Below, piece by piece: positions 1 to 38,362 of a stretch of DNA of 38,362 bases (position 1 is its first letter; each line of letters starts with the position of its first letter). This stretch comes from Terriglobales bacterium. Its GTDB lineage: Bacteria; Acidobacteriota; Terriglobia; Terriglobales; Acidobacteriaceae. The notes beneath the pieces were generated by a model. The model did not search any database, was not told the DNA's origin, and saw only the letters and a list, made by a program, of their open reading frames with translations. The DNA lies in NCBI GenBank assembly GCA_035624455.1, contig DASPRM010000029.1, forward strand, positions 1 through 38,362, in the 5' to 3' direction. A program made the translations under genes and the position numbers.

Positions 1-2
1 CG

Positions 3-1958
<1,956 letters not shown>

Positions 1959-2011
1959 GCTGCGCTGCAAAAGACGCTCGAGCAGGAATGAAATCATAGC
2001 TGGCAACTGAC

Positions 2012-3661
2012 ATGTATAACCACATTCTCTCGGTCATTCTCTTCACGCCCCTGGTGGGCGCCTTTGTTGTTTTATTCCTCCCTAAAGAAAACAAGGACGC
2101 CATTCGCTGGGTGGCGAACCTGTTCGCGCTTGCCGGTCTGCTCGTTTCGCTTCCGCTGGTGCCGTGGTTCTGGGCGCAGCGGTTCGAGCCCGGCTGGAAG
2201 TTTGTGGAAGGCGCCAGGAACAACTGGATTCCTTCCATCGGGGCTGGCTATGTGCTCGGCATCGACGGCATCTCATTCCTGCTGATCATGCTGACCACTC
2301 TTCTGGGGTGGATTTCGATTCTCTCCTCCTGGACGGCGATCGAAGATCGAGTGAAGGAATACTACGCCTGGTTTCTTGTATTGCAGACGGGAATGCTCGG
2401 GGTCTTCATGGCCCTGGATTTCTTCCTGTTCTTTGTCTTCTGGGAAGCCATGCTGGTGCCAATGTACCTGCTGATTGGCATCTGGGGCGGCCCGCGCAAG
2501 CTCTACGCGGCAATCAAGTTTTTCCTCTACACGCTGCTAGGTTCGGTGCTGATGTTACTGGCAATCTTGTTCTTGTATTTCCATCACCACACCGTGACCG
2601 GCGTGTACACCTTCCACATCCCGGATCTTTACACCACGGCGCCACAAATCGACTTCAGGTACGCCATCTGGCTCTTCCTGGCATTCTTTGTCGGGTTTGC
2701 CATTAAGGTTCCGATGTTCCCGTTTCACACCTGGCTGCCCGACGCTCACGTCGAAGCGCCCACTGCCGGTTCGGTAATCCTGGCCGGCGTCCTGCTGAAG
2801 ATGGGAACATACGGTTTCATCCGCTTCTCGCTGCCATTTTTCCCGCAGGTGGTCATGGATCCCAAGGTGCGCGGCTGGCTGATCTTCTTATCCATTGTGG
2901 GCATCGTGTATGGAGCACTGGTGTCACTGATGCAGAAGGATATGAAGAAACTTGTGGCGTACTCGTCGGTGAGCCACCTGGGCTTCTGTACCCTGGGAAT
3001 CTTTGCACTGAATCAGGCGGGGCTCAGCGGATCTGTGCTGCAGCAGATTAATCACGGAATCTCCACCGGGGCACTGTTCTTGATCGTGGGTATCCTCTAC
3101 GAACGGCGCCACACGCGGGAGATTTCAGAATACGGCGGCATTTCCAACGTAATGCCGGTGTATGCCACTATCACAATGATCATGTTTCTTTCGTCGATGG
3201 GCTTGCCGCTGCTCAACGGCTTCATTGGCGAGTTCACCATCCTGCAGGGGGCGTTTCTTGAGAGCAAGGCGTGGGCTGCCTGGGCGGTTCCGGGAGTCGT
3301 GCTAGCGGCAGCCTACCTGCTGTGGCTTTATCAGCGCGTTTTCTTTGGTAAGGTGAATAACCCGAAGAATGAACATTTAAAGGATTTGACTCCTCGCGAA
3401 GTTCTTTGCTTTGCGCCGCTGCTGATAGCCGCCTTTTGGATTGGTCTGTATCCCAAGCCGTTTTTCCAGATCCTCGACAAACCGGTGAGCAATCTGGTGA
3501 TGACGGTTCGGCCGGATCAACGCCGGCCCGTCATGGCCAGTACAAGTGGGGCAGGGATAACCGCCCCCTCAAGGCAGGCTCCGCCTACAGTTATTTCCCA
3601 ATCCTCGGACATTGCTACGGCTAAAGTTTCACCAACACCGCAGGAAGGGAATCGCCGATGA
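2012..3661 (+). CDS. nuoM: NADH-quinone oxidoreductase subunit M, copy 1
   Basis: Antiporter-like proton channel subunit of complex I, about 14 membrane helices. Seen: channel glutamate in FVFWEAMLVPMYLLIG, and the lysine/histidine block KVPMFPFHTWLPDAHVEAP. The 549 residues exceed the roughly 500 usual for the family because of a hydrophilic tail of about 50 residues rich in Ser, Thr, Pro and Ala after the last helix. The second copy at 10613-12133 lacks this tail. Its stop codon overlaps the nuoN start (ATGA, 4 bp), indicating translational coupling. Confidence 0.96.
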   Translation: MYNHILSVILFTPLVGAFVVLFLPKENKDAIRWVANLFALAGLLVSLPLVPWFWAQRFEPGWKFVEGARNNWIPSIGAGYVLGIDGISFLLIMLTTLLGWISILSSWTAIEDRVKEYYAWFLVLQTGMLGVFMALDFFLFFVFWEAMLVPMYLLIGIWGGPRKLYAAIKFFLYTLLGSVLMLLAILFLYFHHHTVTGVYTFHIPDLYTTAPQIDFRYAIWLFLAFFVGFAIKVPMFPFHTWLPDAHVEAPTAGSVILAGVLLKMGTYGFIRFSLPFFPQVVMDPKVRGWLIFLSIVGIVYGALVSLMQKDMKKLVAYSSVSHLGFCTLGIFALNQAGLSGSVLQQINHGISTGALFLIVGILYERRHTREISEYGGISNVMPVYATITMIMFLSSMGLPLLNGFIGEFTILQGAFLESKAWAAWAVPGVVLAAAYLLWLYQRVFFGKVNNPKNEHLKDLTPREVLCFAPLLIAAFWIGLYPKPFFQILDKPVSNLVMTVRPDQRRPVMASTSGAGITAPSRQAPPTVISQSSDIATAKVSPTPQEGNRR

Positions 3662-5205
3662 GTAGTGCGATCCAGCAGTACTTCACCAGCGCGGACTACC
3701 TGCTGTCGCTTCCCATGATCATGCTGTCGCTGTTTGCGCTGGGAATCCTGCTGATCGACCTGATGCTGCCGGCGGAATGGAAGCACGCCAACGTCTGGCT
3801 AGCGCTCGCCGGTATTCTGTTCTCTGCCGGTGGGGTATGGAAGATTCAACTCGCTTACCGGATTGCCGACTCCCGCGGCCAGCCTGCAGCCGCTTTTCTG
3901 GGCTTCGGGGACTCGCTCATTGTGGATCGTTTTGCCGTTTACTTCTTTTATCTATTCCTGGCGGGCGCGGCGATTGCCATTCTGATGGGAGTGCGCTACC
4001 TCGAGATCGAGCGCGAGAACCATGGCGAGTTCTATGCGCTGGTTCTGTTTTCCGTAGTGGGCATGATGTGCATGGCCGCGGGTTATGACATCGTGCTTCT
4101 GTTTATCGGCTTGGAGTTGATGGCGATCTCGACTTACGTGCTGGTGGGATTTCTGCGGCGGGATCAGCGTTCCAATGAAGCTGCGCTCAAATATCTGCTT
4201 CTGGGCGCATTTTCCTCGGGGATCTTCGCCTATGGGCTTTCTCTGTTTTACGGTCTCGCTGGCAGCACGAACGTGCGAACGATTGCGCAGAAGCTGGAAG
4301 ATCAGGTGCGCAACAACCCGCATGATCCGGTAGTGATTCTTGCTTTGCTAGCCACAGCCACAGGCTTGTTGTTCAAAATTGCTGCCGTGCCGTTTCATCA
4401 GTGGGCGCCGGATGCGTATGAAGGTGCACCGACCAGTATTACGGGTTTCATGTCCGTGGCAGTGAAGTCAGCAGCTTGGGCGATGTTACTGCGCATCTTC
4501 CTGTTCATGATCTATCCGTTGCGACCGACATACGTGCCTTTACTGGTGTTTGTCGCAATTGCCACAATGACTGGCGGCAACCTGGCGGCGCTCGCGCAAA
4601 CCAATCTGAAGCGGCTGCTGGCGTACTCTTCGATCGCGCATGTCGGCTATATGCTTCTCGGATTGATTGCCGGCACCGCGACAACCGCGAGCACAACCGG
4701 GATCAAAGGCATTCTGGTTTACCTGCTGGTGTACACATTCATGAACCTGGGTGCCTTCGCGGTGATTACTTCACTGCGCCGCCGCGACGTCATTGGCGAT
4801 GAGATTGATGACATCGCCGGCTTGATCTCGCGTGCACCCACGGAAGCAATGCTGATGCTGCTCTTTCTGCTTTCGCTCTCAGGAATACCGCCCATGGCGG
4901 GATTTTGGGGCAAATACTTCATCTTTCTCTCGCTGATCGAATCGGGACACTACCTGCTGGCCTCACTGGCGGTGCTCTATGCGGTTTTAGGGTTGTACTA
5001 TTACATGCGCATCGCGAGCGCCATCTTCATGCGACCGGCGGCCGACACGGAACCGGTTTCCATGAGCCCGGGTCTGCGGCTGGCATTGCTGATCACCGGC
5101 GCTGCCACGGTCTTCATTGGAATCTTCCCGGAGTTGTTCTTGCGCGCAGCGAATTGGTCACTAAATACGCCGCAGGCCAATGCGATCGCCAGCCTTTTCC
5201 GGTGA
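3658..5205 (+). CDS. nuoN: NADH-quinone oxidoreductase subunit N, copy 1
   Basis: Third antiporter-like channel subunit of complex I. Seen: LLFIGLELMAISTYVLVGF with the conserved glutamate, and KIAAVPFHQWAPDAYEGAP with the conserved lysine, over 515 residues that are almost wholly hydrophobic helices. The ATG overlaps the nuoM stop by 4 bp. It ends the visible nuo series on this strand. A 9-bp perfect hairpin starts at its last stop base, and the ATP synthase genes begin 75 bp later on the same strand. Confidence 0.96.
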   Translation: MSSAIQQYFTSADYLLSLPMIMLSLFALGILLIDLMLPAEWKHANVWLALAGILFSAGGVWKIQLAYRIADSRGQPAAAFLGFGDSLIVDRFAVYFFYLFLAGAAIAILMGVRYLEIERENHGEFYALVLFSVVGMMCMAAGYDIVLLFIGLELMAISTYVLVGFLRRDQRSNEAALKYLLLGAFSSGIFAYGLSLFYGLAGSTNVRTIAQKLEDQVRNNPHDPVVILALLATATGLLFKIAAVPFHQWAPDAYEGAPTSITGFMSVAVKSAAWAMLLRIFLFMIYPLRPTYVPLLVFVAIATMTGGNLAALAQTNLKRLLAYSSIAHVGYMLLGLIAGTATTASTTGIKGILVYLLVYTFMNLGAFAVITSLRRRDVIGDEIDDIAGLISRAPTEAMLMLLFLLSLSGIPPMAGFWGKYFIFLSLIESGHYLLASLAVLYAVLGLYYYMRIASAIFMRPAADTEPVSMSPGLRLALLITGAATVFIGIFPELFLRAANWSLNTPQANAIASLFR

Positions 5206-5225
5206 GTCGACGCTGCGCGTCGACT
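5205..5225 (+). other. Hairpin between nuoN copy 1 and atpZ
   Basis: AGTCGACGC and GCGTCGACT form a perfect 9-bp stem with a 3-nt loop directly after the nuoN stop. A second, weaker stem (GGACG with CGTCC, 5227-5243) follows. No run of T follows, so a classical intrinsic terminator is unlikely. An mRNA processing or stability element separating nuo from atp messages would fit. Confidence 0.45.
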
Positions 5226-5280
5226 TGGACGGACGAGACGTCCATCCGCACGTGTGGTCCAAATCTGCTAACCTCTTGCC

Positions 5281-5523
5281 ATGCCCAAGCCTGAAGATCA
5301 GCCGAAGGAGCGCAGCTTTGTCGTTCAGGTGGCGCGATATTCGGAGATCGGCTTCATCATTCCGGCGGCGGTCATCCTCGGGCTGTTTCTAGGCAAGGCG
5401 CTTGACTGGTGGCTGCACACTCACTGGCTGATGATCGCCGGCATCGTCTTTGGAGCGATTGTCGGTTTTGTGCAGATGATCCGCATGGTTACGTCGGCTT
5501 CGCGGGATGAGCATGAGAAGTAA
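5281..5523 (+). CDS. atpZ: AtpZ/AtpI-family small membrane protein
   Basis: Eighty residues with a charged N-terminus, two hydrophobic helices (about residues 20-40 and 48-68) separated by a short basic/Trp-His loop, and a charged tail. This is the layout of the AtpZ/AtpI family (putative F0F1-ATPase subunit), which helps ATP synthase assembly or Mg/Ca uptake. Context supports it: atpI starts 3 bp after its stop, then atpB and atpE. The exact family name is from layout and neighbourhood, not from a diagnostic motif. Confidence 0.75.
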   Translation: MPKPEDQPKERSFVVQVARYSEIGFIIPAAVILGLFLGKALDWWLHTHWLMIAGIVFGAIVGFVQMIRMVTSASRDEHEK

Positions 5524-5526
5524 TGG

Positions 5527-5973
5527 ATGACGGAAGCTTCCCAACCCGATCCGTCCAGCTTGCCGCAAGACGCCGCAGAACGCTTTTACGGGGGCGCGCC
5601 GGATCGCATTCTTAGGTTGATCCTGTTGGTTGGAATGGTACTCATTATTCCTTGCTGGCTGCGTTTTGGGAGCGCGTCTGCCTTAGGCTTCCTGCTGGGA
5701 ATTGCGCTTTCCTGGCTGAATTTCCACTGGCTTACCGCAGTCATTCGCGGCCTTGCAGATCGCGTGATCAGCGCGCCTCGCCGCGACCGTGGTGGCACGA
5801 TCGTGGCACGCTTCCTGCTGCGTTACTTTTTGATCGGACTAGCGGCCTATGTTATCTTGATCGGTTGGTCTTCAGCCCTGTACGGACTCCTGGCGGGACT
5901 GTGCCTGCCAGTCGCGGCGATGATGCTGGAAGCCGGATATGAGGCTTTCGTGGCTTTGCATCGCGGGCTTTAG
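5527..5973 (+). CDS. atpI: ATP synthase protein I (AtpI-like)
   Basis: A 148-residue protein with a hydrophilic N-terminus of about 28 residues and four predicted membrane helices, the size and shape of the ATP synthase I chain. AtpI family members act as chaperones for c-ring assembly. It lies between atpZ and atpB with 3 bp and 32 bp gaps, so it is most likely co-transcribed with them. Sequence similarity in this family is low, so the call rests on topology and position. Confidence 0.75.
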   Translation: MTEASQPDPSSLPQDAAERFYGGAPDRILRLILLVGMVLIIPCWLRFGSASALGFLLGIALSWLNFHWLTAVIRGLADRVISAPRRDRGGTIVARFLLRYFLIGLAAYVILIGWSSALYGLLAGLCLPVAAMMLEAGYEAFVALHRGL

Positions 5974-6005
5974 TCTCGACATAAGCCGTTTCTCCGGACA
6001 TCTGA

Positions 6006-6737
6006 ATGCACGCAGAACTCCCGTTCACTATTCTGCTCAACCGGCTGCTGGCAGGTCCAGTCACGGCATTGCTGCACGCGCTGGGAATTCAAGTACACGA
6101 TCCCGCTCGGCCCATCCCGGATTTTGTTGCAGTGCAGATTCTGGTAGTCATCCTGCTGATTCTGTTCTTTATTGTCGTGCGGAGCCGGCTCTCGGTGGAT
6201 CAGCCATCGGCACTGCAACATGTGCTGGAAGGGATTCATGGGTTTGTAAACGGTCAGGCGAACGAGATCATTGGCCACGGCGCGGAGAAATACACTGGCT
6301 ACTTGATCGCCTTGGGGATGTACATCCTGAGCTGCAATCTGATCGGACTGATTCCCAGCCTGGAGTCCCCAACGGCATTTCCCTCAGTGCCCCTGGGCTG
6401 CGCGCTGGTGACATGGTTTTATTATCACGTGCAGGGGCTTCGGGCCAACGGCCTCGGATACTTCAAGCATTTTGCCGGACCGGTATGGTGGCTGGCGCCG
6501 CTGATGTTCCCCATCGAGGTCTTTAGCCACCTGGCACGCATCATGTCGCTCACCATCCGTCTTTTTGCCAACATGTTTGCCGGCGACATGGTGACGCTGG
6601 TTTTCTTTTCGCTCGTGCCTCTGGGAGTGCCGCTGATTTTTATGGGCTTGCACCTCGGCGTTTCCTTTATTCAGACCTACATTTTTGTGTTGCTGGCGAT
6701 GGTGTATCTCGCCGAGGCGACGGCCCACGAGCACTGA
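6006..6737 (+). CDS. atpB: F-type ATP synthase subunit a
   Basis: Stator channel subunit of the F0 sector, 243 residues. Seen: the essential arginine at about residue 185 in SLTIRLFANMFAGDMV, preceded by FPIEVFSHLARIM, and a C-terminal hydrophobic hairpin ending in YLAEATAHEH. The length is normal for the family. It is followed after 162 bp by atpE. The b subunit and F1 genes, which usually come next, are not present. Confidence 0.96.
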   Translation: MHAELPFTILLNRLLAGPVTALLHALGIQVHDPARPIPDFVAVQILVVILLILFFIVVRSRLSVDQPSALQHVLEGIHGFVNGQANEIIGHGAEKYTGYLIALGMYILSCNLIGLIPSLESPTAFPSVPLGCALVTWFYYHVQGLRANGLGYFKHFAGPVWWLAPLMFPIEVFSHLARIMSLTIRLFANMFAGDMVTLVFFSLVPLGVPLIFMGLHLGVSFIQTYIFVLLAMVYLAEATAHEH

Positions 6738-6899
6738 AGCTTTGCAGCAATCTTTCATCGCGGGCTCAGGTCGGCATATGGCGACTATCGCAGGCAGGGA
6801 CTTTAAGGGACCAAGGAATCATCGTGTGTCAGCGTGAGGGCGTCTGTACGAGGATGACGTCAACCACCCACTGGCCACAATTCATGAGGAGAAACCAAA

Positions 6900-7211
6900 A
6901 TGCGTAGATTGATGACGTTGTGCTTGACGATAGCGGCAATGCTGGTGGTAACCGCTCCGGCGTATGCGCAGGGCGGGGAAGCAGCGGGCGCCCCCAACTG
7001 GGTTGCCATTACCTCTGGATTTGCCATGGCGCTGGCCGTAGCACTGGCTGCGCTCGGGCAATCGCGGGTAGCATCCTCGGCGTGCGAGGGAATGGCGCGG
7101 AATCCTTCCGCCCGCCCGGGAATTCAGCTAGCACTGATTCTTGGCCTGGCCTTTATTGAGTCGCTGGTGCTCTTCACGCTGGTGATCATCTTCGTGAAGG
7201 TAGTGCGGTAG
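6900..7211 (+). CDS. atpE: F-type ATP synthase subunit c with N-terminal signal-like extension
   Basis: Rotor ring subunit that carries the ion. The mature part is two helices with a polar loop ARNPSA. The ion-binding glutamate is at residue 87 in LAFIESLVLF, with Ser88 next to it and Gln54 in helix 1 (ALGQSRV). Residues 1-23 look like a signal peptide (basic MRR, hydrophobic core, AYA then QG), making the protein 103 residues instead of about 80. The ATG is preceded by a good GAGGAG ribosome site. Gln, Glu and Ser match three positions of the Na+-binding c-ring pattern, but the usual Thr and Tyr are Leu and Phe, so ion choice is undecided. Confidence 0.95.
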   Translation: MRRLMTLCLTIAAMLVVTAPAYAQGGEAAGAPNWVAITSGFAMALAVALAALGQSRVASSACEGMARNPSARPGIQLALILGLAFIESLVLFTLVIIFVKVVR

Positions 7212-7245
7212 TTCCGGCATCACCTGGCATTTTGATTTCCTGTTG

Positions 7246-7280
7246 AGCGCCCCATCTCCGCACCAGTAAGGTGGGGCGCT
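7246..7280 (+). terminator. Possible terminator hairpin after atpE
   Basis: AGCGCCCCA and TGGGGCGCT form a perfect 9-bp GC-rich stem with a 17-nt loop, 34 bp after the atpE stop. The following bases (GAACTTCCTTG) hold only a weak T-rich stretch. Position at the end of the atp genes supports termination, but the missing T-run lowers confidence. Confidence 0.5.
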
Positions 7281-7379
7281 GAACTTCCTTGTAACTCGGG
7301 CCTCGTGGGAACGCACGTCCTCGCCAACGGAGCGCCGGCTCCGCCGCCAGAGTCTCGCACTTACGTCCTAGGCGCCGCA

Positions 7380-7385
7380 TATAAT
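7380..7385 (+). promoter_or_regulatory. Perfect -10 box for a likely leaderless ABC exporter message
   Basis: TATAAT ends 5 bases before the GTG start at 7391. Transcription from such a box would start about 6-7 bases downstream, that is at the GTG itself, giving a message without a leader. No clear -35 box at the right distance and no ribosome site before the GTG were seen. Confidence 0.5.
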
Positions 7386-7390
7386 GCTCT

Positions 7391-8329
7391 GTGCCAGCCG
7401 CTCTCCAATACCAGGAGATCACGAAGGAATACCGTTCCTGGTCCGGGCGAAAGCGTCTGCTCGCCCTGGATGATTTCTCACTGACAGTTGAGACTGGGGA
7501 GATTCTGGGCTTTCTCGGCCCAAATGGCGCAGGGAAAACCACTGCCATGCATCTTGCCCTAGGCTTCATGCGGCCAACGAAAGGCAACGGGAGGGCGCTG
7601 GGGCAGCCCTTTGGTGACGCGCGGACCCGCCGCCGCGTAGGGTTTCTCGCGGAAAATGTTGCTTTCTATCATCGGTCGGCGCGCGATCTGTTGCGCTTTT
7701 ACGGCGCATTGAACGGGCTCCGCGATCCTGAGCTGGCATCTCGCGTGAAGGAAGTTATCGACCTCTTGCAGCTCAACGATGTTGCCAACCGAAATGCGGG
7801 CAGGCTTTCCCGCGGCATGCTGCAGCGCCTAGGACTGGCGCAGGCACTGGTCAATGCCCCGGACCTACTGCTGCTCGACGAACCGACTTCAGCGCTCGAT
7901 CCAGGGGGCCGGGTGGCTGTGCGTGATCTTTTGCTACAACAGAAGCGGGGGGGCAAGACTGTTTTTCTCAGTTCCCATCTGCTATCGGAAATCGAGCTGA
8001 TTTGTGATCGTGTAGCGATCCTGCATAAGGGCCGCCTGATCCGATTGGGGAGGACATCGGAACTGTTGGAGTCTTCCGAGGAGTTTGAAGTCGTAGCGAG
8101 GGGGATTTCCGCCAGCGCGGTTACGGGTGCGGCAATGAATGACGGTAATGTTGTGTTCACAGTTAGGCGGGATCAGCAGAGGGCGGCGCTGGAAAAAATC
8201 TGGAGCGCGGGTGGAGAGGTTCTTCGAGTGAACCCGCGAAAAGGGTCATTGGAGGATGTCTTTCTGGTACTGACGGGAGCACAGCCCGCTGAGTCGGGCA
8301 AGGGCTCATCGAATGAGGACACGTCATGA
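7391..8329 (+). CDS. ABC transporter ATP-binding protein (ABC-2/CcmA type)
   Basis: Cytoplasmic ATPase of a two-component exporter, 312 residues. Seen: Walker A GPNGAGKT (43-50), signature LSRGM (139-143, differing from LSGGQ), Walker B LLLLDEP (159 onward) with the D-loop SALD, and the H-loop His at 196 in LSSHLLSE. About 90 residues after the nucleotide-binding domain resemble the C-terminal regulatory part of drug or polysaccharide exporters. Start is GTG with no visible ribosome site. The stop overlaps the next start (ATGA), so the permease is translationally coupled. Substrate cannot be read from sequence. Confidence 0.93.
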   Translation: MPAALQYQEITKEYRSWSGRKRLLALDDFSLTVETGEILGFLGPNGAGKTTAMHLALGFMRPTKGNGRALGQPFGDARTRRRVGFLAENVAFYHRSARDLLRFYGALNGLRDPELASRVKEVIDLLQLNDVANRNAGRLSRGMLQRLGLAQALVNAPDLLLLDEPTSALDPGGRVAVRDLLLQQKRGGKTVFLSSHLLSEIELICDRVAILHKGRLIRLGRTSELLESSEEFEVVARGISASAVTGAAMNDGNVVFTVRRDQQRAALEKIWSAGGEVLRVNPRKGSLEDVFLVLTGAQPAESGKGSSNEDTS

Positions 8330-9024
8330 GGGCCGCCGGACTGCTGGCTTGGAGCTTCATTCGCCAGAATCGGTGGCCAACGATCGCGTTGCTGGCATGG
8401 GTGGCGCTGAGTGGGGGCTTGGCGAAACAGGAAGCCTCGCAGTCATTAGAAGAGGCGCTGTACCTGTACAAGTTGGCGATGGTGTATGTGATCGGGTTCA
8501 CGGCGTTTCTGGCAGCGTCGGTAATCCAGAGCGAACGAAGCTCGCGGCGAATTCTGGCGGTGCTATCGAAGAGCGTTTCTCGCAGCGAATATCTCCTGGG
8601 AATCGTGCTGACGTTCGCTGGTATTGCGGCGGGCTGTTGCCTAGTAATGCTGTTCACAGGCGCATGGATATTCGGGCGTAGCAGCCTCGTATCGCTGCTG
8701 GAGCTGATGGCTGCTGTTCTTGCCGCCTGCCTTCTGGCAGGAACGGCATCACTCCTGTTCTCCACGTTCCTCAATCCGATTCTGGCCGTGGTGGCGGCGA
8801 GTGCGCTTTTGGCGGCTTCGAGTGCAGTTCGCAATTCGTTTCCCCTGCGCGAACTGGTTTTGCCAGCGTACCCGCTGATGTCCTCAATCATGGAGTTTTC
8901 ATTTGATAGTGGATGGCAGGTATCCGGGAGCGCTCTGCTGGGAGCGGTTGTGGAGGCCGCGGTCGTGTGGATGGTCGCGTGCTGGGTCTTCGCGCACAGG
9001 GACATCGCGGTGGCGGTGGATTGA
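8326..9024 (+). CDS. ABC-2-type permease subunit
   Basis: A 232-residue hydrophobic protein with about six membrane helices, starting inside the ATPase stop codon. It pairs with the ATPase as the membrane half of an exporter, in the manner of ABC-2 permeases. The loop after helix 2 is charged (SERSSRRILAVLSKSVSRSE), as in this family where it contacts the ATPase. No motif identifies the exported compound. Confidence 0.8.
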   Translation: MRAAGLLAWSFIRQNRWPTIALLAWVALSGGLAKQEASQSLEEALYLYKLAMVYVIGFTAFLAASVIQSERSSRRILAVLSKSVSRSEYLLGIVLTFAGIAAGCCLVMLFTGAWIFGRSSLVSLLELMAAVLAACLLAGTASLLFSTFLNPILAVVAASALLAASSAVRNSFPLRELVLPAYPLMSSIMEFSFDSGWQVSGSALLGAVVEAAVVWMVACWVFAHRDIAVAVD

Positions 9025-9051
9025 GGCGGACGGCGACTGCCAGGCTTTCAG

Positions 9052-9105
9052 CAAGCGAGCCGCTTGAGAACTGAACTGCAGATCGCCCGGTCGCTTGCGG
9101 CGACC
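9052..9105. other. Small hairpins in the convergent gap between the exporter and nuoN copy 2
   Basis: The 149-bp gap between converging genes holds CAAGCG-AGC-CGCTTG (9052-9066) and GGTCGC-TTGCG-GCGACC (9089-9105). Both are symmetrical and could end transcription from either side, but neither is followed by a T-run. Confidence 0.35.
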
Positions 9106-9173
9106 TCATAATGACAACGCCGAGAGGTGGGGCTCGTCAGAGAGCGCGGCGGTCGTTGAGCAGACGCTGGGTT

Positions 9174-10616
9174 CTACTTCACCAATTCGTGGGCGGACTG
9201 CAGTGCGTACTGCAACACCCGATTAGGAAATACTCCCAGATATATTGTTGCCACCAGGCAGGCAATCAGCGAGACAACCAACGCGGGGGCCATTGGAGTG
9301 CACGGAACCTCGCTTTTGGGTTCACGCATATACATGTAGACCATCACGCGCAGATAGTAGTAGGAGGCAATGGCGCTGTTAATCACGCCGATGATCGTGA
9401 GCCCAACCAGATGTGATTGCATGGCTGCCTGAAAGACGTAGAACTTGGCGAGAAACCCTCCAGTGATCGGAATCCCAATCAGCGAGAGCAGAAACACCGT
9501 GAGTATGGCAGCCATAGCGGGTGCGCGCCGGCCCAGGCCGGAATAGTCATCAATGGTCACGTAGCGCTCGCCGAGGTTGGCGAAATGGCTGATCACTACA
9601 AAAGCGCCCACGTTCATTGCTGCATAGGCGGCGGTGTAGAAAATGGCAGCGGAAATCCCGATTTCTTTGGCTGCCGCGAACGCAACCAGCAGATATCCGG
9701 CGTGGGCGATGGAAGAATAGGCTAGCAGGCGCTTCACATTGTTTTGCACCAACGCGCCCAGGTTCCCGATGGTCATCGAGAGAATGGCTGACGCCCAGAT
9801 GAGCCAGAACCAGCCTGGGGCGGACGAGCCGAACAAAACGCGCAGCAACACGGCGAACGCTGCAGCTTTTGGTCCGGTGGACATCAAGGCCACAACCGGC
9901 GCCGGAGCTCCTTCATACACATCCGGCGTCCAGATGTGAAAAGGGGCAGAGGCTACCTTGAAGCCGAGGCCCACGAACATCATCGCCATTCCGGCATAGG
10001 CAAGCGTGGAGGGTCCGCTGCGTAGAGTGTTGGCGATCACGTACACGCTGGTGGAACCCGTGGCGCCGAACATCAGCGCCACTCCGTACAGGAAAAATGC
10101 GGTTGCGAACGAGCCCAGCAGGAAATATTTCAAAGAGGATTCAACGCTAATGGCCACCCTACGGCGAAAGCCCGCCAAAATATAGGTGGAAATGGAGGAG
10201 ATTTCCAGAGCGATGAATACCAGTACCAACTCGACTGCGGAGGACATGAGCATCATGCCCACGGTCCCCAGGAGGATAAGGCCGTAGTATTCGCCGCTTC
10301 GGAGTTGCTGCACCTGCATGTACTCGAAGGATGCGAGGATCACCACAATGGAGATGATCCCGATGAGCACATGAAAGAAGATGCTGAACGTGTCGACACG
10401 AATCATGCCGTCGAAGCCGAATCCGGTGTAGCCGGCTCCAAAAGCACTGGCTGCCGTGGCAAGGATTGCGCCAATGAGGGCCAGAATTCCGACAGGCTTC
10501 CGATCCCCGCTTTCGTCCAGCAGCGGATCGACGATCATGACCAGCATGCCAAACACAATAAGCAACAGCTCAGGCAGAATGCGGAGGTAATCGGCGGTGG
10601 GAATGGTAATGGTCAT
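9174..10616 (-). CDS. nuoN: NADH-quinone oxidoreductase subunit N, copy 2
   Basis: Antiporter-like channel subunit of complex I, 480 residues, a normal length. Seen: glutamate in LVFIALEISSISTYILAGF and the lysine block KVASAPFHIWTPDVYEGAP. It is the last gene of the minus-strand nuo operon and its start overlaps the nuoM stop by 4 bp. It shares the family core with the copy at 3658-5205 but differs throughout, including a shorter N-terminal region. Confidence 0.96.
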   Translation of the reverse strand: MTITIPTADYLRILPELLLIVFGMLVMIVDPLLDESGDRKPVGILALIGAILATAASAFGAGYTGFGFDGMIRVDTFSIFFHVLIGIISIVVILASFEYMQVQQLRSGEYYGLILLGTVGMMLMSSAVELVLVFIALEISSISTYILAGFRRRVAISVESSLKYFLLGSFATAFFLYGVALMFGATGSTSVYVIANTLRSGPSTLAYAGMAMMFVGLGFKVASAPFHIWTPDVYEGAPAPVVALMSTGPKAAAFAVLLRVLFGSSAPGWFWLIWASAILSMTIGNLGALVQNNVKRLLAYSSIAHAGYLLVAFAAAKEIGISAAIFYTAAYAAMNVGAFVVISHFANLGERYVTIDDYSGLGRRAPAMAAILTVFLLSLIGIPITGGFLAKFYVFQAAMQSHLVGLTIIGVINSAIASYYYLRVMVYMYMREPKSEVPCTPMAPALVVSLIACLVATIYLGVFPNRVLQYALQSAHELVK

Positions 10617-12133
10617 TTATGCTCTCCCACCACTTCGCTGGCATATTGCGGCGCGTTGCCGAGAATTGACTGGACCGAGGGATCGATGGCTCGTGTCCAT
10701 AACAGCGGGAAGATGCCCATCACCAGGGCTGCGAGGGCGAGCGGCCACATGGTCACCTTCTCACGCGTGTCGAGATCGGGAAGCGCTTGATTGGCGGGAT
10801 TGTGCACGGCTCCGTAGAAGACCCGCTGGTACATCCAGAGCATGTAACAGGACGACCAGATAACGCCTGTGGCAGCGACGATTCCATACAGTGCCCGAGC
10901 CTTGAATGCGCCCGTCAGCACCAGGAATTCGCCTACGAATCCATTCATCAGCGGCAAACCAATGGAAGCCAGCGTAATTATGAGGAAGAAAGTCGAGTAA
11001 ACGGGCATGGGAGTCGCGATGCCTCCATACTCGCTGATCTCGTAGGTATGGCGGCGGTCGTAAAGCATTCCACAAAGGGTAAAGAGTGCTCCGGTGGAAA
11101 CTCCATGTGCCAGCATCACGAAATTTGCACCCACCAGCCCGATGGTGGTGAAGGTAAAGATACCGAGAACGACAAATCCCAAATGGCTCACCGAGGAATA
11201 AGCGACAAGTTTCTTGAGGTTGGGTTGCACCATGGCCACAAGTGCGCCGTAGATGATGCCAATGATCGCAAGGGTAACAATCCAAGGTGCATTGCGGTGT
11301 GCTAGCTCGGGGAAGAGTCCCAGGTTAAAGCGCAGCATACCGTAGGTGCCCATTTTCAGCAGAACACCGGCAAGCATGACGGAACCGGCCGTAGGTGCTT
11401 CCACGTGCGCGTCTGGGAGCCAGGTGTGCAACGGGAACAGCGGCACTTTAACGGCGAAAGCGATGAAGAAACCGAGGAAAAGCCATTGTCCCGCGCTCCC
11501 GATATTGAGATTGCCAGTCGACAATGCCTGATGGATCACCACGAAATCGAAACTGCCGGTTCGTGCATAGAGCCAAAGAATGGCGGCAAGCATGAACATG
11601 GAGGCGATCATGGTGTACAGAAAGAATTTCACTGCAGCATAGATGCGCCGATCGTGTCCGTAGATCCCGATGACGAGCGCCATGGGAATCAGTCCTGCTT
11701 CCCAGAAGAAGTAGAAGAGGAACAGATCCAGAGAAACGAAAACCCCAATCAGCGCAGTCTCCATCAGCAGGAACAGGATGAAGAATTCTTTGACGCGCTC
11801 GTGTATCGACTTCCAGGACATCAGAACGCAAAGCGGCGTGAGGAAGGTAGTGAGCACAACCAGCCAGATGGAAACGCCATCGATGCCGAGGTGGTAGTGA
11901 ATATTGGGAGTGCTGATCCAGGCGTGGTCGATTTCAAACTGAAAGCCCGCGGCACCATTGGCGTAGTGCAAGGGTAGATGCAGCGACAGGATGAAAGTCA
12001 GCAGCGAAACCACCAGCGCGAACAGCCGTATGTCGCGGTCTCGGCGCGGGAAGAGTATCAACAGGAGAGCGCCGCCCGCGGGCACGAAAACGACCAGGCT
12101 GAGAATGAACGGATTGATGATCTCAGTATTCAT
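10613..12133 (-). CDS. nuoM: NADH-quinone oxidoreductase subunit M, copy 2
   Basis: Complex I channel subunit of 506 residues. Seen: YFFWEAGLIPMALVIG with the channel glutamate and KVPLFPLHTWLPDAHVEAP with lysine and histidine, then GSVMLAGVLLKMGTYG. It overlaps nuoL and nuoN by 4 bp on each side, so the three antiporter subunits are translationally coupled. It has no long hydrophilic tail, unlike the copy at 2012-3661. Confidence 0.96.
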   Translation of the reverse strand: MNTEIINPFILSLVVFVPAGGALLLILFPRRDRDIRLFALVVSLLTFILSLHLPLHYANGAAGFQFEIDHAWISTPNIHYHLGIDGVSIWLVVLTTFLTPLCVLMSWKSIHERVKEFFILFLLMETALIGVFVSLDLFLFYFFWEAGLIPMALVIGIYGHDRRIYAAVKFFLYTMIASMFMLAAILWLYARTGSFDFVVIHQALSTGNLNIGSAGQWLFLGFFIAFAVKVPLFPLHTWLPDAHVEAPTAGSVMLAGVLLKMGTYGMLRFNLGLFPELAHRNAPWIVTLAIIGIIYGALVAMVQPNLKKLVAYSSVSHLGFVVLGIFTFTTIGLVGANFVMLAHGVSTGALFTLCGMLYDRRHTYEISEYGGIATPMPVYSTFFLIITLASIGLPLMNGFVGEFLVLTGAFKARALYGIVAATGVIWSSCYMLWMYQRVFYGAVHNPANQALPDLDTREKVTMWPLALAALVMGIFPLLWTRAIDPSVQSILGNAPQYASEVVGEHK

Positions 12134-14127
12134 CTAACGCCTATCCAAATCATGAAGGCGATCACCGCCGCCGCTCCGGCTGCCACCCAGCCTGCATACG
12201 AGCGGAGATTTCCAGACTGCATTTGCCGCACCACGTCGGAGGTTTCCTTGGCGGCCCTGGCGCTCTCGTTCACGGTGCCATCGATCAAACCAGCATCAAT
12301 GGTCCTCCATAGCAGAGTGCGGGAACCTTCTACGATCGGCCACACGATGGCGGCTGCATAGAGTTCGTCCACGTAATATTTATGAAACACCAAGTCGTAG
12401 AGGCCGTTCAGGCCCTCGGCGATCTTTGCCGGCAGGTCGCGGCGCCGATAGTAGAGATACCACGCGAGCAGGAAGCCAAGTATTCCGGCAGCACTGGCCG
12501 CCACTGTAAGTGTCAGTTCCAGCCCGTGATCGGATTCGTGAGCGCCCGCTGGGGCGACTTCGCCAGAGACTGCAGCTGCCGGCAAGCCCTCGGAATAGGC
12601 GGAGAAAACCGGGGCCAGGAAATTGCCAATGCGGTCGTTGCCCGGCGTTCCGATCCATCCGCCAATCACTGCTAGCACTGCCAGGATGATCAGCGGAATC
12701 AGCATCACTCTGGGACTCTCATGCGGATGGCCGCCGTGGGCGTGGTGGTTCGAACCCTGGCCGCCACCAGTCTCGCCACGATATTCGCCGAAGAATGTAA
12801 GAAACCACAGGCGGAACATGTAGAACGCGGTGAGAAATGCAGTGAACCACAAGACTGCCCAATAGACCTTCGAACCGAAAGGACTGGTCCAGGTTTTGAA
12901 CAGAATCATGTCCTTGCTGAAGAAGCCGCTGAACAGGGGAGTTCCGGCGATCGCCAGGGTGGCCATTGTCATGCTCCAGAAAGTCACCGGAGCATACTTG
13001 CGCAGCCCGCCCATCTTCCGCATGTCCTGCTCGCCGCCAATCGCGTGAATCACAGAACCTGCTCCCAAAAAGAGCAGAGCCTTGAAGAAAGCATGGGTAA
13101 CGAGGTGGAACATGCCGGCAGCATAGGCCGCGACACCGCAGGCAGCGAACATGTAGCCGAGTTGGGAGATCGTCGAATAAGCGAGCACGCGCTTGATGTC
13201 GAATTGCGTGATGCCAATGGTCGCAGCAAAGAATGCGGTGAGCGTGCCAATCATGGCGACAGCCATCAGCGCATGCGGCGAGCGATCGAAGATGGCATGA
13301 GATCGCGAGACCATGTAGATCCCGGCGGTCACCATGGTGGCGGCGTGAATCAGAGCGGAAACCGGCGTGGGGCCTTCCATCGCATCAGGAAGCCATACAT
13401 AGAGAGGAATCTGCGCCGACTTGCCGGTGGCCCCCAGGAGCATCAACAGCCCAACTGCGGTCAATAGTCCCGCGCCCGCGGTCTCGGCTGGAAGCTTTGC
13501 GACCTGCTGGAATACATCTGTGTAGCGCAGGGAACCGAAGTGCTGGATGAGCAAGAAGAGAGCGATCAGAAATCCGAAATCACCCACGCGGTTGACGATG
13601 AACGCTTTCTTGCCGGCCGAGGGGGCAGTATCGCGAAGGAAATAGAAACCGATCAGCAAATACGACGCCAGTCCCACGCCTTCCCATCCCACGAACATCA
13701 GCAAGTAATTGTTCGCCAAGACCAGCGTAAGCATGAAGAACATGAAGAGGTTCAGGTAAGAAAAGAAGCGATAGTATCCGCCATCTTCGGCCATGTAACC
13801 GACCGAGTAGATGTGAATCAAGAAGCCGACCCCGGTCACGACCAGCGCCATCACCAGGGATAGTTGGTCCAATTGCAAACCGTACTCTGCGGAGAAACTT
13901 CCTGCCTTCAACCAAGTGCCGTAGGACTCGATGTGCGGAATTGCGCTGGCAGGAAGCTGAAAGAACTGCCATGCCACCCACCAGGTAACCAGCATCGAGA
14001 CCGCCACAAACAAAAGACCGATCGCAGTGACTGCAGCTTTGGGCAAGCGGCGACCCAGCAGGCCATTGACAGTTCCGCCGGTCAGCGGCAATAGCGGGAT
14101 AAGCCATAGATGTAAATTCGTAGGCAT
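12130..14127 (-). CDS. nuoL: NADH-quinone oxidoreductase subunit L, copy 2
   Basis: Full-length 665-residue channel subunit with the lateral helix at the C-terminus. Seen: FVGWEGVGLASYLLIGFYF, GKSAQIPLYVWLPDAMEGP, and a His-rich loop (NHHAHGGHPHESP) between late helices, which is at a variable place of the family. It starts 7 bp after nuoK. Its N-terminal helix LWLIPLLPLTGGTVNGLLG shows what is missing from the truncated copy at the left edge. Confidence 0.97.
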   Translation of the reverse strand: MPTNLHLWLIPLLPLTGGTVNGLLGRRLPKAAVTAIGLLFVAVSMLVTWWVAWQFFQLPASAIPHIESYGTWLKAGSFSAEYGLQLDQLSLVMALVVTGVGFLIHIYSVGYMAEDGGYYRFFSYLNLFMFFMLTLVLANNYLLMFVGWEGVGLASYLLIGFYFLRDTAPSAGKKAFIVNRVGDFGFLIALFLLIQHFGSLRYTDVFQQVAKLPAETAGAGLLTAVGLLMLLGATGKSAQIPLYVWLPDAMEGPTPVSALIHAATMVTAGIYMVSRSHAIFDRSPHALMAVAMIGTLTAFFAATIGITQFDIKRVLAYSTISQLGYMFAACGVAAYAAGMFHLVTHAFFKALLFLGAGSVIHAIGGEQDMRKMGGLRKYAPVTFWSMTMATLAIAGTPLFSGFFSKDMILFKTWTSPFGSKVYWAVLWFTAFLTAFYMFRLWFLTFFGEYRGETGGGQGSNHHAHGGHPHESPRVMLIPLIILAVLAVIGGWIGTPGNDRIGNFLAPVFSAYSEGLPAAAVSGEVAPAGAHESDHGLELTLTVAASAAGILGFLLAWYLYYRRRDLPAKIAEGLNGLYDLVFHKYYVDELYAAAIVWPIVEGSRTLLWRTIDAGLIDGTVNESARAAKETSDVVRQMQSGNLRSYAGWVAAGAAAVIAFMIWIGVR

Positions 14128-14134
14128 AAATTAG

Positions 14135-14437
14135 CTATAGCTTGAGCAAATTCACACGGTCGGGATTCAGAGTCTCTCGCGTGCGGAAGACAGAAATGAT
14201 GATTGCCAGTCCGACAGCCGTTTCCGCTGCCGCTACCACCATCACGAAAAAGACAAATACTTGACCACTCAACGCTTTCCAATAGGTAGCAAAGGCGACG
14301 AAAGAGAGATTGACACCGTTCAACATCAACTCGATCGACATGAAAATGGTGATGATGTTGCGCTTGATCAGGAATCCCAAAACGCCGCAGGCGAACAGGA
14401 TGCCACTTAACAAAAGATAGTAAGAAAGCGGGACCAT
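14135..14437 (-). CDS. nuoK: NADH-quinone oxidoreductase subunit K
   Basis: A 100-residue three-helix subunit with the family hallmark [19 protein letters not shown], including the membrane glutamate used in proton transfer, and a second one in [13 protein letters not shown]. The length is exactly that of the family. Its ATG overlaps the nuoJ stop by one base (TGATG). Confidence 0.97.
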
Positions 14438-14934
14438 CAGCTTTCCCTCCGGGCCAGTACTACGGCTCCCATAATGGCGATGAGAATCAGGACTGAAGTA
14501 ATTTCAAATGGCAGGAGGAATTGGTTGAACAACAGACGGCCGATTGTCTTCGCCGAACCATAGAGCGCGCCGACGCCAGCGGCTTCGGTTCCGGGAGTAC
14601 TGCGAACCAACTCCCAGGCAACCAAAACGCTGCCGATCAGCATGCCCGGTACGCCGAAAAGCAAAGCGACGCGGCTGCCGCGGGTATGCTCCTCTTCGCC
14701 GGCATTCAGCAGCATGATGACAAAAACGAACAGCACCATCACTGCGCCGGCGTAAATAATGACCTGCACAGCAGCTACGAACTCCGCCCCCAGCAGCAGA
14801 AATTCGACTGCCAGTGAGCCCATTACTACGATGAGGGAAAGCGCGCTGTTGATGGGATGGCGCTGAGCCACCAGATTGACCGCACCAGCAACGCAGACGA
14901 CCCCGAATATGGTGAATAAGGTGAGATGAAGCAT
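14437..14934 (-). CDS. nuoJ: NADH-quinone oxidoreductase subunit J
   Basis: A 165-residue membrane subunit with five helices. Seen: [20 protein letters not shown] and the conserved [20 protein letters not shown] segment with the pi-bulge tyrosine. Only 27 bp separate it from nuoH. This is where nuoI stands in standard operons, so nuoI is absent here. Confidence 0.96.
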
Positions 14935-14961
14935 CTCTATCCTTCTTACTTCGCGCTTACC

Positions 14962-16026
14962 TCAGGACCGCAGGGCCACAATCAGCCCGGTGACCACGAT
15001 GTTTGCCACTGCCAACGGCAATAAGAACTTCCAGGCTAACCCCATCAGCTGGTCGTAGCGGAAACGCGGCAACGTGCCGCGAACCCAAATATAAAAGAAA
15101 AGGAAAAACGCAACCCGTATCAGGAACCAGATCACCGGCAACAGTCCCTGCAGCCAGGCTGGGCCAAACACCGGGCCAGTCCATCCCCCCAGAAATAGCA
15201 CGGAGGCGAGGCAAGCGACGGTGACCATGTTGGCGTACTCTGCCATAAAGAACATGGCGAACTTCATGGAGCTGTACTCGGTGTGATACCCCGCTACGAG
15301 TTCACTTTCGGCTTCTGGCAAATCGAAGGGGATGCGGTTGGTCTCGGCGAATGCCGCCGTCAAGTAAATCAGAAACGCCACCGGCTGCAGGAAGATATTC
15401 CACTTGGGAATGAAACCGAACCATGTTCCAGCTTGTGAGTCTACGATTTCGCGCAGGCTAAAGGAGCCAGCCAGGATCAGCACGCCGATGAGCGAAAGCC
15501 CGAGCGCCACTTCGTAGCTGATCATCTGTGCGCTGGCGCGAAGCGAGCCCAGCAATGAATACTTGCTATTGGAGGACCAGCCTGCCAGGGCCACGCCATA
15601 AACTCCGATGGAGGTTATGCCCAGAATGATCAACAAGGCAATATTGACGTCGGTGATCTGTACAGCCGTGTGCACGCCGGCGACCGTGATCCAGCCACCA
15701 ATGGGAATCAGCGAGATGGCAATCAGCGACAGCGTCAGCGAAAGGAACGGCGCCAACAAATATAAGTACTTGTGAACGTACGGAGGAGTCAGGTCCTCCT
15801 TAAAGATGAACTTCAGGCCGTCGGCGAGCGGCTGCAGCAGCCCAAAAGGGCCCACCCGCTTTGGCCCCCAGCGGTTCTGGATGTGTCCCACCAGCTTGCG
15901 TTCCAGCCAGGTGGTGTATGCGACAGTAGTCAGGAGGACGAGAAGGAACAGTACGATCTTGATGATCGAGGCAATAACAAAGGTCGTCGTATCCAGGTTT
16001 CCGGTCGGCACAGTCTTTGTTCCCAA
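14962..16026 (-). CDS. nuoH: NADH-quinone oxidoreductase subunit H
   Basis: Membrane subunit at the junction with the peripheral arm, forming part of the quinone chamber. Seen: WLERKLVGHIQNRWGPKRVG, the acidic loop AETNRIPFDLPEAESELVAG and HTEYSSMKFAMFF. The 354-codon frame opens with TTG at 16026. A GTG at 16011 with GGGA nine bases upstream is an equally likely start, so the first few residues are uncertain. The 75-bp gap to nuoG is the longest inside this operon apart from the DinB region. Confidence 0.95.
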   Translation of the reverse strand: MGTKTVPTGNLDTTTFVIASIIKIVLFLLVLLTTVAYTTWLERKLVGHIQNRWGPKRVGPFGLLQPLADGLKFIFKEDLTPPYVHKYLYLLAPFLSLTLSLIAISLIPIGGWITVAGVHTAVQITDVNIALLIILGITSIGVYGVALAGWSSNSKYSLLGSLRASAQMISYEVALGLSLIGVLILAGSFSLREIVDSQAGTWFGFIPKWNIFLQPVAFLIYLTAAFAETNRIPFDLPEAESELVAGYHTEYSSMKFAMFFMAEYANMVTVACLASVLFLGGWTGPVFGPAWLQGLLPVIWFLIRVAFFLFFYIWVRGTLPRFRYDQLMGLAWKFLLPLAVANIVVTGLIVALRS

Positions 16027-16101
16027 TCGTAAGAAGACAGCGCATCGCTGGAATGAAAACTGCGCGTCCTCTGGGCTGATTACTTGAACTGCAGGTACGG
16101 C

Positions 16102-18486
16102 CTAGTCGGCTGCCACTTCATTCTTGTCCGCCGGAACCTGGCGGAGCGGGTTTTCGATTACAGAGTTCAAGGTTTTTGAATAGCGTCCCAAAGTGCCGGA
16201 GGTGAATAGCGTGTCCTCGGCAGGGACAATCAATTCTGGATGACTGGGAATCGCATGCACCCAGGGGCCGTCGGGCAAAGTTGTGTGCTCGTCATTTCCA
16301 GCCATCAGGTTGAGACGAGAGACGTCGTAACCTGGAACCAGCCGCTGAATTTCATCCAGCATGGCCGTCGGATCGAAGGGGCTAAGTTTGGGCTCAATTC
16401 CATGCGCTATGAGCCAGACTTCGTGCCGGTCGGCCTCTCCCGACTGAGCACCTCGCGATTGTCCCATATCCGCTTTCAAGGCGCGCCCGAAGGGCACTAA
16501 CTCGCGTACATTGGATCCCATCGCGCCTGCGATCCGCACGATGATCTCAAAATCGTTCTTTACTGTGGTTACGTCTCCTGCCTTGCGCAACAGCTGCAGA
16601 TCGCCACAGGTATTGGTGAAGGTGCCAGACTTCTCGTAAGCGTTGGCTGCAGGAAGGACTACGTTGGCCATCGCTGCCGTTTCAGTCAGGAACATATCCT
16701 GGACAACAACAAATGTCCGTGAGAGCGAGAACGGGTCGAGTTGGTAGCGGGAAATCGGATTGCTTCCCACAACATAAAGCGCCTTCAGAGTGCCCTGGCC
16801 CGCAGCCGCGAACATTTGCCGCAGATTGAGGCCGGCAGACGGTGACACACGTGCGAACCACTCGTTCCGAAGCGAAGAGGGCAGACTGCCGACCTCGCTT
16901 ATTGGGATGTAGCCCGGAAGCAGGTCGGGATAAAGACCCATGTCGGCGGCGCCGCGCGAATTGGCGTAATCACCCAGGCAAACAAATCGCGCCTGCGGCA
17001 GCGCCCGTGCCAGTTCGGCGATGCTGTGGTCGCGCAATTCAGAACCAAACACCACGATGAGTTGCTGCTCGCCTTTCAATTTGGAGCGCAAATCCGCGAG
17101 AGCTTGTGGAGTTGTACCCTGGACGCCCAGTGTGTCTGAAGCCGCCGAATCACTCCCCAGGAAGCTGATGAAGTCTGCATCGCCATTGTCTTCGGAAACC
17201 TGCGCAAACACAGTTGCCTGGCGATGCAGCTTGACGGGCTTGGAGTTAACCACGTATAGACGTGCGCGGTTCAGGCGGACATTGGTACGGATTTGCCAAG
17301 CCAGCAGGGGATGCTGGTTTGTTGGATCGCTGCCAATGAGCAGAATGGCGGGGGCAGAAAAGACATCACGCATGCCGGCAGTAGCATTCTTCCGGCCGGC
17401 AAGTGCCTTCACGAAAGCGGGATAGTCAGCGGTGCGGTGATGATCGATGTTGTTTGTACCGAGCACGAGACGGGCAAACTTCTGCAGCAGATAGCTCTCC
17501 TCGTTGGTGGTACGAGTGGAGCCAATCACGCCAATGGCAGCGCCACCGTGCGTGTCCCGCGCAGATTTCAGTTCGCGCCCAACCAGGTCAACTGCTTCTT
17601 CCCAGGTTGCCGGTTCGAGCCGACCATTCTTCTTGATCAGCGGTTGCGTGATCCTCTGGCCGTTGTGCACGAAATCGAAGGCATAGCGGCCCTTAATACA
17701 GAGGAAGTCGCCATTGATTCCGCTCTTATCGCGATTATCGCCGCGTACAATCTCCATGCCGCTGTCGGAGCGTCGAATGCCCAGGGTCGTTTTGCAGCCA
17801 TCGGCGCAATGGGTGCAGATGGTGCCGACATGGTTCATCTCCCAGGGGCGCGTCTTATAACGGTAGGCGCCGGAGGTCAGGGCACCGACGGGACAGATAT
17901 CGATGCACATCCCGCACTCTTCACATTCCAGATGGTCGCCCTGGTTGGGGGCAATGATAGAACTGACGCCGCGCTGCTGAACGCCCAGGGCCCAGACGTC
18001 CATGCCCTCGCCGCAGATGCGTATGCAGCGATAACACAGAATGCAGCGGGGCCGATCAAAGTAAACCACCGGCGACCACTCCTGCTCATCGCGGTGATTC
18101 TTGAGCTCGATGAATTTGCTCTCGGCAGCGCCGTAGCTGAACGTCATGTCCTGCAGTTCGCATTCGCCGCCGGCATCGCACACCGGGCAGTCGAGAGGAT
18201 GATTGCCCAAAAGAAGCTCGACCATCCCCTTACGAGCCTGGCGGACTTCGTCGCTGTCGGTGACTACTGTCATTCCTTCCGTGACGACCGTGGTGCAAGC
18301 GGTCTGCAACTTGGGCATCTTTTCGACTTTCACCAGGCACATACGGCATGCGCCCTGCAGCGAAAGACCAGGGTAGTAACAGAAAGAAGGCACTTCGATG
18401 CCAACGCTCTTACACGCTTCGATGAGTAGCGTTCCTGGGGGAGCCGTTACCTTCTTGCCATCAACCGTTATGTTCACGTCTGCCAT
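16102..18486 (-). CDS. nuoG: NADH-quinone oxidoreductase subunit G with an eight-cysteine ferredoxin-like domain
   Basis: Largest peripheral-arm subunit, 794 residues, passing electrons from NuoF/E. Cluster ligands seen: [2Fe-2S] N1b by Cys36, 47, 50, 64; N5 by His96, Cys100, 103, 109; then Cys148-x2-Cys151-x2-Cys154-x3-Cys158 and Cys188-x2-Cys191-x2-Cys194-x3-Cys198; then N7 by Cys224, 227, 231, 263. Common NuoG proteins keep only four of the eight middle cysteines (cluster N4). The full double motif is the arrangement of HoxU, [FeFe]-hydrogenases and NAD-linked formate dehydrogenases, and predicts an extra [4Fe-4S] cluster. The rest is the molybdopterin-oxidoreductase-like fold, with no sign of a retained cofactor ligand that I can identify. 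Confidence 0.96.
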   Translation of the reverse strand: MADVNITVDGKKVTAPPGTLLIEACKSVGIEVPSFCYYPGLSLQGACRMCLVKVEKMPKLQTACTTVVTEGMTVVTDSDEVRQARKGMVELLLGNHPLDCPVCDAGGECELQDMTFSYGAAESKFIELKNHRDEQEWSPVVYFDRPRCILCYRCIRICGEGMDVWALGVQQRGVSSIIAPNQGDHLECEECGMCIDICPVGALTSGAYRYKTRPWEMNHVGTICTHCADGCKTTLGIRRSDSGMEIVRGDNRDKSGINGDFLCIKGRYAFDFVHNGQRITQPLIKKNGRLEPATWEEAVDLVGRELKSARDTHGGAAIGVIGSTRTTNEESYLLQKFARLVLGTNNIDHHRTADYPAFVKALAGRKNATAGMRDVFSAPAILLIGSDPTNQHPLLAWQIRTNVRLNRARLYVVNSKPVKLHRQATVFAQVSEDNGDADFISFLGSDSAASDTLGVQGTTPQALADLRSKLKGEQQLIVVFGSELRDHSIAELARALPQARFVCLGDYANSRGAADMGLYPDLLPGYIPISEVGSLPSSLRNEWFARVSPSAGLNLRQMFAAAGQGTLKALYVVGSNPISRYQLDPFSLSRTFVVVQDMFLTETAAMANVVLPAANAYEKSGTFTNTCGDLQLLRKAGDVTTVKNDFEIIVRIAGAMGSNVRELVPFGRALKADMGQSRGAQSGEADRHEVWLIAHGIEPKLSPFDPTAMLDEIQRLVPGYDVSRLNLMAGNDEHTTLPDGPWVHAIPSHPELIVPAEDTLFTSGTLGRYSKTLNSVIENPLRQVPADKNEVAAD

Positions 18487-18523
18487 TCAGGGATTCCATT
18501 TTCAACGACTCTTCTGACATCTG

Positions 18524-19072
18524 CTATGACGCCGCCACCAACCGGCGGAAGCCTGAGCACGCCTTGATCTCTTCGATCTGCTCGGCGTGACGCTGGGGAT
18601 GCAGCGCAAGCACCAGCAGAGCCTGATAGCCGTCGATCGGACCGAGCAGGGGGTGATCAAGTGAGCGTTGCCGGAGATCATCCTGGTTCCGCTCTACAAA
18701 GGCGATCACTTGCTCACGGTTCTGTTTGAAGAAGTCGATGGCCTCGTCCGTGCGAGAGAACCTTGCGGAGGGCCGCGAAATTTCTGGAGCCATTAGCTTC
18801 TGCTTGCGGTCCAGCATGCTGTGCCGGATGGACTGATCGCGCGACGGATTTGCGTATGCTCCGGTCACAGGAGCTTTTTCCAAAGCGCGAAACATCAATT
18901 TTTCTACGGAGGCGACGTGCTCGACGCACTCGCGGATCGTCCAGCACTCAGGTGTAGAGCGGACCGAGCATTGCTCCTCGCTCAATCCTGCCACGGCCTT
19001 GAGGAATGTGTCGCGTCCGATGTGCAAGCAGCTCAGCAGATCTTGTCGTTCAGTCTCGGTGAAGATATTCAT
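18524..19072 (-). CDS. DinB-fold protein inside the nuo operon
   Basis: A four-helix DinB/YfiT-like protein. The likely metal ligands are a His in RECVEHVASVE (about residue 52) and the pair in LALHPQRHAEQIEEI (about 158 and 162), the usual His triad. Members act as thiol-dependent transferases or have unknown roles; nothing links the family to complex I. The frame extends to a TTG at 19087 that overlaps the nuoF stop, but the ATG at 19072 with AGTAGG just upstream is preferred. It lies between nuoF and nuoG on the same strand, 11 bp after the nuoF stop, so it is very probably co-transcribed. Confidence 0.85.
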   Translation of the reverse strand: MNIFTETERQDLLSCLHIGRDTFLKAVAGLSEEQCSVRSTPECWTIRECVEHVASVEKLMFRALEKAPVTGAYANPSRDQSIRHSMLDRKQKLMAPEISRPSARFSRTDEAIDFFKQNREQVIAFVERNQDDLRQRSLDHPLLGPIDGYQALLVLALHPQRHAEQIEEIKACSGFRRLVAAS

Positions 19073-19083
19073 CGGTAACCTAC

Positions 19084-20406
19084 TCAATGCGTCAATACGG
19101 GCAGCATCTGGACCGCGCCTTGGGGCTCAAACGGGCAGGGCTTGCCGTCCAGGTGGTCTTCAAATTCCTGGCGAAACTTCTGCACGATGGAGATGGTCGG
19201 CATGGCGGCGGCATCCCCCAGGGGACAGAAAGTCCGGCCCAACATGTTTTCGGAAAGGTAACGGATGTTGTCGATGTCGCGGCGAACGCCGCCCCCGGCG
19301 TGGAAACGGTCCAGCGTTTTCTTCAGCCAGTCCGTTCCTTCGCGGCAGGGAATACACCAGCCGCAGCTCTCGTGCTGATAGAACTTCATGATGCGCTGTG
19401 CGAATTTGACCATGCAGGCTTTGTCGTCGATGACAACCACGCCGCCCGAGCCCAGCATCGAGCCCGCCTTCATCAGAGCATCGAAATCCATGCCCACATC
19501 GCACTCCTCGGCACTAAGTACCGGAGTGGAAGATCCACCCGGCATCACTGCTTTCAGCTTGGCGCCATTGGGGATTCCGCCACCGACGTCGTAAATCATC
19601 TTCATCAGGTTGTATCCGAGAGGCAGCTCGTATACGCCCGGCCGATTCACATGCCCGCTGAGGCAGAAGAGGCGTGTGCCACCGTTCTTGGGTGTGCCCA
19701 GGTTCGCGTACCACTCGGCGCCATTCAGGATGATCTCGGGGACGCTGGCCAGCGTCTCCACGTTATTGATGATCGTCGGCCCTCCCCACAGGCCGACAAC
19801 AGCAGGGAAGGGAGGCCGAATGCGAGGGATGCCGCGCTTGCCTTCCAGCGACTCCATGAGCGCCGATTCTTCTCCGACTTCGTAAGCGCCCGCACCGCCG
19901 TGCCAATAAACATCGAAGTCATAACCGCTGCCGAAAATGTTTTTTCCCAGGAAACCCTTGCGGTAGGCATCGGCGATGGCCTTCTGCATGATCACCGAAA
20001 GGTAACGATACTCCCCACGAATATAGATATATCCGGTATGAGCCTGTACGGACAGGGCAGCGATCATTACTCCCTCAATTACTTCATGAGGATCATGCTC
20101 GAGGATCAGCCGGTCCTTGCAGGTCGCGGGCTCGCTTTCGTCGCCGTTGCACAGAACATATTTGGCCTTGGGGGACTGCTTCGGAACGAACGACCACTTC
20201 ATCCCCGTATTGAAGCCAGCTCCACCGCGGCCACGAAGGTTGGAAGCCTTGACAACATTGATGATGTCATCGGGCTGCATGGCCAATGCCTTTTGCACGG
20301 CCCGGTAGCCACCCAGCTCCAGGTAACGGTCGACGTCTGGCGCGCCCTTTCCGAAGCGCTTGGAGACTACCTTTACTTCATCGGGATGGGAAACGAGGTC
20401 AGCCAT
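19084..20406 (-). CDS. nuoF: NADH-quinone oxidoreductase subunit F
   Basis: FMN- and NADH-binding subunit that starts electron flow. Seen: GRGGAGF (59-65) for FMN/NADH, CNGDESEPATCKDR in the nucleotide pocket, the glycine-rich GAGAYEVGEESALMESLEG, and N3 cluster ligands Cys348, 351, 354 in ESCGWCIPCREG with Cys394 in FCPLGDAA. The length of 440 is normal. It follows nuoE after 9 bp. Confidence 0.97.
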   Translation of the reverse strand: MADLVSHPDEVKVVSKRFGKGAPDVDRYLELGGYRAVQKALAMQPDDIINVVKASNLRGRGGAGFNTGMKWSFVPKQSPKAKYVLCNGDESEPATCKDRLILEHDPHEVIEGVMIAALSVQAHTGYIYIRGEYRYLSVIMQKAIADAYRKGFLGKNIFGSGYDFDVYWHGGAGAYEVGEESALMESLEGKRGIPRIRPPFPAVVGLWGGPTIINNVETLASVPEIILNGAEWYANLGTPKNGGTRLFCLSGHVNRPGVYELPLGYNLMKMIYDVGGGIPNGAKLKAVMPGGSSTPVLSAEECDVGMDFDALMKAGSMLGSGGVVVIDDKACMVKFAQRIMKFYQHESCGWCIPCREGTDWLKKTLDRFHAGGGVRRDIDNIRYLSENMLGRTFCPLGDAAAMPTISIVQKFRQEFEDHLDGKPCPFEPQGAVQMLPVLTH

Positions 20407-20415
20407 TTGTCGCGA

Positions 20416-20898
20416 TTATCGCCGGTGTTTTTGGGCGATCTCATCTAACACGAGATCGACTTTTTGGGGCGTGAGATTCTCATGAAAGTCGTAGTTGACC
20501 TGCATGGCTGGAGCCCAGCTGCATGCCCCGATACATTCCACTTCTTCCAGGAAAAACAGGCCGTCGGGCGTGCTCATCTTGTGCCCAATACCCAGCTTCT
20601 TCTTGCAGTGATCAAGAATTTCTTCGCCGCCGCACAGCAGGCAACTGATGTTGGTGCAGACCTGCACGTTGTATTTGCCGCGCGGCTTGGTGGTCAGCAT
20701 GGAGTAATAGCTGATGACGTTGCGCACTTCGAGTTCGGTGAGCTCCAGGCGGCGGGCGAACTCGGAGATAACTTCGTCCGATAGATATCCGACTTCGTCT
20801 TGCGCGTACAAGAGCAGCGGGACGAGAGGAGAACGCTTCGTCGGGTAATGCTTTGCCATTTCGGCAAAGCGAGTTTCGAGTTCGTCGGAAAATTTCAT
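20416..20898 (-). CDS. nuoE: NADH-quinone oxidoreductase subunit E
   Basis: Thioredoxin-fold subunit with the N1a [2Fe-2S] cluster. Ligands seen: Cys81 and Cys86 (CTNISC), Cys122 and Cys126 (CIGAC). The frame can be read from 20928, but the ATG at 20898, four bases after the nuoD stop, gives the normal 160-residue protein starting MKFSDELETRF. The longer version would overlap nuoD by 26 bp and add residues without family likeness. Confidence 0.96.
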   Translation of the reverse strand: MKFSDELETRFAEMAKHYPTKRSPLVPLLLYAQDEVGYLSDEVISEFARRLELTELEVRNVISYYSMLTTKPRGKYNVQVCTNISCLLCGGEEILDHCKKKLGIGHKMSTPDGLFFLEEVECIGACSWAPAMQVNYDFHENLTPQKVDLVLDEIAQKHRR

Positions 20899-20902
20899 TT
20901 CT

Positions 20903-22108
20903 TTAGCGGTCAATCTCTCCCAGCACAATGTCGATACTGCCGATGGCTGCCACTACATCGGCAATCAGCCTGCCTTCGCACATCCTGGGCAGGGCTTGAA
21001 GGTTGGCCAGGCACGCCGAGCGCATGTGCACACGATACGGCTTAGCCGTGCCATCGCTGACAACGTAGTACCCCATCTCGCCGCGTGGCGATTCAACACA
21101 CTGATAGACTTCGCCAGCCGGAACCGCAAATCCCTCAGTGACAATTTTGAAGTGATAGATGAGCGACTCCATCTGGGTCTTCATCTTCTCGCGTTCGGGG
21201 AGAACTACTTTTGGAGCGTCGGCCTTGATCGGCCCCTCCGGCAGTCCTTCCAGAGTCTGCTTGACGATAGCAATGGACTCGCGCATTTCCTGCACACGCA
21301 CCAGATAACGGGCAAAAACGTCGCCGTCTTTGGACAAGGGGACCTTAAACTGAAATTTTTCGTAGCTGGAATATGGCTGGTCGCGGCGCAGGTCGGTGTC
21401 GACGCCGCTGGCGCGCAAGGTGGGTCCAGTTGCGCCCAGCGCAATTCCATCTTCAGCTGACAGGTACGCTACTCCCTTGGTGCGCTCCAGCCAGATAGGA
21501 TTGCCCGTCAGCAAGCCTTCATATTCATCGACACGGCCGGGGAAGATATCGGCAAATGCCTTGACCTTTTCGAGAAAGCCGAGCGGGATGTCCAGGGACA
21601 ACCCGCCGACGCGAAAGTAGGAGGTCATCATGCGCTGGCCAGACACCATTTCGAACATACGAAGGATGTCTTCGCGCTCGCGAAAACAATAGAGGAAGAC
21701 CGACATGGCGCCGATGTCGAGCGCGTGCGAGCCGAGCCAGACCAGGTGGGAGTTGATGCGCGTCAGTTCATTCAACATCACGCGCAGCCACTGCGCGCGC
21801 GGCGGGATATCGAGGCCGAGCAACTTCTCGACCGCCAGCACGTAGCAGAGATTGTTGGTCATCGGGCAGAGGTAGTCGATGCGGTCGGTCAGCACCACCA
21901 CCTGCTGATAGAACTTGGCCTCGCAGGTCTTCTCGATCCCGGTATGCAGGTAGCCGATGTCCGGCATGATCCGGACAACGCTCTCACCATCGATCTCCAG
22001 CACCAGCCGTAGCACGCCGTGGGTGGAAGGGTGCTGCGGCCCCATGTTGAGGATCATGGTGCGATCGGCGCCGGGTTCCAGGACGGGGGTTTGCGTCAGA
22101 TGGGCCAT
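20903..22108 (-). CDS. nuoD: NADH-quinone oxidoreductase subunit D
   Basis: The 49-kDa-type subunit that lines the quinone site, 401 residues. Seen: MGPQHPSTHGVLR with the quinone-site histidines, YLHTGIEK, and the C-terminal ESPRGEMGYYVVSDG and PYRVHMRSACLANLQALP. The hydrogenase-type nickel cysteines are absent, as expected. The start lies 2 bp after the nuoC stop. Confidence 0.97.
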   Translation of the reverse strand: MAHLTQTPVLEPGADRTMILNMGPQHPSTHGVLRLVLEIDGESVVRIMPDIGYLHTGIEKTCEAKFYQQVVVLTDRIDYLCPMTNNLCYVLAVEKLLGLDIPPRAQWLRVMLNELTRINSHLVWLGSHALDIGAMSVFLYCFREREDILRMFEMVSGQRMMTSYFRVGGLSLDIPLGFLEKVKAFADIFPGRVDEYEGLLTGNPIWLERTKGVAYLSAEDGIALGATGPTLRASGVDTDLRRDQPYSSYEKFQFKVPLSKDGDVFARYLVRVQEMRESIAIVKQTLEGLPEGPIKADAPKVVLPEREKMKTQMESLIYHFKIVTEGFAVPAGEVYQCVESPRGEMGYYVVSDGTAKPYRVHMRSACLANLQALPRMCEGRLIADVVAAIGSIDIVLGEIDR

Positions 22109-22110
22109 GC

Positions 22111-22608
22111 CTAGCGATAACCCTCAACAGGATAGTCCTTACGCATTGGATGCCCTTGCCAGTCCTCCGGCATCAGGAGCCGCCGCAGGTAAGGATGGCC
22201 TTCGAAACGTATCCCAAACAAGTCGAACACTTCACGCTCGAAGAAATTTGCTGACGGCCAGACCGGAACGACGGAGGGGACGCCAGCATCGTCGCCGCTC
22301 AACCTTACCTTGAGGCGCAAGCGCGATTTGCGCGGGTTTGAGAACAGGTGGTACACAACTTCGAAGCGCGGTTCTGAGGGATACCAGTCGACGCAAGTGA
22401 GGTCGGAGAGCGCGTCAAAACGCAGCACGGCATGATCACGAAGAAACCCGCAGGCCTCCCGGATGTGCGCGCGATGGATCCAGATGGTGAGTTCATTGCG
22501 ATCCCAGCGTGCGCTGTCTACCGCCGAAGGATTCCATTCCAGAAGAGCAGCAAGGTCCTGCTTCTCCTTCAATTTGTCCAGATCGGTAATCGCCGGTGTC
22601 AGAGGCAT
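22111..22608 (-). CDS. nuoC: NADH-quinone oxidoreductase subunit C
   Basis: The 30-kDa-type subunit of the connecting part, 165 residues. Seen: ALSDLTCVDWYPSEPRFEVVYHLFS, the hallmark WPSANFFEREVFDLFGIRFEGHP, and LLMPEDWQGHPMRKDYPVEGY. The start is one base after the nuoA stop (TGATATG). No nuoB lies between nuoA and nuoC and none is fused to this protein. Confidence 0.97.
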   Translation of the reverse strand: MPLTPAITDLDKLKEKQDLAALLEWNPSAVDSARWDRNELTIWIHRAHIREACGFLRDHAVLRFDALSDLTCVDWYPSEPRFEVVYHLFSNPRKSRLRLKVRLSGDDAGVPSVVPVWPSANFFEREVFDLFGIRFEGHPYLRRLLMPEDWQGHPMRKDYPVEGYR

Positions 22609-22609
22609 A

Positions 22610-23119
22610 TCAAGAGCGGCTCCTACCGCCTCCCGTGACCTCTTGGGCTTCGGACGGTTCGTTGGGGGCTAGCTTGCGCACGGCTGCCTCGAAATGGGCC
22701 GGCATGAAATCGGGTGAGGCCGGAATGCCCGTAGTAGGTACAACGCGCTGCGGATTCCAATCGAGCACGCCTTTTTTCCAGACATAGAAAAGACCGGACA
22801 TTACGATGAGGATGTAGATGAACATCTCCCAGAAGCCGAACATCTTCAACTCCCGCAGGAGCACCGCCCAGGGATAAAGGAAGATGGCTTCGACGTCGAA
22901 CAAGATGAACAGCATCGCGACAAGGTAAAACTTGACCGTGAAGCGTTCCTTGGTGCCGCCGGTGGGAGTAATGCCGCACTCATAAGGCTCGAATTTCTCT
23001 CGCACCCACTTGTGCTTGCCGATCAGCGTGGACATTACGATGAAGGCAGTCGCCAATGCGGCGGCTACCAGAGCCTGCAAGAGTAACGGGATGTAGCGGG
23101 CGAAGTAGTTGTGCGGCAT
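22610..23119 (-). CDS. nuoA: NADH-quinone oxidoreductase subunit A
   Basis: Three-helix membrane subunit beside the quinone chamber. Seen: the loop KFEPYECGITPTGGTKERFTVKFYLVAMLFILFDVEAIF, of which KFEPYECG and FDVEAIF are the family marks. The frame extends up to 23197, but that would run into the promoter at 23168-23197, so the ATG at 23119 (MPHNYFARY) is chosen, giving 169 residues. The hydrophilic C-terminal tail of about 45 residues after the third helix is longer than in most family members. It is the first gene of the operon. Confidence 0.95.
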   Translation of the reverse strand: MPHNYFARYIPLLLQALVAAALATAFIVMSTLIGKHKWVREKFEPYECGITPTGGTKERFTVKFYLVAMLFILFDVEAIFLYPWAVLLRELKMFGFWEMFIYILIVMSGLFYVWKKGVLDWNPQRVVPTTGIPASPDFMPAHFEAAVRKLAPNEPSEAQEVTGGGRSRS

Positions 23120-23167
23120 AAAGGCTGCTATATATAATGCGCGCCCAACGCGCAACCTAAACACTCG

Positions 23168-23197
23168 ACTATATTTAGTGCTTCGCCTAAGTGTCAA
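23168..23197 (-). promoter_or_regulatory. Sigma70-type promoter of the minus-strand nuo operon
   Basis: Read on the minus strand: TTGACA, an 18-bp spacer, then TATAGT. Predicted transcription start is near 23161, giving a leader of roughly 40 bases to the nuoA ATG. No second strong promoter was seen inside the operon. Confidence 0.8.
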
Positions 23198-23293
23198 GCG
23201 AGCGGCAGGGGCGGCAGACTACATGGTGATCCAATGTTTCCGAGCGTTTGCGAGGGTGCCGCGATTTTTACCGGGCTGTAATATCAGGCTTTC

Positions 23294-23566
23294 ATGATCT
23301 TCGGCTTCAACACCGATGTCAGGCACGGCGAGACGCTTTATCACGTGCAGAGTGAAGCGCGGGGCGGCGCACATGTCCTGGAAACCCAGGTTTTCGTCCG
23401 GGGCCAATGCATCGCCAAGCGAACGCAATCTTACGCTGACCAGGTGGAGCGACCAGACTTTTCCGAGAGCGAGATGCAGGAGATGCTCAAGGGCCAGCAC
23501 AAGCTGGTGGTAGATACCATCCGAGGGGGAAGAGTGAAGGAGCTGGTCGAGTCGTCGAGTAAGTAG
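23294..23566 (+). CDS. Small protein of unknown function (FNTDV motif)
   Basis: Ninety residues, soluble, no signal peptide. The first half has an order GFNTDVRHGETLYHVQSE, then ETQVFVRGQCIAKRTQSYAD, which looks like a compact beta-rich fold. I recall similar FNTDV...YHVQTE segments as unnamed small domains in Acidobacteriota and myxobacteria, but this is memory, not a search. The second half is charged and helical. It is divergent from the nuo operon, with a TAATAT box at 23279-23284 that would place the transcript start only a few bases before the ATG. Function unknown. Confidence 0.7.
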   Translation: MIFGFNTDVRHGETLYHVQSEARGGAHVLETQVFVRGQCIAKRTQSYADQVERPDFSESEMQEMLKGQHKLVVDTIRGGRVKELVESSSK

Positions 23567-23568
23567 AA

Positions 23569-23624
23569 ATCAGTAGTCAGCCGTCAGTAATCAGCAATCA
23601 GCGGTCAGCAGTCAGCAGTCAGCC
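23569..23624 (+). repeat. Array of eight tandem heptamers (RTCAGYN)
   Basis: Eight uninterrupted 7-bp units of form RTCAGYN fill exactly 56 bp: four types differing at the first and last two bases. It begins 3 bp after the stop of the FNTDV gene. Units vary, so the array is old or maintained rather than a fresh slippage product. Comparable heptamer arrays are known as STRR in cyanobacteria. Confidence 0.9.
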
Positions 23625-23711
23625 AAACCATCGCTGCCGCACCAGGCGGGCGAGCCTGCTACCATCAGGGCAGTTGGGAGATAACTTCCGCGGTATTGGC
23701 CTGTGCTCACG

Positions 23712-23969
23712 ATGCGTATCCAGATCAATGGGGAAGAGAAGAATTTTCCGGAGAATCTCAAGCTCTCTGAGTTGGTGGAGAACCTCGGACTGAAGAGCGA
23801 TCGCTTGGCCATCGAGCTGAACCGCGAGGTGGTCCCTCGACAGCGCTGGAGCGAGATTCAGGTGAACGAGGGGGACAAACTGGAGATCGTGCACTTCGTG
23901 GGCGGAGGGGATTTTGATTCGTGTGATTCCGCTCGCCGAACGCAACGAAACTTAGATGACAGCGTCTGA
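23712..23969 (+). CDS. thiS: ThiS-like sulfur carrier protein with a C-terminal tail
   Basis: Ubiquitin-fold carrier that normally ends in Gly-Gly, where sulfur is loaded as a thiocarboxylate for thiazole synthesis. Residues 1-66 match a whole ThiS: NGEEKNFPENLKLSELVENLGL, AIELNREVVPR, and the end EIVHFVGGG at 58-66. The frame then continues for 19 residues (DFDSCDSARRTQ and onward), which family members lack. The stop falls inside an inverted heptamer copy (23964-23977). The ATG at 23712 is preferred over a GTG at 23703. No thiG, thiF or thiO is adjacent. The tail would need removal before activation, or the protein is a non-thiamine carrier or a decaying gene. Confidence 0.8.
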   Translation: MRIQINGEEKNFPENLKLSELVENLGLKSDRLAIELNREVVPRQRWSEIQVNEGDKLEIVHFVGGGDFDSCDSARRTQRNLDDSV

Positions 23970-23977
23970 TTGCTGAC
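23964..23977 (-). repeat. Two heptamers in inverted orientation at the thiS stop
   Basis: Read on the minus strand, GTCAGCA followed by ATCAGAC matches the unit of the array at 23569-23624. The thiS stop codon (23967-23969) is part of it. The two copies flank thiS as inverted repeats. Confidence 0.65.
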
Positions 23978-24019
23978 AGCCCCGTTACCCGCCAAGGTTC
24001 GACTCCGCCAAGAATCTCA

Positions 24020-24047
24020 TTGACACCGAACATCCCCTGCCTAGAAT
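24020..24047 (+). promoter_or_regulatory. Sigma70-type promoter of the MerR-family gene
   Basis: TTGACA (24020-24025), a 16-bp spacer and TAGAAT (24042-24047). The predicted start is near 24054, about 40 bases before the GTG. The spacer is not the 19-20 bp that classical MerR activators untwist, so activation by that mechanism at this promoter is unlikely. Confidence 0.7.
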
Positions 24048-24059
24048 GTTTAAAACATT
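24045..24059 (+). promoter_or_regulatory. 15-bp palindrome over the MerR-gene transcription start
   Basis: AATGTTT-A-AAACATT is a perfect inverted repeat with one central base. It overlaps the end of the -10 box and the predicted start, an ideal place for a repressor such as the MerR-family protein encoded next. Binding is inferred only. Confidence 0.5.
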
Positions 24060-24094
24060 TTTCTTTAATTATGTATCGGCGGTAGTTTCCCGGG

Positions 24095-24649
24095 GTGAGC
24101 GTGGAAGCTTTCTATACATCGGCGGAAGTGATGCGGCTGACGGGAATTACTGCCCGCCAGCTGCAATATTGGGACGAGCGTGGTGTAGTCCGTCCTATGC
24201 GTCAGGGGCACAAGCGTTTCTATTCGCTGGATGATCTGGCTGAGATATCGGTGATCTGCGATCTGCGCGACCGCGGATTCTCCCTGCAACGCATTCGCAG
24301 AGTGATGCGGCTCCTGCAACGAGAATTTCGCAAACGTCTGGTAGACACCGTTTCCGAGCATGGGGAATACCACCTGCTGACCGACGGGCAGCGCATCTAC
24401 CTGCAGAGTTCTGCGGACGAGATCGTCGACATCTTGAAGAATTCACGCCAGCCCATGCTGGCGGTTTGCCTGAGCGATCGCGTCCGCCAAATACAGGCCA
24501 GCGTGCGGGCGAAGAAGGCTGGCCAGGTTGTGGAACGAGAATCCAGATCGGTGTCAGCTCGACGCCGGCGCGGTCCCATGCCGGTCGTTCTTGCTGCTTC
24601 AGCGGGCAAAGCGGGTCGAACTGCGGGGACCAGAAGAAAGGCATCGTGA
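24095..24649 (+). CDS. MerR-family transcriptional regulator
   Basis: A 184-residue DNA-binding protein. Residues 7-75 form the winged helix-turn-helix: TSAEVMRLTGITARQLQYWDERG, then RPMRQGHKRFYSLDDL and RGFSLQRIRRVMR. The remaining part has no recognisable effector-binding cysteines or ligand domain and ends in a strongly basic Arg/Lys-rich tail of about 45 residues. Start is GTG at 24095 (another GTG at 24101 is possible). It has its own promoter and a palindrome at the start site, suggesting self-control. The small Cys4 protein follows after 29 bp on the same strand. Confidence 0.88.
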   Translation: MSVEAFYTSAEVMRLTGITARQLQYWDERGVVRPMRQGHKRFYSLDDLAEISVICDLRDRGFSLQRIRRVMRLLQREFRKRLVDTVSEHGEYHLLTDGQRIYLQSSADEIVDILKNSRQPMLAVCLSDRVRQIQASVRAKKAGQVVERESRSVSARRRRGPMPVVLAASAGKAGRTAGTRRKAS

Positions 24650-24678
24650 CGATCATAAGCGCGGGAGCGGAGGTGTAG

Positions 24679-24942
24679 ATGGTCGGCGAAGTCACCATCC
24701 TGAACGAGTGGATACCCGAGCAGATGAGCCCCGGCACGCTCTTCGTGCTGGAGAATGCGGGCGACATCGGCGACAGCAGCGATCCTTATTGGGCGGTGCT
24801 TTCCTGCCCAGAGTGCGGGACCCTGGGGTTGATAACACGCAAGCAGATTGCGGGACTGCTGTCGGTGATCTGTGGTTCTAATCGGTGCTCGGCGCAGTTC
24901 TTTTTACGTGAGAGCGATATCGTGGCCAGAAAACCTTGTTAG
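24679..24942 (+). CDS. Small Cys4 (zinc-ribbon-like) protein of unknown function
   Basis: Eighty-seven residues with CPECG (CxxC) at about 43-46 and CGSNRC (Cx4C) about 20 residues later, consistent with a small metal-binding ribbon of the rubredoxin/zinc type. No signal peptide or membrane helix. A strong GGAGGT ribosome site precedes the ATG. Located 29 bp after the MerR-family gene on the same strand, so the two probably share a message. I do not recognise the family. Confidence 0.7.
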   Translation: MVGEVTILNEWIPEQMSPGTLFVLENAGDIGDSSDPYWAVLSCPECGTLGLITRKQIAGLLSVICGSNRCSAQFFLRESDIVARKPC

Positions 24943-25051
24943 ATCAACCTTAGAGGAGACGAGAAGATCACAAAGGAAAGCGGAACCAGAGTTCTGAAAG
25001 TCCTTCGCAGAGAGCCAGACGTTACAAATCGGGGCGAGTTCCAGACCAATC

Positions 25052-26209
25052 CTACTTCGCTTTCACGCCCGCCGGAATCGGCACCTGTTCGACAATCTCA
25101 ATGTTGAAACCTTCAAGGCCTGCCACGCGGCGGGGATGATTGGTGAGCAGGCGGATGCGGCGTAAATTCAGGTCGGAGAGAATCTGCGCTCCGATGCCGA
25201 TTTCACGCTGAATCTTGCGTTCGTGGGCAGGGATGGTGGGTAGTCGCACCTCGCGGTGAAAGGCTAAGACTGTTCGCTCCCCGAGTTGCTCCACGCTAAA
25301 ACCAGGCGAGGTCTGGTGGAGGTAGATGAGGGCGCCGCGGCCGGTTTCGGAAATCAAGCGCAGGCATTGATCGATGGTATTGTGGCATTCGCACCAGGTG
25401 GCGCCGAACACGTCTCCCACCAGGCAATGCGAATGCATGCGCACAAGAACAGGCTGTTCCGCGCTCTGGATGTCTCCCTTAACCAATGCAATGTGTGACT
25501 CGCCCCCATCGACTTCGCTCTGGTAGGCGATCATGCGGAATTCGCCATATTGGGTGGGAAGCATCGCCTCGCCCACACGACGAACGTAGCGTTCATGCGC
25601 CATGCGGTAGCGGATCAGTTCGGCCACGGTCAGCATCTTAAGATCGTGTTGGCGGCAGAAGACCATTAGTTGCGGGACGCGGGCCATGGTGCCGTCATCA
25701 TTCATGATTTCGCAGATCACGGCTGCGGGTACCAGGCCAGCAAGGCGAGCCAAGTCCACCGAGCCCTCGGTTTGACCGGCGCGCACCAGCACGCCCCCAC
25801 GGCGGGCGCGCAGGGGAAATACGTGTCCGGGGCGAGCAAGATCGGAGGGCCGGGTGGCGGGATTGATCGCGACTCGAATCGTTTGAGCCCGATCATAAGC
25901 CGAAATTCCCGTGGTCACACCTTCGCGAGCGTCAATGGCTTCGCAGAAAGCAGTTCCAAACTGCGAAGTGTTCTCGCTGGTCATCGGGCCGATCCGCAGA
26001 TGATCGAGCCGTTCATCCGTCATAGCCAGACAAATCAGCCCGCGACCATGCTTAGCCATGAAGTTGATGGCTTCGGGAGTGACCTTCTCCGCGGCCAGCA
26101 TCAGGTCGCCTTCGTTCTCCCGGTCTTCATCGTCCACGAGAACGATCATGCGGCCGGCGCGAATGTCGTCCAGTGCGGTCTCAACGTCGGTGAAAGGAGC
26201 TGGCGGCAT
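25052..26209 (-). CDS. ribBA: DHBP synthase fused to a divergent GTP cyclohydrolase II domain
   Basis: Riboflavin pathway fusion. The N-terminal half is a complete 3,4-dihydroxy-2-butanone-4-phosphate synthase: [23 protein letters not shown] and [12 protein letters not shown] are intact. The C-terminal half is of GTP cyclohydrolase II type. The zinc cysteines are kept (262, 273, 275 in [15 protein letters not shown]), as is the late [10 protein letters not shown]...[15 protein letters not shown] part. The catalytic stretch normally RQEGRGIGL reads HQTSPGFSV (298-306), the tyrosine helix after it is rewritten, and the Asp two before the conserved Arg335 is Ile. Start: ATG at 26209 preferred to an upstream TTG. 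No FMN riboswitch is seen upstream. Confidence 0.9.
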
Positions 26210-26279
26210 GGTCAATCCAATTCTAGCTGATGGGCCAAAGGGGACACCTAGGAACCGAGCCGTTCGTTACAAAAGGGAA

Positions 26280-26900
26280 TCAGGATGAATGAGGGGCCGG
26301 ATCAGATCGCAGTGAGCGCTCGGCGCCGCGGAAGAGGGCGCGTAAAGCGCGGATCACAAAATGGATGGCAAATGCGATGACGACCAACAGAGCCACCACC
26401 ATCGCGATCGCCCAATAGGGATGCACGCCGGCAAACCAGGTCAGGAAGATCGCAAGAACATCTTCTCCCGCACTCAGGCCAATGTTGGAAAGGGGCTCGG
26501 GCGAGGGGGTTACGGCAGCACGAACGGCCGTCTTGCCACCGTGCGCAGCCAGGGCGATCAGGCTGGCACCCGCCACGCTGACCAATTGCAGCTGAGGGGA
26601 GAGATGATGCGTGGCCGCAAACGCAATCAGAGCCGCCACCGGAACCCGCACAAAAGTCTGCAGCGCATTCCAGATCAGATCGAAAGCCGGGATCTTGTCG
26701 GCGACGAACTCGATCAGGAACATCACACCGGCTATGCCGATGATCCACCAGCTATCCAACACACTCAAGGAAGAGGGCAGTGCGATCCAGCCAGCCCGGG
26801 AGAGTAATCCCAGGGCGGCAACCGTGGCATAGACGTTCAGTCCGGCAGCGAAGCTGGTGGCAGCGATCAGAGCAGCGAGTTGTTCTCCAGAGAGGTGCAT
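26280..26900 (-). CDS. DUF4126-type membrane protein
   Basis: A 206-residue protein with about five or six hydrophobic segments. The order [40 protein letters not shown] and [30 protein letters not shown] is that of the DUF4126 family as I know it. The function is unknown. It is a stand-alone gene on the minus strand between ribBA and the 75-aa gene. Confidence 0.8.
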
Positions 26901-26976
26901 GTCGCGACCTACCAGAGATCAATTCTTGGCAACGTCGAGCAACATTGCAACGTTTTTCACACGCGGGCAAAGAAAG

Positions 26977-27006
26977 AAAGGACCGCCACGAACCTGGCGG
27001 TCCTTT
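26977..27006 (-). terminator. Intrinsic terminator of the 75-aa gene
   Basis: A perfect 12-bp stem (AAAGGACCGCCA with TGGCGGTCCTTT) and a 6-nt loop lie 30 bp after the stop of the 75-aa gene. On the minus strand it is followed by CTTTCTTTG. This is the best terminator in the window and isolates the gene from the DUF4126 gene. Confidence 0.85.
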
Positions 27007-27036
27007 CAATGAAACTAAGCTGATTTCGCGTCCGCG

Positions 27037-27264
27037 TTAGAGGGCGGATTCGATTTCGAATCCCCAAGCTTCCAGGAGAGGCTCAGGGATGTACTTGGAA
27101 TTACGATTCTTGCGTGCCCACTCCCGCAAACGGGTGGAACGGATGTACTGATCGGGGGTGAGCTTGAATTCACGCACGATCTGCTCGAACTCAGTTACGG
27201 TGGGGACAATGGGGCCAATCGGCTCGGGCTTGCCCCAGTTAGGATTTCCGCGTCGCTTTGCCAT
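27037..27264 (-). CDS. Conserved-looking 75-aa protein of unknown function
   Basis: Basic, soluble, 75 residues: a Gly/Pro-rich start (MAKRRGNPNWGKPEPIGP), then helices with FEQIVREFKLTPDQYIRS and LREWARKNRNSKYIPEPLLEAWGF. I recall near-identical small proteins in other Acidobacteriota, from memory only. It has a consensus-like promoter, a leader of over 150 bases and a strong terminator, so it looks like a highly expressed single-gene unit. AGGA lies nine bases before the ATG. The helical Arg/Lys/Trp content could fit nucleic-acid or ribosome contact, which is speculation. Confidence 0.78.
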   Translation of the reverse strand: MAKRRGNPNWGKPEPIGPIVPTVTEFEQIVREFKLTPDQYIRSTRLREWARKNRNSKYIPEPLLEAWGFEIESAL

Positions 27265-27426
27265 GATAAGTTCGTCCTGCCTCGCTGTTGGTAGATAAAA
27301 AGTTGATGGGAACCAGAACTAAATGGTTTGATTCACCGGGCCGGTTTTTGGATTCACGAAGTGGCCTTAACTGATTTTGCTTCTGCAGGTTACCTGAATC
27401 GTCCGGGACCCCAACCCAAACTGGCT

Positions 27427-27455
27427 ATGATAAGGGCCCAGGCAATAGGCGTCAA
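27427..27455 (-). promoter_or_regulatory. Sigma70-type promoter for the 75-aa gene
   Basis: On the minus strand: TTGACG, a 17-bp spacer, then TATCAT. The predicted start near 27420 leaves about 155 bases of leader before the ATG at 27264. Confidence 0.7.
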
Positions 27456-27600
27456 CCCCAAAAGTGATGAGAGTTTCCACAGGGCAAACATTTCTGGTTA
27501 GGATTCGGAACTAAACCGAGGGGACGGCGGAGTCACCAAAAGTCGTACCCTGGTGGGACGATTTACTTTATTTTCAAACGATTACAGCGAAATTATCTGT

Positions 27601-27653
27601 AAGATATTGAAAACGTGCTGTTTAGTTACTAAGTTATTGAAAATCTAATTTTC
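27601..27653 (+). repeat. Direct repeats spaced 30 bp plus a palindrome in AT-rich DNA
   Basis: AAGATATTGAAAA (27601-27613) and AAGTTATTGAAAA (27631-27643) agree at 12 of 13 bases with starts exactly 30 bp apart. The second runs into GAAAAT-CTA-ATTTTC (27639-27653), a perfect 6-3-6 inverted repeat. The stretch is far more AT-rich than its surroundings, as for a protein-binding site. Confidence 0.55.
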
Positions 27654-27871
27654 CCAACGACTTAGATGGCCTTAGAGGATGTTTGTTTTTCCAGGGATCA
27701 CCCTGACCTTCAGCGATCTACTTCCAGTGTAGCGAATCAGCAGGGGCAATTGGGACACTCTGAATACCGATTTATCTGCTGCCGAATGATTGGGTTGGGG
27801 GAGAAGAAGAACGGGAAGGGTCTTGACAAAATAGTGGGTAGCCAGGAAATGCCGTCCACAGCAGATCGCTG

Positions 27872-27900
27872 TTGGCCTGCAGGTCACTCGGGCAGGCCAA
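27872..27900 (-). other. Hairpin around the kinase stop codon
   Basis: TTGGCCTGC and GCAGGCCAA form a perfect 9-bp stem with an 11-nt loop that contains the kinase stop codon (27884-27886). No T-run follows on the minus strand, so it is an mRNA-end structure or weak terminator. Confidence 0.5.
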
Positions 27901-30313
27901 GACGCCGCATCATGGCGATGTATCGGGGGTCAGAGCGGATGTCGTCGAACACCGGGTAGCGGATGAATTCGCCAAGCTGAAAATCCTGCTCTGCGACAGC
28001 CAGATTGAGCCATTCGAAAGTTTTTTCGCGATCTCCAGCTATCGCGTAACCGCCCGCAATGTAGGAGGCTGGCCAATAGCCGGACGCCTGGCGGCGAGCG
28101 ATCAGAGAAGCGGCTATCATCTCTCCGAGAGCTTTTCGACTAGTTCCGTGATTGACTGCTCCTGGGTCGAATAGCTTCCATTCCCGGATGCCGTCATCGA
28201 TTTTGTCCATCGCGGCGTACAAGAGGGTGCCTTTGAGGTGGACGGGCCCGAAAGAGGGCGCAATCTCCGACGCCCTTTGGAACTGGGCGAGTGATTCCGG
28301 ATAGCGGTGGGCGGCCAACAGAGTCGCGGCATAGTTCACGTTCATGATGGGAGACAAGGGATCCAGGGCAAGGGCAGAGCGGATTTCGTGCAAGGCTTCA
28401 TCAAAGCGTTTCAACGGAAGCAGGCAAGTGAATCCGTAAAGATAGCGGGCGGTAGCGTTGTTGGGATTCAGCTGCAGAGCGCGGAGATATTCGGGAGCTC
28501 CCTCGGCGGGCCTGATATTCGAGACGACGTTAGCCATGGCGGCGTGCGCTTCCGACGCGGAAGGGTCCAGGGCAATGGCTTTGCGGGCCGCCATTTCGCC
28601 GTCGCGCATGGCCTGGCGAGGGGTAACCGAGCCGTATCCTGGAGCGACTGCGTAGGCATCGGCCAGACCTGCGTATGCGAGTGCGAAGTTCGGATCGGCT
28701 GTCACGGCCTGTTGGAAGTATTCAATGCTTTTGGGAATGTTATCGCCGCGCAAACTCCAGTAATAGCGGCCTTTGAGATACAACTGGTAGGCCTCAGAAT
28801 TGGTAGTTGCGGGCTTGACCATCTTCTGCTGCTGGGCCTCGATCACGCCTCCCTTGAGACGTTTCATAAGGTCACCGACGATTTGGCCGCGCAAGGAACT
28901 GATGTCGGCAATACTGCGCGAATAACGTGATCCCCAGAGTTGAGTCCCGTCCTTGGCGTTTACCAGGTCGGTTTGGATGAGCAGCTCAGAGCCGCGCTGG
29001 GCGACTCGCCCGGTGAGTACCGCGTCCACCTTCAGCTCCTGGGCGATTTTGGCTGGATCCTGGTCCTTTCCTTTGAAGCGGAAGACAGTACTGCGGGCGA
29101 TGACTCGCACATCCGGCATTTCCGAAATCGTGTTGATGAGGTCTTCGGTCAATCCGTCGGTGAGAAAGTCGTTGTTGACGTCCGACGTAGCGTTCACGAA
29201 AGGGAGCACAGCTATGGAGTCGATCCTGCCAGAGGAGGAAGTCCGGTGCAGGAGCCAGATGCCTGCGGCAGCGACCACTAACAGGAGGATGACGACGCCT
29301 ACCAGCCACCATCTTCGTGAGGTCGAAGGAAGGTGGACTGCGGGAGTGCCGGGCCAGGACGCGGTGGGACGCGTGTCCGACAACTGCTCTGTGGTGACTG
29401 CGGCTATTCTGCCCGTGTCCGTGTCGCGCTTGATGCGCTGCAGATCGGCGCGCATTTCGGAGGCGTGCTGATAGCGCAGCGCCGGGTCTTTCTCCAACGC
29501 CTTGTTGATGACGTCTTCCAGCCTGGGCGGCAGGTCGGGATTCAGGCGTATGGGGGCAACCGGAGCGCGGTTGAGAATGCCATCGAAGATCACGCCTGAG
29601 GTATCGCCGCGGAAGGGAAGGACGCCGGTCGACATTTCGTAGAGCAGGACGCCGAAGGAGAACAGGTCGCTGCGGCTGTCGAGTTCTTTGCCCCGTACCT
29701 GCTCGGGCGACATGTAGGCGACCGTGCCCAGCGCAGTTCCGGGGCTGGTCAAGTGCGCCTGGCTGGCGCCAGCGGTGGCCTCTGCCATGACTGCGGCGGC
29801 TTCGGCGACCCGAGCGCTGGTGGGGGTAAGCTTGGCAAGGCCGAAGTCGAGAATCTTGGCGTGTCCGCGCCTGGTCACAAAGACGTTTGCCGGCTTGATA
29901 TCGCGGTGGATGATGCCTTCGGCGTGAGCGGCATCTAATGCGTCGGCAATCTCGATGGCAATCGAGAGGAGGGTATCGGTCTCGAGAGGCCGGCCGGTAA
30001 TCATATGCTTCAGCGTCATTCCCTGGAGGTATTCCATGGCGATGAAGCGCTTTCCCTCGTGTTCCCCGATTTCGTAGATAGTGCAGATGTTGGGGTGATT
30101 CAGGGCGGAGGCGGCGCGAGCTTCGCGGCGGAAGCGTTCGAGAGCCTGTGGATCTTCGGCGACGTCGTCGGGAAGGAATTTGAGAGCGACGAAGCGGCCG
30201 AGGGAGATGTCTTCGGCTTTATAGACCACACCCATTCCGCCACCGCCCAGCTTCTCGAGGATGCGGTAGTGCGAAATGGTCTGGCCGATCATGGGGCGGG
30301 GAGATGGATGCAA
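27884..30313 (-). CDS. Membrane-anchored Ser/Thr protein kinase with FlgO-like and TPR region
   Basis: An 809-residue signalling protein. Kinase domain 15-295: G-loop GGGGMG (23-28), Lys45 in VALKFL, Glu64, HRDIKPAN with catalytic Asp138, DFG at 156-158, and [20 protein letters not shown] in the activation region. A Pro/Ser/Thr linker is followed by one membrane helix (about 335-355). The outer part begins [13 protein letters not shown] and contains [24 protein letters not shown], the FlgO/CyaE-like module often found before TPRs, then several TPR-like helices to the end. This fusion is frequent in Acidobacteriota. The start may be Met1 or Met8; neither has a clear ribosome site. Targets unknown. 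Confidence 0.93.
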
Positions 30314-30401
30314 TGGTAGGGGCGAGAGGGAAGTGGGTCAACAGAGTAAAACCTGTAAGATTCGCGTTCCAGCCCCCGTCTGACTCTCAAGAGGAGGACA
30401 C

Positions 30402-31115
30402 ATGACCTCGCTCAGCAAGAACGCCCGAATCGCAGGCCTGCTCTATCTAACGCTGTTAGGCGCTCCCTTGCGCCTCATCTACATCCCCAACCGTCTGTTC
30501 GTGACTGGGAACCCGAGTGCAACGGCCAGCAACATCGCTGCGCACGAGATGCTGTTTCGCTGGGGTATCGTGGCCGACCTGTTCACGGGGGTGATGGCGC
30601 TCTTTCTCATGCTGGCCCTTTACCGGTTGCTAAAAGGCGTGAACGAGGGCCTGGCGGTGGTGATGGTGATCCTGGGAAGCCTGATGTCCACTCCTATCTA
30701 CTTCTTCAACACGCTGAACGACGCTGCCGCTCTGCTGTTCGCGCGTGGCAGCGATTTCTTGTCGGTTTTCGACAAACCTCAGCGCGACGCGCTCGTCGTG
30801 CTCTTTCTCCGTCTACATGGCCAGGGCGTGCTGGCTAACCAGATCTTCTGGGGCTTGTGGCTGCTTCCCTTCGGCCTGCTGGTGTATCGGTCGCGCTTTC
30901 TTCCCCGCATACTTGGCATCTGGCTGACGGTCAACTGCTTCGCCTACCTGGCCCTGAGCTTTACGGGCTTGCTGTTCTTGCGATACGAGGCCAGGGTGTG
31001 GAACATCGTGTTCCCCTTCATGTTCGGAGAGCTGGCGATCATGTTGTGGCTATTGATCATGGGGGCAAAGCCGGGACCATGGATGGTTGCGGCTCCGTCG
31101 TCGGCCGCTGGTTAG
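30402..31115 (+). CDS. DUF4386-family membrane protein
   Basis: A 237-residue protein with six predicted membrane helices. It begins SLSKNARIAGLLYLTLLGAP and contains PSATASNIAAHEMLFRWGIVADL and FFLR-like LFLRLHGQGVLANQIFWGLWLLPFGLLVYRSRFLPRILG split over helices, the typical order of DUF4386. Function unknown. A strong AGGAGG-type ribosome site precedes the ATG. It is divergent from the kinase with an 88-bp gap. Confidence 0.85.
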   Translation: MTSLSKNARIAGLLYLTLLGAPLRLIYIPNRLFVTGNPSATASNIAAHEMLFRWGIVADLFTGVMALFLMLALYRLLKGVNEGLAVVMVILGSLMSTPIYFFNTLNDAAALLFARGSDFLSVFDKPQRDALVVLFLRLHGQGVLANQIFWGLWLLPFGLLVYRSRFLPRILGIWLTVNCFAYLALSFTGLLFLRYEARVWNIVFPFMFGELAIMLWLLIMGAKPGPWMVAAPSSAAG

Positions 31116-31124
31116 CCGTCTCAA

Positions 31125-31161
31125 CCCACCCTTACGCCCAACAGAAGGGCTAGAGGGTGGG
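31125..31161. repeat. Inverted repeat in the convergent gap after the DUF4386 gene
   Basis: CCCACCCT and AGGGTGGG form an 8-bp stem with a 21-nt loop, followed by GGCACCCGC. From memory, sequences of the form CCCACCC...GGGTGGGGCACCC recur between genes in acidobacterial genomes, so this may be a degenerate member of a dispersed palindromic family. It could also end transcription from both sides. Confidence 0.45.
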
Positions 31162-31183
31162 GCACCCGCATGGTCGAGAATCC

Positions 31184-34100
31184 CTACATGTCGTCGGCTG
31201 AGCTGGCGTGCACGCCCTGGGCGAAGAGGCCGCTGACCTTGTAGCCGGCGAGCTCGGCGGCACGCATTCTGGCCTGGAGCGCCTGCTCGAGTTCGCGGAC
31301 TTTCTCGGGGTCTGGCGTGGGCGAGGTTGCGATTTCCAGAAGAGCGCGAAGGGCCATCCACCAGAGGAGTCGCTCAAACGATTCTCTATTGAAATAGCTG
31401 ATGCCTTGGTAGCCGTGAACGCCGATGAGCCAGGCAACATCGGGGTCGTGGAGCCAGCTGTAGGGAGCTGCAGGACGGCCGGCGGTGATCTTCACGCCCG
31501 GAGACCATTGCGCGTGAGCGAAAGCCGCGCGTACGCGTGCGGCGGCACGCCAGCGCTCCTCGCCTTCCATACCCAACGCGCCGAAGCTTTCGGCCATGGG
31601 TTCGCGGAGGCGAAGCGCGTCGAAAAGCTCGGCGGCGGCACGGTCGGAGTCAATGGGCGCGCGCAGTTTGCCTAAAGCATCCATTGCGCACCAGGCGATG
31701 ACGGTAGCCCAGATCGCGGATTCCCTGGTCTCGAAAAGCGCGAGACCTGGGGCAGCCGCGGCGGATTCTTGTTCACCCAAGTTAGTGCCGGAAGGCACGC
31801 CGCGAACCTGGGGCACCCGATCAATCGTGGGAAGGACGGCGCGCGCATCGGGGGGCCAGGGAGAAGAAAAGAATTGTTCGAGACCGGGAAGGCGCAGGGC
31901 GGCTTCCCAGTGTGTCTGGAAGGAACGGACAGCAGCATCGATATCGCCGCGCCAATCGGCGGTGGTGTCGAGGCCGGCGGCTGCGCCACTGCCGCTGGAA
32001 GCAAAGTGGCGAACTTCGGTAAGCAGAGTACGAACTCGGTCGCGCAGATTGCCGGCGGCCTTGGCGAGGTGTTGATCGCGATCTGCTGATTTCTCCTCCG
32101 CCCAGTATTTGCCAATCGCCCGCGCTATTCCTGGATCGAGCAATTCGCGTATGGCATCGTGGACCGGCTTCAATTCCAGGGTGCGAAGAGCATCTTCCAG
32201 CGATGAGACGCCCTTGCCGGCAAGCGAGTCGCAGAGCGCGCCCCAGGGGCGCTTGCCGTCGTCCACGATATCGCGCCAGTCGAGAAAGACGTGGTACTTG
32301 TACGCCGCTAATTCGACATGCAAGCCCTGATCGGCGACACGGGGAGCGCGATGCAGATACTCCAGGCCGGTGATGGCGTCGCGGCAAGCAATGAACATGC
32401 GGGGATCGTGGGATAAGCCGAGAGCGTCTCCGAGTGTGCGCTGGCGGAGACGCTTTCCGCCATCGCCGGTTTTTTCGGCGTAGGCGCAGGAGATTCGGAT
32501 CCAGCCGCTGGTCGAGGCATAACGGTTGTGGTAGACGACCAAGGCGCGCTCGCGGCCACGGCGGTTGGAGTAGGCGAAGACGTCTTCGTTGACGAAGCCC
32601 TGATCGGTATAGAAATCGTAGAGCAGAAATTCGTGGGCCTCGGCGAAAAGCGACCGGCGGTGAAGCAGGGGTGAAATCTCGCGTTCATGGCGTGCGATGA
32701 GCCATTGATCGGCAGCTTCCTCGTGATAGGCGCGGCGATATTCCATCCCGTACTTTTCGGTGAAGCCTTCGACCTGCCCATGACCAAACATGGGAGTGCC
32801 GGGCAGGGTCGACATCATGGCGCAGACACCGAAGTACTTGTCGCCCTTGCCGAACTGATCGACCGCGGTGCGCTCATCGGGATTGTTCATGAAATTGACG
32901 TAGCGCTTGAGGACGTCGGGATCGAACTCCAGGGTGTTCTTTACCACGCTGCGGTAGTTGGCATTTTCTTCGTCGCGCAACATGTTCATGAAGGCGCTGT
33001 TGTAGACGCGATGCATACCGAGGGTGCGCACGAAATAGCCTTCCATGAGCCAAAAGGCTTCTGCGAGCAGCAGGGTATCGGGAACTTCTGCGGCCACGCG
33101 ATCGACCACCTCGCGCCAGAATTCATGAGGCATGGCGGCATCGAATTCGGCTTTTGTCATCCCATTTTCGGCGCGTGAAGGGATGGCGCCGCCGGTGCCA
33201 GGTTCGGGAAACCACAGGCGCTGGTAGTGGCGCTTGGCGAGTGTCATGGCAGCGTCGAAGCGGATGATAGGGAAGAGGCGGGCGACGTGAAGGATGGTCT
33301 GGATGACGCCCTCGCGGACCTCGGGCTTCAGGTAGTTGAGCTGCGCGGTGTCGTTCCAGGGAAAGCTGGTGCCATCGTTGCCGTGATAGATGTAGCGAGT
33401 GTCGCCGGTCCAGCGGTCAACGCGGCGGAAAACCACGGCAGCATCAGTGCGGTTGAAATAATGATCCTCGATCTTGATTTCGACGCGGCCGTCGTTGGAA
33501 ACATCAGGGCCGTTGAAGCTATAGGCGGGGTAGGGACTGTAGGGCAGAGAAAGGAACCAATCGGGATGTTGAATCACCCAGCGCGAATCGATACCCATGT
33601 GATTAGGAACCATGTCGCTGGCGAGGCGGATGCCACGTGAACGAGCCCGCTCGCGCAGATTGGTGTAGGCAACTTCGCCGCCCAGGTCTTCGGCGATGGT
33701 GTAGTCGAGCAGGGAATAAGCGGAGGCTACGGCTTCAGGATTGCCGCACATCTGCTTGATCCGCTGCGAAGCGCGGCTGCGCTCCCAGACGCCGATGAGC
33801 CAAAGAGCGTTGAAGCCACGGCGGGCAAGGATTTCGAGCTCCTCGTCGGGGATGTGATCCAGCTTGTGAATGTGGCGCTGGTAAGTTTTGGAGAGCTGAT
33901 CCAGCCAGACGTAGACACTCTTGGCGATGAGAACGGTGCGCGGCATCCAGTCGGTATCGGCGCTAAAGCGCTCGTACTCGTAATCGCGGCCAGTGAAGGT
34001 GAGGATAGCGGCGGCGCTGGAGTCGCCTAGCGCCGGCGGGCCGCCGATGGGGCGAATGGGAGGATGGAAGCGCAACCAAATGGCGACTTCCTCTTCTTTA

Positions 34101-34849
34101 AGGATGTCAATTGCGGTGAGCATGCGGCGGATGAAGTCGCCGAGCAGGTCTTTCCATTTCTCCTGAATGAAAGCCAGCTGCCCGGCGAGATCGTCGGGAG
34201 AGGCGAGAGCAGGGGCGCGCAACATGTCCACGAGGTTCTGGTTGTCTGGACCGAAGCGCGGACGGGTCTCGAAATAATCGCGCAGCGCGGCAGTGAGCGA
34301 ACGATAAGCGGTGGTTTCGGCAAGCTTGTCGTCGTCGAACAGCTCGCGAAAGGAACGGAAGGCGCGATTGCTGTTGGCCAGCCACAGCATCAGCAGTTCT
34401 TCGAGAGCGATGGCGCGATGAGGGGTGCCCGCGGTGGACCGGGCTAGCCACGCTTGCGCTGAGAGCTGACCGCGATAGACGGCAACAGTAGGGAAGCGGT
34501 CGGAAAAGCTGAGCAGAGTGCGGTCCAAAGATTCGCGGCCGAGGCGGGCTTCAAACCAGGCCAAGGCATCGGTCATAACCTTGGGATCGCGAAGCTCGCG
34601 ATATTGTGCGACCAAGACATGGAGGGCTTCGTCAATCAGACCCATGGCATTGAGGGCACCGGGGTTAACGGTGAGCTGGGGATGATGCTCAGCATCTCGC
34701 ACGAGGTTCATGCGATGGGCGAATTCGCGGCTAGCCGCCAGGTTGGCGAAGACTACGTTGCCGGAGAGAGAGAAGAAGCGATCATCGAGGCCATAGCGGT
34801 CGCGCGCTTCCCGGGCGACGTGGAACTCGAAGGTGGGGCGAGGGCGCAT
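31184..34849 (-). CDS. Large cytoplasmic GH13-type (alpha-amylase clan) enzyme
   Basis: A 1221-residue protein without signal peptide. A helical N-terminal region of about 300 residues precedes a TIM-barrel catalytic domain (about 310-780) with clan motifs: DMVPNH (412-417), nucleophile Asp532 in IRFDAAMTL, acid/base Glu597 in LLLAEAFW, and FMNNPDE (653-659) in place of the usual N-H-D, so the transition-state histidine is Pro657 while Asp658 is kept. A similar loss occurs in GlgE maltosyltransferases (TPD). A further 400 helical residues follow. The function may be alpha-glucan or maltooligosaccharide handling in the cytoplasm. No glycogen or trehalose gene adjoins it. Confidence 0.85.
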   Translation of the reverse strand: MRPRPTFEFHVAREARDRYGLDDRFFSLSGNVVFANLAASREFAHRMNLVRDAEHHPQLTVNPGALNAMGLIDEALHVLVAQYRELRDPKVMTDALAWFEARLGRESLDRTLLSFSDRFPTVAVYRGQLSAQAWLARSTAGTPHRAIALEELLMLWLANSNRAFRSFRELFDDDKLAETTAYRSLTAALRDYFETRPRFGPDNQNLVDMLRAPALASPDDLAGQLAFIQEKWKDLLGDFIRRMLTAIDILKEEEVAIWLRFHPPIRPIGGPPALGDSSAAAILTFTGRDYEYERFSADTDWMPRTVLIAKSVYVWLDQLSKTYQRHIHKLDHIPDEELEILARRGFNALWLIGVWERSRASQRIKQMCGNPEAVASAYSLLDYTIAEDLGGEVAYTNLRERARSRGIRLASDMVPNHMGIDSRWVIQHPDWFLSLPYSPYPAYSFNGPDVSNDGRVEIKIEDHYFNRTDAAVVFRRVDRWTGDTRYIYHGNDGTSFPWNDTAQLNYLKPEVREGVIQTILHVARLFPIIRFDAAMTLAKRHYQRLWFPEPGTGGAIPSRAENGMTKAEFDAAMPHEFWREVVDRVAAEVPDTLLLAEAFWLMEGYFVRTLGMHRVYNSAFMNMLRDEENANYRSVVKNTLEFDPDVLKRYVNFMNNPDERTAVDQFGKGDKYFGVCAMMSTLPGTPMFGHGQVEGFTEKYGMEYRRAYHEEAADQWLIARHEREISPLLHRRSLFAEAHEFLLYDFYTDQGFVNEDVFAYSNRRGRERALVVYHNRYASTSGWIRISCAYAEKTGDGGKRLRQRTLGDALGLSHDPRMFIACRDAITGLEYLHRAPRVADQGLHVELAAYKYHVFLDWRDIVDDGKRPWGALCDSLAGKGVSSLEDALRTLELKPVHDAIRELLDPGIARAIGKYWAEEKSADRDQHLAKAAGNLRDRVRTLLTEVRHFASSGSGAAAGLDTTADWRGDIDAAVRSFQTHWEAALRLPGLEQFFSSPWPPDARAVLPTIDRVPQVRGVPSGTNLGEQESAAAAPGLALFETRESAIWATVIAWCAMDALGKLRAPIDSDRAAAELFDALRLREPMAESFGALGMEGEERWRAAARVRAAFAHAQWSPGVKITAGRPAAPYSWLHDPDVAWLIGVHGYQGISYFNRESFERLLWWMALRALLEIATSPTPDPEKVRELEQALQARMRAAELAGYKVSGLFAQGVHASSADDM

Positions 34850-34861
34850 TGACGGTCGGCC

Positions 34862-34870
34862 AGTATATCA
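34862..34870 (-). promoter_or_regulatory. Extended -10 promoter candidate for the GH13 gene
   Basis: On the minus strand TGATATACT matches the TGnTATAAT extended -10 form with one mismatch. A start near 34855 would leave about six bases before the ATG at 34849, a nearly leaderless message. No good -35 box was seen. Confidence 0.4.
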
Positions 34871-34884
34871 GTGAGGAACAAGTA

Positions 34885-34912
34885 GATAGGGGAAGCGCAA
34901 GCTTCGGCTATC
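34885..34912. other. Hairpin with GCAA loop upstream of the GH13 gene
   Basis: GATAGGGGAAGC and GCTTCGGCTATC pair at 10 of 12 positions around a GCAA tetraloop (GNRA type on the plus strand). It lies 36-63 bp before the GH13 start. Role unknown. Confidence 0.45.
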
Positions 34913-35142
34913 CGAACGTTCCTATGATGAGGAGATTGAGGGCTAAGTTTTTCGTCCAGTGAAAATGAAATTGACAGCGAAATTCCTGCTTGCAGGAAGG
35001 AAATCTGGCATAGACTTACAGCACTAAAACGCGGGACAGCAGCCGCGGAGACTTCGTCCTCACAAAAGCCCTGTTCTGGAGCCATTCTTTCTAAGTGAAG
35101 GGGCGAGAGTTTTACCGGGATCGGGGTTTACAGCACTCGAGC

Positions 35143-35154
35143 ATCTGGCCAGAT
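35143..35154. promoter_or_regulatory. 12-bp palindrome ATCTGGCCAGAT upstream of the TonB-like gene
   Basis: Perfect dyad with a GGCC centre, 188 bp before the chosen start. A second GGCC-centred dyad lies at 35317-35328. Possible operator; no regulator gene is adjacent. Confidence 0.35.
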
Positions 35155-35316
35155 AAAGATTCAAGAGATCCACCGACTGATTGTCCAGGCGGGTGTATGA
35201 CTGCCTGGATTGTGGGTTGAGGGAGTACTGTCGGAGCCAAGGTGGGGTTGGGTCCGAAGCGGTGCAGCCGGACTCATGCCTTTCGTAATCTACGCAAGTG
35301 GTTACCTTGGCCCTAA

Positions 35317-35328
35317 ACTCGGCCGAGT
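35317..35328. promoter_or_regulatory. 12-bp palindrome ACTCGGCCGAGT just before the TonB-like start
   Basis: Perfect dyad ending 13 bases before the ATG at 35342, thus next to the ribosome site GAGGG. It could hide or expose the ribosome site as RNA, or bind a repressor as DNA. Confidence 0.4.
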
Positions 35329-35341
35329 CGAGGGACTGGGG

Positions 35342-36370
35342 ATGTTATTCAGTTATCAGGAGAACCGTCGTAAGCCCTGGTATACGGTTGGGGCAAGTTT
35401 TGCCCTTCAGATCTTGGGATTAGGGGCGCTGCTTATGATCCCTCTGATCGTCCCTTACAAGATCGATTTTCAGTTCCGAAAGTACACGGTAACTACGCTG
35501 GTGCCGCCGCCGGTTCTGGCTCCTCCACCCCCAGTCAAACCGCCTAAACTGGTGCCGATCAAACCCAAGATCGAGGCTCCGGTGGAAACGGCGGTAAAGC
35601 TTCCGACACCACGATTAATCGCGCCCCGGCCGGTGTTCCCGAAGGCTGAGAGAGTGATTGCGCCTGAAGTGAAGATTCCGAAACAGAATCTGAACCTGGC
35701 AAACAACACGGTGGTGCCGAAACTGGCGCCGCAGGTGAAGACCAACGTTTTTAATACCGGCAGCTCGGCGACGCCCACAGTGAATCTCCCGGCGGCAAAA
35801 GTGCAGACTGGGGGATTTGGTGATCCCAACGGTGTGAAACAAGATCCGACGCGGCCGGGCTATCCAAATATTGCGCGAGCGGGTTCGTTCGATCTGCCTG
35901 CAGGTCCGGGTCACGGGAACGGTACAGGCGGAGCAAATGGGGTGCCGGGCGTAGTGGCCAGCGCGGGTTTCGGAAATGGGACGGCGATCCAATCTGGGCG
36001 CAGTGGGAAAGTGGAGCGCGCGTCTCTTGGTCAAGCTGGTTTCGGGGACGTGCATGCGGCCGAGGCGGGGCCGAAGCGTGCGGTTCAGGCGGAATCGAAG
36101 ACCACCCCGGTTGAGATTCTGTCGAAACTGAATCCGGAATACACGGACCAGGCGCGCAAGGCGCGGATCGAAGGCGAAGTAGTTCTGGAGGCATCTTTCT
36201 CCACTGGTGGACAGGTGAGGGTGTTGCGGGTGGTCAAGGGCCTGGGATATGGCCTGGACGAGTCCGCGACGCGGGCGGCGGAGAAGATCCGTTTCAAGCC
36301 GGCGCAGCGTGATGGCCAGTCGGTGGACACCGTGGCGATGGTGCACGTTGTGTTTCAGATGGCGTACTGA
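35342..36370 (+). CDS. TonB-like energy transducer protein
   Basis: A 342-residue envelope protein: short cytoplasmic start, one membrane helix (about 14-37), a long Pro/Lys-rich spacer beginning PPPVLAPPPPVKPPKLVPIKPK, a Gly/Asn-rich middle, and a C-terminal TonB domain with YTDQARKARIEGEVVLEASF and the closing ESATRAAEKIRFKPAQRDG. Such proteins pass proton-motive force to outer-membrane transporters. No ExbB/ExbD or receptor gene is adjacent. The frame is open to a TTG at 35210, but the ATG at 35342 has a GAGGG ribosome site and places the helix normally. Confidence 0.88.
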   Translation: MLFSYQENRRKPWYTVGASFALQILGLGALLMIPLIVPYKIDFQFRKYTVTTLVPPPVLAPPPPVKPPKLVPIKPKIEAPVETAVKLPTPRLIAPRPVFPKAERVIAPEVKIPKQNLNLANNTVVPKLAPQVKTNVFNTGSSATPTVNLPAAKVQTGGFGDPNGVKQDPTRPGYPNIARAGSFDLPAGPGHGNGTGGANGVPGVVASAGFGNGTAIQSGRSGKVERASLGQAGFGDVHAAEAGPKRAVQAESKTTPVEILSKLNPEYTDQARKARIEGEVVLEASFSTGGQVRVLRVVKGLGYGLDESATRAAEKIRFKPAQRDGQSVDTVAMVHVVFQMAY

Positions 36371-36486
36371 GTTTTGTTGACACCGTTTCTGCAGGCGTGC
36401 AAACGCTCTGCGGGTTCCAAGAGATCACCCCACTTGCCCAGCCGGCACGTGGTAGGCTCCCCCGGGAAGGAAAGGCTAGTCAGGCA

Positions 36487-38211
36487 ATGCGAGTCAGATA
36501 TTCAGTAGTGTTGTTGTTTTTTGCCGTAGCGCTGGCGGCACAGGACAGACCTGTGACCCTCACCAGCGCTGGGGATCAGATCATCCTGCGCATTACACAG
36601 CGGGAGAACGAGCTGGCCACCAATCTGCGCCAGTTCAGCCCGCTGGTGGAGACTTACATCCAGATCCTCGAGCCTGACGCAGAGCTGGGTTATGTCCCCA
36701 AAGATGACCGCTATTTCCTGGGCAAGCTGAACCTGAAAGACAAAGTGGAAGAGGCGTCTTACGACGAGCAGCAGCCGAAGGGGAAGATGAAGAACGCGCT
36801 CTCCAGCATGTCGGGGTTATTCAGTCTCTTTGGAACGAAGCTGGACCGGCGCGGTTTTCTATACACCGCTCTGGTGGATGACGGTGGCTTCACTCCCGAG
36901 AACTACGAGTTTGAGTATGTGCGCCGCGAGTTTCTGGGCGAAGTGCGCTGCCTGGTGTTCAACGTAGTTCCCAAGAAGGGCGCAAAGGGGGTGCATTTTC
37001 TGGGGCGCATGTGGGTTGAGGATCAGGGCTACAGCGTGGTGCGCTTCAACGGCGTACGCACACCCAGCACGATGACCAGCAAATATATTCACTTCGATAG
37101 CTGGCGTGTCGAGGTAGCTCCGGGAATGTGGCTGCCCGCGCTGGTGTACACGGAAGAATCCAATCTGAAATTCGGCATGGGCAAGGGAATGCGCTTCAAA
37201 GGGCAGACCCGCTTCTGGGGTTACAACGTAACCCGCGGACTGCGCGCGCCCGACGAGCTGACGCATATCTCGGTCGATAACGCCACGCAGGCGGTGAAGG
37301 ATGAGAGCCAGGCGTCGATGGACATGTCGCCGCTGAAAGCTGAGCACGTCTGGCAAAGCCAGGCAGAAGACAGCGTGCTGGAAAAGATTCAGCGAGCTGG
37401 TCTGCTGGCGCCGGAAGGGGAAGTCGACAAGGTACTGAAGACGGTCATCAACAATCTGATCATCACCAACAATCTGGACTTGCCAAACGACGTTCGCTGT
37501 CGCGTCTTGCTGACTGCGCCTCTGGAGTCCTTTACCGTGGGGAACACGATTATCGTGAGCCGCGGGATGCTGGATGTGCTTCCGGACGAAGCCACGCTGG
37601 CAGCGATGCTGGCGCATGAGCTGGCGCATATCGTACTCGGCCACCAGGTGGACACGCAGTATGCCTTCTACGATCGCACGCTATTTCCTGATGAGGATGT
37701 ATTTCGGCGCATCGCCGTCAGCCACACTGAGGCTGAAGAAGCCGCTGCAGATAAAAAGTCGATCGAATTGCTGAAGAAGTCGCCGTACGCCGACAAACTG
37801 CAGAATGTCGGGCTATTTCTAAAGACGGTAGCTGCCCGCTCTCCCAATTTGCCCAACCTGATACACCCGCATCTCGGCAACCGGCTGGCGGAGCAAGGCC
37901 AGGTGGTACGCATGAGCGAATTGGCCGCGTCTGCACCGGAACTGCAGATGAACAAGTCGGACCAGGTAACAGCGCTGCCCATCGGGGGACGAATTAAGGT
38001 GGATCCCTGGAACGACAAAGTGGAATTAATGAAAGGGAAGCCGTTGGCGGCGCTGTCGGCCCGCGAAAAACAGCCGTTTGAGATCACTCCGATCTATCCC
38101 TACCTGACGCGCAGCAAGGTGGAGGCTCCAGCGCAGGCGGGAGTACCGGTGAGTGAGACTCCAGAGATGAACGTCACCGGCGCAGTGAAGACGGACGGAA
38201 ATCAACGGTAG
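36487..38211 (+). CDS. Exported M48-family zinc metalloprotease
   Basis: A 574-residue protein with an N-terminal signal peptide (MRVRYSVVLLFFAVALAAQD). Residues up to about 300 form a region rich in beta strands that may be a substrate or partner domain. The M48 domain has HELAH at 377-381, with the third zinc ligand likely the glutamate in TEAEEAAADKKS. TVGNTIIVSRGMLD and LPDEATLAAMLAHELAH are typical of periplasmic M48 enzymes related to BepA. The ATG at 36487 has GGAAAGG upstream; a longer in-frame version from 36397 would bury the signal peptide. It follows the TonB-like gene by 116 bp on the same strand. Confidence 0.9.
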   Translation: MRVRYSVVLLFFAVALAAQDRPVTLTSAGDQIILRITQRENELATNLRQFSPLVETYIQILEPDAELGYVPKDDRYFLGKLNLKDKVEEASYDEQQPKGKMKNALSSMSGLFSLFGTKLDRRGFLYTALVDDGGFTPENYEFEYVRREFLGEVRCLVFNVVPKKGAKGVHFLGRMWVEDQGYSVVRFNGVRTPSTMTSKYIHFDSWRVEVAPGMWLPALVYTEESNLKFGMGKGMRFKGQTRFWGYNVTRGLRAPDELTHISVDNATQAVKDESQASMDMSPLKAEHVWQSQAEDSVLEKIQRAGLLAPEGEVDKVLKTVINNLIITNNLDLPNDVRCRVLLTAPLESFTVGNTIIVSRGMLDVLPDEATLAAMLAHELAHIVLGHQVDTQYAFYDRTLFPDEDVFRRIAVSHTEAEEAAADKKSIELLKKSPYADKLQNVGLFLKTVAARSPNLPNLIHPHLGNRLAEQGQVVRMSELAASAPELQMNKSDQVTALPIGGRIKVDPWNDKVELMKGKPLAALSAREKQPFEITPIYPYLTRSKVEAPAQAGVPVSETPEMNVTGAVKTDGNQR

Positions 38212-38222
38212 TCATCAAGCAC

Positions 38223-38362
38223 ATGGGTCCGAAGTCAATACGACTGTTCCTGACAGCCTTGGTGTTACTGGGGGCAAGCTGCGGCTTGTTCGCGCAGGAG
38301 TCTCAGGTCAGCATGCGGGCGTTCGGCAATGTGAGGGTGAATGGCGAGCCCGCGGACAACGC
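38223..38362 (+). CDS. Exported protein, cut by the right edge
   Basis: An open frame starts with ATG 11 bp after the M48 stop and runs to the window end (46 full codons). It begins with a basic start and a hydrophobic stretch (MGPKSIRLFLTALVLLGAS) then CGLFAQES, a signal peptide, possibly with a poor lipobox at GASC. Too little is visible for a family. Spacing suggests co-transcription with the protease. Confidence 0.65.
   Translation, partial: MGPKSIRLFLTALVLLGASCGLFAQESQVSMRAFGNVRVNGEPADN

Follow-up and report, generated by a model that had tools for sequence, protein, structure and literature searches.

The nuo operon and its nuoG gene

The window, a stretch of 38,362 nucleotides from a Terriglobales genome, carries a minus-strand operon in the order nuoA, C, D, E, F, a DinB-like gene, G, H, J, K, L, M, N:

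22610..23197, minus strand: nuoA (profile match)
22111..22608, minus strand: nuoC (profile match)
20903..22108, minus strand: nuoD (profile match)
20416..20928, minus strand: nuoE (profile match)
19084..20406, minus strand: nuoF, with RGRGGAGF and the N3 cysteines and without an extra ferredoxin domain (profile match, translation)
18524-19087, minus strand: DinB-like gene between nuoF and nuoG
16102..18486, minus strand: nuoG of the eight-cysteine type, 794 aa, with a pterin-fold domain (TIGR01973, Pfam domains, translation)
14962..16026, minus strand: nuoH (profile match)
14437..14934, minus strand: nuoJ, directly after nuoH, nuoI being absent (profile match)
14135..14437, minus strand: nuoK (profile match)
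12130..14127, minus strand: nuoL (Proton_antipo_M and Proton_antipo_N)
10613..12133, minus strand: nuoM (Proton_antipo_M; nuoL, M and N distinguished by order)
9174..10616, minus strand: nuoN (Proton_antipo_M; distinguished likewise)

We assign the nuoG product to complex I on its N1b, N4 and N5 ligands, the membrane-arm genes downstream and a TIGR01973 score of 472.2 bits, which passes the cut-off of 470.05 by a narrow margin. Models for related enzymes fell short of their cut-offs: 163.2 bits against 333 for HoxU, 248 against 666.25 for the formate dehydrogenase alpha subunit, and 193 against 765 for HydA (group A6), the last match being confined to residues 4-206. An [FeFe]-hydrogenase HydA was ruled out by that score and a negative test for the H-cluster domain. 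Within nuoG we find:

18295..18381, minus strand: N1b [2Fe-2S] ligands Cys36, 47, 50 and 64 (translation; Fer2_4)
18160..18201, minus strand: N5 [4Fe-4S] ligands His96, Cys100, 103 and 109 (NADH-G_4Fe-4S_3)
17893..18045, minus strand: ferredoxin-like double-cluster domain, predicted to hold N4 and an extra A2-type cluster (translation, Pfam, alignment; putative pairing)
17698..17817, minus strand: N7 [4Fe-4S] ligands Cys224, 227, 231 and 263 (translation; Molybdop_Fe4S4)
16528..17655, minus strand: molybdopterin-oxidoreductase domain, residues 278-653, without the catalytic Cys/Sec-His pair (PF00384, alignment, fold matches)

The four N7 ligands had been missing from the list given in the first-pass annotation of this DNA.

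That annotation also remarked on the lack of nuoI, and this is borne out: nuoH and nuoJ lie 4 bases apart, measured as stop-to-stop frames. The gene for NuoB is likewise missing from the operon. The same genome encodes NuoI on another contig (G000:C102:37376-37897), where the match scores 132.6 bits against a cut-off of 113.05 and has no internal stop. This orphan nuoI (L190) sits beside a UbiD decarboxylase gene, and no other nuo gene was found near it within a 15-kb stretch of that contig. Five PF01058 matches occur in the genome, two of which, on contigs C101 and C47, look like NuoB. The eight-cysteine gene was scored in 67 genomes, and a search of 54 of these gave a NuoI match in every one (54/54), the best match showing an internal stop in two (G047, G207); NuoI identity is 75-86% within the family and class of the window. 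The idea that the missing gene hints at altered electron flow is therefore rejected.

The adjoining of nuoH and nuoJ without nuoI is common in eight-cysteine operons, being seen in 73/80 rows from a seeded scan, 25/33 rows of the window's family from an unseeded search and 19 of the remaining 43 eight-cysteine rows, some of them short stretches or formate-dehydrogenase-like genes. In none of the 80, 33 and 43 rows was nuoI seen beside nuoH. Among four-cysteine rows nine have nuoI beside nuoH and two (L180, L188) have nuoH followed by nuoJ without it. These two, and Sinorhizobium meliloti with eight cysteines and nuoI beside nuoH, show that the extra cluster is not strictly tied to an operon lacking nuoI. 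Detachment of nuoI looks like a lineage trait rather than a functional sign, and the window operon like that of an ordinary NADH-fed complex I with its B and I genes elsewhere.

A second nuoL-M-N set opens the window (48-5205, plus strand). Contig C75 of the same genome (G000:C75:1-5182, L194) ends in nuoA-C-D-H-I-J-K and an apparent nuoL start. The two probably form one complex I operon without an NADH module that has been broken at a contig boundary, although the two contigs showed no exact overlap.

Eight conserved cysteines in a ferredoxin-like domain

A double cysteine motif had been reported at 17890-18045, and the translation confirms it, with codons running from 18045 down to 17893. 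CILCYRCIRIC provides Cys148, 151, 154 and 158, and CEECGMCIDIC provides Cys188, 191, 194 and 198. Two Pfam models exceed their cut-offs here, Fer4_Nqo3 at residues 139-204 and Fer4 at 187-204.

Conservation was examined in an alignment of 194 NuoG rows, of which 148 are complex-I-type eight-cysteine rows of this lineage. The window gene is counted twice among them (WIN, L094); the others are 80 rows found by a seeded scan of reference genomes and 66 rows from an unseeded genome search and its stretches. Some species may be shared between the two sources, and a few solitary paralogues are included. The seeded rows are the best 80 of 579 confirmed stretches, Acidobacteriota by their titles, and all 80 have the eight cysteines, a biased count as the peptide ECEECGMC was among the seeds. 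The unseeded search was of 297 Acidobacteriota genomes, 225 of which gave a match at E 1e-60; from the matches listed we took 30 loci and 80 further stretches, sampling the lower-scoring ones. Its 33 rows from the window's family, the window itself not counted, all carry the eight cysteines (33/33). Eight-cysteine rows also occur in families f2, f20, f31, f59, f69, f70 and f77, and 32 rows from other families have only the four of N4, numbers that describe a sample of Acidobacteriota rather than frequencies in the phylum. Left out of the 148 were L157, L160, L170-L176 and L215 (a 4-kb stretch), which are formate-dehydrogenase-like or otherwise NuoG-like; no nuo membrane genes were seen beside L157, L160 or L170-L176.

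Each of the eight cysteines is present in 148/148 rows, as are the N1b ligands Cys36/47/50/64 and the three N5 cysteines Cys100/103/109. Non-ligand cysteines vary, with Cys503 found in 83/148 rows, Cys627 in 64/148 and Cys25 in 142/148. Given this difference, the eight-cysteine motif is not a product of chance, and the alignment, which would have counted against the first-pass prediction had the cysteines varied, favours it. Separately, five stretches (L086, L089, L091, L093, L134) carry an eight-cysteine NuoG-like gene and no other nuo gene in the stretch examined; in L091 it is followed by genes for a universal-stress-type protein and for an SdhB-like iron-sulfur protein.

The four-cysteine rows bear on which residues hold which cluster. 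Positions 148, 151, 154 and 198 are all cysteine in 32/32 of them, whereas 188, 191 and 194 are never cysteine (NSV, NST, SSL and similar) and position 158 varies between Cys, Thr, Met and Leu. Because the four-cysteine proteins retain 148/151/154/198, it is most likely that the domain is cross-ligated, N4 being bound by Cys148/151/154/198 and the extra [4Fe-4S] cluster by Cys158/188/191/194. Two-cluster ferredoxins have a swapped ligand arrangement of this kind. The first-pass prediction of one additional cluster is supported as regards an extra [4Fe-4S] site relative to the NuoG of E. coli, mycobacteria and mitochondria. Two sequential clusters (148-158 and 188-198) are rejected, given the four positions that the four-cysteine rows retain.

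Structure prediction had low confidence in this region. The AlphaFold model of full NuoG, from 38 aligned sequences, has a mean pLDDT of 69.7 with residues 93-271 below 50, and that of residues 1-285, from 58 sequences, has a mean of 47.8 with nearly all of 93-285 below 50. The 50 rows listed by a fold search with the full model include chains of complex I, formate dehydrogenases and further molybdoenzymes, but not 7q5y. Formate dehydrogenases head the list, with Z scores within 1 of each other (6tg9_A: Z 34.2, rmsd 11.2, 528 residues).

Possible roles of the predicted extra cluster

The extra cluster can be kept without N7, and N7 without it. In the 16 scored rows of family f20 (L144-L148, L197-L201, L203-L208) the N7 positions read DGMD or DSMD, yet 16/16 keep the extra-cluster site, at pairwise identities down to 64.5%. 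N7 is kept in the window and in 131 or 132 of the 148 rows (L044 lacks one N7 cysteine), and also in 32/32 four-cysteine rows that have no extra cluster. The five N7-less rows placed in the NuoG tree form one clade (100/99), so N7 may have been lost in f20 in a single event. Since the 16 rows lost N7 and kept the extra cluster, the latter is not merely a wire to N7 and is selected for something beyond reaching it. As cluster and N7 are separable both ways, treating them as a single wire left over from a formate dehydrogenase is an oversimplification. The N7-less enzymes amount to a natural experiment on the function of an off-path cluster in complex I. A seventeenth N7-less protein with eight cysteines, L202 (G169), was read by eye only and enters no count.

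We consider it probable that the window encodes the NuoG of an ordinary NADH-fed, membrane-bound complex I whose ferredoxin-like domain holds a second [4Fe-4S] cluster, acting off the main path as a side branch or reservoir and as a stabiliser. The domain would work in the manner of a two-cluster ferredoxin whose last ligands are swapped. Electrons would pass from NADH through FMN, N3, N1b, N4 and N5, then through N6a/N6b of the NuoI encoded elsewhere, to N2. Off N4, and within tunnelling reach of it, the extra cluster would form a side branch, and where N7 is kept, as in the window, would join N7 to the chain; the N7 branch would then end at a pterin-fold domain that has no ligand for a catalytic metal. 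Most likely the extra cluster would store electrons off the main path and stabilise the N4 domain, and it was probably inherited from an ancestor resembling formate dehydrogenase, HoxU or HydA. A reservoir or stability role is favoured by elimination. The finding extends a complex I with ten predicted clusters, one beyond the nine of E. coli, to many soil Acidobacteriota.

The annotation had proposed that the extra cluster could let electrons into or out of the complex at a second point, with a hydrogenase, formate or ferredoxin partner. In that case a soluble protein (ferredoxin, a hydrogenase or another) would dock near the cluster or near N7 and trade electrons with complex I. The homologous clusters of HydA and FdsA do pass electrons to a second active site, as far as the available parts of the reports describe them, and retention of the cluster in 16/16 proteins after N7 loss indicates that something selects for it. 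However, none of the genes in the operon was recognised as encoding a partner, and the DinB-like gene recurs in 3/48 relatives' stretches of over 15 kb (L015, L039, L059). At the Mo/W ligand site the window NuoG reads IDHHRTADYPAF, where formate-dehydrogenase-like rows have CARxCHxxT or similar. The catalytic Cys/Sec-His pair is absent from the 15 eight-cysteine complex-I rows displayed and present in the formate-dehydrogenase-like rows L171, L173, L175 and L176 of the same alignment. Because the pair is missing, formate oxidation at the NuoG pterin domain appears unlikely from the alignment; NuoG was rejected as the alpha subunit of an NAD-dependent formate dehydrogenase on the same ground and on the score given above.

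Hox- and FdhF-like genes and a further [NiFe]-hydrogenase gene do occur in the genome. One locus (L195, G000:C133:6000-22000) encodes a Hox-type NAD-linked [NiFe] hydrogenase with HoxE-, F-, U-, Y- and H-like genes, its HoxU-like protein having the eight cysteines and an Arg in place of His at the N5 site. A second (L196, G000:C4:85000-99272) has an FdhF-like molybdoenzyme beside hydrogenase-4/formate-hydrogenlyase-like subunits, and a third (L013 1252-2412, G000:C149) a [NiFe]-hydrogenase small subunit with NiFe_hyd_SSU_C. All lie at loci apart from nuoG, the Hox genes with E-, F- and U-like genes of their own, which, with the missing catalytic pair, speaks against a hydrogenase or formate partner. 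A ferredoxin-linked role has been proposed for Nitrospina NUO-2, whose NuoG2 also has an extra [4Fe-4S] cluster (available part of PMC3578206), but the window NuoF keeps its FMN motif and lacks the extra ferredoxin domains of that complex. A second entry or exit is hence possible but unsupported, and we think it unlikely. A more specific version seems improbable to us: in this Acidobacteriota lineage the cluster would serve complex I as a functional side door, trading electrons with ferredoxin or another soluble partner of low potential, and where N7 has been lost it would have become the end point of that branch. If true, this would explain why the extra cluster outlived N7.

On a further reading, inheritance and the demands of folding maintain the eight-cysteine domain, and its cluster has no redox role. 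In a NuoG tree of 77 rows, built with the trait columns omitted, a single branch (87/75) separates eight- from four-cysteine rows, and all eight cysteines are present in each of the 10 rows that resemble formate dehydrogenase, Hox or other NuoG-like proteins. The eight-cysteine clade of the Acidobacteriota also takes in the long-branched NuoG of S. meliloti (95/84). The one-branch split and the eight-cysteine outgroup rows favour, as far as this tree goes, a loss of the extra cluster in the four-cysteine line. A quick NuoF tree, however, requires three changes, with eight-cysteine Acidobacteriota nested among four-cysteine ones, and a quick NuoH tree requires two, so that descent is not settled; both also fit regain, a swap of NuoG or several losses. 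This makes descent the weak part of our explanation, with the 87/75 split of NuoG set against disagreeing NuoF and NuoH trees. While the single change in the NuoG tree would suit a vestige, the NuoF tree does not support simple descent, and the presence of all eight cysteines in 148/148 rows, when two non-ligand ones reach 83 and 64, points to selection, perhaps structural, leaving a cluster without redox function with little probability. Least probable is that the cluster exists only as a wire from N7 to the chain, serving a still-active pterin site or another substrate: its place in RcFDH (as described in the available part of PMC7171172), the retention of N7 in most of the 148 rows and the formate dehydrogenases that head the fold matches suit this, but the 15 rows displayed lack Cys/Sec then His at the Mo/W position, the 16 N7-less rows keep the cluster and the 32 four-cysteine rows have N7 without it.

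Comparison with known enzymes

That HoxU, HydA and FdsA-type proteins have all eight cysteines, as the annotation stated, agrees with our alignments, in which FdsA, HydA1 and the 7q5y NuoG chain align with all eight and mycobacterial, E. coli and mitochondrial chains with four. Its companion statement, that typical NuoG has only four, is incomplete: the eight are present in 7q5y and on S. meliloti pSymA, and an equivalent cluster is predicted for complex I of other bacteria. Cys158, 188, 191 and 194 are in register with FdsA and HydA, and the extra cluster is the counterpart of A2 in formate dehydrogenase FdsA and of A3 in HydA.

The solved chain 7q5y_A, which we take to be Aquifex aeolicus NuoG, has the same eight cysteines and N7-type cysteines in 632 aa, against 794 aa in the window (compared by sequence). 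S. meliloti pSymA NuoG (L189) shares the eight cysteines and N7 at 32% identity; unlike in the window, a nuoI-like gene adjoins its nuoH. FdsA of NAD-dependent formate dehydrogenase (6tg9/6tga) has the same eight cysteines, with A1 corresponding to N7 and A2 to the extra cluster, but is soluble, has no membrane arm and carries an active bis-MGD site with Cys-His. HoxU has the eight-cysteine domain without a pterin-fold domain, and HydA has it with an H-cluster domain in place of the pterin fold. We met no mention of an extra NuoG cluster in Acidobacteriota in the titles and abstract openings of the openly accessible literature searched.

In the available part of PMC7171172, A1 of RcFDH is equated with N7 and A2 couples A1 to the chain, while in HydABC A3 has the corresponding role and lies less than 10 A from both neighbours (PMC9499530, available part). 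The former also states that an A2-equivalent cluster had earlier been predicted from sequence in the complex I NuoG of Campylobacter jejuni, Helicobacter pylori and Aquifex aeolicus, which belong to a different phylum and are set beside the window by that description. The available part of PMC3578206 gives Nitrospina NuoG2 the clusters N1b, N4, N5 and N7 plus one additional [4Fe-4S] and suggests ferredoxin reduction by the NUO-2 complex. NUO-2 of Nitrospina gracilis and Kuenenia resembles the window in this extra cluster of NuoG2; its NuoF2 lacks FMN and has extra ferredoxin-like clusters (PMC3578206, same part), whereas the window NuoF is ordinary. Membership of the Nitrospina-type NUO-2 was rejected on the RGRGGAGFNTG of NuoF and its Pfam domains, which are only Complex1_51K, SLBB and NADH_4Fe-4S. 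NuoG with an extra cluster is thus a kind already known, of which the window is a further case.
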